The position numbers were made by a program, and so were the translations under genes. This document shows positions 1 to 64,000 of a DNA stretch of 64,000 nucleotides, in pieces (the stretch's first letter is position 1; the number at the start of each line of letters is the position of its first letter). This stretch comes from Haloterrigena turkmenica DSM 5511 (GTDB lineage Archaea; Halobacteriota; Halobacteria; Halobacteriales; Natrialbaceae): assembly GCF_000025325.1 (NCBI RefSeq), contig NC_013743.1:1178001-1242000 (forward strand), given 5' to 3'. The notes under the pieces were generated by a model that was not told the origin of the DNA, did not search any database, and saw nothing but the letters and a program-made list of their open reading frames with translations.

Positions 1-494
1 GCGGCGCGGTACTCCCGCGAGAGGAGGCGGTTGCCCTTCGCGTAGTCGGCCTCGTTCTCGACGAGCGGATCGAGCAGTCGCGGCATCTGCGAGAGGTCCA
101 TCTGGCCGTCGGCGTCGACGGTCACCGTCGCGTCCACACCGTCGGCGCGCGCGGCGAGATACCCGGTCTTGATCGCCCCGCCGGCGCCGCGGTTCTCGCG
201 GTGTTGGATCGGGACGACCCGTCCGATCGAGTCCCGGACCGACGCCCGTGCGGTGAGCGCGGACGCGCCACCGTCGGTCACGAGCGGCGCGTCGTCGGCC
301 GCGTCGCGTCCCGCGTTCGCGTCGGCGTCCTCGCGGGCCGCCTCGAGGATCTCGTCCCAGGTCCCGTCGGTCGATCGGTCGTCGATCGCGTAGATCCGAT
401 CGACGTAGTCGGGCATCTCGCGGATCACGTCGCCGACGAATCCCTCCTCGTCGTACGCCGGCATCACGACGCCGATTGAGGCTCCGCGGTACAT
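1..494 (-). CDS. Family 2 glycosyltransferase, dolichol-phosphate-sugar synthase-like (C-terminus cut by window edge)
   Basis: Only the first 164 codons are visible, from ATG at 492-494; the rest lies beyond base 1. Visible motifs are VVMPAYDEE near the N-terminus, AIDDRSTDGTWD as the nucleotide-binding loop and VDADGQMD as the DXD metal site, followed by a KGNRLLSREYR segment. This is the GT-A layout of dolichol-phosphate mannosyl/glucosyltransferases, which load a polyprenyl phosphate with sugar on the cytoplasmic face of the membrane. A linker of about 30 residues rich in Ala and Asp (DANAGRDAADDAP) interrupts the usual spacing between the Asp loop and the DXD site. It heads a glycan gene cluster. 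The family is clear; the acceptor and sugar are not. Confidence 0.85.
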   Translation of the reverse strand, partial: MYRGASIGVVMPAYDEEGFVGDVIREMPDYVDRIYAIDDRSTDGTWDEILEAAREDADANAGRDAADDAPLVTDGGASALTARASVRDSIGRVVPIQHRENRGAGGAIKTGYLAARADGVDATVTVDADGQMDLSQMPRLLDPLVENEADYAKGNRLLSREYRA

Positions 495-812
495 CAGCGT
501 CCCTCCGGCGGGGCGGTCAGAGCGGCGTTCCGCGCCGTCGCCGTGCGGTCATCGGCGAATCTGCTCATCCTCGCAGTGCCACCAGGTGGCACGAGCGGTC
601 GTCCGTTCCAGTGGGTCATTACCCGGGTCGACGAACCTGTCGGCCTTTCTTATACAGCTGTTAGGGCTCGAGTCGCACCGATTCGGGTCGCAACGATCCC
701 CGATTCGCGCGTTCCGAATCCGGCGCGATCGACTCGAGTCGCCCGGAATCACCGTCGTTCCCGGCGTTTAGCGACGCGATAATAATGGCTCGACCGTCCG
801 GAGGTGGCAGAA
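495..812. other. Intergenic region between divergent glycosyltransferase genes
   Basis: No gene is supported here. The stretch carries a TATA-like CTTATAC near 657-663 and a GATAATAAT near 777-785. The second lies 25-30 bases before the downstream start and is the likely promoter of the gene at 813. Short open frames here lack family features. Confidence 0.5.
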
Positions 813-1811
813 ATGCCACGAGTCAGCGTCGTGATCCCGACCTACGACAGAGCCGAGACGCTTCCGCGCGCGATCGACAGCGCGCTCGCACAGACGGTCG
901 ACGACCTCGAGGTCGTCGTCGTCGACGACGGTTCGACCGACGAGACGCCGTCCGTGCTGGCCGACTACGAGGACCCTCGGGTCCGACCCGTCGTCCACGC
1001 GACCAACCAGGGGGCCAACGTGGCCCGGAACACCGGTATCGAGCACGCCCGCGGCGAGTACGTCGCCTTCCTCGACTCCGACGACGAGTGGCGCCCTGAG
1101 AAAATCGAGCGGCAACTCGCCGCCCTCGAGGGGCAATCCGACGAGTGGGTCGGCGTCTACTGCGACTCGACCTACGAGCTGTCGGGGACGAACGACCGCC
1201 TCCGCGGGGTCGCCGCGTCCGCCCTCGCGCGGTCGGACGACGAGCCCGTGCGAGAGGGCGGCGAGGAACTGATCGGTCCGATTCTGGCCGACGAGGTGCA
1301 GCCGGGCGCCGGCTCGACCCTGCTCGTCCGGACCGACGTCGCCCGGGAGATCGGCGGTTTCGACGAGGAACTCGATCGGTTTCAGGACCCCGAGTTCTGT
1401 CTACGAGTGCTCGAGGCGGGCAAGCTCGCGTACGTCGACGAACCGCTGGTCGTCCGCGAGGAGACGGGCCAACCGCCGGCGGCCGTCATCCGAAAGGCCA
1501 GCGAGCAGTACCTCTCGATCTACGAGGAGGAGGTCGAACGGTTCGAAGCCGAGGGGTACGAGATCCGCGCCGCCCACCGGCTCGTCGTCGCGAAGGCCTA
1601 CCTCTCTGAGGGCCGTCTCCTCCGAGGGCTGTGGTACCTGCGCGGCGCTGCCGCGTCCACGCGACAGTATCCCGGCCTCTGTTGGGCCGCCGGCAGCGGC
1701 GTTCGACGGCGCCCGTTCCCGATCGTCGCAACGGTCGCGCTCGTCCTCGCCGTCCTCGCCGCGACGGCAGTCGAGCGGACGGCGATCGTCCGTCGCGTCC
1801 TGACTGAGTAG
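813..1811 (+). CDS. Family 2 glycosyltransferase with C-terminal membrane anchor
   Basis: 332 residues. The N-terminal GT-A domain shows VSVVIPTYDRAE, VVVDDGSTDETP and the metal-binding FLDSDDEWRP, typical of GT2 enzymes that transfer a sugar from a nucleotide-sugar donor. A hydrophobic helix near residues 300-320 should anchor it to the inner face of the membrane. ATG 813 is preferred over an in-frame GTG at 804, because a GGAGGTG ribosome site at 799-805 is well spaced for 813 and would overlap the GTG. Neighbours point to surface polysaccharide or N-glycan assembly. The substrate cannot be read from the sequence. Confidence 0.88.
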   Translation: MPRVSVVIPTYDRAETLPRAIDSALAQTVDDLEVVVVDDGSTDETPSVLADYEDPRVRPVVHATNQGANVARNTGIEHARGEYVAFLDSDDEWRPEKIERQLAALEGQSDEWVGVYCDSTYELSGTNDRLRGVAASALARSDDEPVREGGEELIGPILADEVQPGAGSTLLVRTDVAREIGGFDEELDRFQDPEFCLRVLEAGKLAYVDEPLVVREETGQPPAAVIRKASEQYLSIYEEEVERFEAEGYEIRAAHRLVVAKAYLSEGRLLRGLWYLRGAAASTRQYPGLCWAAGSGVRRRPFPIVATVALVLAVLAATAVERTAIVRRVLTE

Positions 1812-1950
1812 CCGTTCAAACCCAAAATATTCTTCTAGAGGGAGTGAATCGCCCGATTTGTACAATTTCTGTTGGTCACATCGTCCGCACTCTGACTGCA
1901 ACTGTCTTGGTGGTTCGATAACTAACAGGAGCCGCGTGGCAGCCTCATCC

Positions 1951-3126
1951 GTGAACGTCAGAACGCTCTACCACACGGCCAGGTCGGTGCAGGGACTCGT
2001 CGGGTCAGAGTACGAGTCGGACGTCTCGCGACCGCTTCGCCGACGCCTCTGGCTCTGGCGGCGCGGCTTCCTGAGCCGCTCCGACGCGGTCTACGATCTC
2101 AATTCAGAGAACTACCGCGACTACGTGAGCGACTACGAGCGGTTCGTGCGCACGAAGCAGATCAACGGGACGTGGTCGGTGGCCCTCTCGAACAAGCTCT
2201 TCTTTCACCGGCTCATGCAGCCGTTCGACGCCGAGCGGATGACCGTCTACGGGCTGCTCCGCGACGGAACCTACCACCCCGTCGACGGTCGACGCGGCCG
2301 CGAGATGGCCGACGGGGGGCCGACGGCCCCGGAGCCGATCGGCGTCGGCGGACCGGCGTCCGAGCCGGCTCGGCCGTCGCCGCGGACGGAGACGAGAAAC
2401 GCCGCCCAGCGAGTCGTCGACCGACTCGAGGCCGAGGGTCGGCTGGTCCTCAAGTGGGTCCACGGCGGCGGCGGGAACAACGTCCTGCTGTGTTCGCGTG
2501 CCGACGACGGCTACCGGGTCGACGGCGACCACTACACCGAAGCCGAGTTCCGATCGCTGGTCGCCGGCCTCGAGGACTATCTCGTCTGCGAGTTCGTCGA
2601 CCAGGGGTCGTTCCCGGCCGCGCTGTACCCGACGACGCCGAACACGATCCGGCTGATCACGATGTACGACGACGTCCTCGACGAACCGTTCGTCGCCGCG
2701 GCGATCCAGCGGATCGGCACGACGGAATCGGCGCCGCTCGATAACTTCACGCAGGGCGGCCTCTCCGCGTCGATCGACCGCGAGACGGGCGAACTCGGCC
2801 AAGGCGCGCAACCCCTCGACGGCGACGGTGATCGTGACGGCGACGACGGCGTCGAGTGGCACTCGGAACACCCTGACACCGGGATGGCGATCGAGGGGAA
2901 GCAGATCCCCGGCTGGCAGCGGATTCGATCGCGAGTCCTCGAGATGGCCGACGCCTGCTCGTACGTCCCGTACGTCGGCTGGGACGTCATCGTGACCGAC
3001 GACGACGGCGGCTTCACCGTCATCGAAGCCAACAGCTACCCCGGCCTCAAATCGATTCAGGTCCACGGGCCCTTACTGACTGACGACCGCGTTCGGCGGT
3101 TCTACGAGCAACACGGCGTTCGGTAG
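1951..3126 (+). CDS. Sugar-transfer-associated ATP-grasp domain protein
   Basis: 391 residues from GTG 1951; an in-frame GTG at 1936 is the alternative. The central LVLKWVHGGGGNNVLLC is a glycine-rich ATP-binding loop. The C-terminal WDVIVTDDDG..VIEANSYPG carries the Glu/Asn metal ligands of an ATP-grasp fold. This matches the ATP-grasp group found in polysaccharide clusters, thought to form an amide or ester bond with an acyl-phosphate intermediate. Residues around 115-150 are a low-complexity Gly/Pro/Arg-rich insert. It lies 139 bases after the GT2 gene on the same strand. The family is fairly certain; the bond it makes is unknown. Confidence 0.8.
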   Translation: MNVRTLYHTARSVQGLVGSEYESDVSRPLRRRLWLWRRGFLSRSDAVYDLNSENYRDYVSDYERFVRTKQINGTWSVALSNKLFFHRLMQPFDAERMTVYGLLRDGTYHPVDGRRGREMADGGPTAPEPIGVGGPASEPARPSPRTETRNAAQRVVDRLEAEGRLVLKWVHGGGGNNVLLCSRADDGYRVDGDHYTEAEFRSLVAGLEDYLVCEFVDQGSFPAALYPTTPNTIRLITMYDDVLDEPFVAAAIQRIGTTESAPLDNFTQGGLSASIDRETGELGQGAQPLDGDGDRDGDDGVEWHSEHPDTGMAIEGKQIPGWQRIRSRVLEMADACSYVPYVGWDVIVTDDDGGFTVIEANSYPGLKSIQVHGPLLTDDRVRRFYEQHGVR

Positions 3127-3279
3127 CGGCGTCGAGCGCGGACGCCAACCACCTCGAGCCGAACCGGACGGATTCGATCTCTACAACCGTTTCACGACGG
3201 TTTCGAGCGAAGAAAAAGAATGTCTGCTGACGTTATTCTCGCGATAGTAAACACGTCTACTAGTGAAGCGAGCGGTGGA

Positions 3280-4482
3280 ATGCAGCGGAATGCGCTTTCA
3301 CGACGATCGGTACTGTCACTCGCGGGTGCCTGTGCGATCGCAGGCACCGGCGCGACTGCAGTCGGTGGGGCACAGGCGGACGGAACGTCTCGGGAGTCCT
3401 TTACGATCCGCGAGGGAACGGCCGAGGAGACGACGGTCTACGTCACGAGTGCGGACGCCGACGGCCCCACGGCCGTCGTCGTCGGCGGCGTCCACGGCAA
3501 CGAGGTGGGGGGCTATACGGCCGCGAGCGCGATCGCCGACTGGGAGATCGGTGCCGGAACCCTCGTCACCATCCCCGAAGCGAACGCGGTCGCGATCGAA
3601 CGCGGGACGCGAACTGACGACGACGGCATCGACTTGAACCGGCAGTTCCCGGAGGGGCGCGAGCCGGAGACCGACCTCGCCCGGGCGCTCTGGAGCGTCA
3701 TCGTCGAGTACGATCCGGACATCGTAATCGACCTCCACGAGTCGACGGGTATCTACGCGAACGATCCCGTCGACGGCGTCGGACAGGCGATCTTCCACTC
3801 CGACGGCGAGGCAGCCGCGGCCGCAGCCGATGCGGCCGAGTACGTCACCCGCAACTACGTCGACGACCGGTCGCTCGCCTTCCAGACCGGGCCGTTCTCC
3901 AGCTCCAACACCGACCCGAGAGGGTTGCTCGTCCACAAGGCCGCCCGCGACCTCGGCACCGACGCGTTCCTCGCGGAGACGCTCTCGACCGACGTTCCCC
4001 TCGAGACGCGCGTCCAGTGGCACTCGGCGATCGTCGAGCGGTTGCTGACCGACGCACTTCGACTCGAGGCGACCGACGGCGACGCCGAGTCCGACGATCC
4101 GGACGAGGATACCGACGAGAACGAGACCGACGACGGCGACGAGACGAACGAGGAGGCCGAGACTGACGACGCAGACGAGTCCGGCGACGAAGACGAGGCG
4201 GCGGAAGCGCCCGTCGCGTCGATCGAAACCTGTCCCGGAAACGGCGCCGCGATGGCCCTCGAGTCCGGACAGCAGGTCGAGCTCGACGCGTCGGGATCGT
4301 ACGTCCAGGGCGGCGAGATCATCCGCTACGAGTGGGACGTCGGTCAGACGGCGCAGTTCGACGAGACCGGTGAGACGATCACGGTGACCGTCGGCGCGAA
4401 CGCCCGCGACACGGTCGTGCTGCGCGTGACCAGCGACGACGGCGAGACCGACACGGAATCGATCGCGCTCTCGACGGACTGA
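3280..4482 (+). CDS. Secreted succinylglutamate desuccinylase/aspartoacylase-like (M14) protein with PKD-like domain
   Basis: About 400 residues from ATG 3280. The N-terminus has a Tat-type signal (LSRRSVLSLAGACA). The zinc-carboxypeptidase-like domain shows VHGNEVGG (His and Glu ligands), DLNRQFP (substrate Arg) and VIDLHES (third ligand His), the pattern of aspartoacylase/succinylglutamate desuccinylase. These hydrolyse N-acyl amide bonds. An acidic linker of Asp/Glu/Thr follows, then a beta-rich C-terminal domain with YEWDVG that looks PKD-like. Family relatives are usually cytoplasmic, so export with a sugar- or protein-binding domain is notable. It may trim amide-linked groups from the surface glycan; that role is inferred from the neighbourhood. 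Confidence 0.82.
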   Translation: MQRNALSRRSVLSLAGACAIAGTGATAVGGAQADGTSRESFTIREGTAEETTVYVTSADADGPTAVVVGGVHGNEVGGYTAASAIADWEIGAGTLVTIPEANAVAIERGTRTDDDGIDLNRQFPEGREPETDLARALWSVIVEYDPDIVIDLHESTGIYANDPVDGVGQAIFHSDGEAAAAAADAAEYVTRNYVDDRSLAFQTGPFSSSNTDPRGLLVHKAARDLGTDAFLAETLSTDVPLETRVQWHSAIVERLLTDALRLEATDGDAESDDPDEDTDENETDDGDETNEEAETDDADESGDEDEAAEAPVASIETCPGNGAAMALESGQQVELDASGSYVQGGEIIRYEWDVGQTAQFDETGETITVTVGANARDTVVLRVTSDDGETDTESIALSTD

Positions 4483-4579
4483 TCGGTCCCGGATTCCGCG
4501 TTCACTGCGGGATTCTTCTCCGGTCAGGGCGAATGGAACCGTTCGTCACCACAAGGATGGATCAACGACTGACGCAGGC

Positions 4580-5914
4580 TCAGTAGTGCTGTTCGGTCCG
4601 GAGCTTCCAGAGACCGTCGAACGTGATGACCTCGACGTCGGCGTTGTCGATGTGCTTGAGCAGCTTCGCGTAGTCGGTTTCGGACATCGTGTTCTGTTCG
4701 GAGAACGCGTGGAAGTTCAGAACCGTACACTGGCGGTGCTGGGCGGCGAGATTGACGCACCGTTTCGCGATGTCGAGATCGTGGCCGATCGTCCGCGGTA
4801 ACGCCAGCGGATCGAAGCCGTAGACGCTGGTCGTGTTAATGTTACCGGACTGGTTGAACCCACCGCAGTAGTGGTAGTCGGTCGCGTGCTTGAGGCTCGC
4901 CTTATCGTAGCTGTTGTGTGGGTAGACGATGTAGTCTGCGCCCTCGAACTCCTTGTTGATGTACCACTGCTTGTCGTGCTTGAGGCGGTTCCGGATCCGC
5001 TCCTCGTCGTCGAGTTCGTGGATGGGATCGTGGGTCCCGTGGACGACGATCTGGTCGCCAGCGTCCTGCCGTTCCTGAAGCTCCGCAACCGTCATGCTGT
5101 CGCCGTCGTTTCGTTCGACCCAGCGCGGCACCGGAGCCTGAACGGCCGGGAACCCGTACTCGTCGTGCAGCGGCGCGGCCGTCTCGTAATAGTCGCGGGT
5201 GCCGTCGTCCCAGGTCAGCATGACGTACCCCTTATCCGGCTTGCCGTGGGTCCGCATGTCGTCGATCCAGACCTCGGCCTGGTCCATGGTGTGCAAAACC
5301 TGAATCTCGAGGCGATCCAGGGCGTCGAGCGAGGGGTCGTAGTCGCTCTGTGAGAAGACGCCCGGACTCGAGCGGAACCAGGCGACGTCCGGGCTCCGGC
5401 AGGTGATCTCCCGCAGCGAGTACGTCTTCGCGCTGCCGAACTGGTCGACCAGCTGCAGGTTGATCGTGATGTTCTGTGGAGTCGTCGTCCGGATCGCGAA
5501 CGAGAGGTCCGTATCGGTGAAGTCCTTGTCCGACACATCCAGTCGGGCGACGATATTTTCCTGGCCGTTCGACTCCAGTTTGAAGCTCTGGTCGCCGTTG
5601 AAGACGACGTCCTGGTCGGCGCTTCCCGATCCCCGGGTGACCTCCCACTCGGAGAGATCGCTGAAGTCGTCGAACGACTCGCCGGGCTGGCGGTACTGTT
5701 CGCGGCTATTGTACTCGGTCTCGAGCGACGGAACGCCGTCGGCCAGCGCCGCCGCCTGTCCGGTCGACTCGTTGTCCGTCTCTTCGTTATCCGAATCGTC
5801 GTCCGATCCGCCGAGGACCGAATTGAGCTGATCGGTACAGCCCGCGAGGCCGGCGGCCGCGGCTGCGCTCGACAGTGCGAGAACTCGTCGGCGGGTCGGT
5901 CGCTGCTGTGACAT
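4580..5914 (-). CDS. Lipoprotein with polysaccharide deacetylase (NodB-like) domain
   Basis: 444 residues. The N-terminus combines an Arg-rich Tat-like segment (PTRRRVLALSS) with a lipobox ending LAGC, so it should be exported and lipid-anchored. Residues about 60-220 look like a beta-sandwich binding region. The catalytic part follows from MLTWDDGTRDYYE (the metal-binding Asp pair) and VVHGTHDPIH. The canonical NodB second motif is His-Ser/Thr-x-x-His; the spacing here is His-x-x-His, so the metal site may be modified. Such enzymes remove N- or O-acetyl groups from polysaccharide. It is convergent with the M14-type deacylase gene, and both would act outside the membrane. Confidence 0.82.
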   Translation of the reverse strand: MSQQRPTRRRVLALSSAAAAAGLAGCTDQLNSVLGGSDDDSDNEETDNESTGQAAALADGVPSLETEYNSREQYRQPGESFDDFSDLSEWEVTRGSGSADQDVVFNGDQSFKLESNGQENIVARLDVSDKDFTDTDLSFAIRTTTPQNITINLQLVDQFGSAKTYSLREITCRSPDVAWFRSSPGVFSQSDYDPSLDALDRLEIQVLHTMDQAEVWIDDMRTHGKPDKGYVMLTWDDGTRDYYETAAPLHDEYGFPAVQAPVPRWVERNDGDSMTVAELQERQDAGDQIVVHGTHDPIHELDDEERIRNRLKHDKQWYINKEFEGADYIVYPHNSYDKASLKHATDYHYCGGFNQSGNINTTSVYGFDPLALPRTIGHDLDIAKRCVNLAAQHRQCTVLNFHAFSEQNTMSETDYAKLLKHIDNADVEVITFDGLWKLRTEQHY

Positions 5915-6163
5915 TGTCGATCCGACGGTACCGACAGTCAGCCCATTATTATAGATCCGATAGGCCGAACTCGTCGGTCGCTCAGACCGGCCCTATACGG
6001 GCGTTTCAGACCTTAACAATGGCATAGTAATTGTCGTCACGGTAAGAGTAGATGAGAGCCGCGTGCGCGATCGGAGGCAGCCGGACGAGCGAACCGCCGG
6101 TCGGTCGTCGATCGGTCGACTCGGCGTCGTCCCCTCGATCGCGCGTCGCGACGGTGGTCTTCG

Positions 6164-7855
6164 ATGAATAGGGAACTCTTCGGCGTATTCGGTGACAGAG
6201 AGACGTTCGAGCGACACAGAGCCAGCGACGAGTTCGATCGGATACTGACGGGATCGTCCATCACCGTCGGTATCAGAGACGACGCGCTCGGCGCGACCGG
6301 CTGGACCGCCAGCTACGCGGACGGCGACGCCCGATGTGTCGTCTGGGGTGAAGCGTACGTCCCGGGCGACGAGTCAAACGCCGCGCGCTGGCTGCTCGAG
6401 CGCTACGAGCAAGTGGGCCGCGACGCCTTGGACTTGCTCAACGGCTCGTATCTGGCCCTCGTCGACGCCGGCACGGGCAATGCGTTCGTCGCGACGGATC
6501 CCGTCCGGTCCCGCGAGTGCTTCTACACTGACGCGTCGGGAACTCGCGTCTTCGGGACCGACGCCGCCGAAGTCGGGCGAACGGTTCCCGAGCCGACGGT
6601 TAACCGAGACGGTGTCCTCGAATTCCTCCACCTCGGCGTGGCCCTCGGCGAGAAGACCGCCGTCTCGGAACTGCATCGACTACCGATCGACAGCGTGCTC
6701 GAGGCCGACTCGGTCGACGCCCTGAAGCGGTTCGTCTACCGTCCGGAGTCGTTCGACTACGTCGCCGAACTCGCCGAACGCCTCGAACGGGCGTTTCGGC
6801 GGCGCTCGGCGCTGTCCGGAACCAAGGGCCTCCTCCTGTCGGCGGGCTACGACTCGCGGATCCTCCTCACGGGGATCACCGATATCAAGCGGAGTTACAC
6901 CGTCGGCTCGCCCAGCGCGCGGGAAGTCCAGGTGGCGGGTCGCCTCGCCGACCAGTACGGAGCGACTCACACGGCGTTTCCGCCGGACGAACGGTATCTC
7001 CGCCCCGACGAATCGAAGGTCCGCTACTCGCAGGGGATCAAGGAATCGCTGCACATCCACCACGCCGGCTACGCCGACGAGATGGCCGTCGATACGATGT
7101 ATCACGGACTACTCTGTGATACGTTCCTCCGCGGCCACTTCACCGCCGAGAAGACCGTCGACGTCCTCGACAAGCAAATTCCGACCGGGCGACTCGAATC
7201 CGATCCCGATCCCGTCGAGGAACTGCTCGAGACCTTCGGTTACAGCCGGGACGCCAGTCGCGACCTCGCCGAACGAACGTCGTTCGGCGTCGATCCGGAG
7301 ACGTTCGTCAGGGACGCGATCGCCGACGAACTCGACGCGCGGTCGTCGCGCGCGGACACGGTACAGAACACGCTCACCTGCGTCGGGATCTCTAACCAGC
7401 CTTCGATGCCGTTTCACACGCACCTGGCCGACCAGTTCGTGACGTCGTTTCCCGCCATCGACCGCGAACTGCTCGACTGGCACCTCCGAGCGCCGCCGGA
7501 ACACCGCACGACGGAGACGTTCCTCGAGGCCTGTACGCGGATCGACGACGACATCCTGCGACACAGGCCGCCGGACCGGCCACACGACGAGACGATCCTC
7601 AACGAGGTCGAGCGCTTCGTCCGCCGGAAGACGCCGCTTCTCGAGTCGTTCGAGCCGCCGTGGCCGGATCGCCGGACGCTGTTCGATCGCTACGAGTTCG
7701 ACCGGCGGTATCTGAACGACCTCGAGCACGTCCACGATCTGCCGGTCAGACACAAGCTGCGGCTCGTCGATCTCCGAACGTGGCTCGAGTGCTGGACCGC
7801 GCCGTCCGAGGTATCGCTCCCGTGGCTCGCCCCGCCGGAGTTCGCGACCACGTAA
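6164..7855 (+). CDS. Asparagine synthetase-like protein lacking the glutaminase cysteine
   Basis: 563 residues. The N-terminal third resembles the Ntn glutamine-amidotransferase domain of AsnB (GVFGDRETF; LLNGSYLALVDAG), but it begins MNRELFG with no Cys at position 2. Glutamine hydrolysis is therefore unlikely. The C-terminal synthetase domain keeps the ATP-pyrophosphatase loop as LLLSAGYDS at residues 223-231 (SGGLDS in classic AsnB). Family members activate a carboxylate with ATP and form an amide; those in glycan clusters probably modify uronic acids or linked amino acids. The nitrogen source would be ammonia or an amine, which is inference. ATG 6164 is the first start, with A+T-rich sequence upstream. 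Confidence 0.78.
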   Translation: MNRELFGVFGDRETFERHRASDEFDRILTGSSITVGIRDDALGATGWTASYADGDARCVVWGEAYVPGDESNAARWLLERYEQVGRDALDLLNGSYLALVDAGTGNAFVATDPVRSRECFYTDASGTRVFGTDAAEVGRTVPEPTVNRDGVLEFLHLGVALGEKTAVSELHRLPIDSVLEADSVDALKRFVYRPESFDYVAELAERLERAFRRRSALSGTKGLLLSAGYDSRILLTGITDIKRSYTVGSPSAREVQVAGRLADQYGATHTAFPPDERYLRPDESKVRYSQGIKESLHIHHAGYADEMAVDTMYHGLLCDTFLRGHFTAEKTVDVLDKQIPTGRLESDPDPVEELLETFGYSRDASRDLAERTSFGVDPETFVRDAIADELDARSSRADTVQNTLTCVGISNQPSMPFHTHLADQFVTSFPAIDRELLDWHLRAPPEHRTTETFLEACTRIDDDILRHRPPDRPHDETILNEVERFVRRKTPLLESFEPPWPDRRTLFDRYEFDRRYLNDLEHVHDLPVRHKLRLVDLRTWLECWTAPSEVSLPWLAPPEFATT

Positions 7856-7966
7856 CCGTTGGCGCCGATTTCGGCTGCGGTATCGATCACTTTCGACGAT
7901 CTAAACGGTTGTTTCTACTCGTTTAGGCCGACGACAAATCGTTTGCCCAGTTCAACCGTAACAATA

Positions 7967-7976
7967 CTTATATACC
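7967..7976 (+). promoter_or_regulatory. TATA box of leaderless gene at 7997
   Basis: CTTATATACC, centred 26 bases before the ATG, places the transcript start at or next to the start codon. A purine-rich element lies just upstream. Confidence 0.65.
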
Positions 7977-7996
7977 ACGCAAGATTACCGCGGAAT

Positions 7997-8500
7997 ATGC
8001 GTCTGACGCCGTCTTGGTTGTTCGCGACACCGTCGGAGCCGTCCGAAGACGGCCCCGCCAACGCCGAGGCCGAGACGGTTTCGGGTGTCACCATCTACCG
8101 GGATCCATCAACCGACTCATCGACCGCCGATTCCGCGGCCGAATTCGTCCCGGACTCCAATACCGAGCTGTTGTCCGTTCTGGACGGGATGGAGACGCCC
8201 GTCACCGTCGACGAAGTCACCGACGAACTGATCCATCCGGCTCGGCCCCCAGTGGAAACGTGGGCAGCCGTTCACGAACAACTCCACCAGTATCGCCTTC
8301 CGGAACTCGACGCAACGGGCCACGTCGAGTTCGACGCGGAACAGGGACTCGTCGACCGCCGAACAGTCCGATCGGACGCCGCCAGTAGGAACGGCTCGAG
8401 CGGGCTGGGACTCTGGAGACTCGTTCGACTCGCGGGGCTCGCAGTACTTGGGACGTCGATGCTGGCGATCGCGCTCGTCGCGGTCGCACTGCTTGTCTGA
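7997..8500 (+). CDS. DUF7344-like winged-helix protein with C-terminal membrane helix
   Basis: 167 residues from ATG 7997, chosen because of the TATA box 26 bases upstream. The middle part (ELLSVLDGMETPVTVDEVTDEL, then VHEQLHQYRLPELDATGHVEF) aligns by eye with the haloarchaeal DUF7344 winged-helix domain, though shorter and more divergent than the two other copies in the window. The last 25 residues form one hydrophobic helix. It is probably a membrane-tethered regulator of the glycan genes. It is convergent with the DUF7344 gene at 8548-9135. Confidence 0.65.
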   Translation: MRLTPSWLFATPSEPSEDGPANAEAETVSGVTIYRDPSTDSSTADSAAEFVPDSNTELLSVLDGMETPVTVDEVTDELIHPARPPVETWAAVHEQLHQYRLPELDATGHVEFDAEQGLVDRRTVRSDAASRNGSSGLGLWRLVRLAGLAVLGTSMLAIALVAVALLV

Positions 8501-8547
8501 GCCGACTCGAGAAACACGCCGTATCGCAGTAGCGACGACGTCAGGAA

Positions 8548-9135
8548 TCAATCAAGGAGCCGTTTGATCGTCGATACCGTAAACAGCAGCAGGATACAGG
8601 CGCTCAGCGCGATTCCAGAGAGGAACGTCGTGAACGGCAGTTCGAGTACCGCGCCGAGCAGCAGCGCGAATCCGAGGACCGTCGAGCCGACATAGTAATC
8701 GTCCAGCCCCGCGTCAGACTCGTCCTCGTCGCTCGAGTCCGTCTCCGGAGCGTCCTGCAGGTACTGATCGACCATATCCGCGAGCGGTTGCCGTTCGACG
8801 ATGCCGCGATTCTTCTGATAGTCGATGAGTCCCGCTTCGTCGAGCTTCGAGAGGTGGGACTGGTAGAGCGGAATGTAGACGCGCTGGCGTTGTTTCGACG
8901 TGAGCTCCTCGACGGTCGTATCGTGTTCCCACGCCGCGACCTGTTCGGCGATATCCCGCATACGCACGGGCTCAGTGGTGCCACGAAGGTACCTGAGAAC
9001 CAGCCGACGGCGTTCGTTTTGCAGGAGATGGAAGATATCGTCTTTGGAGAGCGACGCCTCGTCAGCGGGCCGCTCGTCTGCATCGGCCGTCTCTTCCTCA
9101 GCATTTCCTTCGGAGCTGATATGTGCTGCGTTCAT
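8548..9135 (-). CDS. DUF7344 winged-helix transcriptional regulator with two C-terminal membrane helices
   Basis: 195 residues. Residues about 30-125 form the winged-helix domain: DIFHLLQNERRRLVLRYL, MRDIAEQVAAWE and the hallmark RQRVYIPLYQSHLSKLDEAGLIDY. Two hydrophobic helices close the protein (residues about 145-190). The arrangement suggests a DNA-binding head tethered to the membrane. Its close relative at 53879 shares the whole VYIPLYQSHL block. The start at 9135 is supported by a TATA box at 9165-9171. The target genes are not known; the adjacent glycan locus is the obvious candidate. Confidence 0.85.
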   Translation of the reverse strand: MNAAHISSEGNAEEETADADERPADEASLSKDDIFHLLQNERRRLVLRYLRGTTEPVRMRDIAEQVAAWEHDTTVEELTSKQRQRVYIPLYQSHLSKLDEAGLIDYQKNRGIVERQPLADMVDQYLQDAPETDSSDEDESDAGLDDYYVGSTVLGFALLLGAVLELPFTTFLSGIALSACILLLFTVSTIKRLLD

Positions 9136-9164
9136 TGCGCCAATCTCCCCTATTCAGAAGTGTG

Positions 9165-9171
9165 TAATAAA
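9165..9171 (-). promoter_or_regulatory. TATA box of DUF7344 gene at 9135
   Basis: TTTATTA on the minus strand, about 33 bases before the ATG, giving a leader of only a few bases. Confidence 0.5.
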
Positions 9172-9460
9172 GGGTGGAAACCGTATCTCTCAACCGAACT
9201 CGTTTTAACTATTTTCACGAACGCAATCGATTCTTTTACTTTATTTTAAAACAGCAGCACAGGTGCTGTTGGGCCATAATTCGGCACATTCGTGAATAAG
9301 ACGTTATTTTGTTACTATATCTAAAATCCGTAAATATATCAAAGATACTGTACTGAATTTCCTATTGTTGTGACGGTTGGGACGCTCTAGAACGGACGAA
9401 AGGTACTTAAGTCGAATTAGTATCTGATATCTGGTATATCCCGGGGTGAAGACCCCCCGA

Positions 9461-9473
9461 TTGACCGGGTCAA
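9461..9473. promoter_or_regulatory. Perfect palindrome upstream of DUF1616 promoter
   Basis: TTGACCGGGTCAA, two 6-base arms around one base, lies about 20 bases upstream of the TATA-like element of the gene at 9526. That position suits an activator or repressor site. Assignment is by position and symmetry only. Confidence 0.4.
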
Positions 9474-9525
9474 AGCGGCTTATCGGGCCGATAATAAACC
9501 ACACGCCGGTCGAATAACGCCGATA

Positions 9526-10518
9526 ATGAGCGACAGTCAATGGTGGTTCCTCGATTTGGCGGCGGTGATCGCGTTTACCGGCGCCCTCACATTCGGCATC
9601 GTTTCCGGAATCGACGGCGTGATACGAACCGCGATAGCACTCCCGATGGTTCTCTGTCTTCCCGGGTATGCGTTCGTCTCGATCCTGTTTCCGTCAGAAC
9701 CGACCGACGAGTACCAGTCGTTCGATACACTGAAAACCGGACTCGAGACGCCGCGTCTGGTGAGCGGTGGACTCGAGTCGGTCGAACGGTTCGTCCTGTC
9801 GGTCGTCTTTAGTATCGCCCTCGTTCCGGCGGTCACCCTTTTCGCGTCCGTTACCCCTCGGGGTATCACTGCGGAAACGGTGCTCCTCGGGCTTGCGTCG
9901 CTGACCGTCGTGCTGTCGCTGCTCGCGATCGCGTCTCGCTACCGGTGTCCGGCGGAGCGACGGTTCGCACCATCGGTATCTGTGGGGTCGCTATTCTTCT
10001 CCCGGGAGCGACCGAACGTCTACGAGCGACTCAATCCGCGACCGTACAACGTCGCGATCGCCGTCGGGCTGGTGGTGCTGCTCGCGAGCGCCGGGTTCGC
10101 GGCCACCAACCCGCCACAGGGTGACGGCTTCACTGAGCTTTCGGTCGAAACCGAGAACGTCACGGGCGAGACCGACACGATGTACAACTCGACGTACACC
10201 GCCGGCCAGGCCGAAGACCTGCAGGTGACGATCACGAACCAGGAACACGCCGAACGCGACTACACGACGGTCGTCCTGCTCGAACGAGTCGAACAGGGGG
10301 ACGGCGACGAGGCGAACGTCACGGAGCGCAACGAACTCGCCCGGGCGTCTGTGACGGTCGCCGACGGCGAGACGCGCAAGCAGTCACTCGAGATCACGCC
10401 GACGATGTCCGGCGACGATCTTCGGATCACGGTGTTGCTCTACCAGGGGGAGGCGCCGTCGGAGCCAGCGGCCGAGGACGCCTACCGAACGATGCATCTT
10501 CCGGTCGTGGTCGAATAG
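9526..10518 (+). CDS. DUF1616 membrane protein
   Basis: 330 residues. Two hydrophobic helices occupy residues about 10-55, with PMVLCLPGYAFVSILFP typical of DUF1616. Two more lie near 85-135 and one near 170-190. The remaining C-terminal part is predicted extracellular, with NVT and NST glycosylation sequons and a beta-rich domain. In haloarchaea DUF1616 proteins often sit in surface-glycan or S-layer gene groups, but no activity is established that I know of. The start follows a TATA-like element at 9491. Confidence 0.8.
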   Translation: MSDSQWWFLDLAAVIAFTGALTFGIVSGIDGVIRTAIALPMVLCLPGYAFVSILFPSEPTDEYQSFDTLKTGLETPRLVSGGLESVERFVLSVVFSIALVPAVTLFASVTPRGITAETVLLGLASLTVVLSLLAIASRYRCPAERRFAPSVSVGSLFFSRERPNVYERLNPRPYNVAIAVGLVVLLASAGFAATNPPQGDGFTELSVETENVTGETDTMYNSTYTAGQAEDLQVTITNQEHAERDYTTVVLLERVEQGDGDEANVTERNELARASVTVADGETRKQSLEITPTMSGDDLRITVLLYQGEAPSEPAAEDAYRTMHLPVVVE

Positions 10519-10620
10519 CCGTAGTCCTGAGAACGCTCGCCGTCGCGTACGCACCGTACTCGCTGAGCGCGTAATCGATCGCAGGTCGCCGTCGACGCGG
10601 GACGATCGGTATCGTCATCG

Positions 10621-11052
10621 GAGCCTTCTACCAGATTCTGTCGACGAGCCGCCGTTCTGGATGGCCGGCGCCATGCTATCGATAGGATCGACCACTCGCC
10701 GTTCGTCGCGCCGCTGTTCTAGCTCGTTCTCGCCGTCGTCGCCGGTCGTCGTGGTGTCGAGAGCCGATAGCGCGGGGTGCGTTCGCGCTCGCTCACGCCG
10801 TTCACGTGGTACCTGACGTATACGATCCGACACGACCGGAACGCGGGATCGTGGTTCGGGTCGTCCTGTGGCCGTTCCCCTCGGCGCCGACGGCCAATTA
10901 CGGCGGCTTTTTCGACTACGTCGTCGCTATCTTCTCGGGTAGGTCCGCCAGTTCGTCACGGACGGGCTGTCGCCGCTGCTCTTCCGTCAGATCGATTCGT
11001 GATCGCTCTCACAGCGCTGTGGCTGTCCGACGGGCGCCACGGGTCAATCTGA
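10621..11052 (+). pseudogene. Remnant of a membrane-bound metal-dependent hydrolase-like (YdjM/DUF457-type) gene
   Basis: Three consecutive pieces in different frames resemble one haloarchaeal membrane protein family. The first reads IDHSPFVAPLF, a stop at 10720-10722, then LVLAVVAG and a second stop at 10768-10770. The second, in another frame, reads FALAHAVHVVPDVYDP, VVLWPFPSAP and YGGFFDYV. The third returns to the first frame and ends ALWLSDG before a stop at 11050. Intact relatives, as I recall them, carry an AHS-type motif, a G-x-x-x-H-x-x-x-D helix and an LLWP segment in this order. Two frame changes and two stops imply an inactivated gene. Family assignment is from memory. Confidence 0.5.
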
Positions 11053-11531
11053 CATCTGGCGATGGCTACACGGCTATCTCGAGCCGTGACAGCCGTCTCG
11101 AACTGACGCCGAAACAGCCGGTCCCCGTCGGTCGCCGACGGCCGCTGATCGCGCTGCAATCGCCACCATTGGTTCGGCTGGCGCTCCGTTTTCGAGCATC
11201 CGCGATTCGGGTGTAGTCGGTCACGGCTCGAGTCAGAGGGTCACGACTCGAGTGAACCAGCGGATCATCGGAACGGTATCTGAAGTCTGCGTTCGGGAGA
11301 CGCAACTCCGTCGGCGGAATACGAGTAAAGCGACGGCTCGAGAGAGAAAGGGGCTCGAGGTCGATACCGTGTCGCTCGGTGCGATCGAATCGCACCGGTA
11401 CCGGACGCTCTCGTGACGACGGTGTCGCTGTGCTCAGTGGCCTCGAGATATCAACGCTCGCTTCCGTTGAGACGTCGATGTCGATTCGATCGAGAAACGG
11501 AGACAGCGAGAGTCGCAGTGACGCCCGTGGC
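11053..11531. other. Intergenic region, no gene recognised
   Basis: About 480 bases between the broken gene and the end of the 664-residue membrane protein gene. Open frames on both strands are Ser/Arg-rich and lack domain-like segments. The inexact pair GGCTCGAGTCAGAGG and ACGACTCGAGTGAACC near 11225-11260 is the only visible structure. Confidence 0.4.
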
Positions 11532-13526
11532 CTACTCGGTGGCCGGCGAGGGCGTACACATCGTTACGTCGCCGTTCGTGTACACCGTGGCCTGGTTCGG
11601 GCCACAGAGCCGGTCCGCAGTGGCCTGCTCGATCCGGCCCGCTCCGTCGGCGTTAGCGAAGTAGACCGCCTCGTTCGCGGCGGCCGTCCGATAGACCACG
11701 TAGTCGTGGTCGGCGGCCCCGCCGTCCGGGACCGTCGCGGTGTCCGTCGACGGATAGGCGCCGGTCCGGCCGAACAGCGTCTGATACGGATGGTCGGTGT
11801 ACAGCCGCTGGTCTGGTCGGATCTCGCTGCCGTCGGGTGAACCGGTCATCTCGCCGATCGATCCGACTGCGGCCAGCTCCGACTCCTCGTAGGCGAGTTG
11901 TTCGTGGTGTTCCTCGAAGACCGGATTGTCGATGTTGCTCTCCGAGGCCACGATCATCGCGCCCGGGTAGACGAGCGTGAACAGCAGGAGGACGACGACG
12001 ACCAGCGCGGGCGCGAGCCCCCGATCGAGCGTTCGCAGTCCGATCGCACCGAGGATCGCCATCGGCGCGTAGAGGAACGCGAACCAGCGGTTCGGGATGA
12101 ACGTGTGGATCCCGAACATCGGGAACCCCATGACGAACACCAGCATGAACGCCGCCGCGAGCAGCAGCGTGAACACCGACTGCTCGGCCCGGCGCCGGTG
12201 GACGATGTACAGGCAGCCGACGAACGTCGCCCCGAGCAGGAAGAGAAAGCCCAGCTCTTCGACGTAGGGGACGACTTGGTCGAGCAGCGTCGTCACCGCC
12301 TCTGCGGCCCCGGCCTCCTCGCCACCGCTCGAACCGCTCGCGATGTTGAGGAAGCCGGCGCTCTCCTCGACGGTCTGGCGGAAGTAGCTCAGCACGGTCG
12401 CGAGGAACGAGTTCTGGCGGTACGGCGTCAGCGACCAGACGAAGATGGTCAGCCCGACGTTGAAGACGACGAGGCCGACGAGGTTGACCGGCTTCTTCGT
12501 CCGGAACACGCTCGAGTCGAGTCGCGTCAGCCCGAGCGGGCCGATCTCGAAGACCATCTGGGCGACGAACGCCGCGAGCAGCAACACGAGCATGATGAAT
12601 GTCGACACCTGGTGGGTGAGGATCACGGCGACGCTCGAGAGGAGCAACAGCACGAAGTCCCGGGTCGTGTACTCGATGCGCATCACCCGGAGCAACGCGT
12701 ACAGCATCGCGAGGAAGAAGACCAGCCCCATACTCGTCGGGATGAGGTGGAGCCCCCACATCGACACGTGACTGGCGAGCGCGTACACCGCCGCCGCCAG
12801 CGTCGCCCACCGCTTCGAGACGAGCAGGTTCCCCCCGGCGTAGACGAGCAGGACCGAGATCGGCATCACGACGCCGAGCGTGAGGTACAGCGCGGAGCGC
12901 AGCGACACGTCGAACAGCATCGACGAAGCGGTGACCAGCAGGTGGTAGAACGGCGAGGCGTAGTGCTTATCGTGGGAGATCGCGCCGACGCGCCCCTCCG
13001 TCACGATCTGTTCGGTCAGCCCCATGTGCGTCCAGACGTCGATCCCGATGAACCCAGGCGTCGCGTAGAGCGCGGTCCCGCGGAAGACGAGCGCGAAGAG
13101 GACGACTTGCAGCAACAACAGTCGGGCGTTGAAGTCCCGGTCGCTCGCGAAGCAGATCTGGCCGACCACGAGGGCCCCGACGACGCTCGCGAGGACGAAA
13201 AACGGGACCGTTCGAGCGCCCTCGAGGACCGTCAGGACGACCATCGCCGCGAGCCCGAGGAGGACGACCGTCGGGAGCGACATCGTTACCTTCGACGGGA
13301 GCGTCAGGCGGGCGTCGTCGGTCGTCTGCTGTCGTTGATACAGATAGACGAGGTACAGGATACACGCCGTCCCGAGGACCACTGGGACGGTGTTGAGATA
13401 GACCTGCGACGCGAAGAATCGCAAGGGGAACAACACCAGTGCGATCAGGAGTCCACCGATCGCCGCGACGGTGTCGAGTCGAAACGGTCGAAGCTCCGAG
13501 AGCCGCCCGACCGGATTACGTCCCAT
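11532..13526 (-). CDS. Polytopic membrane protein, probable GT-C-type glycosyltransferase
   Basis: 664 residues with roughly 12-14 hydrophobic helices from residue 18 to about 530, then a soluble C-terminal domain of about 130 residues. The segment GIDVWTHMGL (161-170), in what would be an external loop, carries the acidic residue expected of GT-C enzymes. These use polyprenyl-phosphate sugars on the outer face. It is the last gene of a minus-strand operon, overlapping the GT4 gene by 11 bases, so it may act late in glycan assembly or transfer. A flippase or polymerase role is possible, since GT-C membership rests on layout rather than a strict motif. Confidence 0.72.
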   Translation of the reverse strand: MGRNPVGRLSELRPFRLDTVAAIGGLLIALVLFPLRFFASQVYLNTVPVVLGTACILYLVYLYQRQQTTDDARLTLPSKVTMSLPTVVLLGLAAMVVLTVLEGARTVPFFVLASVVGALVVGQICFASDRDFNARLLLLQVVLFALVFRGTALYATPGFIGIDVWTHMGLTEQIVTEGRVGAISHDKHYASPFYHLLVTASSMLFDVSLRSALYLTLGVVMPISVLLVYAGGNLLVSKRWATLAAAVYALASHVSMWGLHLIPTSMGLVFFLAMLYALLRVMRIEYTTRDFVLLLLSSVAVILTHQVSTFIMLVLLLAAFVAQMVFEIGPLGLTRLDSSVFRTKKPVNLVGLVVFNVGLTIFVWSLTPYRQNSFLATVLSYFRQTVEESAGFLNIASGSSGGEEAGAAEAVTTLLDQVVPYVEELGFLFLLGATFVGCLYIVHRRRAEQSVFTLLLAAAFMLVFVMGFPMFGIHTFIPNRWFAFLYAPMAILGAIGLRTLDRGLAPALVVVVLLLFTLVYPGAMIVASESNIDNPVFEEHHEQLAYEESELAAVGSIGEMTGSPDGSEIRPDQRLYTDHPYQTLFGRTGAYPSTDTATVPDGGAADHDYVVYRTAAANEAVYFANADGAGRIEQATADRLCGPNQATVYTNGDVTMCTPSPATE

Positions 13527-14475
13527 GGCCCACCCCCGTAGGCTGCCCCGAGCGGTCGGGGCGCTCGAGGACGCGTCGGTACACTTCGTGGAGGCGGTCT
13601 CCCAGCGCCTCGAGGCGCAGTCCGTCGATGACGTCGCGGCCGTCGGACCGCCCGCGAACGGCGGCGACCCGCTCGAGGCCGGCGATCAGGTCGTCGTCGT
13701 CGTCGCTGACGACGCAGGCGGTTACATCGCCGATCGTCTCGCGGACGAAACCGACGTCGGTCGAGACGATCGGCAGGTTACACGCGGCAGCCTCTTTGAC
13801 GACCATCGGTCCGCTCTCGCGTTTCGACGTGACGAGGAGGACGTCGCTGGCGTTCATGTAGTAGGGAATCTCTTCGTAGTCGACGCCACAGACCGGACGT
13901 AACTCGAGGTCGGCGTCGGCCCGTTCGACGAGTCGGCGCGCCCGCGGGAAGTCCTTGACCGCGCGCTCGGTGTCGTACGGGAAGAGCGCGATCGGTCGGT
14001 CGGTCTCCCAGCCGACGTGTTCTCGGGCCTCTACCTGGGGAATCGGCCTGAACTGCCCGGTGTCGACGCCGAAGGGGATCACGTGGTGGTCGGTCTCGAG
14101 CGCCTCGGACATGGGCTGACTCGGAACGACCGTCGCGTCGGCCGCGCGGGCCGCACGTCGACTGAGCCACCGGAGCCACGAGTGGTCGCTCATCAGGTCC
14201 GTGCCCCAGAGACTCACCACGACGGGCCGAGTCGGCTGGGCGAATGCGAACGGCGTCGTGAGCCCGTAGTTCGCGTGGATCAGATCGTACTCGCCCGAGC
14301 GGATCTCCGAGAGGACGGCCGGATAGAACCGGGCGTAGTCCGCCGGCGATCGGCCGCCGGCGTCGTCCGCTCCGGGGACGGTACAGACCGTGCAGTCGAC
14401 GCCGCGCTCCTCGAGGACCGATACCTGGTGGTCGAAAAACGGCCGCGGTGAGGTGACCAATTGGAGTACGTTCAT
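13516..14475 (-). CDS. Family 4 glycosyltransferase
   Basis: 319 residues from ATG 14475, whose first bases overlap the stop of the upstream gene (ATGA, 14472-14475). The N-terminal domain shows NVLQLVTSPRPFFDHQVSVL, and the middle has LIHANYGLTTPFAFA and VVSLWGTDLM. The C-terminal nucleotide-sugar domain has YYMNASDVLLVTSKRESGPMVVKEAAACNLPIVSTDVG, i.e. the ESGP/E-x7-E GT-B retaining signature. It should act at the cytoplasmic face on a lipid-linked glycan. The translational coupling to DUF354 and the nucleotide-sugar dehydrogenase argues for one pathway. Confidence 0.87.
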   Translation of the reverse strand: MNVLQLVTSPRPFFDHQVSVLEERGVDCTVCTVPGADDAGGRSPADYARFYPAVLSEIRSGEYDLIHANYGLTTPFAFAQPTRPVVVSLWGTDLMSDHSWLRWLSRRAARAADATVVPSQPMSEALETDHHVIPFGVDTGQFRPIPQVEAREHVGWETDRPIALFPYDTERAVKDFPRARRLVERADADLELRPVCGVDYEEIPYYMNASDVLLVTSKRESGPMVVKEAAACNLPIVSTDVGFVRETIGDVTACVVSDDDDDLIAGLERVAAVRGRSDGRDVIDGLRLEALGDRLHEVYRRVLERPDRSGQPTGVGHGT

Positions 14476-15581
14476 GGTTCGGTCGGATTCGTCGTGGCGG
14501 TCGAGCGATCCGGTTCGGGCGTTCGCGCGTGCGTTTCTAGCTGTTCGACGACGAGGTCGGTCACGTCGATCCGTTCCGACAGCAACTGCTGATGGCGTTG
14601 CGTCCACGTTTCGGACGGCTCCTCGAGGACCGACACGGCCCGCTCGAGTCCGCGGACGTGTCGCCGTTCGCCGGTGTACTCGAACAGGAGACCGTACTCC
14701 GCGTCGAGCTCCGTCGTGTACCCCAGCGAGAGCGGGTTGACGTAGACCGACGGCGTGCCGAGGACCGCGGCTTCCGCTGCGGTCGTCGCGCCCTCGCTCA
14801 GGACGATATCGGCGTGCGCGAGCAGGTCGTGGAGTCGCTCGGGCGCCGTCTCGAAGGCGTAGCCCGCGAGCTCCGCGGGCGGTTCGCCCTCGGCCGAGAG
14901 CAGGACCTCGACGCCGGCGTCCTCGAGCCGGTCGACGACCTCGCGGGGGTCGTCGAACCCGCCGTGGCCGACGTCGTGGGAGGCTTCCCAGCTACTGAGT
15001 CGAACGACGGCGAATCGGTCGTCCGGCGAGAGCCCGACCGACTCGAGGACGGTCGGATCCGGCTCGAATCGGTCGGGGTGGAGGTAGGCGAGTTCGTGGT
15101 AGCCCGGATAGCGTACCTGTTTCGAACCGATCTCCCCCCGATAGCACGACGGCGTGCAGATCACGTCCGCGAACGGGTAGGCGAGCTTCGTGATGAGCGT
15201 CGCGTGTTCGGTGTCGTAAAAGACGACGCTCGTCGTCCGCAACGCTGCGGCGACGTGGGCGGCGGCGACGCCGCCGATCGCCGTGATGACGTCCGGATCG
15301 ATCCGACGGGCCCGGGCCAGCAGCTTCGCCTCGTAGGTCGCCTGAACTGCGGCCAGCGAGACCAGCGAGTCGGACGCGCCGGCGAGCACCTCGTGGTCGA
15401 TGTCGTAGGCCTCGAGGAGGTCGATCGCCACGTCGCTCTCGCGGGCGAAGACGTGGACCTCGTGGCCGCGGGACCGAAGCTCCGCGATGGGGTGGCGAAA
15501 GAAGTGGACGTGACCCGGATGCTGGATCGTCACGACGACTCGCTTCGTTCCCGTCGAGGTCGGGTGGGAGCGTGCCGTCAT
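14472..15581 (-). CDS. DUF354 protein, UDP-GlcNAc 2-epimerase/GT-B-like
   Basis: 369 residues. The start TIQHPGHVHFFRHPIAELRSRGHEV and the ITAIGGVAAAHVAAALRTTSVVFYDTEHA segment are typical of archaeal DUF354 proteins. The C-terminal half has IVLSEGATTAAEAAVLGTPS, the GT-B nucleotide-binding region shared with non-hydrolysing epimerases. DUF354 members are usually found beside nucleotide-sugar enzymes and may be epimerases or transferases; the exact reaction is unsettled. The gene overlaps both its upstream and downstream partners by four bases, so the three are translationally coupled. Confidence 0.83.
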   Translation of the reverse strand: MTARSHPTSTGTKRVVVTIQHPGHVHFFRHPIAELRSRGHEVHVFARESDVAIDLLEAYDIDHEVLAGASDSLVSLAAVQATYEAKLLARARRIDPDVITAIGGVAAAHVAAALRTTSVVFYDTEHATLITKLAYPFADVICTPSCYRGEIGSKQVRYPGYHELAYLHPDRFEPDPTVLESVGLSPDDRFAVVRLSSWEASHDVGHGGFDDPREVVDRLEDAGVEVLLSAEGEPPAELAGYAFETAPERLHDLLAHADIVLSEGATTAAEAAVLGTPSVYVNPLSLGYTTELDAEYGLLFEYTGERRHVRGLERAVSVLEEPSETWTQRHQQLLSERIDVTDLVVEQLETHARTPEPDRSTATTNPTEP

Positions 15582-16963
15582 AACCGTCGGTAGACGAACC
15601 CCGCTTCGCAGGCCGCGTCTTCGTCGAACGTTCCGGTCACGTCGACCAGCGCCGGGTCCTCGGCGAGTTCGGAGGCTACCGCCTCGAGATCGAGTTGCTC
15701 GAACTCCGCGTGGGGTGTCGCGACCACGACGGCGTCGAATCCCTCGAACGAGAGGCGTTCTTGGACGTCCAGTTCGAACGCGTCTTCGACCGTCTCGTCG
15801 TCCGCGAACGGATCGAAGCCCGCGATGTCGATATCGTACTCCGCGAGGCGCTCGACGACGTCCGCGACCTTCGAGCTCCGGATGTCGCCGACGCCGGACT
15901 TGTACGACAGTCCAAGAACGAGGACGCGACTGTCTCGAAGCGTCTTGTGGCAGTTGTTCAGCGCCTTGATCGTCAGCTCGGCGACGTGGTCGGGGACCGA
16001 CTCGTTGACCGTTCGACTCGTGCGCACGAGTTCGGGCTCGAACCCTTCGCGAGCCGATCGATGGGCCAGGAAGTACGGGTCGACCGGAATGCAGTGACCG
16101 CCGACCAGCCCCGGCCGATAGTCGTGGAAGTTCCACTTCGTGCCCGCGGCCTCGAGGACCGCCTGGGTGTCGACGTCCATCCGCTCTAGGGCCATCGAGA
16201 GCTCGTTAACGAAGGCGATGTTGAGGTCTCGCTGGGTGTTCTCGACGACCTTGCTGGCCTCGGCGACCTCGATCGACGGCGCGCGGTGGACGCCCGCGTC
16301 GACGACCGACTCGTAGAGGGCCGCCACGTCCTCGAGGACCTTCTCGTCCTGGGCGCCGACGACCTTGACGACGTCCGCGAGACCGTGTTCCTCGTCGCCG
16401 GGCGTCGCGCGCTCCGGCGAGTAGCCGACGAAGAACCCCTCGCCCGCGGTGAGATCCGAGGCGTCCTCGAGTGCAGGAACGAGAACCTCGCGCGTCGTCC
16501 CCGGGTAGACAGTCGACTCGAGGATCACCGTCGTCCCGGGTTTCATCTTCGAGCCGACGGTGGTCGCGGCGCTCTCGACGTAGTTCAGGTCCGGCCGGTC
16601 GTCCTCGTCGATGGGCGTCGGGACGGCGATGATGACGTAATCCGCGTCACCGATCTGGCTGGCATCGGTCGTGTAGGAGATATCGTCGTTCTGAACCGCC
16701 TCGTCCGAAAGGTCGCCGGTCGTATCGACGCCGGACTGCAGCCGGTCGACCGTCGACTCGTCGACGTCGTAGCCGATAACGCGGTAGTCCGACTGCGCGA
16801 AACCGACCGCGAGCGGAAGCCCGACGTAGCCGAGGCCGACGACGCAGATCGTCGCTGTCTGGCCGGACTGTTCGTCGGCGTGTTCCTCGCTGTCCGACTG
16901 GAAGGCGTACTCGCTGTGCCGTTCGTCCGCTCGGTTCTTCGTGTCGCTCAGTGTCGTAGTCAT
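15578..16963 (-). CDS. UDP/GDP-sugar dehydrogenase (UDP-N-acetylhexosamine or UDP-glucose 6-dehydrogenase family)
   Basis: 461 residues. An acidic, non-conserved N-terminus of about 35 residues precedes the NAD-binding VVGLGYVGLP (41-50). STVYPGTT and the catalytic region GLVGGHCIPVDP, with its active Cys near residue 290, identify the family that oxidises C6 of a nucleotide sugar to a uronate in two NAD-dependent steps. The resemblance is to the WecC/VipA group, so an N-acetylmannosaminuronate or N-acetylgalactosaminuronate product is likely but not certain. First gene of a four-gene operon running down to 11532. Confidence 0.87.
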   Translation of the reverse strand: MTTTLSDTKNRADERHSEYAFQSDSEEHADEQSGQTATICVVGLGYVGLPLAVGFAQSDYRVIGYDVDESTVDRLQSGVDTTGDLSDEAVQNDDISYTTDASQIGDADYVIIAVPTPIDEDDRPDLNYVESAATTVGSKMKPGTTVILESTVYPGTTREVLVPALEDASDLTAGEGFFVGYSPERATPGDEEHGLADVVKVVGAQDEKVLEDVAALYESVVDAGVHRAPSIEVAEASKVVENTQRDLNIAFVNELSMALERMDVDTQAVLEAAGTKWNFHDYRPGLVGGHCIPVDPYFLAHRSAREGFEPELVRTSRTVNESVPDHVAELTIKALNNCHKTLRDSRVLVLGLSYKSGVGDIRSSKVADVVERLAEYDIDIAGFDPFADDETVEDAFELDVQERLSFEGFDAVVVATPHAEFEQLDLEAVASELAEDPALVDVTGTFDEDAACEAGFVYRRL

Positions 16964-17222
16964 GGTTGAGACGGGTTCTGGGCCGTTACACGATCGCGTG
17001 CAACGGTGACTGTCCGGGCCTGTGCCGCTCTTGGTCTTCGATCGAACCGAGAAGGCTGGGGCGGTTTACTATAGCCGGGATAAACGATTGCAACAGACGA
17101 ATCCGACGAGTGACCCCCCCTTCCCGGCGACGAACCGCCGATTTAGGAAACTGCGACGACAGCCGCTTAGAATACTGTTAAACGGGCTTATACGGACCTA
17201 TAATGAAGAGGGGAGAACGCCC

Positions 17223-17954
17223 ATGTTCCGATACGGTCGACGAGATTCCACTGACGTTCCAACGTCGACAGGCCACCGTCGACCGTCACAGAACCGAACA
17301 CCCATGGTCTCACTGCCCCAGATCGGAGCTTTCGTCCCGCTCGCGTCGATGCACGCACCAGTTCGGATCGATGCGATCCGCACGCCGGAGCACGGACTCG
17401 ACACGCGTGCGATCGTCTCGACTCTCGTCGGCGATAGCGATGTGCTCTCGTCCGGGACGTCACTCCTGGGGCGGACGTCGGCCCTAGAAATGGCCCTGAT
17501 CACGGTGCTGTTCCTGCTGGTCAGTGGCCTCGTTGCGATTCGCGTCGCCGAGGGGTTGTCTGACCGAGACGTCAGCCTCCCCACGCTTCAGTCGCGACCA
17601 GCGATCGCAGACGGGTCGTCAGAATCGGACCAGCGGCGAGGAACGGACCGCTCGCCAACCGACGATCACCAGTCGTTCGATCGGTATATCGCACCTGACA
17701 CACCATCCGTACTGCTGAGCGACGAGGGGGAGGTCGTCCGCCTGCTCGTCGCCAACGACGGTCGGCTCCGACAGCACCGGATCGCCGACGAAACTGACTG
17801 GTCGAAGTCGAAGGTCAGTCGACTCTGCTCCCAGCTCGACGCCGACGGGATCATCGAGAAAGTGTCGGTCGGACGAGAGAACGTTATTACCCTGTCCGAT
17901 CCGGCGATCGACGACTCGACCGAGACGGACGACGTCGAGAACCCTGTGGCATAG
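17223..17954 (+). CDS. Membrane-anchored winged-helix regulator
   Basis: 243 residues from ATG 17223; ATG 17304 is an alternative. A TATA-like CTTATAC at 17188-17194 fits the longer form. Its N-terminal half contains one hydrophobic helix (ALEMALITVLFLLVSGLVAI). The C-terminal domain (EVVRLLVANDGRLRQHRIADETDWSKSKVSRLCSQLDADGIIEKV) is a clear winged helix of the MarR/IclR-like kind common in haloarchaea. The membrane helix ahead of the DNA-binding domain suggests signal sensing at the membrane. It is divergent from the nucleotide-sugar dehydrogenase operon, a plausible target. Confidence 0.78.
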   Translation: MFRYGRRDSTDVPTSTGHRRPSQNRTPMVSLPQIGAFVPLASMHAPVRIDAIRTPEHGLDTRAIVSTLVGDSDVLSSGTSLLGRTSALEMALITVLFLLVSGLVAIRVAEGLSDRDVSLPTLQSRPAIADGSSESDQRRGTDRSPTDDHQSFDRYIAPDTPSVLLSDEGEVVRLLVANDGRLRQHRIADETDWSKSKVSRLCSQLDADGIIEKVSVGRENVITLSDPAIDDSTETDDVENPVA

Positions 17955-18540
17955 TCGTTCCCACGGCGCTCACCGCTCCCGAACCCGTAGGGAAAACCGG
18001 GTGGGCTCAGACTGTCCCACCGACTGCTGTTCTGCGCATTGTTCGACCTTGAGCGGCTGAGCTGACGATTATCACCCTGATAAGCGGTCCGACCGTGATC
18101 GAGACGGCCGATTGGTTTTGCTCGCGGCGTCGGTTGAACCGCTCACGTTCGCGGATCGATCGGGCCTTTGTTTGGATCCGAACTCGTCATCTGAAAGCGA
18201 ATAATCGAACGAATGACGAAATCCGACTGCCATTTGATTCCAATACGGCGACTATTTCAACAACTGAAACGGAATTCGGCCATATACAACCGATAAGCGG
18301 TATCTTATTCGTGGTATAGTAATGGGCCGTACGGACGTTGGAGCGAGCAGTGACCCGGTCCGCCGGCGGCACGGACGGACCCGGGTGATAGCAAACAATG
18401 ACACGCACTCCGACCCTCCAGACTGCTGGCTCGAATCGCGTCACGACGACCGCCCGAACGACGGCCCGATTCGCGCTTCGACGGCCGTCCGACCGCAGGA
18501 CGCGGCGTCAGACGCCCGCTCGAGCGGAGGTGAACGGCTG
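17955..18540. other. Long 5' region of glmS
   Basis: No separate gene is supported. A+T-rich sequence at 18200-18320 includes ATATAC at 18282-18287 and TATAG at 18315-18319, likely promoter elements. A transcript starting near 18310 would have a leader of about 230 bases before glmS. The leader is open in the glmS frame from ATG 18322, but using that start would bury the catalytic N-terminal Cys of GlmS, so it is not taken as coding. Confidence 0.5.
18526..18533 (+). promoter_or_regulatory. Ribosome binding site of glmS
   Basis: GGAGGTGA, seven bases before ATG 18541. This decides the start in favour of the form with Cys at position 2 over the long in-frame extension. Confidence 0.7.
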
Positions 18541-20346
18541 ATGTGTGGGATTATCGCCCGCATCGGCCACGGCGACGCGACCGAGACCCTGCTGTCGGGC
18601 CTCGAGAACCTCGAGTATCGGGGCTACGACTCGGCGGGAATCGCCGTCCAGAACGGCTCCGGCGTCAAGGTGCGCAAGTGCTCGGGAGAGGTCGACGAGC
18701 TCAAGTCGTCGGTCGAGCGCGGACTCCACGGAAACATGGGGATCGGCCACACGCGCTGGAGTACCCACGGCCCGCCGACCGACGAGAACGCCCATCCGCA
18801 TACGGACACAGTCGGTGACGTCGCCGTCGTCCACAACGGCGTCATCGACAACTACGACGAGCTCCGGGCGGAGCTCCAGGAGCGAGGTCACGAGTTCGAT
18901 AGTGACACCGACACGGAAGTCATTCCCCACCTCATCGACGAGTATCGGGAGGAGACCGGCGACACCGAGCAGGCGGTCCGCGAGGCCGTCAAAACACTCG
19001 AGGGAAGCTACGCGATCGCTGCGATCGTCGACGGCGAGGAGCGTGTCTACGCGGCGCGGAAGGGGTCGCCGCTCGTCCTCGGTCTCGACGACGAGGAGTG
19101 GTATCTCGCCAGCGACGTCCCGGCGTTCCTCGAGCACACCGACGAGGTGATCTACCTCGAGGACGGCGACCTGGTCGTCCTCGAGCCCGATTCCTACCGG
19201 ATCACGGACGTCGCGGGGAACCCGATCGAACGGTCGGTCGACACCGTCGACTGGGATCCCGAGGACGCGGGGAAAGGCGAGTACGACCACTACATGGCAA
19301 AGGAGATCGACACGCAGCCGACGGCCCTCTCGAACACGATCGAGGGCCGCGTCGAGAACGGCAACGTCGCGTTCGAGGACCTGCCGGTGGGGACGTTCGC
19401 GGACGTCGAGACCGTCCAGTTCGTCGCCTGCGGCACCTCTTATCACGCGGCGATGTACGGGAGTCAGCTGCTGCGCTCGGCCGGCGTCCGGGCCGAGGTG
19501 CTCCGTGCGAGCGAGTACGAACAGACGGCCGGCCCGGTCGACGAGAACACCCTCGTCGTCGCGGTCACCCAGAGCGGCGAGACCGCGGACACGCTCGATG
19601 CGGTCCGCAGGGCAACCGATCGCGGCGCTCGCTCGCTGGCCGTCACTAACGTCGTCGGCTCGACGGCCGCCCGTGAGGCCGACGACGCGATCTACATCCG
19701 CGCCGGTCCGGAGGTCGGCGTCGCCGCGACGAAGACGTTCTCCTCGCAGGCGGTGACGCTCGCGTTGCTCACTCAGCGCATCGCCGCCGACGTGCCGACC
19801 GCGACGCCGGTCGACGACCGCGAGGCGATGCTCGAGTCGCTCGAGGATCTCCCCGAGCACGTCGAAACCGTCCTCGAGACCACGAACGCCGAGTCCCTCG
19901 CCCGGGAGTACATCGACAGCGACTCGTACTTCTTCATCGGCAACGGCCTGGGTCACTCGGTGGCCCTCGAGGGCGCGCTGAAGTTCAAGGAGATCACCTA
20001 CGAGCACGCGGAAGGCTTCGCTGCCGGCGAACTGAAACACGGTCCCCTCGCGCTCGTGACCCAGGAGACGCCGGTGTTCGCGATCGCCACGGGCGACGAC
20101 GAGAAGACGAAGACGAACGCGATCGAGGCCCGAACGCGCGGTGCTCCGATCGTCGCGGTGGCGCCGGACGACCATCCGATCGCCGACGCCGCCGACAGGC
20201 AGTTGTCGATCCCCGATACCCACCCCGTCTGGGCGGGGCTGCTCGCGAACGTTCAGTTGCAGCTGGTCTCCTACCACGCTGCCGCCCTGCTCGAGCGACC
20301 GATCGACAAGCCGCGCAACCTCGCGAAGAGCGTAACGGTCGAATGA
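18541..20346 (+). CDS. glmS: Glutamine-fructose-6-phosphate aminotransferase (isomerizing)
   Basis: 601 residues. The enzyme makes glucosamine 6-phosphate from fructose 6-phosphate and glutamine, the entry step to UDP-GlcNAc. MCGIIARIG gives the exposed Cys nucleophile of the glutaminase domain, followed by LENLEYRGYDSAG and the GHTRWSTHG motif. Two SIS domains follow (FVACGTSYHA, VTQSGETADT), and the C-terminus AKSVTVE is the conserved tail. Length is normal for GlmS. Its place beside the glycan locus suggests supply of amino-sugar precursor. Strong ribosome site at 18526. Confidence 0.96.
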   Translation: MCGIIARIGHGDATETLLSGLENLEYRGYDSAGIAVQNGSGVKVRKCSGEVDELKSSVERGLHGNMGIGHTRWSTHGPPTDENAHPHTDTVGDVAVVHNGVIDNYDELRAELQERGHEFDSDTDTEVIPHLIDEYREETGDTEQAVREAVKTLEGSYAIAAIVDGEERVYAARKGSPLVLGLDDEEWYLASDVPAFLEHTDEVIYLEDGDLVVLEPDSYRITDVAGNPIERSVDTVDWDPEDAGKGEYDHYMAKEIDTQPTALSNTIEGRVENGNVAFEDLPVGTFADVETVQFVACGTSYHAAMYGSQLLRSAGVRAEVLRASEYEQTAGPVDENTLVVAVTQSGETADTLDAVRRATDRGARSLAVTNVVGSTAAREADDAIYIRAGPEVGVAATKTFSSQAVTLALLTQRIAADVPTATPVDDREAMLESLEDLPEHVETVLETTNAESLAREYIDSDSYFFIGNGLGHSVALEGALKFKEITYEHAEGFAAGELKHGPLALVTQETPVFAIATGDDEKTKTNAIEARTRGAPIVAVAPDDHPIADAADRQLSIPDTHPVWAGLLANVQLQLVSYHAAALLERPIDKPRNLAKSVTVE

Positions 20347-20461
20347 ACGTCCCCACCGCCGACTAACGCCTTTTCTCGATCGACGTCCCGCCACCCGCTT
20401 ACGACCAAAGCCGCTAGCTTCCGCTTTGCTGCCGATGTAACGGACGGGGACGAGTCCGTAC

Positions 20462-21637
20462 TCACCGGACGAGTGCGGTTTCGGTGAGATCGATCCCCCG
20501 GAGAACGCGGCTGCCGGTCAGATACGCGCGGTCGCCGTCGACGAACAGCCGGTTGATTCCGTCGTCGTGGACGGTCGTTGCGGTGCGGAAGCGACCGGCG
20601 TCCGGATCGATCGTCGCGAGGTGTCCGGACGAGGTACCAGCGAGGATTGCCCCACCGTAGACGGTTATATTGGTGGTGACGCGGCCGTACTCCCACTCCT
20701 CGAAGTCGAGCGAGGCGATTTTCTCCCACAGGATTTTCTGGTCGTCGAGATCGATCACACCGAACTGCGAGTTCCCGGCATCCGTTTCGAGACAGTAAAC
20801 CAGGCCGCCGTCGGTCGCAGCCAGCGACCGGAACGTTCCGGGGTCCTCGGCGGTCCACTCCAAAGTCCCGTTGTTCGTGTCGACGGCGTATAGCGTGCTC
20901 CCGTTCGTTCCGAAGAGGAGGTTCCGTTGGGTAGCGAGGACGAAGTTGAACGACGGTCCGCCGACGCGGTCGCCGTTATCGAACTGCCAGACCGTCGAAC
21001 CGTCACGGAGGTCCAGTTTCGCCGTGTTCCGGTGGTCACCGACGTAGAGGTGTCGGCCGGACCGGAGGGTCCGCGGTGACGTGAATCGATCGGACGACGA
21101 CCACTGCCGTTCACCGGACTCGATATCGTGGGCGTACACGCGCTGCCCGGCGACGACCGCGGTCTCGTCGTATACGGTCGGGCGCGCCGGCGAGAACGCG
21201 TTCGTGTCCTCGAACCAGAGACGTTCGCCGTCTTCTCGATCGGCCGCGAGCAATCGCCCGTGTCGGCCGACCGCGAAGACGGTCTCGTCGCCCACGGTGA
21301 CCGGGGTTTCGATCGACTGCTCGGACTCGACATCCCACTCGACCTCGCCCGTTTCCGCATCGATTCGCTTCGCTTCGGTACCGCGCGAGACGTAGAGTTC
21401 GTCGCCGGTCGCATCCGTGACGAGTCCGGAGACGCCCCCGAAGACGTCGTTGGTCCACAGGTAGTGTGACGGCTGCTCCGTTTCGCTCGACCCCTCCGAC
21501 GGCACCGTCGACGACGTCGTTTCCTTTGGTTCTTCGCGCCTCGAATCGGGGGCGAGCGGATTGAGCGGCGTCAGTCCGACGACGGCGCTCACGGCGACGC
21601 CGGCGGCCCCCCGTCTGAGGAACGTGCGGCGATTCAT
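20462..21637 (-). CDS. Exported PQQ-like beta-propeller protein
   Basis: 391 residues. A Tat-type signal (MNRRTFLRRGAAGVAVSAVVG) is followed by a Ser/Thr/Glu-rich stretch. Then come seven or so repeats of the kind LYVSRGTEAKRIDAETGEVEW and LYAVDTNNGTLEW, i.e. the outer-membrane BamB/PQQ-dehydrogenase-like propeller blades. No catalytic PQQ site is evident, so it is more likely a scaffold or binding protein on the cell surface. It overlaps the upstream membrane-protein gene by four bases and is translationally coupled to it. Confidence 0.83.
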   Translation of the reverse strand: MNRRTFLRRGAAGVAVSAVVGLTPLNPLAPDSRREEPKETTSSTVPSEGSSETEQPSHYLWTNDVFGGVSGLVTDATGDELYVSRGTEAKRIDAETGEVEWDVESEQSIETPVTVGDETVFAVGRHGRLLAADREDGERLWFEDTNAFSPARPTVYDETAVVAGQRVYAHDIESGERQWSSSDRFTSPRTLRSGRHLYVGDHRNTAKLDLRDGSTVWQFDNGDRVGGPSFNFVLATQRNLLFGTNGSTLYAVDTNNGTLEWTAEDPGTFRSLAATDGGLVYCLETDAGNSQFGVIDLDDQKILWEKIASLDFEEWEYGRVTTNITVYGGAILAGTSSGHLATIDPDAGRFRTATTVHDDGINRLFVDGDRAYLTGSRVLRGIDLTETALVR

Positions 21638-22320
21638 CGGTCCGAACCCTCCGTCGCGGGGGTTGCGATCGCGGACTCGTCGGACGAGTACCGGGTGTAG
21701 AGTCCGATTCCGGGGAGCGAACAGAGCGCGAAGAGGACCGCTCGCCCGACGGGGCTCTCGACGACGAACGCGCCGCTGAGGACCCAGGTCAGCACGAGGG
21801 CGGCCACGAGTCCGCTCGCGATCAGTTTCAGGAACGCTGAGGTCCCTCGGTCGCTCGCCGAGTGGGTCGACTCGGCGCTCAGTTCCGCTGTCGGTGGGGT
21901 CGTCTCGCCGACGGCGTCGACCGAGTCGGTTCGGACCGACGGTTCGGTGTCCGCCGTCCGTTCCCGATTCGTCTTCGCGTCGAGTTGCTCGCGCAGGGTC
22001 ATCGCATTGTCCTCTCGCCCGTCCGTTGAGTCGGTACCGAGGCTCGACGACCCCGTCGGTGACGACGAGTTCCCGTTCCGAGACGCACCGATGCCGTAGG
22101 TTATCAGCCCCGAAACCAGGAAGAACACGCCGCCGCCGAACAGCTGTGACCGCGTGTGGTTAGGGCGTTCGTATTCGACCGTCGAGCAGTCCTGTCCGTA
22201 GTACGTCGTGTCGACGCACGTCGTGCTCGTCTCCGTAACGGTCGCCGGCTGCGCGAACGCGGCCAGCAGTAACAGGAGTCCCAGTACGATACCGCATCCG
22301 CCGATGAGCTTGAGAGCCAT
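21634..22320 (-). CDS. Hypothetical membrane protein
   Basis: 228 residues, no family recognised. Helix 1 (GGCGIVLGLLLLLAAFA) starts the protein. A short external loop follows with two Cys (TTCVDTTYYGQDCS) that could form a disulfide, then helix 2 near residues 63-80. A Ser/Thr/Glu-rich linker of about 85 residues precedes helices 3 and 4 near residues 163-205. Middle gene of a three-gene group with the 155-residue protein upstream (25-base gap) and the propeller protein downstream (4-base overlap). Confidence 0.7.
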   Translation of the reverse strand: MALKLIGGCGIVLGLLLLLAAFAQPATVTETSTTCVDTTYYGQDCSTVEYERPNHTRSQLFGGGVFFLVSGLITYGIGASRNGNSSSPTGSSSLGTDSTDGREDNAMTLREQLDAKTNRERTADTEPSVRTDSVDAVGETTPPTAELSAESTHSASDRGTSAFLKLIASGLVAALVLTWVLSGAFVVESPVGRAVLFALCSLPGIGLYTRYSSDESAIATPATEGSDR

Positions 22321-22345
22321 AAGTAGCGTAGTTTTGTAAGCAGCG

Positions 22346-22813
22346 TTAGATGGCGATGATTGAGAGACCGAACAGCAGGAAAATCGCCAGCACGATCATC
22401 GCGAGGACGGCCGAGCCGTCCTGGTGATCGGTCGGCGACGCGACCTCCTTGCTGTGGTCGCTCGTTCGCTCGTCCAACAGCGAGATCACGTCTTCCATCG
22501 GATATTCGACGAGCGTATCGAGCGTTCGAACGAACTCCAGTACGTACTTCTCCGGGTTCGCGCCGACGTTGACGGCGACGTTCTTCTCGCCGGTGGCGGT
22601 AATCTCCGTCACGCCCTCGCCGACCGACCGGATGTCGATCGTAATCGATTCGCCGTAACTCGAGGCGATAAAGCCGAGCCGGAACCCGGTCTTCGCAGTG
22701 ATCACGCCGCGGCCGGTGTCGTAATAGGTCTCGACGTCGTCGACGAGTTCGAGCGCACCCTTGACCAGCATGCGGGCGTCCTTGGGTGGTCGCTCCAGCG
22801 TTCGTGTTATCAC
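22346..22813 (-). CDS. Hypothetical tail-anchored protein
   Basis: 155 residues. The first 120 form an alpha/beta domain without Cys (GRGVITAKTGFRLGFIASSYGE; EITATGEKNVAVNVGANPEKYV). Its strand-rich start and long final helix faintly resemble a lipid-binding START-like or DUF1499-like fold, though I cannot assign it. The last 22 residues are a hydrophobic anchor (VLAMIVLAIFLLFGLSIIAI). First gene of the operon with the membrane protein and the propeller protein. Confidence 0.7.
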   Translation of the reverse strand: MITRTLERPPKDARMLVKGALELVDDVETYYDTGRGVITAKTGFRLGFIASSYGESITIDIRSVGEGVTEITATGEKNVAVNVGANPEKYVLEFVRTLDTLVEYPMEDVISLLDERTSDHSKEVASPTDHQDGSAVLAMIVLAIFLLFGLSIIAI

Positions 22814-23228
22814 GATAGTCTGAAAGTCAATTCAGGACGTATATGTGTGTTGATGTGCGGTAGTATCGGACGTCAAGAAAGCAATTATTAGACGTGCGTT
22901 CAGAAATTAATTCGACAGACAGCGTTGTCTTTTATTGATATCGACTGATAGAGAGCTGCTCTGCCTCACTCGATCGGTTCGGGGCGCCCTCTCGAAGCTC
23001 GATAGCACGTCTTCTCGTCGAATCGAGCCATGCGAGCGGCCGAACGATCATCGGTTTGCCCGCAGCGAGAACAGTAATAGAAGGCGACGGGGCTGCCGCG
23101 GTCGGTCGCAATCGGTCCGTCGATGGACTGCGGTTAAGGGACACGAGAACCGTGTCCCGTAGCGGGATCGCCGTTCGAGTCGTTTTGGCGACCCTCTCCG
23201 GCGACTACTCGAGGCGCGAGGGTCGGCG
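22814..23228. other. Intergenic region with a strong hairpin
   Basis: No gene with a usable start is seen. The A+T-rich part (22815-22960) contains the promoter of the gene ending at 22346. A perfect 8-base stem, GGGACACG-AGAAC-CGTGTCCC, lies at 23138-23158, just past the end of the PEGA-like gene. Confidence 0.45.
23138..23158 (-). terminator. Hairpin downstream of the PEGA-like gene
   Basis: Perfect 8-base stem with a 5-base loop, 71 bases after the stop codon at 23229. It is placed as an end-of-transcript structure or mRNA stabiliser. There is no clear T-run after it on the minus strand, so intrinsic termination is not proven. Confidence 0.35.
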
Positions 23229-24230
23229 TCAGTCTTTCTGGAGAACCAACGTGATCGACTTGTCGTCGCCGTCGATCTCGACGTCTCTCGTATTCTCATC
23301 GTACCCGTCCGCCTCGGCTGCGACCGTGTACGACCCATCCTCGAGGTCGAACGTCGCTTCGCCACTCCCGTTGACGTTCTGTGTCTCGCTCGAGCCGAAG
23401 AAGGTATCCTCCGTGCTCGTGACGGTCGCGTTATTGATCGGCATACCGTTGCCGTCCTCGACGGTCACGGTCAGCGTGTGCGTTCCGTCGCCGTCGTTCG
23501 CGTCGGTCTCGTTGCCACCGTCGCTTCCGTTAGAGCCGTCGCCGGTGGATTGATTCTCGAGAGTCAGCGTGATCGAGTCGTCGTCGCCGTCGATCGTGAC
23601 CGAGTCGGTGGCCGTCTCGTAGCCGTCCGCGTTGGCGGTCACCTCGTACTGGCCGTCCTCGAGGTCGAACTCGGCTTCACCGGTGCCGTCGACGGTTTGC
23701 GTTTCGTTCGAACCGCTTTCGGGAGCGACCGTGACGGTCGCGCCGTCGACCGGTGCGCCGTCGGCGTCCTCGACGGTCGTCGTCAGCGTCTGGGTCTCGT
23801 CGCTACCGTCCGTATCGCTCCCGCCATCGGTATCGTCCGCGTCGGACCCGTCGTCGCTATCGGTTTCTCCGTCGCCGGCGTCGCCATCGTTGGCGTCGCC
23901 GCCGTCGTCTCCGGTGGAGTCTCCGCTGTCGGTACCGGTTTCGTCCGAACCGTCGGTTTCGTCGGTACTGTTCGAGTCACCGGCCTCCGTTTCGTTCCCG
24001 CCGTCGGATGCATCGGAATCGTCGCTCGCAGCGGTACCCGAGTCGTCGGAGGCGCCGGAACCGCCCAACTCGTCGGAGACCGTACCGATCGCGCTGTTGA
24101 TGGACATTCCGCTCGCGGCGAGTACCAGCCCGAGAGCCAGGAACACGATACCACAGACGGTGAGCAGAATCTGGACAGTTTTCTGCGCCGTTCGATCCTC
24201 CGTATGCCGATTTGGGGCGTTTCCTCTCAT
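23229..24230 (-). CDS. Membrane-anchored protein with two PEGA/carboxypeptidase-regulatory-like repeats
   Basis: 333 residues. One hydrophobic helix (ILLTVCGIVFLALGLVLAA) near residues 22-42 anchors it. An Asp/Ser/Gly/Thr-rich acidic linker of about 100 residues follows. Then come two tandem beta-sandwich repeats of about 75 residues, each with the pattern VEDADGAPVDGATVTV .. FDLEDGQYEVTANADGYE .. DGDDDSITL; the second copy (VEDGNGMPINNATVTS) is clearly a duplicate. Such domains mediate protein or envelope contacts outside the cell. NET, NST and NVNGS sites could be N-glycosylated. No enzyme motif is seen. Confidence 0.75.
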   Translation of the reverse strand: MRGNAPNRHTEDRTAQKTVQILLTVCGIVFLALGLVLAASGMSINSAIGTVSDELGGSGASDDSGTAASDDSDASDGGNETEAGDSNSTDETDGSDETGTDSGDSTGDDGGDANDGDAGDGETDSDDGSDADDTDGGSDTDGSDETQTLTTTVEDADGAPVDGATVTVAPESGSNETQTVDGTGEAEFDLEDGQYEVTANADGYETATDSVTIDGDDDSITLTLENQSTGDGSNGSDGGNETDANDGDGTHTLTVTVEDGNGMPINNATVTSTEDTFFGSSETQNVNGSGEATFDLEDGSYTVAAEADGYDENTRDVEIDGDDKSITLVLQKD

Positions 24231-24251
24231 AGTAAGTTGGCGACGATAGCG

Positions 24252-24443
24252 TTAGGCGTTCCTCGTCGTCCCTGTTCCCGACGCCGGCGACGGCGACCGG
24301 TCGCTGACCGGCGAACCGAACAGTCTCGCCCGATCGGTCGCCAGCGCTGTCTCTGCGGCTCGTTTCGGCGAATACCACTCCGGCGTCTGGACCGGGTCCG
24401 ACCGCGACAGTCGGTGCCCGGCGACGGGACCAGCGGGGTGCAT
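24252..24443 (-). CDS. Possible small protein
   Basis: 63 residues from ATG 24443, ending 21 bases before the PEGA-like gene on the same strand. Third codon positions are GC-rich and PEWYSPKRAAETALATD reads like real protein, but there is no recognised family. A TTAACA element upstream at 24484-24489 is a weak promoter candidate. It may instead be the 5' leader of the downstream gene. Confidence 0.25.
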   Translation of the reverse strand: MHPAGPVAGHRLSRSDPVQTPEWYSPKRAAETALATDRARLFGSPVSDRSPSPASGTGTTRNA

Positions 24444-24894
24444 TACGTGTTCATTTTGGCCACCAACGGTTCACTATGGCTCTGTTAAGGGTACCTACCT
24501 CTCCGCTAAACTGTTGTGTCGGCTACAACTACGGGAAGCGTTCTCCCTCCCTCACCCGTATCGGAGCGCGCTCGAGTCCTTCGGTAGCCGTCTCGTCGCG
24601 CTATCGATCCGTCGATACGGCCCGACGAGGAACGTACGCCGAAACCGCTCCGAACGAAACGGACGGAAACGCGAACCACGACGCTGGAAGCTGTGTCCAC
24701 GAATCACTGAATCCCGTTCAGATGGAGCGGCGCGATCGCGCAGCGTCTCGCGGACCCGTTTGTCATCTCGATCGAAAACAGGCGGCCGCGGGGTTTTCCA
24801 ATACGGTCGATAATCGGTTGGCGCGGCTGAAACCAGGGGTTTCGCCCGCATCAATCGTCTCCACACGTCTATGCACGGAACTGAACGAGGCGGA
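24444..24894. other. Intergenic region, no gene recognised
   Basis: About 450 bases. Contains an A+T-richer patch at 24444-24535 and GGCTCTGTTAAGGG at 24477-24490, which resembles an insertion-sequence end but has no partner nearby. Open frames here are Arg/Ser-rich without domain features. Confidence 0.35.
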
Positions 24895-25713
24895 TCACTG
24901 CCGGCGGAGCTCCGCCGCCTGCTCGAGTTCGAGTCGCACACGGTTGGCGTCGAACTCGTGGTCGGGACGCAGGCGAACGAAGTCCAGAAACCGTCGCGCC
25001 GCGAGCAACTCCTCGGGCTCGTAGACCGACGCGGCCGCACCGACGGCGTCGGGAGCCCCGATTCGGGGCTCGAGGACCGCCAGCGCGCAGGCCAGGTCGT
25101 AGGCGGTGGTCTCGGCGACGCGGTCGTCGTGGACGTTGGTGGCGTCGATGAAGTAGAACTCGCCGTCACACAACAGGATGTTCTCGGCGCGCAGGTCGCC
25201 GTGGGCCATCCCGTGATCGCGCAGCGTGGCCAGAATCTCGAACAGTTCCGGCGCGCGCTCGGCGACTAACCAGTCGGGCGCGTCGTCGAGCGAGCGAAAC
25301 TCGGGGAGGTACTCGAGGACGAGCACGCCGAGTCCGTTGACCTCGAAGGCGTCGATCGGCCGAGGCGCGTTGATGCCGATCTCGCGCATGCGCTCGGTCG
25401 CCTCGTGCTCGTGTTCGACCATCGCGCGGGGCGTATCGAACCGGCCGAAGAAGCCGTCGGTACCCGCCGACACCGCGCCGACGTTGCGCCCGGCGGTCAA
25501 CAGCGCGTGAACCAGCGCGTTCTGCCGGGAGACGATCTTGACGAACCACTCGTCGTCGATGACGCAGGGGGTCGACAGCCAGTTGTCGGCCTCCAGAAAC
25601 TCCACGCGGACCGCCTCGCGGCCGTAGCGATCCGCCAGCGTCCGGATTACGCGCTCGAGGCGATCCCACTCGACGGTCCCTCGGGCGAGCCGGCGGATGT
25701 CCATACCTCGCAT
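24895..25713 (-). CDS. RIO-like serine/threonine protein kinase
   Basis: 272 residues from ATG 25713, with ATG 25704 as alternative. The ATP-binding lobe has WFVKIVSRQN (the ATP-contacting Lys) and a hinge LGVLVLEYLPEF. The catalytic loop HGDLRAENILL carries the Asp and Asn, and FIDATN replaces the DFG motif. This is the compact layout of the RIO/Bud32 group, which lacks the substrate lobe helices of ordinary kinases. It is separate from the ribosome-maturation RIO1/RIO2 genes and resembles the haloarchaeal RIO-like set. Substrate unknown. Confidence 0.82.
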   Translation of the reverse strand: MRGMDIRRLARGTVEWDRLERVIRTLADRYGREAVRVEFLEADNWLSTPCVIDDEWFVKIVSRQNALVHALLTAGRNVGAVSAGTDGFFGRFDTPRAMVEHEHEATERMREIGINAPRPIDAFEVNGLGVLVLEYLPEFRSLDDAPDWLVAERAPELFEILATLRDHGMAHGDLRAENILLCDGEFYFIDATNVHDDRVAETTAYDLACALAVLEPRIGAPDAVGAAASVYEPEELLAARRFLDFVRLRPDHEFDANRVRLELEQAAELRRQ

Positions 25714-25878
25714 GTGGGAGCTTCGAGGTTAAATGCGTCCCGAACTGTTTTCAGAGCGACGTATCGGCGGTGAATGACACCTGACGCGGCGGTTCTCGGG
25801 GCAAACAGCCGCCACTGGAGCCTGCTCGAGCCGGAGAACAGTATTGTTATCAATAGCGCAACTGAACGGCAGGTACGT

Positions 25879-27324
25879 ATGGACGCGATCGACGACCTCG
25901 GCGACGCGATCGAGGCCAGTCGGGACTTCCTGACACCGATACGCCCGGGGACGTGGGTCAAGCTCGCGTTCGTCGTCGTCTTCGTGAGTTCGCTCGGATT
26001 CGGGTTCAGCACGTCGGTTCCGGGAAGCGACGTACTGACGGTTTCCGGCGATCCGACGGGAGAGGTGTGGCAGCTCGAGAATTTCGACGGAACGGTGCCG
26101 ACCGACGAACTCGCCGCGTTCGTCCTCGCGCTCGCCGGACTCGCGCTGTTGGCGTGGCTGTGTTACGCGTTCGTCGCCGCCATCATGGAGTTCGTGTTCC
26201 TCGAGTCGTTACGCTCGAACGAGGTCCGCGTGCGGCGATATTTCGCCGCGAACGTCGGAAACGGCGCTCGTCTGTTCTGCTTTCGTCTCGGGCTCTTGCT
26301 CGTCGTCAGTGCGCTCGGAGCCGCGCCCGCATACGTGATTTCCGCCGGCGGCGGCAGCCTCGGCGATCTCTCGCCGGGGGTGTTCGGACTCTACTCGATC
26401 TACGGTTTCACACTGTACGTCGGCTATTCGGCCGTGCGCCGCTTTACCGACGCGTTCGTCGCGCCGATCATGCTCCTCGAGGATCGGGGCGTCGTCGGCG
26501 CCTGGGGGCGGTTTCGGAAGTCACTGGCAGCGAACTGGTCCGAGTACGCGGTCTATCTGGTGTTGTTCTGGTTCCTCTACCTCGCGGTGCTGATCGGCGC
26601 CTGGATCGTCGTCGGCATCGGCCTCCTCTTGCTCATGATTCCCATCGGAATCGTGTGGTTCGTCCTGATTCTCCTCGGCCCGATCGGCCTCCTGCTGTTC
26701 GTCGTCGTCGGCCCGCTCTCGCTCGCGGCCGTCCTGCTGTTCATGGGGCTGGTTTGGGCGCCGATCACGACGTTCTTCCGGTACTACGCGCTCCTGTTGC
26801 TCGGCGATACGGACGACGACCTCGATCTCATTCCCGACCAGCGAGCGGCGATTCGGGGAGACGGTGGCGCTGCGACCGGTCGGGACGACGACTGGGCCGG
26901 TGTCAGTCGTGGCCCGTCGCATCGCGCCGATCGATCCTCGAGCGACGGGCGAGCGCTCGACGACGGCGATCCGTGGGCGGAAACGGATCCCTGGGCCGAC
27001 GCGGACGGCGCCGACTCGTGGGACGATTCCGACGATCCCGGTTCCGGCCCCGGTTACGATCCCTGGAGCGAGGCGTCCGACCCCGATCGTGAGAGCGATC
27101 CGTGGACCGAGACGAACGACTCGAGTAGCACCGACCCGTGGGACGAACCAATCGAGTCCGACGAGGAAGCCGGAACCGATAACGGCGATCCGTGGGACGA
27201 ACCGATCGAGTCCGACGAGACGTCGCCCCGGGACGAGCCGACCGAGACCGATGAGACCGACTCGGAGGACGAGACGAACGGATCGGACGATACCGTCGAC
27301 GACGAGGACGACCGACCCTGGTAG
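25879..27324 (+). CDS. DUF7544 membrane protein with DPW-repeat tail
   Basis: 481 residues from ATG 25879, chosen because DAIDDLGDAIEASRDFL is the conserved start of this haloarchaeal family. About eight hydrophobic helices fill residues 25-310, with a glycosyl-free, pump-like hydrophobic core and no catalytic motif. From about residue 330 the chain becomes an acidic, disordered tail with DPW repeated six times (for example GDPWAETDPWADA, STDPWDEPIESDE, GDPWDEPIESDE), ending DRPW. The tail is probably cytoplasmic and could be a docking segment. Function unknown. Confidence 0.75.
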   Translation: MDAIDDLGDAIEASRDFLTPIRPGTWVKLAFVVVFVSSLGFGFSTSVPGSDVLTVSGDPTGEVWQLENFDGTVPTDELAAFVLALAGLALLAWLCYAFVAAIMEFVFLESLRSNEVRVRRYFAANVGNGARLFCFRLGLLLVVSALGAAPAYVISAGGGSLGDLSPGVFGLYSIYGFTLYVGYSAVRRFTDAFVAPIMLLEDRGVVGAWGRFRKSLAANWSEYAVYLVLFWFLYLAVLIGAWIVVGIGLLLLMIPIGIVWFVLILLGPIGLLLFVVVGPLSLAAVLLFMGLVWAPITTFFRYYALLLLGDTDDDLDLIPDQRAAIRGDGGAATGRDDDWAGVSRGPSHRADRSSSDGRALDDGDPWAETDPWADADGADSWDDSDDPGSGPGYDPWSEASDPDRESDPWTETNDSSSTDPWDEPIESDEEAGTDNGDPWDEPIESDETSPRDEPTETDETDSEDETNGSDDTVDDEDDRPW

Positions 27325-27454
27325 CGCAGCACAGCGCTCGAGTCCGCACGTCGATGGTTGCCCGGTCGTCTCGATTCGCTTGCCCGCCTCGAGTGTCGTC
27401 TGACCACCGGAGCCTGCGGGCCGCTCGTCGCACTCGTCTCGCTCCGGCGGTGCG

Positions 27455-27460
27455 TTTATT
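27455..27460 (+). promoter_or_regulatory. TATA box of acyl-CoA dehydrogenase gene
   Basis: TTTATT, 27 bases before ATG 27484, suggesting a leaderless transcript and supporting that start over any upstream in-frame codon. Confidence 0.55.
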
Positions 27461-27483
27461 CTCCGCCCCGGCAAGTGTTGCGT

Positions 27484-28626
27484 ATGGACACGGAGCTGCC
27501 CGACGAACACCGGATGATCCGGGAGACCGTCAGGGACTTCTGCGAGACCGAAATCGAGCCGATTGCACAGGAGATCGAGGACGAACACCGGTTCCCCGCG
27601 GAGGTCTTCGACCAGCTCGCGGATCTCGATATGATGGGCGTCCCCATCGACGAGGAGTACGGCGGGCTTGGCGGCGACACGCTCATGTACGTGCTGGTCG
27701 CCGAGGAACTCGGTCGCGTCTCGGGCTCGATCGGGCTCTCCTACGTCGCCCACACGTCGCTGGCTTCGAAGCCCATCGAGCAGTTCGGCACACGGTCCCA
27801 GAAGGAACGCTGGCTACGGCCCTTAGCGGAGGGGGAGCACCTCGGCGGCTGGGCGCTGACCGAACCCGACAGCGGCTCCGACGCCTCGGACATGGACACG
27901 ACCGCGGAAAAAGACGGTGACGAATGGGTGCTAAACGGCACCAAGCAGTTCATCACGAACGCCAGCGAGGCGGGCTCGATCCTCGTCAAGGCCGTCACCG
28001 ACCCCGACGCGGGCTACGACGGGATTTCGACGTTCATCGTCGACCCCCGCGAGGACGACGGGTTCGAGGTGACGACCGTCTGGGACAAGATGGGACTGAA
28101 CGCCTCGCCGACCTGCGAGATTCGCCTCGAGAACGTCCGGCTCCCCGAGGACCGACTGCTCGGCGAGGAAGGCGAGGGCTGGGACCAGACGAAGAAGACC
28201 TTAGACGGCGGCCGCATCTCCATCGCCGCGCTCTCGACGGGGCTGGCCCAGGGCGCCTACGAACACGCCAGAGAGTACAGCAAAGAGCGCGAGCAGTTCG
28301 GCCAGCCGATCTGCGAGTTCGACGCCATCCGCGACAAGATCGTCGACATGCACCGCAAGACCGAGCGCGCGCGCCTGCTCACACACCGCGCGGCCCGCAC
28401 CTACGACAAGGGCGAGCCCGTGACCCGCGAGTCCGCGCTCGCGAAACTCGACGCCAGCGAGGCCGCCCGCGAGGTCGCCGAGGACGCCGTTCAGGTGCTG
28501 GGCGGCTACGGCTACACCACCGACTTCGCGCCCCAGCGGTTCTACCGGGACGCGAAACTGATGGAGATCGGCGAGGGGACGAGCGAGATCCAGCACCTCG
28601 TCATCGGACGCGAACTGGGACTCTGA
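27484..28626 (+). CDS. Acyl-CoA dehydrogenase
   Basis: 380 residues, the usual length. The FAD enzyme introduces the alpha-beta double bond in an acyl-CoA and passes electrons to ETF. Seen: the N-terminal helical domain (DEHRMIRETVRDFCETEIEP), the ALTEPDSGSDASDM flavin-contact segment, the TKQFITNA strand, the EREQFGQPI signature, and the C-terminal QVLGGYGYTTDF with EIGEGTSEIQ, which holds the expected catalytic Glu. A second acyl-CoA dehydrogenase (52671) is clearly related, with about half the residues shared by eye. Chain-length preference cannot be read. Confidence 0.92.
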   Translation: MDTELPDEHRMIRETVRDFCETEIEPIAQEIEDEHRFPAEVFDQLADLDMMGVPIDEEYGGLGGDTLMYVLVAEELGRVSGSIGLSYVAHTSLASKPIEQFGTRSQKERWLRPLAEGEHLGGWALTEPDSGSDASDMDTTAEKDGDEWVLNGTKQFITNASEAGSILVKAVTDPDAGYDGISTFIVDPREDDGFEVTTVWDKMGLNASPTCEIRLENVRLPEDRLLGEEGEGWDQTKKTLDGGRISIAALSTGLAQGAYEHAREYSKEREQFGQPICEFDAIRDKIVDMHRKTERARLLTHRAARTYDKGEPVTRESALAKLDASEAAREVAEDAVQVLGGYGYTTDFAPQRFYRDAKLMEIGEGTSEIQHLVIGRELGL

Positions 28627-28668
28627 GCGGCCTCGAGTCGGGAGCGTTGCGACGGTACGGAGAGTGTG

Positions 28669-29478
28669 CTACTCGAGGGCTCCGACTAATCCGTCGTCAC
28701 CGTCGTCAGTATCGTTTCCGTCGGTACTGTCGTTGGTGTCGTTCCCGTCGCTATCGTCATCGGTGTCGTTTCCATTCTCGCCGTCGGATTCGTTTCCGTC
28801 GCTCTCGTTTCCGTCGCCACCGTCGGCGTCTTCCTCGTCGGCGTCCGTGTCGACGCCCTCCATGAGCGCGAACACGTTGTCCATCTCCTGATCGCGGACG
28901 TATTGCGGGTAGACGCCGATGGTCACGAGCAGGTCGTCGCCGGCTTCGACGGCCTCGGTGACGTGGACGTCAACCTCGAGGTCGCGGCCGTTGAACGTCG
29001 CGTCGGCGCTGAACCGCGACCGCGTCGTCGTCTCGTCGAGGATCGTGATCTCGCCGTCCTCCTCGTGGGAGATGTCGCCGATGGCGTCGTAGTTGTCCGC
29101 GACGATATCAACTAGTTCTGTCGTCGACATGTCTTCGACGGGGTTGAAGTTTCGGCCCGCGATCCCGATTTGGGGAGAAGTGAGCACGGTGAAGACGGCG
29201 GCGCGCTGGCTCCCGATCGGCGGAATCTCCACCTCCTTCTCATGGGAAGTCTTGTAGTTCGTGACGGAGATCGTCTCCGAGTAGGCGCTGATCTCGACCG
29301 TCTCTTCGACGACGACCTCGTCGATCGCGGTCTGTTCGTAGCCGGTTTCCTCGCGGACGGCCGGATCGACGCCGGCCGGCGACGACTCGTGGCTGTCCAT
29401 TCCGACCAGTCCCAGACAGCCCGACAGGCTCGCCAGTCCGACGGCACCGAGTCCACCGAGCAGCGTTCTTCGATTCAT
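28669..29478 (-). CDS. DUF6517 lipoprotein
   Basis: 269 residues. MNRRTLLGGLGAVGLASLSGC is a Tat-type signal with a lipobox, so the mature protein starts at Cys near residue 21. The body matches the haloarchaeal DUF6517 pattern: EETGYEQTAIDEVVVEE, SQRAAVFTVLTSPQIGIAG, FNPVEDMST, then HVTEAVEAGDDLLVTIGVYP. The C-terminal 60 residues are a run of Asp, Asn, Gly, Ser and Thr that ends in a short hydrophobic GLVGALE, an addition I do not expect in the family. TATA box at 29508-29516. No enzymatic role is known to me. Confidence 0.82.
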   Translation of the reverse strand: MNRRTLLGGLGAVGLASLSGCLGLVGMDSHESSPAGVDPAVREETGYEQTAIDEVVVEETVEISAYSETISVTNYKTSHEKEVEIPPIGSQRAAVFTVLTSPQIGIAGRNFNPVEDMSTTELVDIVADNYDAIGDISHEEDGEITILDETTTRSRFSADATFNGRDLEVDVHVTEAVEAGDDLLVTIGVYPQYVRDQEMDNVFALMEGVDTDADEEDADGGDGNESDGNESDGENGNDTDDDSDGNDTNDSTDGNDTDDGDDGLVGALE

Positions 29479-29507
29479 CTTGGAATCAATGGACGTTCCG
29501 TTCGTAT

Positions 29508-29516
29508 GAGTTTATC
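29508..29516 (-). promoter_or_regulatory. TATA box of DUF6517 gene
   Basis: GATAAACTC on the minus strand, about 34 bases before ATG 29478, giving a leader of a few bases. Confidence 0.45.
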
Positions 29517-29585
29517 GGATTTCTGAGATTCTGTCGAATCGATAAGATTTTCACGCGCTCGATTCCGAATTTCGGAACTCGATTT

Positions 29586-30083
29586 TCAGCGCCGGAGATT
29601 GCTGAATATACCCGACCCAGATGCCATATCGAACCGATCGGATCGACGGCGATGAAGCCGTGTTAAATATTTGACTAGCGCGTAGCCGGCGACGGCGAGT
29701 CCGACGGCGATCACTACGTTTCCGAGGACGAGTTGACGAATCGCGATCCGCGCCGACTCGCCGGACAACGCGTCTCGAGAGCCCACCGAGTCCGACCCCA
29801 GCAAGAGGGCTCCGACCTGAAAACTCGAGAGGTAGACCGCAGGTTTCACGACCGGGTTGAGAACGGCGACGGAGGCGAAAATCGCGGGTTTGCTGATCCA
29901 GGCCTGGAGCGAGATGAGGACGAAAAACAGCCCGACGCCCAGCCCGCCGGTTGGAAGCGCCGTCACGAAGACGCCGATCGCGAAGCTCGCGGCGACCTGA
30001 TGCGGGGTGTGCTCCTCGCGAAACGCGGCGAGGAGTTTCCGGCGGGCGCGATCACGATACCTGGCGAGCCGTTCCCGGACCAT
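29586..30083 (-). CDS. DUF2062 membrane protein
   Basis: 165 residues. The EEHTPHQVAASFAIGVFVTALPTGG start and LNPVVKPAVYLSSFQVG block are typical of DUF2062, a small membrane family often seen near cell-envelope or glycosyltransferase genes. Three hydrophobic helices are visible (about 30-60, 70-95, 128-146). It ends next to the DUF6517 gene but is 100 bases away, so the two need not be one operon. No biochemical role is established. Confidence 0.82.
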   Translation of the reverse strand: MVRERLARYRDRARRKLLAAFREEHTPHQVAASFAIGVFVTALPTGGLGVGLFFVLISLQAWISKPAIFASVAVLNPVVKPAVYLSSFQVGALLLGSDSVGSRDALSGESARIAIRQLVLGNVVIAVGLAVAGYALVKYLTRLHRRRSDRFDMASGSGIFSNLRR

Positions 30084-30173
30084 TCACTCTGTGCGTGGGT
30101 TACCAGCGGCGACCAAAAAGATACCGAGAGCGACCGTCCGCTCGTCGGCTCGACTCAGTCGAGAGTCGACGAC

Positions 30174-31430
30174 TTACGGGAACGAGCCGGCTTCCGCGAA
30201 GGAGTCGGCGACGCGCTGAATCGCGACCACGTAGGTCGCGGTTCGCGGATTCTCGAGGTCGTGCTCCTCGATCGTCTCGACTAGCGAGTCGAAGGCGTCG
30301 ACGATGTGGGCTTCGAGTTCCTCGTTGACGCGCTCCTCGGTCCAGTAGAACCGCTGTCGGTTCTGGACCCACTCGAAGTACGAGACGGTGACGCCGCCGG
30401 CGTTCGCGAGGATGTCCGGGATCACGAAGACGTCCTTGTCCTCGAGGACGGCGTCGGCGTCGGGCGTCAACGGCCCGTTGGCGGCCTCGGAGATGACGTC
30501 GGCCTCAACGTCCTCGGCGAGGTCGGCGTCGATGGCGTTCTCGAGGGCTGCGGGGATCAGCAGGTCGACGTCCATCGTCAGGACGTCCTCGTTGGTGATC
30601 TCCTCCTCGCTCTCCTCGTAGCCGACGACGCTGCCGGTCTCATTCTTGTGATCCTTCGCGGCGACCGGATCGAAGCCGTCGGGGTTGTAGATGCCGCCTG
30701 AGGAGTCGCTGGCGGCGACGACGGTCGCGCCCATCTCGTCGATCAGTTTCGCGGCGATCCAGCCAGCGTTCCCGTAGCCCTGGACGGCGACGGTCGCGCC
30801 CTCGAGGTCCTTGTCGAGGTAGTCGAACGCTTCGCGGGCGGCGATGACGGTCGAGCGCCCCGTCGCCTCGACGCGACCCTCGCTGCCGCCACTGGAGAGG
30901 TTCTTGCCCGTGATGACGCCCGGCTCGGTGGTATTCTCGAGGGTCTCGTAGGTGTCCTTGATCCAGTTCATCTCTCGCTGACCCGTGTTCACGTCGGGCG
31001 CGGGGACGTCGCGATCCTCGCCGATCATCGGGCGGAGTTCCTTGGCGAACGCGCGGGTGACCCGCTCGAGTTCGCTCTCGGAGTACTCGGCTGGATCGAT
31101 GATGATGCCGCCCTTTCCGCCACCCAGCGGGATGTCGACAGTCGCGGTCTTGTAGGTCATCCAGCCCGAGAGAGCCTTGACCTCGTCGCGGGAGACCTGC
31201 GGGTGGTAGCGGATGCCGCCCTTGTAGGGGCCGCGGTCGCCGTTGAACTGCGAGCGGAAGGCTTTGAACCGCTCGAGGCTCCCGTCGTCCATCTCCACGG
31301 TGAGGTTCGTCTCGAGCACGCGCTCGGGGTGTTTGAGCCGCTCGATCACGTCGTCCTCGACGTCGAGGTACGCGGCGGCGTCGTCGATCTGGGATTGCAG
31401 ACTTTCGAACGGGTTGGTACCCTGGGTCAT
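30174..31430 (-). CDS. gdhA: Glu/Leu/Phe/Val dehydrogenase (glutamate dehydrogenase)
   Basis: 418 residues. Catalyses reversible oxidative deamination of glutamate to 2-oxoglutarate with NAD(P). The motif [11 protein letters not shown] and the catalytic PLGGGKGGI (with the active Lys) are intact. The Rossmann domain has [14 protein letters not shown] and [13 protein letters not shown]. Residues [12 protein letters not shown] and [19 protein letters not shown] match archaeal GdhA. It ends AEAGSFP. A paralogue lies at 36680-37954 across the replication origin. Cofactor preference cannot be fixed from sequence alone. Confidence 0.93.
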
Positions 31431-31538
31431 ACCCAGTGATTTTCACGACGAGGGGATAAGCGTAGCGAATATCTACCATACCTCATGATCAACTATCCAC
31501 CAAGGTGATTTGTCTCCCCTTGTATTCTGAGCGTTCAG

Positions 31539-32405
31539 TCAGTTCTCGTCGTCAGCCGCCGCTCGCTCCTGAATTCGTTTAGCCTGAGCGATCAGCGGCG
31601 CGTCGATCATCTCGCCGTCGACTTCGAAGACCCCGCGGCCTTCGGCGTCGGCCTCGCGTTTGGCCTCGAGGACGCGCTCGGCCCACTTTCGGTCCGCTTC
31701 GTCGGGAGTGAAGGCCTCGTTGATCGGGTCGACCTGGGCCGGGTGGATCGCCAGTTTGCCGTCGTAGCCGAGCCGGACAGAGCGGTCGGCGTCTTCGCGG
31801 AGCCGCCGCTCGTCTTCGAAGTCGGTCACGAGCGTATCGATCGCCGTACAATCGTGGGCGGCGGCGGCGATCACGACGCGCTCGCGCGCGTAGAGCACTT
31901 CCGTTCCCTCGGCGCTGCGGGTCGCGCCGATATCCGCCGAGAGGTCCTCGGCGCCGAAGACGAGCGCGTCGGTCGCCCGCGCGGCGGCGATCTCCGGAGC
32001 GGCGAGGACCCCGGCCGCGCTCTCGATCAGCGCGAAGACGGGCAACGTGCAGTCGTACTTCGCGATTTCGTCCTCGAGGTCGCGGACGTCCGCCGCCGAG
32101 GCGACTTTCGGTGCCATGACGCTATCGAGCCGGCGGTCGGCGTCCGACTCCGCCGGCTCGAGAACGGTCTCGAGGTCGGCCGCCAGCGCCGAGTCGCCGG
32201 CGTTGACGCGAACGCAAACCTCGCAGTCGGGATCGAACGCTAGATCGGTGAGTACCTCGCGGACTGACTCGCGAGCCTCGACCTTGCGCTGGGGTGCGAC
32301 GGCGTCCTCGAGGTCGAACACGATCACGTCGGCTCCGGCTGCGGGCGCCTTGCGAAGCATCTCGGGGCGGTCGCCGGGAGTGAACAGAACGCTTCTGCGG
32401 ACCAT
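31539..32405 (-). CDS. HpcH/HpaI aldolase/citrate lyase-family protein (CitE-like)
   Basis: 288 residues. Motifs RSVLFTPGDRPEMLRKA, VIVFDLEDAVAP, SVMAPKVASA, ALIESAAGVLAAPEIA and LVFGAEDLSADIG are those of the CitE-like TIM barrel, with the metal-binding Glu and Asp present. In haloarchaea such enzymes are proposed as malyl-CoA or beta-methylmalyl-CoA lyase (methylaspartate cycle) or malyl-CoA thioesterase. Which of these applies cannot be decided here. No other pathway genes are adjacent. It lies at the edge of the origin region and reads away from it. Confidence 0.85.
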   Translation of the reverse strand: MVRRSVLFTPGDRPEMLRKAPAAGADVIVFDLEDAVAPQRKVEARESVREVLTDLAFDPDCEVCVRVNAGDSALAADLETVLEPAESDADRRLDSVMAPKVASAADVRDLEDEIAKYDCTLPVFALIESAAGVLAAPEIAAARATDALVFGAEDLSADIGATRSAEGTEVLYARERVVIAAAAHDCTAIDTLVTDFEDERRLREDADRSVRLGYDGKLAIHPAQVDPINEAFTPDEADRKWAERVLEAKREADAEGRGVFEVDGEMIDAPLIAQAKRIQERAAADDEN

Positions 32406-32576
32406 ACGCTGTGTCCTCGAGCTACGCTCATAGAAATACGTGTGTCAGTGTCATGTGATCCGGTATTGTGTGCGTTTGGCTACACTATCGCGTATCGAGA
32501 TGACGGTCGTCGCTGTCGAAACGCGCGCGATTCGACGCAACTCGACGACCGGCCGAAGCGCCGAATGATAGCGACG

Positions 32577-32600
32577 GACACCCCTGTTTCAGAGTGAAAG
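32577..32600 (-). repeat. Origin recognition box 1
   Basis: Minus-strand reading CTTTCACTCTGAAAC then AGGGGTGT; shares the 12-base TTTCACTCTGAA core with the other boxes. Confidence 0.8.
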
Positions 32601-32644
32601 GAGCGATGGGGACGGGAGGGATGGCGGAACGGCTCGAGAACGGA

Positions 32645-32668
32645 CGGACCCGTCGTTCAGAGTGAAAC
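32645..32668 (-). repeat. Origin recognition box 2
   Basis: Minus-strand reading GTTTCACTCTGAACGA then CGGGTCCG; the G-run is weaker (three G) than in the other boxes. Confidence 0.78.
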
Positions 32669-32708
32669 GACTCTGAGAGTGTCAGCCCAGTTCTGACAGG
32701 GAAGAAGG

Positions 32709-32732
32709 CTTTCACTCTGAACCGGGGGAGGG
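32709..32732 (+). repeat. Origin recognition box 3
   Basis: CTTTCACTCTGAACC followed by GGGGGAGGG; plus orientation, opposed to boxes 1 and 2. Confidence 0.8.
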
Positions 32733-32860
32733 ACTGCCGGTTCGCATCCAGAAGGGGCGGTGGATTCAAGCTAAGAAGGCCTCAAAGGCGAGATATACTG
32801 GAATAGCGCTGGTGGAGAGGACGTGGTGCCGAGACGAAGCCAGACTGGAATTGGGGTCGA

Positions 32861-32888
32861 GGGTCCCTCCCCTCGTTCAGAGTGAAAC
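32861..32888 (-). repeat. Origin recognition box 4
   Basis: Minus-strand reading GTTTCACTCTGAACGA then GGGGAGGGACCC. It is the box on the left side of the A+T-rich segment. Confidence 0.82.
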
Positions 32889-32974
32889 GGTGTTCGAGGC
32901 CGGGGAGGCCCTGTACTCGGTGGTAGAGAGAGAGCGTGCTCGAGTTGTTGCGGGGGCTCCTGACATGAAACCCC

Positions 32975-33065
32975 ACTTTTGGTATTTCAATACTAGGATT
33001 GGTGACTATACTACTCCTACCAAAAGATATAATACTACTATATCTAGCCGTATTCTAGACTAGTA
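32975..33065. other. A+T-rich duplex-unwinding region
   Basis: About 70 percent A+T in a GC-rich background, with runs such as AAGATATAATACTACTATATC. It contains the inverted pair CTTTTGGTA (32976-32984) and TACCAAAAG (33018-33026), and a CTAGACTAG palindrome near its end. It lies between oppositely oriented boxes 4 and 5, the expected site of initial melting. Confidence 0.7.
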
Positions 33066-33293
33066 GAAAGAAAGCAGAAAGAAGGATGAAGAGAAACCGG
33101 AAAACGGGACGAACGGAGTTGACTCAACATCGTAGTGCTCTCGCACTTGTCGGGAATCGTTCGCTGCCCGAGTCGTCTACGCTGTTGCCTCAGTCGTCCA
33201 CGCTGTTGGCTGCGTTATTCACGACGGGTTCGGCGAGCAGTATTCAGTGAGTGCGAGGAGTGCTGATCGACGAGGGGGGTGTCCGTCGTGCCC

Positions 33294-33320
33294 GTTTCAC
33301 TCTGAACGAGGGGTCTGGGT
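33294..33320 (+). repeat. Origin recognition box 5
   Basis: GTTTCACTCTGAACGA followed by GGGGTCTGGG, right of the A+T-rich segment and opposed to box 4. Confidence 0.82.
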
Positions 33321-33453
33321 CTCCCGATCGGCACTGCAGTCCGTCGACCTTCAGTCTGATTCGGGAAGGAGATCAATTCGAGCGGCTCCGGTCGATACGA
33401 TGTCTTTGAGAACGTCTCGAGTCGGTTTATCAGTCTGAACTACCTTCCACAGA

Positions 33454-33460
33454 TTTATTA
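33454..33460 (+). promoter_or_regulatory. TATA box of orc1
   Basis: TTTATTA, 27 bases before ATG 33484, implying a leaderless orc1 transcript. A degenerate origin box lies immediately upstream, so Orc1 might bind near its own promoter. Confidence 0.6.
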
Positions 33461-33483
33461 GGTCGCTCTTCGAGCACGGAGAC

Positions 33484-34767
33484 ATGGCTGATCAGGCAGG
33501 GGACCCGCTTTTTCAATCACAGGATCCGATCTTCGATCGGAAGGAACTCCTCCACGTCGGGCACGTCCCCGACGAGGATCGGATCGTCGGGCGGGACGAC
33601 GAGATCGAATCCGTCGCCGCCGAGATCGGCGCGATCACGCGCGGCGATCCGCCGAACAACGTGATGATCTACGGGAAGACCGGGACCGGCAAGAGTCTCA
33701 TCTCCCGACACGTCGCGACGCGCGCACAGAACGCCGCTCGAGGGAACGGTATCGACTGCGGCGTGCTCTACGTCGACTGCTCGGAGGCGAACACAGAGAC
33801 GCGGACGACGCGCCAGTTGGCGCTCAGTCTCAAGGACGGAACCGACTACCGAGAGAACATCCCGGTTCGAGGCGTCGGGACGATGGAGTACTACCAGCAC
33901 ATCTGGGCGATCCTCGAGGACTGCTTCGACGCGGTCGTCGTCATCTTAGACGAGATCGACAAACTGGACAACAGCAACATTCTGATGCAGCTCTCGCGGG
34001 CGCGTGAGGCCCGGAAGACCGACGCTTACATCGGCGTCATCGGGATCAGTAACAAGGTCAAGTATCGGGAGACGCTCGACGAGCGTATCGACAGCAGCTT
34101 CGGCCACCGCGAACTGTTCTTCCATCCCTACGACGCCTCCCAGCTCAGGGAGATCATGCGCAACCGCGAGGACGCCTTCCAACCCGACGTCCTCGCGGAC
34201 GGAACGATCGAACTCTGTGCCGCGCTGGCGGCGAAGAAACACGGCGACGCCCGGAAGGCGATCGAGATCCTGAAAGAGGCCGGCGAACTCGCTCGCCGCA
34301 CCGGGAGCGAGACCGTCTCGGAGGACCACATCAAGCAGGCCCAGGAGGTCGCCGAGATCAACCGAATTGAGGAACTCACCAGCGGAGCGACCGTCCACGC
34401 GAAACTCGCCCTCTACGCGCTGGCGAGTCACATCATCACTGGGGAGCGAGAGACGTACAAGACCCGGGAGATCTACCAGCGATACGTCGGCATCTGCGAT
34501 CTGGTCGCGACCGATCCGATCACCGAGAACGGCCTCTACCGCCAACTGAAGGAACAGGCGTTCCTTGGCGTCATCGAATCAGAGAAGACCGGCGGCGGCC
34601 GCTCCCAGGGGAGTTACCTCCTCCATCGGCTGGTCACCGATCCGAAGCACATCGTCAAGGCCGTTCGACGGGACGCCTCGCTCGAGGAACTTCCCACCTA
34701 CGACCGACTCGCCGAGACCGAACCGGCGACCGGCGGTCGCGACACCGATCTCTCTTCGTTCGACTGA
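33484..34767 (+). CDS. orc1: Origin recognition protein Orc1/Cdc6
   Basis: 427 residues. This AAA+ ATPase binds origin boxes and loads the MCM helicase. Walker A is YGKTGTGKS (63-71), Walker B is VVVILDEIDK (151-160), sensor 1 is IGISNKVKY near 187-195, and sensor 2 lies in HGDARKAIEIL. The C-terminal winged helix spans about residues 315-405 (TYKTREIYQRYVGIC, GVIESEKTGGGRSQGSYLLHRL). Length is typical for haloarchaeal Orc1 proteins, which occur in many copies. Boxes on both sides make it the cognate initiator of this origin. Confidence 0.95.
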   Translation: MADQAGDPLFQSQDPIFDRKELLHVGHVPDEDRIVGRDDEIESVAAEIGAITRGDPPNNVMIYGKTGTGKSLISRHVATRAQNAARGNGIDCGVLYVDCSEANTETRTTRQLALSLKDGTDYRENIPVRGVGTMEYYQHIWAILEDCFDAVVVILDEIDKLDNSNILMQLSRAREARKTDAYIGVIGISNKVKYRETLDERIDSSFGHRELFFHPYDASQLREIMRNREDAFQPDVLADGTIELCAALAAKKHGDARKAIEILKEAGELARRTGSETVSEDHIKQAQEVAEINRIEELTSGATVHAKLALYALASHIITGERETYKTREIYQRYVGICDLVATDPITENGLYRQLKEQAFLGVIESEKTGGGRSQGSYLLHRLVTDPKHIVKAVRRDASLEELPTYDRLAETEPATGGRDTDLSSFD

Positions 34768-34894
34768 CGGCGATTGCGATACGGATCCTCAGTTTCGATT
34801 GCACGTTTTGACGTGGGACGGCCAGCACTCGTGGCTTGGGACTCGAGTCGCCCTCATCCAACCTTCTCCTCCACCCCACACCCACTTCGGACGC

Positions 34895-34924
34895 CTTTCA
34901 CTCTGAACGAGGGGTGGGGGTCCC
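34895..34924 (+). repeat. Origin recognition box 6, downstream of orc1
   Basis: CTTTCACTCTGAACGA followed by GGGGTGGGGGTCCC, 128 bases past the orc1 stop. It has the longest G-run of the six and is the only one outside the upstream cluster. Confidence 0.8.
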
Positions 34925-34967
34925 GCCGCCCGCTGCCCATCGGCGGCGAGCGATAGCGAAGTCCCGA

Positions 34968-35696
34968 TCACCCCAGATGGAGATCGAACGGCGGTTCTAG
35001 CCCCGCGGTTCCGGGGACGACGTTGAAGACGAACACCAGATAGTACAGCGAGACGACGAGCAACACGACGCCGACGACCCGATTGATCGGACCGCTGTAG
35101 CGAGCCAGCGTCCGCGTGACGCGCTGGCCGAACGGCTGGGAGACGAGGGCGAACGCCAACAGCGGAGCGCCGATTCCCAGCCCGAACGCGAGAAAGCCGA
35201 GCATGACCTCGAGTTGCGAGTCGAACGCGGGGAAGGCGACCGTCGACCGGCCGAAAAACAGCGCGATCAGCCCCGGGTTACAGGGGATGACGGTCGCCCC
35301 GAAGAAGAAGCCGTAGCCGAACGCCGACAGTGTCGGGTACCGCGTGTGCGGCGGTTCGATCGTCGGTACCCGGGCGAACCCGCTCGGCGAGACGACCAGT
35401 ACCACGCCGACGACGGCGAGGACGGCGAAGGCGACGGGCGAAACCAGCCCGACGGCGTCCGAGACGCCAGCTTCGAAGACGACGGTCCACAGCAGGCCGA
35501 CGAGCGTCACGAACGCGAGCACGCCCGCGACGACGAGGCCCCCGAGCACCGCGACGGGCGTGTCGCGGCTCCCCTCGCCGGCCGATGCCAGATAGGCGAT
35601 GAAGGCCGGGTACAGCGGCACGACACACGTCGCGGTCAGCGGCGTCGCGAGACCGATCAGGAAGAACTCGAGCAGCGCGGCGGTCGTCGACGTCAT
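34968..35696 (-). CDS. ccdA: Cytochrome c biogenesis protein CcdA
   Basis: 242 residues with six hydrophobic helices. Two Cys, C24 in ATCVVPLYPAF and C139 in VIPCNPGL, sit at the starts of helices 1 and 4. They are the redox pair that passes electrons from cytoplasmic thioredoxin across the membrane in the CcdA/DsbD family. The gene upstream on the same strand encodes an exported thioredoxin-like lipoprotein with a CxxC, its likely partner. The gap between them is 147 bases, so cotranscription is possible but not certain. Confidence 0.9.
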   Translation of the reverse strand: MTSTTAALLEFFLIGLATPLTATCVVPLYPAFIAYLASAGEGSRDTPVAVLGGLVVAGVLAFVTLVGLLWTVVFEAGVSDAVGLVSPVAFAVLAVVGVVLVVSPSGFARVPTIEPPHTRYPTLSAFGYGFFFGATVIPCNPGLIALFFGRSTVAFPAFDSQLEVMLGFLAFGLGIGAPLLAFALVSQPFGQRVTRTLARYSGPINRVVGVVLLVVSLYYLVFVFNVVPGTAGLEPPFDLHLG

Positions 35697-35843
35697 CTCG
35701 TTCGCGTCCTCGCAGTCGGTATCGCGGCCGGGACCAACGGGGCCGAAAGAGTGGTTGCCGACCGTCGTCGCTCGCTACGGCACTCGCTGCGTGGCGGTGA
35801 TCGACTGCGATCGGACTCTCGAGTGAGGCGTCTCATCGTTGGC

Positions 35844-36527
35844 TTATGCGCTCGAGTTTGTCGAGTCGTCCGAGTCGCTCGAATTGGTTGCGTTGCTCTC
35901 ACCAGTCGAGTTGCCCGAATCGTCCGAACCGCTCGAGTCGACCGGTCCGCAGACGTCCGCGAGAATCGACTCGAAATGCTCGGCGTCGACCTTTTTCTCG
36001 AGCCGGTAGACGCCGCCGTCCGGACAGACGACGATGACCGGCGAACTCGCGCTGCTGGTCACTTCGCGTCCGAAATCCGACGAGAGGGAGCCCGTCACCT
36101 CGTCGGAGGCGACGCCGAACCGCCACTCGTAGCCCTCTTCGTCAGCGTGAGCGCGAATATCCTCGGGATTGTCGTTCGGATCGATCGTGAGGTCGACGAT
36201 TTCGACGTCGACGTCGTCGCTCTCGTAGACCGTGTCGAATTCGCGGTGCTGGGACCGACAGACCGCACAGCCGATTGCGAACGTGTGAACGATGACCGGC
36301 CGCTCAGTGTCCTCGACGCTGAACTCCTCGTCGGTCGTCACGTCGGTCAGCGCCGCGGTCCGCCAGGTCGCATCTTCACTGACGTCGACCGCTTCGGGCT
36401 CCGGCGCGGATTCCTCGTTCGATTCGTCGCCGTCGTCACCCGTACATCCCGCGAGGGCGGCGACCGACCCTGCACCGACTAACTGAAGGATGTCTCGCCG
36501 AGCGACCGTATCGCGTCCAGTCGTCAT
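35844..36527 (-). CDS. Thioredoxin-like (TlpA/redoxin) lipoprotein
   Basis: 227 residues. A Tat-type signal (RDTVARRDILQLVGAG) runs into a lipobox ALAGC at Cys28. After an acidic spacer comes a thioredoxin fold with VIVHTFAIGCAVC, where C87 and C90 form the redox-active CxxC, and a later SSPVIVVCPDGGVYR with the structural position usually held by cis-Pro. The C-terminal 30 residues are Ser/Asp/Asn-rich with NST and NAT sequons. It should reduce disulfides outside the membrane and be recharged by CcdA next door. The exact substrate (cytochrome c, other envelope proteins) is unknown. Confidence 0.85.
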   Translation of the reverse strand: MTTGRDTVARRDILQLVGAGSVAALAGCTGDDGDESNEESAPEPEAVDVSEDATWRTAALTDVTTDEEFSVEDTERPVIVHTFAIGCAVCRSQHREFDTVYESDDVDVEIVDLTIDPNDNPEDIRAHADEEGYEWRFGVASDEVTGSLSSDFGREVTSSASSPVIVVCPDGGVYRLEKKVDAEHFESILADVCGPVDSSGSDDSGNSTGESNATNSSDSDDSTNSSA

Positions 36528-36679
36528 TCTACCGTCCCCTAGTGCGGCAGACTAACAAGAATTCTGGTACGCGTCTCGATAGCTGACCACGCTCGTCGGG
36601 CGACGGCTCTCTGCCGTCGGCACCCGTCGCGAGTCCCGCGTTGTACGGATGGAGTGCGACCGCTCGAGGAAGTACCCGA

Positions 36680-37954
36680 CTACGGCCAGAGCCCGCGGGT
36701 CTCGTGGGCGCTCGCGATCCGCTCGAGGGCGACGATGTAGGTCGCGTCCCGCCAGGTGACGTCCCGGGCGTCGTACTCCGTCCGGACGTCCTCCCAGGCC
36801 GTACACATCTCGCTCTCGAGTTCGTCGTTGACCCGCTCGAGCGTCCACGCCCGGCGGTTGATGTCCTGGAGCCACTCGAAGTACGAGACGGTGACGCCGC
36901 CGGCGTTGGCGATGATGTCCGGGATCACGGGAATCTCGCGTTCCTCGAAGATGCGCTCGGCCGTGGTTGTCGTCGGTCCGTTGGCCCCTTCGACGATCAT
37001 GTCGGCCTCGACGTCGCGGGCGTTCTCGCCGGTCAGGACGTTGCCGATCGCGGCGGGAACGAGCACGTCCACGTCCAACTCGAGCAGTTCCTCGTTCGTG
37101 AGCGTCTCGGGCGCGTCGTAGCCCGAGACCATGCCCGGACTCTCGTCGTGGTCCTCGACGTCGGTCGTGTCGAGTCCGTCGGGATCGTAGATCGCGCCGT
37201 CGACGTCCGAGACGGCGACGACGGAGGCGCCGAGGTCGTCGAGATATCGGGCCGCGTTGGCGCCGACGCTGCCGAACCCCTGCACAGCGACGGTCGTCTC
37301 CTCGATGTCCCAGTCGTAGTACGCCATGGCCTCGCGCGTGATGATGCCGACGCTGCGGCCCGGTGCCTCCTCGCGGCCGTAGCTTCCGCCGACGACCGGC
37401 GGCTTGCCCGTGACGACGCCGGGGGTGGTCTCGCCCTGTTGCATCGAGTAGGCGTCCATGAACCAGGCCATCGTCTGCGGATCCGTCCCCATGTCCGGCG
37501 CGGGGATGTCCGTCATCGGGCCGATCACCGGCCGCAGCTCCTCCGCGAAGCGGCGGGTGAGACGCTCTTTCTCGTCTCCGCTGAGCTCCTTCGGATTGAC
37601 GACGATTCCCCCTTTACCGCCGCCGAAGGGGAGGTCCATCACCGCGCACTTCCAGGTCATCCACATCGAGAGGCCGACGCACTCCTCTTCGGATACTTCC
37701 GGATGGTAGCGCAGGCCGCCCTTGTACGGGCCGCGAACGCTGTCGTGGTGGGCCCGATACCCGGTAAACATCTCGCGGGAGCCGTCGTCGCGCTCGAGGG
37801 GAATCGTCACGCGGTGGACGCTCGTCGGGTGGCGCAGGCGGTCGACGATCCCCTCGTCGACGTCGAGGTGGGCCGCCGCGCGCTCGAGTTGGTGGCGGGC
37901 TGTTTCGACGGCGCTCTCCGACTCGGACTCCGACTGCGGATCAGCAGCTGTCAT
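36680..37954 (-). CDS. Glu/Leu/Phe/Val dehydrogenase, second copy
   Basis: 424 residues. Same architecture as the enzyme at 30174: [24 protein letters not shown] with the catalytic Lys, [14 protein letters not shown] for NAD(P), and [18 protein letters not shown]. By eye about half of the residues agree with the first copy, with a different N-terminal 20 residues. The divergence suggests a different cofactor or direction (catabolic versus anabolic), as in haloarchaea with several Gdh paralogues. It is divergent from the aldehyde dehydrogenase gene. Confidence 0.92.
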
Positions 37955-38137
37955 AGTAGAATCGAGGGCTCCGTGGCGGATCTTGCTCGAGCCCGGTCAA
38001 AACCCTTGGCGCTGCACTCGTCTGCGTCGGCGGCCGCGTGCCGTCTCCGTACGCTCGAGGCACGCTACAGGCGTGCGGATCGCGTCCCTTCCATCGCCAC
38101 GCCACGTTTGAAGCGCCTCGTCGTCGTCGGGAACCGC

Positions 38138-39538
38138 GTGTCAATCGAAAGCACCAATCCGGCGACGGGCGAGGTCGTCGACACCTTCGACGAGACCTCG
38201 AGCGGCGATCGGGAGGCCCACCTCGATCGCGCGGTCGAGACCTTCGAGGAGTGGAGCGAGACGCCGATCGAGCGCCGCCAGCGACTGCTGTCCGCGGCGG
38301 CCGACGTCCTCCGTGAGAACAGCGCGGAGTACGCCGAACTGATGACCAAGGAGATGGGCAAGCCGATCGGGCAGGCCCGCGACGAGGTCGAGAAGTGCGC
38401 GTGGGTCTGTGACTACTACGCCGAACACGCCGCCGAGCACCTCGACGACGAAGTCATCGCGAGCGAACCCGAGGCCCGGACGCTCCTCTCCTACGAGCCG
38501 CTCGGGCCGATCCTGGCGATCATGCCCTGGAACTTCCCGTTCTGGCAGGTGTTTCGCTTCGCCGCTCCAAACCTCGCGGCGGGCAACGTCGGGCTGCTGA
38601 AACACGCCTCGAACGTCCCCGGCTGCGCGCGGGCGATCGAGGACGTGTTCCGGGAGGCGGGCTTCCCCGAGGGCGCGTTCACGACGCTGCTGATTAGCTC
38701 GAGCGAGATCGACGAGGTGATCGAAGACGACCGGATCGCGGGCGTCACGATCACCGGTAGCGACGGCGCGGGCCGATCGGTCGCCGAAACGGCCGGCAGC
38801 CAACTCAAAAAGAACGTCCTCGAGCTCGGGGGAAGCGACCCCTTCGTCGTCCTCGAGGACGCACCCATGGAGAAAACCGTCGAGACGGCGGTGCAGGCCC
38901 GGCTCATCAACAACGGCCAGTCCTGTATCGCGGCCAAGCGGTTCGTCGTCGTCGACGAGGTCTACGACGAGTTCCTCGAGCGCTTCGTCGAGGAGATGGA
39001 CGCCCAGACGGTCGGCGATCCGATGGACGAAGAGACCGATATCGGCCCGCAGGCCCGCGAGGACCTCGCGGAGGAACTTCACGAACAGGTCGAGAAGACG
39101 CTCGAGGCCGGCGGCGAGTGTCGGCTCGGCGGCGAGCCGATGGACCGCGACGGCGCATTCTACCCACCGACCGTCCTCACCGATGTCCCCGAAGACGCGC
39201 CCGCGGACCAGGAGGAACTGTTCGGGCCCGTCGCGACGGTGTTCCGCGTCCCCGACGAGGAGGCCGCGATCGAGAAGGCCAACGACACTCGCTTCGGTCT
39301 CGGCGCCAGCGTCTGGACGGAAGACTTAGAGCGCGGCGAGCGCGTCGCCCGGCAGTTCGAGTCCGGGCTGGCGTTCGTCAACGAACTCGTCAAGTCCGAT
39401 CCGCGCTTGCCCTTCGGCGGCGTGAAGGACTCCGGTTACGGCCGCGAACTCGCCCGCGACGGCATTCGGGAGTTCGTCAACCGGAAGACGATCTGGGTGC
39501 AGGGCGACGCGGGAGAGGAGACGGAGATGGTCGAGTAA
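38138..39538 (+). CDS. NAD(P)-dependent aldehyde dehydrogenase (succinate-semialdehyde dehydrogenase-like)
   Basis: 466 residues from GTG 38138, where SIESTNPATGEVVDTF is the normal family start; the same frame remains open far upstream, but that part is antisense to gdh. Seen: ILAIMPWNFPFWQVFRFAAPNLAAGN, the general base Glu229 in LELGGSDPFV and the catalytic Cys263 in NNGQSCIAAKRF, then ELFGPVATV and PFGGVKDSGYGRE. The group most like this is succinate-semialdehyde/glyceraldehyde-type ALDH. Proximity to a glutamate dehydrogenase would fit a glutamate-4-aminobutyrate-succinate route, but no decarboxylase is visible. Confidence 0.92.
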   Translation: MSIESTNPATGEVVDTFDETSSGDREAHLDRAVETFEEWSETPIERRQRLLSAAADVLRENSAEYAELMTKEMGKPIGQARDEVEKCAWVCDYYAEHAAEHLDDEVIASEPEARTLLSYEPLGPILAIMPWNFPFWQVFRFAAPNLAAGNVGLLKHASNVPGCARAIEDVFREAGFPEGAFTTLLISSSEIDEVIEDDRIAGVTITGSDGAGRSVAETAGSQLKKNVLELGGSDPFVVLEDAPMEKTVETAVQARLINNGQSCIAAKRFVVVDEVYDEFLERFVEEMDAQTVGDPMDEETDIGPQAREDLAEELHEQVEKTLEAGGECRLGGEPMDRDGAFYPPTVLTDVPEDAPADQEELFGPVATVFRVPDEEAAIEKANDTRFGLGASVWTEDLERGERVARQFESGLAFVNELVKSDPRLPFGGVKDSGYGRELARDGIREFVNRKTIWVQGDAGEETEMVE

Positions 39539-39539
39539 C

Positions 39540-39854
39540 CTATTCGTCGCGAAACCGGACCTCGGCGTCGTCGCGGCGTCCGTCTGCATCCTCGGCATCC
39601 TGGAACTGCTCCTCGGAGTAACTGAGTTCGACGCCGCCGTTCTCGACCGTCGTCCACCACCATCGCCACAGCACCCCGTAGACGACCGACGTGACGATCA
39701 CGTACAGCAACATCGGCTCCGGTGGCAGTGGCATCGATTTCGTGCTGATCTCGTCGCGATCCGATTCGATCGCCGTCCGGTTCTCGCTGCGTCCGCGTCT
39801 CGCTTCGCCGTCGACTCGAGTAACGGCGCTCGATCCCGCTGTCGTCTCGGCCAT
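39540..39854 (-). CDS. Small hypothetical membrane protein
   Basis: 104 residues. A Ser/Thr/Arg-rich N-terminus of about 45 residues is followed by one hydrophobic helix (PMLLYVIVTSVVYGVLWRWWW) and an acidic C-terminal tail with a possible amphipathic segment (SYSEEQFQDAEDADG). No family recognised. It ends directly against the aldehyde dehydrogenase gene (convergent, 1-base gap). Confidence 0.65.
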   Translation of the reverse strand: MAETTAGSSAVTRVDGEARRGRSENRTAIESDRDEISTKSMPLPPEPMLLYVIVTSVVYGVLWRWWWTTVENGGVELSYSEEQFQDAEDADGRRDDAEVRFRDE

Positions 39855-39962
39855 GTGTCCCCCTCAAATGCGGGGTCAGTTTCCCGTACTACGTCATTCG
39901 TTATCAAGGTGGTCGGGGGTGAGGTTCGCTCGAGACGCAATCGCTCGAACGACTCGAGGCGG

Positions 39963-40313
39963 CTACATGACCGTCGAAATCGCGTAGAGGTTGATACAGA
40001 CCGCGATCGTCCAGGGAACGGCGAGGCCGGCGGGAACGATGGCCCGATAGGCCGCGGGCAGGAGGGGACGACAGACCAGCCCGATGGCGATCGCCAGTCC
40101 CTTGAGCGCGAACATGCCGACGAAGCCGTGGCCGTCGATCGCGCTGCGAGCGACCGGGTTCGATTCGACCAGCCCCAGCCGAAGCCCGGCGAACGTCGTC
40201 AGAACGTCCCCGAGCAGCGAGAGGGCGACGAGAACCCACAGCGCGCGCTCGAGGGCGGTCGGCGAGACCGCGAGCGGGAGATCGAACTGCGGGTAGGCGC
40301 CGTCGGAGCTCAT
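39963..40313 (-). CDS. DUF5658-like small membrane protein
   Basis: About 116 residues from ATG 40313; an in-frame ATG at 40400 would add 29 residues without family likeness. Four hydrophobic helices. LVALSLLGDVLTTFAGLRLGLVESNPVAR matches the DUF5658 pattern (Gly-Asp-x-x-Thr in helix 1, Glu-x-Asn-Pro at the loop). The function of this family is not known. Conserved polar residues within the helices suggest a small transporter or rhomboid-associated helper rather than a simple anchor, but that is speculation. Confidence 0.68.
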   Translation of the reverse strand: MSSDGAYPQFDLPLAVSPTALERALWVLVALSLLGDVLTTFAGLRLGLVESNPVARSAIDGHGFVGMFALKGLAIAIGLVCRPLLPAAYRAIVPAGLAVPWTIAVCINLYAISTVM

Positions 40314-40400
40314 CGGCTCCCCGCCGGAGTCGAACCGGATATCGTGGTGATCGACCGTCGCGACCGTCGGGAGCGTGTCACGGATACGCGACGGTTCCAC

Positions 40401-41232
40401 GACTCGGGGTATTGTTATGGGAGCCGTAGACGCCGTTCCGTCCGCGTAACACGTCGGTAACCGGTGCCGAACGGCATCGCAACGGCCTCGAGAGCGTCCG
40501 GCTGTGGGATCGCCGGCGCAGTCCGTGGTCGATAGCGCCGCTGGAGATGTCGGCCGTTAGTAGCCGCCACGGATCGAGTCGCGGCCGTTCTGGGGTGGTT
40601 CCGCCCGGATATCCCGGACAGGACTCGATTACGAGCGGTGATCCCGGCGATATCGAGCCGGTTCCGTCGGTAGCGGTCCGCTTCGGTCGGGTAATCGAGT
40701 GATACCGGTGCTCGAGACGGCCGAAGTCCGACCGATACCGACGCTCGAGGCGAGGGTCGGAAGCGCCGTCGGACTGCGTCGACGACGGCACAGAGGGAAA
40801 GAGAGGAGAGCGGTTCGCGTCGACCGACCGCACCGATCGTTTGGAGTTCGCCACGAGGGATGAGGAGGATCGCGTGTCGTGGGACGCGAACCGATCGGGA
40901 GTGAGTCGTACGGGCGGGCAGACGGAGCCGAAGTCGGTCGCGGAAACGTGCGACCCCCTCGATCCGCGCTGCCCGGCCGTACTGCCTCCGTGGTCACCAG
41001 CACGGAGACATCGTACGCTGGACGGCCGACTGACACCAACGCTCGTGTTCAGTCGTCCAGCTATTATATTGGGGGTCGGCCCCCGCGATCCGAAACGGAA
41101 ACGGCAGATGCAGGCAGAATCGCTTTCGACGATTTTGCCGTTGTATCTGATCCGGGACGACCATCCCGTGTAGGTGAACATTAGCTTTGCCACTACGCGG
41201 GGTGCATCCGAGTTGAACAATCGAGTAGCGGC
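40401..41232. other. Intergenic region, no gene recognised; possible leader or small RNA at its end
   Basis: 830 bases without a credible gene. A Ser/Arg-rich frame spanning it on the minus strand has no domain-like segment. At 41061-41070 the CTATTATATT is a good TATA box, followed by a GGGGG-TCGG-CCCCC hairpin (41071-41084). A transcript from near 41093 would have a leader of about 140 bases to the gene at 41233. Confidence 0.4.
41061..41084 (+). promoter_or_regulatory. TATA box directly followed by a GC hairpin
   Basis: CTATTATATT then GGGGG-TCGG-CCCCC. The hairpin lies between the TATA box and the expected start point near 41093, so it may be a binding site rather than an RNA structure. 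Confidence 0.4.
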
Positions 41233-42405
41233 ATGGAACGTACATATACCGAGCATCTCAGCTACCGTCTCGCGACGATTCGAGACCGTATCGAGGCAGG
41301 CATGGACCGTCGCGAGTTTCTCCGGACCTTGATTACCGGCGGCTACGGGATCGGCGTCGCGGGGCTGCTCGGCGTCGACGACTTCCTCGCGGCCGACGAC
41401 GGCGAGGTCCCGATCGTCACCGCGTTCGTCAGACCCGACCCCGACGACCCGTGGTCCCTCGAGAAGCGAACGAAGTACGTTCCCGCGGAGTGGTACGCCA
41501 CCGTCCAGAAAGCGTTCGAGCTAAACGAGTTGCTGGCGCGGACGGCGTTTACCGGCTACCTCGGCAGCGCCGTCGTGCCCGGCTCCTACGACAGCGCCAC
41601 CGCGTCCGTTTCCGTCGGCATCTCGAGCGACGCGGGCTCGATTCGCGAGGCGCTCGACGGCCTCGCCGACGGCGTCTCGATCGATATCGAGACGATCATC
41701 GATATCGACGCCATCGAACAGGGACCCGAGGATCTCGATCCGCGGCTGGCTGACTCCATTACGAACGGCGCGGTGCCGACGGGCGTCGCCTGCGAAACGG
41801 CCGACAGCCTCGCGACGCTCGGTCCCACGCTGTACGATCCCGACACCGAACGGGAGCTGTTCGTGACAGCTGAACACGCCTTTCAGGGCGGTGCGAAGGC
41901 GCACAGCGACGAGCTCGCGTTGCCTCTCGAGAACGACGATTCGATCGAACTCGGCACCGTCGACCGCGCCCATCCGGCCGAGGACGTCGTCGCCGTCGAG
42001 CCGTACGGAACCGTCGAACCGTCGGACAGGGTCGACACGCCGTCGACGGCCCGCGTTCGCGGCCAGTTCACGCGGCTCGGACTCGCCGACCTCGTCGCCC
42101 GCGACGCGGAACTCGAGAAGGTCGGCGCAGTGACCGGCCACACGGTCGGCAAGATCCAGGGGATCGACGCAGTCACCTGCTTCACCGACGACTTCTGTCG
42201 CTACGGCCAGATCCGCTGGGGCGGCGAGATGGACCTGACCGACGGCGACAGCGGGTCGGTGAGCTTCCATTCCGACCCCGAGGGCGACGACGACGAGGTA
42301 CTTATCGCCGGGTTCAACAACGCGCGGACCTGGTGGCCGGGCCAGAGCTACGTCTGGGGAGTCGGCGCCTACAAGATAACCGAGGAGCACGGCTACTACT
42401 TCTGA
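41233..42405 (+). CDS. Tat-exported protein with chymotrypsin-like (S1) protease pattern
   Basis: 390 residues. The N-terminal Tat signal begins at residue 24 (MDRREFLRTLITGGYGIGVAGLLG). The C-terminal half has the order of an S1 protease triad: His215 in LFVTAEHAF, Asp251 in AEDVVAVEP and Ser340 in TDGDSGSVSF. TGHTVGKIQGIDAVT, between Asp and Ser, has the strand-rich spacing expected of the second barrel. Two Cys (306, 322) could pair. Residues 60-190 form an alpha/beta region with no match; they might be a propeptide, as in alpha-lytic protease. The protease call is by motif order only. Confidence 0.62.
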   Translation: MERTYTEHLSYRLATIRDRIEAGMDRREFLRTLITGGYGIGVAGLLGVDDFLAADDGEVPIVTAFVRPDPDDPWSLEKRTKYVPAEWYATVQKAFELNELLARTAFTGYLGSAVVPGSYDSATASVSVGISSDAGSIREALDGLADGVSIDIETIIDIDAIEQGPEDLDPRLADSITNGAVPTGVACETADSLATLGPTLYDPDTERELFVTAEHAFQGGAKAHSDELALPLENDDSIELGTVDRAHPAEDVVAVEPYGTVEPSDRVDTPSTARVRGQFTRLGLADLVARDAELEKVGAVTGHTVGKIQGIDAVTCFTDDFCRYGQIRWGGEMDLTDGDSGSVSFHSDPEGDDDEVLIAGFNNARTWWPGQSYVWGVGAYKITEEHGYYF

Positions 42406-42480
42406 CCGATACTGTATCGATGATCGCTCACGACCACACGCCGTCCGCGTTCACCGTTACCACCTGCACGCACCGAACCC

Positions 42481-42720
42481 ATGGCAACTGATACCGCTTC
42501 CGGATCGAACCACGAATCGAACCGCGACCGCCGAACCCTCCGCGGCCTCGTGAGCACCGTCGTTCGCCTCCTCATCGACCTGCTGGTCGTCACGGCCTGG
42601 GTCGTCTTCCTGACGCTGTTCTTCCTCGAGGTCGCGTGGCCCCAATGGGCGTTTTACGCGCTGCTCATCGCCGGGATCGGCGTCTACGTCGCCGTTACGG
42701 CGGCGTGGCGTCGCGACTGA
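42481..42720 (+). CDS. Small membrane protein
   Basis: 79 residues from ATG 42481 with two hydrophobic helices (about 31-50 and 56-74) and a polar N-terminus rich in Arg and Asn. It follows the protease-like gene by 75 bases on the same strand. No family recognised. High GC at third positions supports that it is coding. Confidence 0.6.
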   Translation: MATDTASGSNHESNRDRRTLRGLVSTVVRLLIDLLVVTAWVVFLTLFFLEVAWPQWAFYALLIAGIGVYVAVTAAWRRD

Positions 42721-42752
42721 ACTGCTACTAGAAAACCGCCCGACGACGGCGA

Positions 42753-43622
42753 TTACTCGAGCGTCTCCTCGAGTCGGTCGATCAGGTCGGCGTTGCCGAC
42801 GTGGACCGGCGTCCGGTCGTGTAACGCGTCGGGTTCGACGGACAGCAGCGACTCGTCGCCGTTCGAGGACCGTCCCCCGGCGCGTTCGACGATGTAGCCG
42901 ATAGGGTTGCCCTCGAACTGCAGTCGCAGTTTGCCCTCGGGACTGGACTCGAGACTGGGGTACGCGAAGACCCCGCCGTAGGTGAGCACCTGGTTGACGT
43001 CGGCGATCATCGCGCCGCCGTAACGGAGCTTGAGCTCGTTTTCGATCTCGCGGGCGTAGCTCTCGAAGTCAGCGGGCCAGTCGGGGACGCGGCCGCCGAA
43101 GCCGTAGACGACCGGCTCGTCGGGTAGCGTGACGTCCCGCTCGATGAGTCGGCGTTCACCGCCGGTCATCTCGTACTCGGAAACGGTCTCCTCGGTGGCG
43201 ATCACCATGGTCGTGATCGGTCCGTAGAGGACGTAGCCGGCCGCGATCAGGTCCTCGCCCGGCGCCGGCAGGGCGGCGTCGTAGACGCCGAAGATCGTCC
43301 CCATGGCGTTGTTGGACTTCAGATTCGAGGAGCCGTCCAGCGGGTCGACGGCGACCGCGTAGGCGTCGCTCGAGTCGGGGTCCTCGCCGCAGTCGATGGC
43401 TTCGGGGCGCTCCTCGCTGGCGTACTGTCCGACGCCGTCGATCGCGGCGAGGCGCTCGCCGAGCAGCTCGTCGGCCCAGACGTCGGCCTCCATCTGGGTC
43501 TCGCCGCTGGGGTTCTCCTCGTCGACGGCGCCGCGGCGGCCGATGAGTCCCTGCGTGATTTCGGTCGCCGAGCGGCTGATGGTCGCGACGACGCTCTCGA
43601 CGACTGGATCGGACACCGTCAT
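42753..43622 (-). CDS. fbp: Fructose-1,6-bisphosphatase, class I
   Basis: 289 residues from ATG 43622. Releases the C1 phosphate of fructose 1,6-bisphosphate in gluconeogenesis. The metal-binding VDPLDGSSN (92-100), YASEERPE with its metal Glu, and [24 protein letters not shown] mark the class I (FBPase/inositol monophosphatase fold) enzyme. It starts one base after the aldolase stop codon, so the two are an operon: the aldolase makes the bisphosphate and this enzyme commits it to gluconeogenesis. Confidence 0.93.
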
Positions 43623-43623
43623 C

Positions 43624-44418
43624 CTACTCAGTCTGCTCGAGTGCGGCGTCGGCGGTCTCCTCCTCGTAGATGACCTTTTCGAGGGCATCGAGCAGCCGGG
43701 TGGGATCCTCGCGCTGCCAGACGTTGCGACCGACGGCCAGCCCCGTCGCGCCGGCGTCGATCACGGCCTCGACGGTCGAGAGGAACTCGTAGTCGGAGGT
43801 CTTCGAGCCGCCGGACATGACGACGTTCATGTCGCCGGCACACTGCACCGCGTGAGCCATCGCGTCCTTGCTGCCGGGATACTTGACCTTCGCGATGTCG
43901 GCGCCCAGTTCGAGGGCCAGTCGCGTCGCGTAGGAGATGGTACCCGGCTTGGTGTCGTTTTTCAGCCCCTGTCCGCGCGGGTACGACCACATGACCATCG
44001 GGAGGTCGTACTCGCGGCCCTTCTCCTGAGCGTCGCGGAACTCCTCGACCATCTCGATCTCGTGGTTCGAGCCGCCGTAGACGGTAAATCCGAGGGCGTC
44101 GGCGCCCAGTTCGGCGGCGTAGTCGACCGAACAGTTGACCGCCGAGTCCGGCTCGCCCATCCAGAGGTTCGACGTCCCGTTTAACTTCAACAGGAGGTTG
44201 ACGTCGTCCTCGTAGCTGGGGTAGTAGCCCTCGGCGATCCCCTTCTGGACGGCCATCGTGGTGACGGCGTCGTGCGTCGCCGTCTCGAAGACCGTCGACG
44301 GATCGAGCTTCTCCGGAACGTCTTCGAAGTCGACGGGCCCGTGCTCGAGCCCGTGGTCCATCGCGAGAATCAGTGACTTGCCGTCGCGAACGATCGGGGA
44401 GTCGTCGATCGGAATCAT
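43624..44418 (-). CDS. fba: Class I fructose-bisphosphate aldolase, archaeal type
   Basis: 264 residues. [16 protein letters not shown], the Schiff-base Lys region [10 protein letters not shown], and the phosphate-binding [11 protein letters not shown] and [10 protein letters not shown] identify the archaeal DhnA/FbaB type aldolase (a TIM barrel; some members make AroA'-type products for aromatic synthesis). Coupling to fructose-bisphosphatase favours the sugar-phosphate role. The promoter TATA box lies at 44442-44450. Confidence 0.92.
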
Positions 44419-44441
44419 CTGTTAGACGGTCCACTAGGCCG

Positions 44442-44450
44442 CTATATATC
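44442..44450 (-). promoter_or_regulatory. TATA box of the fba-fbp operon
   Basis: GATATATAG on the minus strand, about 28 bases before ATG 44418, implying a leaderless transcript. Confidence 0.6.
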
Positions 44451-44534
44451 TCTGATGGTCCGGATTATCGAAATTACGTACATTCGTAGTTATTAGCCAG
44501 ACAGCGCCGCTCGAGTCGACTCGAGCGATCCCCG

Positions 44535-45317
44535 TCAGTTATCGAGCAGTTCCCGCGCGTTGTGCCGCCAGCTCCGGACGTGCAAGACGTCGAGATCGAG
44601 AGCGGTGGCGACCGTGAAGGCGCTCACCGTCGCCAGCCGTTCCGCCGATCGAACGCCGGCCTCGGCCAGTTGGGCTGCGTCGTCGGGCCCAACGCCGGTG
44701 ACCGCCGTCGCGGGCGTCGGTTTCGGATACGGCCGCTCCGAGGGGCTGTCGCGCTCGACGGCGGCGATCGGCGAGTGCTCGTACTCGAAGGACTGCCAGT
44801 CCTCGTCCCCGCTGACCGCGATCCACTCGCGCTCAGCGGCCCCGAGACCGCGCACCTCGCTCGAGCGCCGCTCGAGGTCGCCGTCGCCCTCGAACGACCA
44901 CGGCAGCGAGAACCGTCGTCGCAGCGTGTCCGCGGTCGCCTCGTCGAGCCCCGCGTTGAGCAACAGCCGGTAGGAGTACTCCTTCTCGCGGACCGCGTCG
45001 GGATCGACGCCGGCGTTCTCGAGGCGTTCCCGCTCGCCGGTCTCGAGTTCGCGGCCGCGACCGCGGCCGTCGCGGTCGCCTCGTTTCCCATCGTCCGTCC
45101 GGTCCCGGACCGATTCGTCGGCCGAGTCGTGATAGTCGTCTTCGTCGAACGCGAGTTCGACGTGGTCGGCGTCCTCGTCGATGTCCTCGACGTCGATATC
45201 GACCGAGATGCCGATCCCGAGATCAACCGTTTCGGCGCCGACGTCGGCGTCGGCTGCGCCGGTGGTCTCGTTGCCCCCCTTCCCTCCCCGTTCGGTGACG
45301 GCGTCGTTCTTGCTCAC
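44535..45317 (-). CDS. Acidic protein with C-terminal helix-hairpin-helix-like domain
   Basis: About 260 residues from GTG 45317, with an in-frame GTG at 45326 as alternative. The first 95 residues are acidic and disordered, with an Arg/Asp/Gly patch (KRGDRDGRGRGRELE). Residues about 105-165 (YRLLLNAGLDEATADTLRRRFSLPWSFEGDGDLERR) and the C-terminal TGVGPDDAAQLAEAGVRSAERLATVSA look like helix-hairpin-helix units, suggesting DNA or protein binding. It belongs to a haloarchaeal family without a known function. Confidence 0.72.
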   Translation of the reverse strand: MSKNDAVTERGGKGGNETTGAADADVGAETVDLGIGISVDIDVEDIDEDADHVELAFDEDDYHDSADESVRDRTDDGKRGDRDGRGRGRELETGERERLENAGVDPDAVREKEYSYRLLLNAGLDEATADTLRRRFSLPWSFEGDGDLERRSSEVRGLGAAEREWIAVSGDEDWQSFEYEHSPIAAVERDSPSERPYPKPTPATAVTGVGPDDAAQLAEAGVRSAERLATVSAFTVATALDLDVLHVRSWRHNARELLDN

Positions 45318-45422
45318 ACGGTTCACCAGTTACCGATAGCTCACACCCTCGATCCTTGAATGTTACCTTCGAGTGAATGTATCGATATAGTGAACGAGCG
45401 TTCGACGCCGACGGTCCGCCGA

Positions 45423-46451
45423 TCAGTCCTCGATCAGGGGCTCGAGTTCGGTGGCGAGGGTCTCGCCCATCGTGATCATCGCGTTGTCGCCGGGGTGGAC
45501 CAGATCCGTGGTGAGCCCGCCGATCGTGGGAAGCAGTTCGGGGCCCTCGAGGAGGTGGACGTTATCATGGGTCGTTTCGGCGACGATTTCGCGCAGTTCC
45601 TCGCGGAATCGCTCGCAGAGTTCGGTCTCGCCGTTGCTCCGACAGACGTCCATGGAGTTCCGGAAGATAGTGATCGCGACGACCGGTTTCTCGGGGTGGG
45701 CGCTCGCCACGCGGTCGATCAGGTTCGCGGCCCGCTCGCGGAACGTCTCGGGGTCGAACGTACCGACCATGTTCACCGAGACCGAGAGCGTCACGACGTC
45801 CCAGTCGTCGCGCTCGGCGATGTGGTCGGCCATCGCGGCGTCGCAGTAGGCGGTGCCACAGGAGCCGAGATTGATGAGGTCGGCGTCCAGCCGGCGGGCC
45901 GTCTGGCTGACGTACGTCAGGTGCTCGGCCAGCGGCGCCTCGCCCTCGGTGATCGAGGTGCCGTAGGCGAGGTAGCGCCGGTCGGGGAGCTCCGCGTCGC
46001 GAGGCGGTCGGACCTCGCCCTCGACGCCGTGGTAGACCATCGGCCCGCCGCGGTGTTCGCCCGGTAGCCGGATCCGACAGACGCGGGGATCGAACGCGAG
46101 GTCCTCGACGGCCGACGGCTCGAGGTCGGCGAGCTTCTCCGGCGGCGAGACCTCGATTTCCGTCGGCTCGGAGCCGACGACGACCTCGGTCGAGCCCTGA
46201 ATCGGCCCCCAGAAGACGCGGACGGTCCCCTCCTCGGCGCTTCCACCGGAGACCGTCGAGAGCGTCACCGTCGCGGAACCGTCGGGGACGAACCGGAGTT
46301 CGACGCCCGCGGGATGGCGCATCCGCGACTGCGCGCCGTCGTTGAGTTCGGTCCGTACCGATTCCGGAACGCGTTGGAGCAACTGTCCGTCTCGACCCTC
46401 GACCGGTCGGCTATCGCCGACGTTGTGGAACTGGATCCCGTCCTGTTGCAT
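45423..46451 (-). CDS. SGNH/GDSL hydrolase with N-terminal beta domain
   Basis: 342 residues. Residues 1-150 form a beta-rich domain like the jelly-roll that precedes carbohydrate-esterase GDSL domains. The hydrolase domain begins RRYLAYGTSITEGEA, with nucleophile Ser in GTSIT (a variant of GDS) and oxyanion residues in LGSCG and SVSVN. The final DLVHPGDNA gives the catalytic Asp and His. Such enzymes deacylate sugars or lipids. No signal peptide is seen, so it acts in the cytoplasm. TATA box at 46475-46483. Confidence 0.83.
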   Translation of the reverse strand: MQQDGIQFHNVGDSRPVEGRDGQLLQRVPESVRTELNDGAQSRMRHPAGVELRFVPDGSATVTLSTVSGGSAEEGTVRVFWGPIQGSTEVVVGSEPTEIEVSPPEKLADLEPSAVEDLAFDPRVCRIRLPGEHRGGPMVYHGVEGEVRPPRDAELPDRRYLAYGTSITEGEAPLAEHLTYVSQTARRLDADLINLGSCGTAYCDAAMADHIAERDDWDVVTLSVSVNMVGTFDPETFRERAANLIDRVASAHPEKPVVAITIFRNSMDVCRSNGETELCERFREELREIVAETTHDNVHLLEGPELLPTIGGLTTDLVHPGDNAMITMGETLATELEPLIED

Positions 46452-46474
46452 AGTTTACCCGACTTTCCCAGCGG

Positions 46475-46483
46475 CTTATAATT
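46475..46483 (-). promoter_or_regulatory. TATA box of the SGNH hydrolase gene
   Basis: AATTATAAG on the minus strand, 28 bases before ATG 46451. Confidence 0.55.
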
Positions 46484-46536
46484 CTAGTTCCGGTTCCCGC
46501 CCCCACGTTTACCAGTCGGTGCGTGCAACTCGAGGC

Positions 46537-47391
46537 ATGGTTCGCGACCGAATCGAGCGGATCGGCGTCGTCGGCGCGGGAACGATGGGCAGCGGCATCG
46601 CACAGGTCGCCGCCACGCACGGCTACGACGTCGTGATGCGCGACATCGAACGGGAGTTCGTCGATAGCGGTTTCGAGACTATCGATGCCAGCCTCGGCCG
46701 ACTCGAGAGCCGGGACGCCATAGCGGACGATCCCGAGACGATCCGCGATCGGATCGAGGGGACGACGCTCATCGACGACCTGTCGGACTGCGACCTCGTC
46801 GTCGAGGCCGCCCTCGAGGAGATGGACGTGAAGAAAGAGGTGTTCGCGGACTTAGAGCGGGTCTGCGACGAGGACGTGCTGCTCGCGACGAACACGAGCA
46901 CGCTCTCGATCACCTCGATCGCGAGCGACCTCGAACATCCCGAGCGAGTGATCGGCCTGCACTTCATGAATCCCGTTCCGATCATGGAGGGCGTCGAGGT
47001 GGTCGTCGGCGAGAAGACGACCGACGCGGCGACCGAGCTCGCCCACGACCTCGCCGAGGAGTTGGAGAAGACGACCTGGGAGGCCGACGACAAACCCGGG
47101 TTCGTCACCAACCGCATCCTGATGCCGTGGATCAACGAGGGGATCCGGGCCTTCGACGAGGGCGTCGCTACGAAGGAGGACATCGACGCGGGGATGGAAC
47201 TCGGCACGAACGTCCCCATGGGCCCGTTGACGCTAGCCGATCACATCGGGCTGGACGTCTGCCTGCACGCCTCCGAGACGCTCCACGAGGAACTCGGCGA
47301 CCGCTACAAGCCCGCTTACCTCTTAAAGCGGAAGGTCGAGGCCGGCGACCTCGGCAAGAAGACCGACAAGGGGTTCTACGAGTACGAGTAG
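46537..47391 (+). CDS. 3-hydroxyacyl-CoA dehydrogenase
   Basis: 284 residues, the length of a stand-alone enzyme. Oxidises L-3-hydroxyacyl-CoA to 3-ketoacyl-CoA with NAD in beta-oxidation (or 3-hydroxybutyryl-CoA). IGVVGAGTMGSGIAQ is the NAD site; NTSTLSITSIAS and GLHFMNPVP, with the catalytic His, are intact. PGFVTNRILMPWINEG and GTNVPMGPLTLADHIG are the C-terminal signature. ATG 46537 is chosen over upstream frame-open codons because MVRDRIERIGVVGAG is the usual start. It ends in KTDKGFYEYE. Confidence 0.93.
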   Translation: MVRDRIERIGVVGAGTMGSGIAQVAATHGYDVVMRDIEREFVDSGFETIDASLGRLESRDAIADDPETIRDRIEGTTLIDDLSDCDLVVEAALEEMDVKKEVFADLERVCDEDVLLATNTSTLSITSIASDLEHPERVIGLHFMNPVPIMEGVEVVVGEKTTDAATELAHDLAEELEKTTWEADDKPGFVTNRILMPWINEGIRAFDEGVATKEDIDAGMELGTNVPMGPLTLADHIGLDVCLHASETLHEELGDRYKPAYLLKRKVEAGDLGKKTDKGFYEYE

Positions 47392-47554
47392 CTCCGCGAG
47401 TAACGACCTCGAGTCGGCAGCCGGCATGGGTAGTCCTCGCGTCGGCAGTCATCACCTCGAGTCTGGAGACACGAGTTACCGAAGTCCACGGACGGACCCT
47501 CACGTCGGTTCCGACACCAAATCTTCTTGCCGTCCACGGACATCGGTTCGCGCA

Positions 47555-48793
47555 ATGAATCGATCGTCCGCCTCCCAATCCGACACCGAACGCGGGACCG
47601 AGAGCGATCGGCTCTCCGACCGCGTCCGCGAAATCGAGCCACAGGGGATCCGCGTGATGTTCGAACTCGCCGCCGAGTACGAGCGCGAGCACGGGGACGA
47701 GGTCGACCTCGTCCACCTCGAGTTCGGCGAACCCGACTTCGATACGCCGGAACACGTCGTCGACGCGGCGTTCGAGGCCGCCCGCGACGGAGCGACCCGG
47801 TACACCTCGAACGCGGGCCTCCCGGCGCTCAGGGAGGCGATCGCCGAGACGCTGTCGGCCGACGGCGATCTGACGGTCGATCCCGAGTCGGAACTCGTCG
47901 TCACGAACGGCGGCGTCGAGGCGCTGCACCTCGCGATCCAGACGGTCGTCGATCCCGGCGAGGAGGTCGTCGTGCCGACGCCCGCGTGGCCGAACCCGAT
48001 CTCGCAGACGAAACTCGCCGACGGCGTCCCTGTCGAGGTGCCGATGCCGGCCGAGGAGGGGTTCGAACCCGATCCCGAGCGGATCGTCGACGCCATCGGA
48101 CAGAACACGGCGGCGGTCACGCTGACCTCGCCCTCGAACCCGACCGGGCGGGCGTACGCCGCGGACGCCGTCGAACGCGTCGTCGAGGCCGCGGCCGAAC
48201 ACGACGCCTACGTGCTCGCCGATGAAGTCTACAGACAACTCACCTACGACGAGATTCCGCCCCGCGTCGCGAGCGTCGTCGACCGCGACGAGTGGGTCCT
48301 CTCGATCGACTCCTTCTCGAAGGCCTACGCGATGACCGGCTGGCGCGTCGGCTGGCTCTCCGGCCCCGAGGACGTCGTCGCACAGATCGCGAAGATCCAC
48401 GAGAGCACGACCTCCTGCGTCAACACGCCCGCCCAGTACGCCGCGATCGAGGCGCTGACCGGGCCTCAGGAGCCGTTCCGCGAGATGATCGCTGCCTTCC
48501 GTTCCCGCCGGGACTACGTCGTCGACCGCCTCGAGTCGACACCCCACGTTTCCGTCGCTCGACCCGAGGGAGCCTTCTACGCGTTCGTCGACGTGAGCGC
48601 GCTCGAGGGCTCGAGCGTGGACGTCGCCAAGCGACTTCTCTACGAGCAGGGCGTCGTCACGGCGCCGGGAGCGGCCTTCGGCGACGGCGGGGAGGGACAC
48701 CTCCGGCTGAGTTTCGCGAACGATCGCGATCGACTCGAACTGGGGCTCGATCGGCTCGAGGAGTTGGTTCGAACCGAACTGGGCGCCGAGTGA
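47555..48793 (+). CDS. Pyridoxal-phosphate aminotransferase, class I/II
   Basis: 412 residues. FGEPDFDTPEHVVDAA and YTSNAGLPALREAIAE are typical of aspartate-type aminotransferases. The PLP Lys is K256 in SIDSFSKAYAMTGWRVGW. SPSNPTGR and the C-terminal RLSFANDRDRLELGLDRL with the carboxylate-binding Arg are present. An acidic N-terminal extension of about 25 residues precedes the conserved start. Substrate range (aspartate, aromatic or alanine type) cannot be fixed. It follows the hydroxyacyl-CoA dehydrogenase gene by 163 bases. Confidence 0.9.
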   Translation: MNRSSASQSDTERGTESDRLSDRVREIEPQGIRVMFELAAEYEREHGDEVDLVHLEFGEPDFDTPEHVVDAAFEAARDGATRYTSNAGLPALREAIAETLSADGDLTVDPESELVVTNGGVEALHLAIQTVVDPGEEVVVPTPAWPNPISQTKLADGVPVEVPMPAEEGFEPDPERIVDAIGQNTAAVTLTSPSNPTGRAYAADAVERVVEAAAEHDAYVLADEVYRQLTYDEIPPRVASVVDRDEWVLSIDSFSKAYAMTGWRVGWLSGPEDVVAQIAKIHESTTSCVNTPAQYAAIEALTGPQEPFREMIAAFRSRRDYVVDRLESTPHVSVARPEGAFYAFVDVSALEGSSVDVAKRLLYEQGVVTAPGAAFGDGGEGHLRLSFANDRDRLELGLDRLEELVRTELGAE

Positions 48794-48864
48794 GTACGGG
48801 TCACACCGTGTATAGTCCGGACCGCGATCGCCCGTCGAATGTCTCCGTCAGATCCACCTCAATG

Positions 48865-48873
48865 TTTTTATAT
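48865..48873 (+). promoter_or_regulatory. TATA box of the membrane protein gene at 48896
   Basis: TTTTTATAT, centred about 26 bases before ATG 48896, supports that start and a leaderless transcript. Confidence 0.6.
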
Positions 48874-48895
48874 CCTATACTCGAACGATAAAAAT

Positions 48896-50182
48896 ATGCG
48901 CCCCTCCCGCCTCGCGATCGTCGCCCTCCTCTGTCTCGTCGGCCTCACGGGAATCGCCGCCGTCGCGGGCGCACCGCCGCCGACGCAACTCTGCGGGGTC
49001 TGTAGCATCGAGGCGACCGACAGGGCGGGGATCGACGGCGCGACCGGGTCGGGGACCCTCGATATCTACGTCGACGAGCGCGGCGATTCGCTCTGGCGGG
49101 CCCGCGTTCCCGTCGACTCCTCGGCCGCCAAGCGGTACCGAGCTAACGAGAGCGCCCTCGAGGCCGCGGTCGACGACGCGTGGGCGCCCTATCACGCGGC
49201 CGAGGGCGACGTCAGCGCCGTCGAGTCGACGCTCGAGGAGGAGACGGTAGTCGTCGAGTACGCCGTCGACGACGTCGCCAGGCCGGGCATCGGCGACGCC
49301 TGGATCGTCGATTACTTCGCCGTCGGGACGTCGAACGCTCGCTACGGCCGGACGGCCGAGCGCGTGACGATTCACGCACCCGAAGGGACGGGAATCACGA
49401 ACCGCGTCCCGGACGCCGCGGTCGACGGGAACACCGCGACGTGGACGGACGACGCCGAATTCGGCGGACAGACGTACGTCACCTACGGCAGCGGCGGCGT
49501 TCTCGGCACGGCGGCCGGCTACGCTACGATCGGGCTCGAAACGGGCCCGACAGCCCTCGAGCACGGGGTGCGCGGCGGCGTCGCGCTCAGCCTCCTCGTC
49601 GGGTTCGTCGGCGTCACGATCGGTCGAACCGACCTGGGGATCGCCGCCTTCGACGCCGCGATGCTCGAGCGGTTGATCGCGGCTGTCGGCGCCGTCGGCG
49701 CGGCGGGTTTCCTCGTCGTCGGCGTGGCCGCGACCGACGCCGGCCTCGCGCCGGGCGCCGTTGCGCTGGCCTCGCTGGGGGTCGGCTACGCCCTGCTGGG
49801 AAGCGGGGCGCGCCGCCTCGGCCGTCGGCTCGAGACCCGCGGGCTCGTCGGGCTGTCGCTCCTCGCGACGGTCGTCGCCGGCGGGGTCGCCCTCCTGCTC
49901 GCCGGTCCGCCGGTGTACGCGGTCCCGTTCTGTTTCGGCGCGGCCACCGCGCTCTGTCTCCCGATCGGATACACCGCCGAGCGCGGACGGTTCCCGGTCG
50001 CGCTCGTCGCGGTCGCCGCGCTCGCGCCGATCGCCGCGATCGCGAGCGTCGCTCCCGTCTCCGTGTTCGGCTACGGACCGGCCCTGTACGGCCTCTTCCT
50101 GTTGCCCTGGGTCGCGGCCGTCGCCGTCTTCGGCTACCCGCTCGCGCTGCTCGGTCGACGGCTCGCGCTCGGCGTCGACTGA
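48896..50182 (+). CDS. Hypothetical exported multi-helix membrane protein
   Basis: 428 residues. A Sec-type signal (RLAIVALLCLVGLTGIAAVAGA) is followed by an external domain of about 200 residues. This contains the pair CGVC near the N-terminus (TQLCGVCSIEA), a possible metal or disulfide site. The C-terminal half has about seven hydrophobic helices. No known family was recognised; the layout of a beta-rich ectodomain plus helices recalls haloarchaeal surface proteins of unknown role. The adjacent genes (aminotransferase, DUF5789) do not suggest a pathway. Confidence 0.7.
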   Translation: MRPSRLAIVALLCLVGLTGIAAVAGAPPPTQLCGVCSIEATDRAGIDGATGSGTLDIYVDERGDSLWRARVPVDSSAAKRYRANESALEAAVDDAWAPYHAAEGDVSAVESTLEEETVVVEYAVDDVARPGIGDAWIVDYFAVGTSNARYGRTAERVTIHAPEGTGITNRVPDAAVDGNTATWTDDAEFGGQTYVTYGSGGVLGTAAGYATIGLETGPTALEHGVRGGVALSLLVGFVGVTIGRTDLGIAAFDAAMLERLIAAVGAVGAAGFLVVGVAATDAGLAPGAVALASLGVGYALLGSGARRLGRRLETRGLVGLSLLATVVAGGVALLLAGPPVYAVPFCFGAATALCLPIGYTAERGRFPVALVAVAALAPIAAIASVAPVSVFGYGPALYGLFLLPWVAAVAVFGYPLALLGRRLALGVD

Positions 50183-50306
50183 CCGCTCGAGGTCGGAATC
50201 GAACCGAACGGCACGCGGAAAGCGGATGAGCGAACTGTTCGGCGCGGATCGTCACGATCGCTGACGCATGCGTAGCTGTAAGCGGACTGGCGTCGAAGGT
50301 CTCGTC

Positions 50307-50564
50307 ATGGGCCGAAACGTCCACCTCAACGACATCGAGCCGGTGCTCGAGGAACTCGACTACCCGATCTCTCGGGACGCGGTCGCCGATCAGTGCGACG
50401 ACGTGACGCTGGTTCTGGCCGACGGCGAGGAGAACCTCGGCGACCTCGTCGCCGAGTCGGGCGGTGACGAGTTCTCGTCGATGGACGATCTGGAGTCGGA
50501 AGTGTTCAACCTCCTCCCTCGCCACGCTGTCGGCGAGCCCTACCAGTCCGAAGGGGAAGGATAG
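50307..50564 (+). CDS. DUF5789 family protein
   Basis: 85 residues from ATG 50307; an in-frame ATG at 50268 would add 13 residues unlike the family. The pattern LNDIEPVLEELDYPISRDAVADQ, then LVLADGEENLGDLV and FNLLPRHAVGEPYQSEG is that of small haloarchaeal DUF5789 proteins, which are acidic and of unknown role. No membrane segment. Confidence 0.72.
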   Translation: MGRNVHLNDIEPVLEELDYPISRDAVADQCDDVTLVLADGEENLGDLVAESGGDEFSSMDDLESEVFNLLPRHAVGEPYQSEGEG

Positions 50565-50669
50565 GGGAACGGACCGATCTCGGGGCCGAACGCGGCGCTA
50601 TCGGACGGACACTCGAGCGTCACGTAGCGCTCTCGGGCGCGTGCTGAACGGACGACCGAGAGAAACGAG

Positions 50670-51716
50670 TCAGTGGTGTAACGGTTTCTCCGCCATCTCC
50701 TTGCGCAGTTCGGCCAGGTTCGACCGCGAGACGCCGTCCTCGAACTGCTGGAGCAACGCGAAGACCTCGGCTCGAGAGACCTTGACGTCGCCCTCGCGGA
50801 TGACGTCCTCGGGGCGCTCGCGAAGCTCTCGGAGCGTTCCAACGGCCAGCAGGTAGGGGATCGCCCACGCGGAGAGCCGGTTGCCGTGGTGTTCGGGGAC
50901 GACCTCGAGGTAGCGCTGGGCGTCGTCGAGGTAGCGTTCGGCGCGGCCTGTCACCCGCTGGATGACGTTCGTGACGCCACCGTGATGGGCCTCGTCGGTG
51001 ACTTCCTCGACGTCGACGTTCTCCGCCGCGAGCCACTCGGCGGGGAGGTAGACGTTGTTCTCCTCGTGGTAGTCGTCCTCGACGTCCTTCGCGATGTTGA
51101 CCAGTTGCAAGAGGAGGGCGAACGATCGGGCGTTCTCCCGCATCTCGTCGGCACGCTCTCGAGAGGTGCCGCGGGCGACCAGCCCGGTGATCAGCGTCCC
51201 GACGGTGCCGGCGGCGTACCAGCAGTACTCCTCGAGTTCCTCGATGGTCTGGAGGCGCAGCCCGCCCTCGGTGGCGTACCGGTCGGTGAACATCGCCATG
51301 CCGTCGACGAGTTCTCGAACTGGTTCGCGCATGATCTCGCGGGGCTCGTCGTCCAGCGACTCGAAGGTCCGCAGCACCCGCGGCGTCTGGGCGACGACCT
51401 CCCAGTCCTCGCTGCGTTCCTCGGGGAGCCACGGCTCGACGTCGGCCATGAACTCCGAGACGGTCCGGTCGGCGTCCGGATCGAGCACGCGATCGTATTC
51501 GGTGAGCAATTCCGTCTGCGTTTCCGGCGGAATGTGTCCCGCGTCTTCGATCGTGTCGGCGACCCGACAGAGGAGGTATCCCAGACAGATGTGTCTCGCC
51601 ATCGGCTCCTCGAGCCGATCGATCGTGATCGAAAAGGTCCGCGAAACGCCGTGAACCGCGTCGTAACACCACTCCAGGTCGGCGTCAGTTGGAGGTTCGG
51701 GCTGGCCCGTGGTCAT
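50670..51716 (-). CDS. Squalene/phytoene synthase family protein
   Basis: 348 residues. Two Asp-rich magnesium sites, LCRVADTIEDAG and NIAKDVEDDYHEENNVYLP, bind the diphosphates of two prenyl substrates. The early SRTFSITI helix is conserved. DTIED with GYLLCRVAD is nearer to squalene synthase than to CrtB, so head-to-head farnesyl coupling to squalene is most likely, as haloarchaeal membranes contain squalenes. A phytoene role cannot be excluded. No carotenoid genes are nearby. Confidence 0.87.
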   Translation of the reverse strand: MTTGQPEPPTDADLEWCYDAVHGVSRTFSITIDRLEEPMARHICLGYLLCRVADTIEDAGHIPPETQTELLTEYDRVLDPDADRTVSEFMADVEPWLPEERSEDWEVVAQTPRVLRTFESLDDEPREIMREPVRELVDGMAMFTDRYATEGGLRLQTIEELEEYCWYAAGTVGTLITGLVARGTSRERADEMRENARSFALLLQLVNIAKDVEDDYHEENNVYLPAEWLAAENVDVEEVTDEAHHGGVTNVIQRVTGRAERYLDDAQRYLEVVPEHHGNRLSAWAIPYLLAVGTLRELRERPEDVIREGDVKVSRAEVFALLQQFEDGVSRSNLAELRKEMAEKPLHH

Positions 51717-51892
51717 CTACTCGAGTCCTTTTCGACCTCTCCCGGGAAAAACACCCCGGTCGCGGCGTGTTCTTCCGGTCGACGTGAGAGTCGCCGGCCG
51801 AGCCCGGTATCCGGCGCGATCGAACGCGGGGAGACTGCGCCCCGGCACCTCCCGACGCAATTCGTTTCCCGACGCGCGGCCAAGGCACGGAC

Positions 51893-52534
51893 GTGACTCG
51901 GACCGTACTCGTCGCCGGCGCACACGGACAGGTTGGACAGCACGTCACCGAACTGCTCGCCGAGCGCGACGGCACCGCTCGAGCGATGGTCCGCGATCCG
52001 GACCAGACCGACGAGGTGGAAGCGCTGGGCGGAGACCCCGTCGTGGCGGATCTGACCGAGGACGTCGCCGACGCGGTCGAGGGCTGCGACGCGATCATCT
52101 TTGCCGCCGGCTCGGGCGGCGAGGACGTCTACGGCGTCGACCGCGACGGCGCGATCAACCTGATCGACGCCGCCGAAGCGGCGGGCGTCGATCGCTTCGT
52201 CATGCTCAGTTCGATGGGCGCCGACGACCCGGTGTCGGGCCCCGACGCGCTCGAGGACTACCTGACGGCCAAGGCCGAGGCCGACGAGTATCTCCGCCAG
52301 AGCGGACTGGACGAGACGATCGTCCGTCCGGGCGAACTGACGAACGACTCCGGCACCGGGACGGTCGAGGTCGGCGACGACATCGGGCTGGACGCCGGCG
52401 ACATCCCCCGCGAGGACGTCGCCCGGACGCTCGTGGTCGCGCTCGAGCACGACGAACTGATCGGGGAGACCTTCGAACTCCTCTCGGGCGACGAACCGAT
52501 CGACGAGGCCCTCGCGACGATCGCTCCGAACTGA
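51893..52534 (+). CDS. NAD(P)-binding Rossmann-fold protein (atypical SDR)
   Basis: 213 residues from GTG 51893. VLVAGAHGQVGQHV is the dinucleotide-binding loop. IIFAAGSGG and FVMLSSMGADDP follow, with the Tyr-x3-Lys pair represented by YLTAKAEADEYL. The group (SDR-a5/NmrA-like) includes sugar-nucleotide epimerase-like and redox-sensing proteins with no fixed activity. It is shorter than classical SDRs. It is divergent from the squalene synthase-like gene, 176 bases apart. Confidence 0.85.
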   Translation: MTRTVLVAGAHGQVGQHVTELLAERDGTARAMVRDPDQTDEVEALGGDPVVADLTEDVADAVEGCDAIIFAAGSGGEDVYGVDRDGAINLIDAAEAAGVDRFVMLSSMGADDPVSGPDALEDYLTAKAEADEYLRQSGLDETIVRPGELTNDSGTGTVEVGDDIGLDAGDIPREDVARTLVVALEHDELIGETFELLSGDEPIDEALATIAPN

Positions 52535-52670
52535 GCGTCGCTCGGTGCCCGTTTCGGGCTCGGCGTCGACGCTTCCCGACCGCAGTGGTCGGGCTTGTTT
52601 CGCCCGACCGACCGTCGAAACGTCCGTGCGGAACGATACCACTAACAACGCGCGTCTCGATAGCTCGCGC

Positions 52671-53816
52671 ATGGACTTCTCACTCTCACCCGAACAGGAG
52701 CAGATCCGCGACATGGTGTCGGAGTTCGTCGACGAAGAGGTCGTCCCGGTCGCTCAGGGGATCGATCACGACGACGAGTTTCCCGCCGACCTCGTGAGCG
52801 AGATGGCCGAACTGGGCCTGATGGGGATGCCGTTCCCCGAGGAGTACGGCGGCGCCGGACTGGACTACCACTCCTACGCGATCGGACTCGAGGAGATCTC
52901 CCGCGGTTCGGGCGGTCTCGGCACGATCGTCGCCGCCCACACGTCGCTGGCCGGGAACATGCTCTACGAGTTCGGCGACGAGTCCCAGAAGGAGGAGTAC
53001 CTGACGCCGCTGGCAGAGGGGCGAGATATCGGCGCGTTCGCGCTCTCGGAAGCGGGCGCGGGTAGCGACGTTCCCGCGATGGATACCGTCGCGGAAAAGG
53101 AGGGCGACGAGTACGTGATCAACGGCGGCAAGCTCTGGATCTCGAACGGCTCCGTCGCCGATACGGTCACCCTCTTCGCGAAGACTGATCCCGACGCGGG
53201 CAACAAGGGCATCACCTCCTTTATCGTCCGTCCCGAGGAGGACGACGGCTTCATCGTCGAGGGAACGGAAGACAAGCTCGGCGACAAGGGCTGTCCCACC
53301 GCGGAGCTCCGATTCGACGAGATGCGAATCCCCGAGTCCCGGCGGCTCGGCGAGGAGGGCGAGGGCTTCGTCCACGCGCTGAAGACGCTCAACGGCGGCC
53401 GGATCACCATCGCCGCCCGCGGCGTCGGTATCGCCCGCGCGGCCTTCGAGGAGGCTCGCGACTACGCCAACGAGCGCGAGCAGTTCGGCCAACCCATCGG
53501 CGAGTTCCAGTCGATTAAGCACAAGCTGGCCGACATGGACACGAAGATCCAGGCCGCGAAGATGCTCATGCACAAAGCGGCGGACAAGAAGATTCGCGGC
53601 GAGAACTACATCAAGGACGCTTCTCAGGCCAAACTCTACGCCTCCGAAGTGAGTCGCGAGGTCGCCAACGAGGGGATTCAGATCCACGGCGGCTACGGCT
53701 ACACCAAGGACTTCGCCGCTCAACGGTTCTACCGCGACGCGAAACTCAACGAGATCTACGAGGGGACCAGCGAAGTGCTGCGGAACACGATCGGCGACCA
53801 GCTGCTCGAGGAGTAG
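52671..53816 (+). CDS. Acyl-CoA dehydrogenase, second copy
   Basis: 381 residues from ATG 52671, where MDFSLSPEQEQIRDMVSEFV is the normal start. Same domain order as the copy at 27484: AHTSLAGNMLYEFG, ALSEAGAGSDVPAMDT, GGKLWISNG, EREQFGQPIGEFQSIKHKLADM and QIHGGYGYTKDF, with EIYEGTSEVLRN near the end holding the catalytic Glu. The mid-chain (VGIARAAFEEARDYA) is most like short/branched-chain enzymes. No ETF or hydratase gene is adjacent. Confidence 0.93.
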   Translation: MDFSLSPEQEQIRDMVSEFVDEEVVPVAQGIDHDDEFPADLVSEMAELGLMGMPFPEEYGGAGLDYHSYAIGLEEISRGSGGLGTIVAAHTSLAGNMLYEFGDESQKEEYLTPLAEGRDIGAFALSEAGAGSDVPAMDTVAEKEGDEYVINGGKLWISNGSVADTVTLFAKTDPDAGNKGITSFIVRPEEDDGFIVEGTEDKLGDKGCPTAELRFDEMRIPESRRLGEEGEGFVHALKTLNGGRITIAARGVGIARAAFEEARDYANEREQFGQPIGEFQSIKHKLADMDTKIQAAKMLMHKAADKKIRGENYIKDASQAKLYASEVSREVANEGIQIHGGYGYTKDFAAQRFYRDAKLNEIYEGTSEVLRNTIGDQLLEE

Positions 53817-53878
53817 GGAGTCCCGCCGATCACCGATCGAGTGTCCGACCGTGCGGCCGTCCGCTCGGACGCGTTCCG

Positions 53879-54523
53879 TCAGTAGAGCGGGCGACTATCG
53901 TCGGCGTCGTCGCTCGAGTGGGGAACGGCGAGCGTCGCGGCGACGTGAGCCAGACCGAACAGCGCGACGGTGATCGCCGCGAGAAGCAGTCCGGAAATCG
54001 GGAGCAAACCGGACGCGGAGGCCGCCAGCAGGCCGACGCTCGCGCCGATCGCCCCGACGTAATACTCGCTGTTCGAACGCGCAACCGATCCTCGAGAGGT
54101 GTCGTCGGTCGATCGGTCGTCGCTAGCGGTCGCGTTCGTCGCGTCGAGATACGGGCGAAAGATCTCGAGTCGATCGGACGGACGGACGATGCCGCGGGGT
54201 TTGTCGTACTCGATGATCCCCTCCTCGTCCAGTTTCGGCAGATGACTCTGGTACAGCGGGATGTAGACGCGCTGGCGCTGGGTCGAGGTCAGGTTTTCGA
54301 CGGTCGTCTCGTTTTCTTTCGCCGCGACGAGTTCGGCGATGTCGCGCATCTTGACGGGGTCCGTTTCCGCTCTGTCCAGCAGATAGGCGATCACGTCTCG
54401 TCTGCGATTCGTCTGGAGGATGTGGAAGATCTCGTCCTGAGAGAGTTCGCGCGGTTCGTCGGATCGTGAATTCCCGGAGGACTCCATCGAAGGGCGGGAT
54501 CGACGTCCTACGTTTCGCACCAT
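53879..54523 (-). CDS. DUF7344 winged-helix regulator with two C-terminal membrane helices
   Basis: About 214 residues from ATG 54523, with ATG 54487 as alternative; the TATA box at 54552-54559 fits the longer one. The winged-helix domain shows DEIFHILQTNRRRDVIAYLL, MRDIAELVAAKENETT and RQRVYIPLYQSHLPKLDEEGIIEY. Two hydrophobic helices (AIGASVGLLAASASGLL and GLLLAAITVALFGLAHVAA) end the chain. It is the closest relative of the regulator at 8548, 45 kb away. Target unknown. Confidence 0.83.
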   Translation of the reverse strand: MVRNVGRRSRPSMESSGNSRSDEPRELSQDEIFHILQTNRRRDVIAYLLDRAETDPVKMRDIAELVAAKENETTVENLTSTQRQRVYIPLYQSHLPKLDEEGIIEYDKPRGIVRPSDRLEIFRPYLDATNATASDDRSTDDTSRGSVARSNSEYYVGAIGASVGLLAASASGLLPISGLLLAAITVALFGLAHVAATLAVPHSSDDADDSRPLY

Positions 54524-55018
54524 TCGGTAATTGAGAAGGAATTTGACCAAACATAAACCTTCTCCACTAATTAGTGAAATTGTTCATACACTGGTTCGCA
54601 ATTGAATCTAGTATGTTGCTGATCGTCCGCGATTACTAACAGATCGTGACTGGCGCCTCGACGTCGGAGGCGTGCGTTAGCAGCAGAGTTCAGAATTCGG
54701 TGTCCGGACTTGTCTCCTCTCCAGAGTCTATGCTTCGGCGTATACGAACTAAATCTAGCCCAAATTTCATATCCGAAATCACCTCATTTCGAGGTAGTGT
54801 TTGCTAAATAACACGATCGGGAGCGGCGTATTTCACGCTATCTCTCTGACTACACCACTGACGGTCGCGGTCAGCGAGAGGACGACGTCGACCTGCAACG
54901 AACTGCGTCGTAGAGAAAGACGAGACGGGCGCAACACCGACCGCAGCCGTCCGGTTTCGACCGTCAGAGACGGTACATTCGTCGACGTGTGGGCGGCGAA
55001 CGAGGACGACCGAACGGG
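54524..55018. other. A+T-rich intergenic region
   Basis: About 495 bases without a gene. It holds the promoter of the DUF7344 gene and two overlapping inverted repeats, CGAAAT/ATTTCG (54774-54791) and ACCTC/GAGGT (54781-54795), which cannot both form in one RNA. Open frames in the GC-richer right half are Arg-rich and unconvincing. Confidence 0.45.
54552..54559 (-). promoter_or_regulatory. TATA box of the DUF7344 gene
   Basis: GGTTTATG on the minus strand, about 32 bases before ATG 54523; the leader would be a few bases. Confidence 0.5.
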
Positions 55019-55318
55019 CTACTCGCTCGAGTCGCCGCCCGCGAGACAGTTCCGAACCCACTCGTAGTGGTCTCGAACCCGCCGCTCGCCGGCCGCGGTG
55101 AGCGCGTAGACGTCGTACAGCCCTTCGGTGTGTTTCTCGACGAAACCCGCGTCCTCGAGCGCCGACAGCGAGCCGTAGAACGACTTCGGATCGAGATGCT
55201 CGTCGTAGTGGGACTCGAGGCGCGACTTCAGCTGCTGACTGCGCAGTTCGCCGTCCTCGGCGCCGGCCAGTAGGAAACAGATGTCGCGGCGGCGACCGCT
55301 CCGGAGCCACTTGCTCAT
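55019..55318 (-). CDS. PadR-like winged-helix regulator
   Basis: 99 residues from ATG 55318. RDICFLLAGAEDGELRSQQLKSRLESHYDEHLDPKSFYGSLSALEDAGFVEKH has the PadR shape: helix-turn-helix followed by a wing with YGSL and LEDAGFVE. The short C-terminal helix (RRVRDHYEWVRNCLAG) would dimerise it. It follows the DUF3267 membrane gene by 53 bases on the same strand and probably shares its transcript. Likely a local repressor; ligand not known. Confidence 0.82.
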   Translation of the reverse strand: MSKWLRSGRRRDICFLLAGAEDGELRSQQLKSRLESHYDEHLDPKSFYGSLSALEDAGFVEKHTEGLYDVYALTAAGERRVRDHYEWVRNCLAGGDSSE

Positions 55319-55371
55319 AGTCCGGTCCTGACGTCGCGGACGCTCGAGCGTTACGGTTCGGCTCGCGGCCG

Positions 55372-56298
55372 TCAGTCGGATCGATCGAGGACGAGAGCGC
55401 GATAGCACTCCCGGGTCCCCGCCCATGCGAGTCCGCCGGCGGCCGCGGCGGCGAGTCCCGTAGTGGTTCCGAACTCGAGGAGGACCGCCCCCGCGCCGGA
55501 AGCGAGTTCGTGGCGGAAGAGGAACCACCGGCTTCCGGGCTCGCCGATCACGACGGTCCCCGAGCCGACGGCCAGCGAGACGAACACCGTCGCGACGAGC
55601 GCGGTCGCGAGCAGCGCCAGCGTCCCGACGGCGCCGACGACGAGCCGCGAGAGGAACCGCATTCCCGGCCGGCGGCCGCCCTCGGCGGGCGTGGAACTCG
55701 AGCCGTAGATCCCGAACCCCTGCGCGTCGCCGTCGGGAAGCGGACCGACGCGGACGTCCGCGGGATACTGCAGGAGGACGCCGGCCATCCAGAGGTCGCC
55801 GATCGAGCCGGCGGCGTTGGCCGCGAGCGGGACGATCACCAGCGACGATGGGTGGACGATCATCGCCGCCAGCCCGACGGCCGTGATTCCGACGAACGGT
55901 GCCAGCAGGGCGACGAGCAACTGGTTGCGCGTGTAGCTCGTCCCGTCGGTCTTCGCGTAGGCGTACGGGAGGACGAAGTACGCGGCGTCGACCCCGTAGC
56001 CGACGTCGCCGCCGTAGCGGGCCATGAAGACGCCGTGGAGCAGTTCGTGGGGGACGACGATCAGCGCGACGAGACCCACCGAGGCGACGAGCCAGGGCAG
56101 TGCGTCCGGGGGTGCGAACACCGGCACGATGATCGGCTCGAGCGAGGTGTCGAGAATCGCCGCGCGGACGTGTCCGAACAGGTAGGCGAAGCCGAAAAAG
56201 CCGACCGCGGAGACGACGACCCACTGGACGGCGACCGACCGCGTGCGTCGGAACGTCGCGATCAGTCGGGGCGACTCGCGAGGCTCCGTCCGGTTCAC
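55372..56298 (-). CDS. Membrane zinc metalloprotease-like protein (DUF3267)
   Basis: About 308 residues from GTG 56298, with GTG 56319 as alternative; the frame is open further upstream but would overlap the plus-strand gene at 56429. Hydrophobic helices lie near residues 25-45 and 60-80, and the HELLH zinc motif follows in VVPHELLHGVFMARYGGD. PYAYAKTDGTSYTRNQLLVALLAPFVGI is the second conserved block. A further pair of helices closes the protein. DUF3267 is related to site-2-type membrane proteases. The regulator gene follows in the same operon. Confidence 0.82.
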   Translation of the reverse strand: MNRTEPRESPRLIATFRRTRSVAVQWVVVSAVGFFGFAYLFGHVRAAILDTSLEPIIVPVFAPPDALPWLVASVGLVALIVVPHELLHGVFMARYGGDVGYGVDAAYFVLPYAYAKTDGTSYTRNQLLVALLAPFVGITAVGLAAMIVHPSSLVIVPLAANAAGSIGDLWMAGVLLQYPADVRVGPLPDGDAQGFGIYGSSSTPAEGGRRPGMRFLSRLVVGAVGTLALLATALVATVFVSLAVGSGTVVIGEPGSRWFLFRHELASGAGAVLLEFGTTTGLAAAAAGGLAWAGTRECYRALVLDRSD

Positions 56299-56428
56299 GA
56301 CCGGAGCCTCTCGCGGCACCGAAAAATCGGTACCGATTCCCGCGCTCGAGCGATTCGGCCCCGGGTTCGGGACCGCAACCGCGAGGGAAATCGATACCTT
56401 CCCGGTTCTCGACCCGCGAGTGGCCGAC

Positions 56429-56740
56429 ATGAACGACGAAACCGACGATCGAACTACCGCGGAGCACGGAATCAAAGCGACATACACGGAGACCGAGTCG
56501 GAACGCCGCCTCGCGTTCGAGGTCACCGACGACGCCGCGGCGGCCCGCCCGGGCGCGACCGCCGCGATCGCCCAGAACATCGAGGGGTACGCCATGCTGA
56601 AGGTGCGTCCGACGGCCGACGGCGACGAACTCGAGCGCTACTACGGGTTCGACATGGCCCTGGACCACGCCGCGGAGTTGCTCGGCGTCGCCCCCCACGA
56701 CCTGCCGGTGCCCGGGGCGGCCGAGGACATGGGGATGTGA
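56429..56740 (+). CDS. Small acidic haloarchaeal protein (DUF7111-like)
   Basis: 103 residues from ATG 56429. IKATYTETESERRLAFEVTDDAAAARPGATAAIAQNIEGYAMLKVRPTADGDELERYYGFDMALDHAAELL is a compact alpha/beta protein that I associate with haloarchaeal DUF7111. It ends in DLPVPGAAEDMGM. No motif or membrane segment. It is divergent from the DUF3267 gene with about 130 bases between. Confidence 0.7.
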   Translation: MNDETDDRTTAEHGIKATYTETESERRLAFEVTDDAAAARPGATAAIAQNIEGYAMLKVRPTADGDELERYYGFDMALDHAAELLGVAPHDLPVPGAAEDMGM

Positions 56741-56831
56741 CCGGCGTCGGTATCTGTTCCCCGCGCGTCGTCTCGAGCCCCCCGTCACGCCGGCACTCTC
56801 CGAGTCGATCCGCCGGTCGACTCGAGCGGAC

Positions 56832-57170
56832 TCAGAGAACGATCGCGTAGACGAACAGCAGCCCGAAGTACCCCAGAATCAGCGCGCCGAGCGCGAACAA
56901 TCGATACCGGCGGACCGCCGGCCGCTCCGCGAGGTAGGCCCGCTCGAAGGCGGCCCGCTCGCGGTCGGAGAGGCGATCCGGGTGATCGAAGCCGCGATGG
57001 AGCGCCTCGAGTCGCCGCTCGCGAAACGGCCGGTCGCAGTAGGGACATCGCGTGGCCGGCTCATCACCCTGGAGATCAGTCACCGAGGCGCCCTGTTCAC
57101 GGTCGGACGGATGGCTCTCGGCCCCGCCCTCGCTCTCTGCGGTCGGCCGCGATCGGTCGGTCGAGTGCAC
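56832..57170 (-). CDS. Zinc-finger protein with C-terminal membrane helices
   Basis: About 112 residues from GTG 57170; GTG 57083 is an alternative and both are low in certainty. CPYCDRPFRERRLEALHRGFDH has the C-x2-C...H...H layout of a single C2H2-like zinc finger. RLFALGALILGYFGLLFVYAIVL is a hydrophobic hairpin at the C-terminus. It is a known small haloarchaeal protein type (DUF7410-like). It lies divergent from the heme synthase gene, whose start region has its own TATA box. Confidence 0.68.
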   Translation of the reverse strand: MHSTDRSRPTAESEGGAESHPSDREQGASVTDLQGDEPATRCPYCDRPFRERRLEALHRGFDHPDRLSDRERAAFERAYLAERPAVRRYRLFALGALILGYFGLLFVYAIVL

Positions 57171-57293
57171 ACTGCCCCCTACGCGATCGTCACGTATTGC
57201 TCTCCGCGTTCGTTTCAGCGATCGCGACTCGAGGGCGATCGGGGCGCCATCTGGCCGCGATCGTATTCCCGGGAAGCGGGACGAAGCGGGAAC

Positions 57294-57302
57294 GATAAAT
57301 AC
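57294..57302 (+). promoter_or_regulatory. TATA box of the heme A/O synthase gene
   Basis: GATAAATAC, about 36 bases before GTG 57334, leaving a short leader of about 10 bases. Confidence 0.5.
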
Positions 57303-57333
57303 GCGGAGTCGAACGGTGTAGACGAGAATAGCC

Positions 57334-58782
57334 GTGGTAACCGAATCAGCGCCGTTTCCCCGTCCGATCGACACTCGACAGCGCTTCTCCGCACTGCTGA
57401 CAGCGACCGCGCTGGGCATCTACCTCCTGTTGATCGTCGGCGCGACGACCTCGCTGACGAACGCCACCGCAGCGTGTTCGACCTGGCCGACCTGTCACGC
57501 GCCCGTCGATCCGCTGAGTCAGACCCAACTCGTCGTCGCGTGGGGCCACCGGATCGCGGCCGTCATCGTCGGCCTGCTCGTCGCCGCGACGGCCGTCACC
57601 GCCGTCCTCGGCGACGTTTCGCGGCGGGTTACGGCGGCGATCGTCCTCGCCGCCGCCCTCTACGTTATTCAGGTCGGCGTCGGCGCCGCGACGGCGATGT
57701 TCGGCTCTGCGGCGATCGTACCCGGCCTCCACCTCTCACTCGGCCTCGTGATCTTCGGGACGGTCGTCATCGCGCTCGCCTGGGACCTCGAGCTCGCGAC
57801 CGGCAGCGACGACGACGCGATCGATCCCGAACCCCTCGAGGAGGGGGCGATCAGCGAGGGCGCGTCCGGCGGCGGCCGCACCCTGCCCGAGGGCGGGCTC
57901 GCTCGAGCGCGGCTCACCGCGTTCGCGTACTTCAAGATGATGAAGCCGCGGCTGATGTGGCTGCTCTGTCTGGTCGCCGCCGCGGGGATGGCACTGGCCG
58001 CCGGGCCGTCGCTCGACCGCTACACGATTCTGGCGACGCTCGGCGGCGGCGTCCTCGCCATCGGCGCCTCGGGGACCTTCAACCACGTCTTGGAACGCGA
58101 CGTCGACCGAAAGATGTCCCGCACGTCGGATCGCCCGCTGGCGACCGACCTGGTCCCCGTTCGCAACGCCTTGGCCTTCGGCGGGCTGTTGACCGTCGCC
58201 TCGCTGAGCGTCTTCCTGACGATTAACCGGCTGGCGGCCGCGCTCGGCCTCGCGGCGATCATCTTCTACAGCGTCGTCTATACGCTCGTCCTCAAGCCCA
58301 ACACCGTCCAGAACACGGTTATCGGCGGGGCCGCGGGCGCGCTCCCAGCGCTGATCGGCTGGGCCGCGGTCACCAACGAGATCGGGCTCCCGGGGCTGGC
58401 GCTCGCGGGCGTGATCTTCCTCTGGACGCCGGCGCACTTCTACAACCTCGCGCTGGCCTACAAGGACGACTACGCCCGCGGCGGCTTCCCGATGATGCCC
58501 GTCGTCCGCGGCGAGACCGAAACGCGAAAGCAGATCATCTACTACCTCGCGGCGACGCTCGTGAGCACGGTCGCGCTGGCCTGGATCACCGACCTTGGCG
58601 CGCTGTACGCCGCCACGGTCGCGGTCTTCGGCGGGATCTTCCTCTGGGCGGCCGTTCGACTCCACTTCGAACAGACCGAGGCCGCGGCGTTCCGGGCGTT
58701 CCACGCCTCGAACGCCTTCCTCGGGGCCGTCCTCGTCGCGGTGCTGGTCGACGCGCTCGTGCTCACCGGGTCGCTGTTCTGA
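57334..58782 (+). CDS. ctaB: Heme A synthase-like / heme O synthase (protoheme IX farnesyltransferase) fusion
   Basis: 482 residues from GTG 57334. The first 150 residues contain four hydrophobic helices with TSLTNATAACSTWPTCHAP and WGHRIAA, which resemble half of a CtaA/COX15 heme A synthase. A Gly/Glu-rich linker (about 155-190) joins it to a full UbiA-type prenyltransferase. There NHVLERDVDRKMSRTSDRPL is the first Asp-rich site and YKDDYARGGFPMMPV the second. The CtaB part farnesylates heme b to heme O for terminal oxidases. Only one CtaA half is present, so heme A formation is uncertain. Confidence 0.88.
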   Translation: MVTESAPFPRPIDTRQRFSALLTATALGIYLLLIVGATTSLTNATAACSTWPTCHAPVDPLSQTQLVVAWGHRIAAVIVGLLVAATAVTAVLGDVSRRVTAAIVLAAALYVIQVGVGAATAMFGSAAIVPGLHLSLGLVIFGTVVIALAWDLELATGSDDDAIDPEPLEEGAISEGASGGGRTLPEGGLARARLTAFAYFKMMKPRLMWLLCLVAAAGMALAAGPSLDRYTILATLGGGVLAIGASGTFNHVLERDVDRKMSRTSDRPLATDLVPVRNALAFGGLLTVASLSVFLTINRLAAALGLAAIIFYSVVYTLVLKPNTVQNTVIGGAAGALPALIGWAAVTNEIGLPGLALAGVIFLWTPAHFYNLALAYKDDYARGGFPMMPVVRGETETRKQIIYYLAATLVSTVALAWITDLGALYAATVAVFGGIFLWAAVRLHFEQTEAAAFRAFHASNAFLGAVLVAVLVDALVLTGSLF

Positions 58783-58877
58783 GACCGCCGACTGGCGGTT
58801 CGAGACGCTTTTGGCCGTACTCGAAATAACGAAACGCGTTCTCGACAGCCCGCACTCGAAACGACGAGTGCTCCGAC

Positions 58878-59882
58878 CTACTCGTCGCTACCGCGGGCCG
58901 CGTCGATCCGCTCGAACTGTTCGTCGCTGAGATCGACCTCGACCGCGCCGACGTTCTCCTCGAGTTGCTCGGGTGTCCGCGCGCCGACGATCGGGACGCA
59001 GGTGAACCGATCCTGGTCCATCAGCCAGCGCAGCGAGACCTGCGCCGGAGAGGCGTCGACTTCCTCGGCGACGGACTCGACGGCCTCGAGGACGTCCCAG
59101 GCCTGCTCGGTCGCGTAGTAGTCGTCGAACATCTCGTCGAGGCTGCCGCGAGAGCCGTCGGGCGCCTCGACGGAGCCGTCCTCGGCGCGGTCGTACTTGC
59201 CCGTCAGGAAGCCGCCCGAAAGCGGCGAGTAGGGACAGACGGCCAGATCCTGGTCGGCGCAGACGTCGAGGTAGTCGCCGACCTCGTCGTACTGGGCCGC
59301 GTTGACCATCGGCTGGGTGACGTCGAATCGCTCGAGGCCCTCGACGTCGCTGGTCCACAGCGCCTTCGTCAGCTGCCAGGCGGCCATCGTCGAGGCGCCG
59401 AGGTAGCGGACTTTCCCCTCGCGGACGAGTTCGGTGAGCGTCTGCATGGTCTCCCGGATCGGCGTGTCCTCGTCCCAGCGGTGGATGTAGTAGACGTCGA
59501 GGTAGTCCGTGCCGAGTCGCTCCAAGGTGCCCTCGATCTGGGCGCGGATGTGCTTGCGGCCGAGCCCGGAGTCGTTCGGGCCGGGCTCGCCCCGGCCGTC
59601 GAAGGGGAAGTAGACCTTCGAGGCGATGACGACGTCCTCGCGGTGGACGTCGCGATCCTCGAGCCACTCGCCGATCCACTCCTCGCTGGTGCCGTTGGGA
59701 TCGCCGTAGACGTTCGCGGTGTCGATGAAGTTGATGCCCTGCTCCCACGCCGCGTCGAGCAGGTCGTGGGCCTCCTCGCGGTCGGTCTCGACGGTCCCGC
59801 CGCTCTCCTTCGCGAAGCGCCAGGTACCGAAACACAGTCTCGAGACGGTCGTGCCCGTGTTACCGAGCGTCGTGTACTCCAT
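58878..59882 (-). CDS. Aldo/keto reductase
   Basis: 334 residues from ATG 59882. TIM-barrel NADPH-dependent reductase: MEYTTLGNTGTTVSRLCFGTWRF, FIDTANVYGDPNGTSEEWIG (with the conserved Asp and Tyr), IASKVYFPF (the Lys), DYLDVYYIHRWDEDTP (the His) give the tetrad. IVGARTPEQLEENVGA is the C-terminal cofactor site. A second aldo/keto reductase lies at 60375. Substrates of this family are broad and not inferable. Confidence 0.9.
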   Translation of the reverse strand: MEYTTLGNTGTTVSRLCFGTWRFAKESGGTVETDREEAHDLLDAAWEQGINFIDTANVYGDPNGTSEEWIGEWLEDRDVHREDVVIASKVYFPFDGRGEPGPNDSGLGRKHIRAQIEGTLERLGTDYLDVYYIHRWDEDTPIRETMQTLTELVREGKVRYLGASTMAAWQLTKALWTSDVEGLERFDVTQPMVNAAQYDEVGDYLDVCADQDLAVCPYSPLSGGFLTGKYDRAEDGSVEAPDGSRGSLDEMFDDYYATEQAWDVLEAVESVAEEVDASPAQVSLRWLMDQDRFTCVPIVGARTPEQLEENVGAVEVDLSDEQFERIDAARGSDE

Positions 59883-59929
59883 GCGCGGCGGTTTCGGCGC
59901 GAACGGCAAAACGGATGGGGAAGCGGCGA

Positions 59930-60355
59930 TCAATACGTGAGAATCTCGAGGTCGTCGATTCGCTCGAAGCGGTCCACGTTGTTCGTCACGACAGGAACGT
60001 CGTGGACGAGAGCAGTGGCAGCGATCATCACGTCTGCGTCTTCGATCGGCGTGCCGTTCCGGTGCAGCGTCGCATTGATCTCTCCAGCGGTCATCGCGCA
60101 TTTGCGATCAAACGGTAACTCTCGAACGTCGGTCAGCAGGTTCTTCACCACGGTTCGCTCGTCCTCGGACGAATCTGCGAGATGAACGCCCTCCCAGAGT
60201 TCCATCACCGTCACCGAGCTCACGTGTGCCGTACCGCGGTTATCGACGGTTCGGACCGCTTCTTCGACCGTTTTCTCGCCCCGCAGCACGTCGATGAGAA
60301 ACGAGGTGCCGAGGATTATTCGAGTGCGTCCGCGATCCGTTCGACGCGCTCTCAC
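59930..60355 (-). CDS. vapC: VapC-like PIN-domain protein, probably degenerate
   Basis: 141 residues if GTG 60355 is used. The PIN domain is nearly complete: TSFLIDVLRGEKTVEEAV, VMELWEGVHLADSSED, DADVMIAATALVHDVPVVTNNVDRFERI. Where the usual start reads MILDTSFLID, here the codons are ATA-ATC-CTC-GGC at 60308-60319. The expected start ATG is ATA and the first catalytic Asp is Gly. Just before it in another frame is ERVERIADALE and a TAA overlapping the ATA, as the end of a VapB antitoxin often does, but no intact vapB is present. It may be a decaying toxin-antitoxin pair. Confidence 0.7.
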   Translation of the reverse strand: MRARRTDRGRTRIILGTSFLIDVLRGEKTVEEAVRTVDNRGTAHVSSVTVMELWEGVHLADSSEDERTVVKNLLTDVRELPFDRKCAMTAGEINATLHRNGTPIEDADVMIAATALVHDVPVVTNNVDRFERIDDLEILTY

Positions 60356-60374
60356 GCGACGGACCCTCGCGGCG

Positions 60375-61364
60375 CTACCAGCGGTGGTGGACGTGCTCCG
60401 CGACGTACTCCTCGTAGACGTCCCGAGCCGCGCCGTGGGCTTGACTCGAGAGCGCGTCGAGGTCCGACGCCGCGGCGTTCGAGCGGACGTGCTCCGGCGA
60501 GGTCGTCCCCGGGATGACCGTCGAGACGGCCTCGTGGTCGAGGATCCAGCGCAGCGTGAACTCGGCCAGCGAGCGGTCGTCGGGGACGTGGGGCTCGAGC
60601 GCCTCGACGGCGTCGTGGCCGGTCTCGTAGGGGACGCCCGCGAACGTCTCGCCGACGTCGAAGGCCTCGCCCTCGCGGTTGAAGTTGCGGTGGTCGTCCT
60701 CGGCGAACTCTTGATCGCGCTCGAGCGCGCCCGTCAGCAGGCCCGAGGCGTAGGGAACGCGGACGATGACGCCGATATCGTTCCGCTTGGCCTGCTCGAA
60801 GAACAGCTCGTTCGGGCGCTGGCGGAACGGGTTGAAGATGATCTGGACCGTCTCGACGACATCGTACTCGATCGCTTTGAGCGCTTCCTCGACCTTCTCG
60901 ACGCTGACGCCCGCGTGGGCGATCTCGCCCTCGTCTTTGAGTCGCTCGAGGGCGTCGAACGTCTCGGGCTGATAATACGCCTCCGTCGGCGGACAGTGCA
61001 ACTGCAAGAGATCCAGCGTCTCCTCGTTGAGGTACTCCTGGCTCCGAGCGACGAACTCGGAGATGTTCTCGTAGTCGTACCGATCCGCCTCGTGGGGATC
61101 GAGTCGCCGGCCGGCCTTCGTCGCGATGAAGACGTCGTCGTGGGCGTCGCGCTCGTCCAAGACGTGGCCGATGTGGCGCTCGCTTCGGCCGTCGCCGTAG
61201 ACGTCCGCCGTGTCGATGAAGTCGATATCTGCATCGATCGCGGCGCGAACGACCTCGCGGCCGGTTTCGTCGTCGACGTCGCCCCAACTGCCGCCGATGT
61301 TCCAGGTGCCGAGGCCGACCTCAGAAACGTCGCGTCCGGTCGAGCCGAGTCGTCGGTGGTTCAT
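60375..61364 (-). CDS. Aldo/keto reductase, second copy
   Basis: 329 residues from ATG 61364. MNHRRLGSTGRDVSEVGLGTWNIGG, FIDTADVYGDGRSERHIG, VFIATKAGRR and LLQLHCPPTEAY give the catalytic Asp, Tyr, Lys and His. RVPYASGLLTGAL and TVIPGTTSPEHVRSN are the cofactor-side motifs. It resembles the first copy in fold but not closely in sequence. Its end lies 19 bases before the VapC-like frame. Upstream, an HTH-10 regulator gene ends 100 bases away on the same strand. Confidence 0.9.
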   Translation of the reverse strand: MNHRRLGSTGRDVSEVGLGTWNIGGSWGDVDDETGREVVRAAIDADIDFIDTADVYGDGRSERHIGHVLDERDAHDDVFIATKAGRRLDPHEADRYDYENISEFVARSQEYLNEETLDLLQLHCPPTEAYYQPETFDALERLKDEGEIAHAGVSVEKVEEALKAIEYDVVETVQIIFNPFRQRPNELFFEQAKRNDIGVIVRVPYASGLLTGALERDQEFAEDDHRNFNREGEAFDVGETFAGVPYETGHDAVEALEPHVPDDRSLAEFTLRWILDHEAVSTVIPGTTSPEHVRSNAAASDLDALSSQAHGAARDVYEEYVAEHVHHRW

Positions 61365-61465
61365 GTGTGTTCGATGCGGATAGTCTCGGGTATGCCTTGC
61401 CTTCGGGGCAATCCGGGCGGCACGATCCCGCGACCTCGCGACGATGCCGCGACAGACCGTCGCTC

Positions 61466-62128
61466 TCAGAACGGCCCGCCGTGGACGAGCCCTTCCATGA
61501 CAGTTCGTTCGGCCCGCCGGAGCAACTCCCCTGCCGTCCCGCTCGAGCAATCCAGCCGATCCGCGACGTCCTCGAGGGACCCGTCCCGGGTCGTGTGGTA
61601 GTAGCCGCAGTCGACGGCCGCGGAAACGGCTTCGAACTGGCGCTGGGTCAAATCCGCCCGCGTGTCGATTCGCCCGGCGCAGTACGTACCGATCGAGCGG
61701 ACGTCGACGTGCGCCATATCGGCCACGTCGTCGACCGCTGTCTGGATCGCCTCGTCGGGACCGACCGCCGTCAGTCGTATCGTCCCGTCGGCGCGGAACG
61801 CTACCGGCGGGATGATGATCAGACCCGGTTGTTCGATCGCGTTCACGAACGTTCGGTCGGCCCCCGTCAGCGACTCCCGCACGTACAGGTAGAAGGAATC
61901 GTCGCGACACGGTGCGAGTTCGTAATCGAGCACCGTGGGTGCGTCCTCGAGGGCGTGCTCGTAGGGGACTTGTGGACCGTCGATATAGAACAGCATCGCG
62001 TATTCGTCGCCGTACTGATGGCCGTAGAGCAGCCTCGATGCGGTATACCCCTCGTGTTCGACGATGAACTGGTGCATTAGATGCTGCTCGGCCGGTGGTC
62101 GCTGCAGGGTCACCTCGAGATAGCGCAT
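61466..62128 (-). CDS. HTH-10 (bacterio-opsin activator-like) regulator
   Basis: 220 residues from ATG 62128. The N-terminal part (MRYLEVTLQRPPAEQHLMHQFIVEHEGYTASRLLYG) is the sensor domain typical of Bat-like proteins. The C-terminal LTQRQFEAVSAAVDCGYYHTTRDGSLEDVADRLDCSSGTAGELLRRAERTVME is the HTH-10 DNA-binding domain. These regulators control catabolic or stress genes in haloarchaea. It is divergent from the RnfC/NuoF-like gene, with a palindrome around the TATA box between them, so it probably controls that gene. Confidence 0.87.
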   Translation of the reverse strand: MRYLEVTLQRPPAEQHLMHQFIVEHEGYTASRLLYGHQYGDEYAMLFYIDGPQVPYEHALEDAPTVLDYELAPCRDDSFYLYVRESLTGADRTFVNAIEQPGLIIIPPVAFRADGTIRLTAVGPDEAIQTAVDDVADMAHVDVRSIGTYCAGRIDTRADLTQRQFEAVSAAVDCGYYHTTRDGSLEDVADRLDCSSGTAGELLRRAERTVMEGLVHGGPF

Positions 62129-62210
62129 TTCGCTGCTCGAGATACGTCCGCTGCTGCCTACAAAGCTACCGTCTCGACGGACCGACGGACGGCGGATCGA
62201 ACGCCGCCAG

Positions 62211-62231
62211 GAGGGGTTATAAACACCCCTC
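62211..62231. promoter_or_regulatory. TATA box inside an inverted repeat (operator candidate)
   Basis: GAGGGG-TTATAAACA-CCCCTC, a perfect 6-base inverted repeat with TTATAAAC between the arms. It sits between the divergent HTH-10 and RnfC/NuoF-like genes. A protein bound to both arms would cover the TATA box and block transcription in both directions. The TATA core reads both ways. Confidence 0.55.
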
Positions 62232-62281
62232 ATAGATGCGGATCAAGTCGAACGATCGTGCCGGACGATTCTCCACGTGTC

Positions 62282-63406
62282 ATGACGACTCCACGTGTGC
62301 AGCCGGCTCGTGACGCGGAGTGGCCGGACGTTCGAACCGAGGGGAGCGACCTGATCCGGGCGGCCGGCGTCGCGGGCGCGGGCGGCGCCGGCTTTCCGTC
62401 CTACGCGAAGTGGACGGACCTCGACGCGGTCGATTCCCTCCTGGTGAACCACCAGGAGAGCGAACCGAACTACTACATCGACAAGTGGCTCGGGAAGACC
62501 CGCGCGGAGACGTTCGCCGCGCTGTTCGACGCATTGCTCGAGCGAGCGTTCGACCGGATCGTCGTCAGCGCGAAATGGAAAGACCGCGATGAATACGTGC
62601 GGGACCTCGAGACCGAAACCGGTGGAACGGTGATTCCACCGGCCGAACTGCCGCTCGACCGGGACGAGGAATCGGGCGTCGTGTTCGCCTACACGGAGAA
62701 CAAGTACCAGTACGGGATGGAAAGTGTCCTGCTCAAGACAGTCGACGGCACGGTTATCGGAACCGATCTTCCGACCGATCACGGCTGGCTCGTCCAGAAC
62801 ACCGAGACCCTGTACAATATCTTTCGTGCGCTTTCGGACGGCGAGCCAGTGACACACAAGTACGTCCACGTCAGCGGCGACGTACCGCGAGATCGATTCC
62901 TCGAGGTTCCGATCGGGACGCCCGCGAGCGAACTGCTGCGAACGGCTGGCCGTCCGCCCGAAACGCTGCCGTCGAATGCAGTGCTCGCCGACGGTGGACC
63001 GGGCTGGTGTTTCCCCGTCGAAGTGTCCCCCGACGAGTACGGAGTTCGCAAGCACACGAACTGTCTGCTCGTCCTCGACGAAGAAACAGTCGCGGAAAAT
63101 ACGTACGGAGAGGGGCGGATCGACGTGCTCGAGGCGTACGAGTGGACCGACCGGGAGGTGGACTTCGAACCCACCGCGATGATCGATCCGTCCCGCGTCC
63201 GGATCCCGCTCGCGACGAACCCGGAGCCGGACGTCGTGGACCCCGCCGAACCGGTCGTCGAGGTCGGCGATCACGTCGACGTCGGCGACCGGATCGCGAG
63301 ACCCAGTTCCGACGGGATCAGCATCCCCCAGCACGCGTCCATCGCCGGCGAGGTGACGGCGGTGTCCGAGTCGGGTATCGAGATCGAATCCCACTCGAGA
63401 GTGTAG
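62282..63406 (+). CDS. RnfC/NuoF-like (SLBB) domain protein without iron-sulfur motifs
   Basis: 374 residues from ATG 62282, with GTG 62258 as alternative. RAAGVAGAGGAGFPSYAKW is the FMN/NADH-binding Gly-rich start of NuoF, RnfC and PduS proteins. VNHQESEPNYYIDKWL and ENKYQYGMESVLLKT follow the same family. The SLBB-like part is VHVSGDVPRDRFLEVPIGTPASELL. The end DHVDVGDRIARPSSDGISIPQHASIAGEV is the barrel-sandwich region. It lacks the C-x2-C-x2-C-x3-C clusters of RnfC and the NuoF cluster, so it would only bind NADH/FMN or need a partner. The closest match I know of is PduS-like. Confidence 0.78.
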   Translation: MTTPRVQPARDAEWPDVRTEGSDLIRAAGVAGAGGAGFPSYAKWTDLDAVDSLLVNHQESEPNYYIDKWLGKTRAETFAALFDALLERAFDRIVVSAKWKDRDEYVRDLETETGGTVIPPAELPLDRDEESGVVFAYTENKYQYGMESVLLKTVDGTVIGTDLPTDHGWLVQNTETLYNIFRALSDGEPVTHKYVHVSGDVPRDRFLEVPIGTPASELLRTAGRPPETLPSNAVLADGGPGWCFPVEVSPDEYGVRKHTNCLLVLDEETVAENTYGEGRIDVLEAYEWTDREVDFEPTAMIDPSRVRIPLATNPEPDVVDPAEPVVEVGDHVDVGDRIARPSSDGISIPQHASIAGEVTAVSESGIEIESHSRV

Positions 63407-63427
63407 CGAGCCGCCACGATCTCTATC

Positions 63428-63628
63428 CTAGACTCGTACGCTGCCGTCCTCTCTCCGGAACGGCAGCGAGATGTCTTCCTCGCAGAACCCGATCAGCTTC
63501 TCCTGTTCGTCGCAGATCCGGCGGACGTAGACGCGATCGTAGCCGGCATCGAGCGTGAACCTCTCCTTGCGACGGTCAACGGACGATACGGAGAGAGTTG
63601 GGAAGTTACATAGGGGCGCAACGGGCAC
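63428..63628 (-). CDS. Small hypothetical protein with two cysteines
   Basis: 66 residues if GTG 63628 is used; no other start is in frame near the conserved-looking part. [48 protein letters not shown] reads like a folded alpha/beta domain with two Cys 11 apart. No family recognised. It lies between the RnfC/NuoF-like gene (convergent) and the channel gene (divergent). Confidence 0.4.
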
Positions 63629-63637
63629 GGTTCGCCA

Positions 63638-64000
63638 ATGAATCACTGGTGGCGCCGGCTCGCGCTCTCGATGGGCGCCGTCTTCGCGCTCGTCGTCGTC
63701 TACGCGTGGCTCTATCGGGCGGGCATGGCCGCGTTCGAGGGCGAGACGAAGACGTTCGCGCAGGCGCTCCAGGTCGTCATCGAGTCGCTGACGACCGCGG
63801 GCTTCGGCGGCGACGCGTCGTGGGACAGCACCACGATGAACCTCTTCGTGGTCGCGATGAACCTCACGGGGGTTCTGCTGGTCTTTCTCGCCCTGCCGCT
63901 GCTGGTCGTCCCGCTGTTCCAGCAGGCGCTGCAGGACCGCCCGCCGGAGTCGACCGACCTGACCGACCACGTCGTCATCTGCGGCTACTCGCCGCGGTCG
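63638..64000 (+). CDS. Potassium channel/RCK protein, N-terminal part (cut by window edge)
   Basis: The visible 121 codons start at ATG 63638. Helix 1 ([19 protein letters not shown]), a pore helix with the filter-like SLTTAGFGG, then helix 2 ([23 protein letters not shown]) give a two-helix channel. [10 protein letters not shown] opens the Rossmann (RCK/TrkA-N) domain, which continues past base 64000. The filter TAGFGG differs from the potassium signature TVGYGD, as in Ktr/Trk subunits or in some archaeal channels. Confidence 0.8.

Follow-up and report, generated by a model that had tools for sequence, protein, structure and literature searches.

A predicted surface-polysaccharide locus of the Natrialbaceae pairs an AsnB-like protein with a Tat-signal deacetylase

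A Methanococcus glycan contains a threonine-amide uronate, and a Halococcus polymer contains glycyl-glucosamine; a literature search on Methanococcus AglU returned nothing usable. A described precedent is bacterial. The pathway to the linking sugar of Porphyromonas gingivalis combines the uronamide enzyme WbpS with a CE4 deacetylase, and it also includes an amino-acyl transferase (PMC7468200). Among haloarchaea, AepG, from the acidic exopolysaccharide genes of Haloarcula hispanica, is a dolichol-phosphate glucuronosyltransferase (PMC9943897). The exopolysaccharide of Haloterrigena turkmenica is reported to contain glucose, glucosamine, glucuronic acid, galactose and galactosamine, with uronic acid (PMC6950075), a composition that fits amino sugars and uronates; a literature search for a glycan structure with amide groups from this organism found none. 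Archaeal exopolysaccharide biosynthesis is poorly known, and the locus described here, from H. turkmenica DSM 5511, offers a defined and widely conserved gene set with named, uncharacterised enzymes. The window, meaning the whole stretch of 64,000 nucleotides that was analysed (G000:C1:1178001-1242000), comes from a haloarchaeal genome of 5.44 Mb. Pfam domain calls were judged against curated cut-offs.

Gene content and conservation of the locus

The original prediction named six genes within positions 1-7855, and all were found at the place and in the order given, as long open reading frames with codon bias: two GT2 glycosyltransferases, an ATP-grasp protein (ATPgrasp_ST), a Tat-signal M14 protein of AstE/AspA type, a NodB protein with Tat signal and lipobox, and an AsnB-like protein. 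The first, GT2a (1-494, minus strand), is the 5' part of a dolichol-phosphate-sugar-synthase-like GT2 that is cut by the window edge and continues to its left, the complete gene lying at 17439-18494 of locus L009; it is AglJ-like by NCBIfam, at a score below cut-off, and directly follows UGD in other haloarchaeal families. GT2b (813-1811, plus strand; PF00535, Glycos_transf_2, E 2e-38) is conserved next to AsnB and NodB. The remaining four are the optional ATP-grasp gene (1951-3126, plus strand), for which a start near 1951 is more likely than one at 1858, the optional M14 gene (3280-4482, plus strand), NodB1 (4580-5914, minus strand) and the AsnB-like gene (6164-7855, plus strand). A second NodB gene lies between the two GT2 genes in most relatives, including Haloterrigena salina, the nearest named one (AsnB 92%), and is absent here (495-812) and in genome G027. 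Upstream of the locus, at 10381-10692 of L009, is a short GT2-like fragment, perhaps a gene remnant.

Beyond the AsnB-like gene are a small DUF7344-related protein (7859-8500, plus strand), conserved in part of the loci, and three proteins recognized by domain match and synteny: a DUF7344 winged-helix protein that is a candidate regulator (8548-9135, minus strand), a DUF1616 membrane protein (9526-10518, plus strand) and a GT4 glycosyltransferase (13516-14475, minus strand). A GT-C/PMT-like membrane protein (11532-13526, minus strand) is conserved and has a weak PMT_2 match below cut-off, and a DUF354 (GT-B-like) protein (14472-15581, minus strand) is conserved as well. A uronate-forming dehydrogenase and glmS had been noted nearby, and both are present: a UDP-sugar 6-dehydrogenase (15578-16963, minus strand), whose closest named model is the UDP-GlcNAc dehydrogenase TviB, below cut-off, and glmS, glucosamine-6-phosphate synthase (18541-20346, plus strand).

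An AsnB ortholog occurs in 84 of the 125 genomes of the family, the Natrialbaceae, in 86 copies. NodB lies no more than 13 kb from 78 of these copies, nearly always as the immediate divergent neighbor, and the pair sits within a fixed locus of about 20 kb together with Wzx, GT2s, GT-C, GT4, DUF354 and the UDP-sugar dehydrogenase. Most of the 41 mapped loci share a common order: phosphodiesterase, Tat beta-helix protein, Wzx, GT2a, second NodB, GT2b, then optionally ATP-grasp and optionally M14, then NodB, AsnB, DUF7344, DUF1616, GT-C, GT4, DUF354 and the dehydrogenase. Recurrence of the pair across the family with the same flanks, the outcome of the haloarchaeal neighborhood comparison that had been proposed, rules out a chance cluster of this genome only, and the description of the region as a surface-glycan locus is borne out by glycosyltransferases, flippase, UDP-sugar dehydrogenase and glmS in fixed order. 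Judged from its genes, it is a predicted chromosomal surface-polysaccharide locus of the Natrialbaceae.

The proposed run of four enzymes of amide chemistry stands as to contiguity but not as a single operon, since NodB diverges from AsnB and converges on M14. M14 is found near 55 of the 86 AsnB copies and ATP-grasp near 28; both accompany 21 copies, M14 only 34 and ATP-grasp only 7, and their presence shows no association (Fisher p 0.16 over the 86 copies, kinship ignored). Because these two optional genes come and go independently of each other, the idea that the four enzymes form one obligatory pathway was set aside; ATP-grasp and M14 may be strain-level decorations, with no mutual dependence between steps.

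The divergent spacer between NodB and AsnB (5915-6163, 249 bp) contains two AT-rich, promoter-like blocks that are invariant or nearly so in 12 aligned loci, at about 5943-5952 for NodB and about 6013-6034 for AsnB. The pattern CATARTAAT is rare in the window. The presence of one conserved block near each gene suggests that NodB and AsnB are under joint control.

The AsnB-like and ATP-grasp proteins

The AsnB-like protein scores 18.9 bits against PF00733, below the cut-off of 21, and only weakly against TIGR01536 (41.4 bits, cut-off 267). A profile built on 48 relatives identifies TsnB9, beta-lactam synthetase, AsnB and CarA as related, and Foldseek searches with an AlphaFold model from a 48-sequence alignment (pLDDT 91.8) return AsnB-like entries for the same four at E values from 1e-15 to 1e-11; conclusions use this model only, an earlier one based on 18 close orthologs having reached a pLDDT of just 45.6. 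Profile and predicted structure show an AsnB fold with a PPi-loop synthetase domain, as in a probable AMP-forming ligase. Almost every family member retains the PPi loop S[AG]GYDS(R), and every one has the Mg-binding Asp. None of the aligned members has the glutaminase Cys2; at position 2 they carry Asn, Lys, Arg or other residues. Nor, by sequence alignment rather than superposition, are equivalents kept of Glu348 and Lys449, which in the numbering we assume are catalytic residues of AsnB: the first position holds Leu or another residue (Leu316), the second Pro or Arg within an RPPDRP motif. With these positions changed, catalysis would have to proceed differently, if it occurs at all, and a protein lacking Cys2 and the aligned catalytic Glu and Lys does not qualify as WbpS or as a standard asparagine synthetase. 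Use of ATP is thus likely, and use of glutamine is not. Since Cys2 and, by alignment, both catalytic residues are missing, it is from the fold and ATP site only that we infer its role, which is probably to activate a uronate carboxyl and form an amide.

A simpler glycan without amino acids could be served by an ammonia-dependent synthetase, equivalent to WbpS, that amidates a UDP-uronate, with NodB and M14 only remodeling or recycling the finished polymer. The TviB-like dehydrogenase and glmS agree with such a scheme, as does the precedent of WbpS and WbqG (PMC7468200), but no NCBIfam amidotransferase model matched except TIGR01536, weakly, and Cys2 and the aligned Glu348 and Lys449 are missing; we consider this simpler scheme improbable.

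In all, 121 of 391 genomes of the class have an AsnB-like gene; outside the family, identity is mostly 42-57%, and up to 62%. Eleven of 20 loci from outside the family (L115-L118, L122, L124-L128 and L131) have glmS immediately upstream on the same strand, with gaps of 4-160 bp, and glmS is also directly upstream of the AsnB-like gene in L087 and L109. A second, diverse haloarchaeal group of AsnB-like proteins (L132-L151) is sometimes encoded near Wzx or GT2-like genes, and those members that were aligned lack Cys2. It is possible, though we hold it doubtful, that AsnB-like proteins constitute a pan-haloarchaeal class of glutaminase-free, AMP-forming ligases that couple uronate carboxyls to amines through an altered active site, such that acidic archaeal surface polysaccharides would acquire amide-linked substituents, which NodB and M14 enzymes would then edit extracellularly.

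The ATP-grasp protein matches PF14397 at 106.9 bits (cut-off 31.4), and its GGGG loop, D345, E359 and N361 are invariant among aligned orthologs. In a phylogenetic tree, the copies at the glycan locus form one clade and lie beside glycosyltransferases. An ATP-grasp gene is the neighbor of AsnB in another, distant lineage as well (G006/G001), where the G006 copy has a separate long branch of unsure placement. A profile search found no credible solved relative, and a literature search on sugar-transfer-associated ATP-grasp proteins found nothing usable. Paralogs adjoin dnaJ in 7 of the 12 other loci fetched; these seven (L152, L153, L155, L156, L158, L160 and L162) are full-length and lie in grpE-dnaK-dnaJ loci. 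With its closest paralogs mostly in such surroundings, outside glycan loci, ATP-grasp has the least certain glycan role of all the enzymes. As to the expectation that it and the AsnB-like protein would form amides inside the cell, the ATP-site residues of both are kept; the lost Cys2, Glu and Lys of the AsnB-like protein, and these dnaJ-linked paralogs, weigh against it.

The same observations could be read differently, with a conserved locus for an acidic exopolysaccharide or an S-layer-associated glycan bearing NodB, M14 and ATP-grasp as independent cargo in a variable stretch, the AsnB-like protein being a degenerate or regulatory ATP-binding protein and no amide pathway being shared. The separate comings and goings of M14 and ATP-grasp (in a test that ignores kinship), the paralogs at other loci, and an AsnB-like protein stripped of glutaminase and synthetase residues would all be expected. 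An AsnB-like protein that keeps its ATP site, its identity across families and a tight link to glmS would nevertheless be unusual if dead, and of the 56 high-scoring M14 matches that were counted, 55 lie near AsnB; we therefore consider independent cargo rather unlikely.

Putatively exported hydrolases and a viral relative

The M14 protein matches AstE_AspA_cat (PF24827, 41.6 bits, cut-off 25), carries a PKD domain at its C-terminus, and has every residue of the AstE/AspA set: H72, E75, N120, R121, H153 and E233 are invariant and comprise the HxxE...H zinc ligands, the NR pair and the catalytic Glu. NodB1, an N-terminal galactose-binding-like domain joined to a NodB/CE4 deacetylase domain, matches Polysacc_deac_1 (PF01522, 44.7 bits, cut-off 23.1). 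Ortholog alignment finds D236, D237, H292, H295, H402 and C26 invariant; the WDDG motif and His402 are thus kept, but with HGTH spacing in place of the usual HxxxH. Tat-type signals had been claimed for both hydrolases, and the twin-arginine motifs are indeed invariant in both sets of orthologs, predicting export. As every aligned NodB1 ortholog also has an AGC lipobox, NodB1 looks like a Tat lipoprotein.

Over its full length and in both domains, NodB1 matches the turret head protein of the virus HFTV1 (8qpg_TC, E 8e-23), to which, as gp31 (MG550112, 15170-16273), it is 24% identical. The viral protein has a galactose-binding-like domain and a deacetylase-like domain with a catalytic zinc, was proposed by its authors to act on host surface glycans, and had no homolog found in other haloarchaeal viruses (PMC12494034). 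The layout of gp31 (PDB 8qpg) is that of NodB1, although gp31 is a viral capsid protein. The homology suggests that HFTV1 took up a host coat-editing enzyme of which NodB1 is the cellular homolog, and offers a way to test whether editing of the host coat is tied to attachment of the virus. Resemblance to a turret protein might also mean that NodB and M14 target foreign glycans or viruses in place of the cell's own polymer. The strict synteny with biosynthesis genes, the divergent promoter region common to NodB and AsnB, and the absence of any match to PADLOC defence models make this highly improbable.

A tentative pathway and its relation to known systems

The overall model that we tentatively favor, at somewhat less than an even chance, is synthesis of an acidic amino-sugar polysaccharide with amide formation by the AsnB-like protein and external editing by NodB and M14. 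The product of the TviB-like dehydrogenase would be a UDP-amino-uronate such as UDP-GlcNAcA, which GT2a would load on dolichol phosphate; an acidic amino-sugar polymer fits this dehydrogenase and glmS. Using ATP, the AsnB-like enzyme would adenylate the uronate carboxyl and couple it to ammonia or a different amine, so that the sugar bears either a uronamide or some substituent in amide linkage; in some species the ATP-grasp ligase might, still within the cell, link one more carboxylate to an amine. The units would leave through Wzx. On the outer side, NodB, as a lipoprotein anchored in the membrane, would N-deacetylate the polymer and, where present, secreted M14 would trim an amide-linked acyl or acidic group. 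With NodB on the outside and ATP-grasp within the cell, the ATP-grasp substrate cannot be a product of NodB. Amide chemistry at this locus is plausible and, if the bonds are made, would mean that uronamides or aminoacylated sugars can arise by a second route.

Known systems share parts of this design. The Haloarcula hispanica genes (PMC9943897) likewise serve a haloarchaeal acidic exopolysaccharide, and AepG and GT2a belong to one general type of GT2; the Haloarcula set differs in that the portion of that account available mentions no asparagine synthetase-like or deacetylase gene. With E. coli AsnB, beta-lactam synthetase, CarA and TsnB9, the AsnB-like protein shares the whole fold and the PPi loop, while Cys2 and the aligned catalytic Glu and Lys are missing and identity in structural matches is 11-16%.

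The Wbp/Vim system of Porphyromonas gingivalis type IX secretion (WbpA-E, WbpS, VimE and VimA; PMC7468200) has, like this locus, a uronate dehydrogenase, an AsnB relative, a CE4 deacetylase and a possible sugar-aminoacylating enzyme. The genes of our locus that were scanned include none for the 3-amino steps of WbpB, WbpD and WbpE; its glycosyltransferases and Wzx are archaeal, its NodB is a predicted exported Tat lipoprotein, and an ATP-grasp protein is found in place of the N-acyltransferase-like VimA. WbpS carries a glutaminase Cys that the AsnB-like protein lacks. By analogy, the logic proposed for the AsnB-like protein resembles that of the bacterial Wbp/Vim uronamide pathway, apparently carried out with partly other parts.
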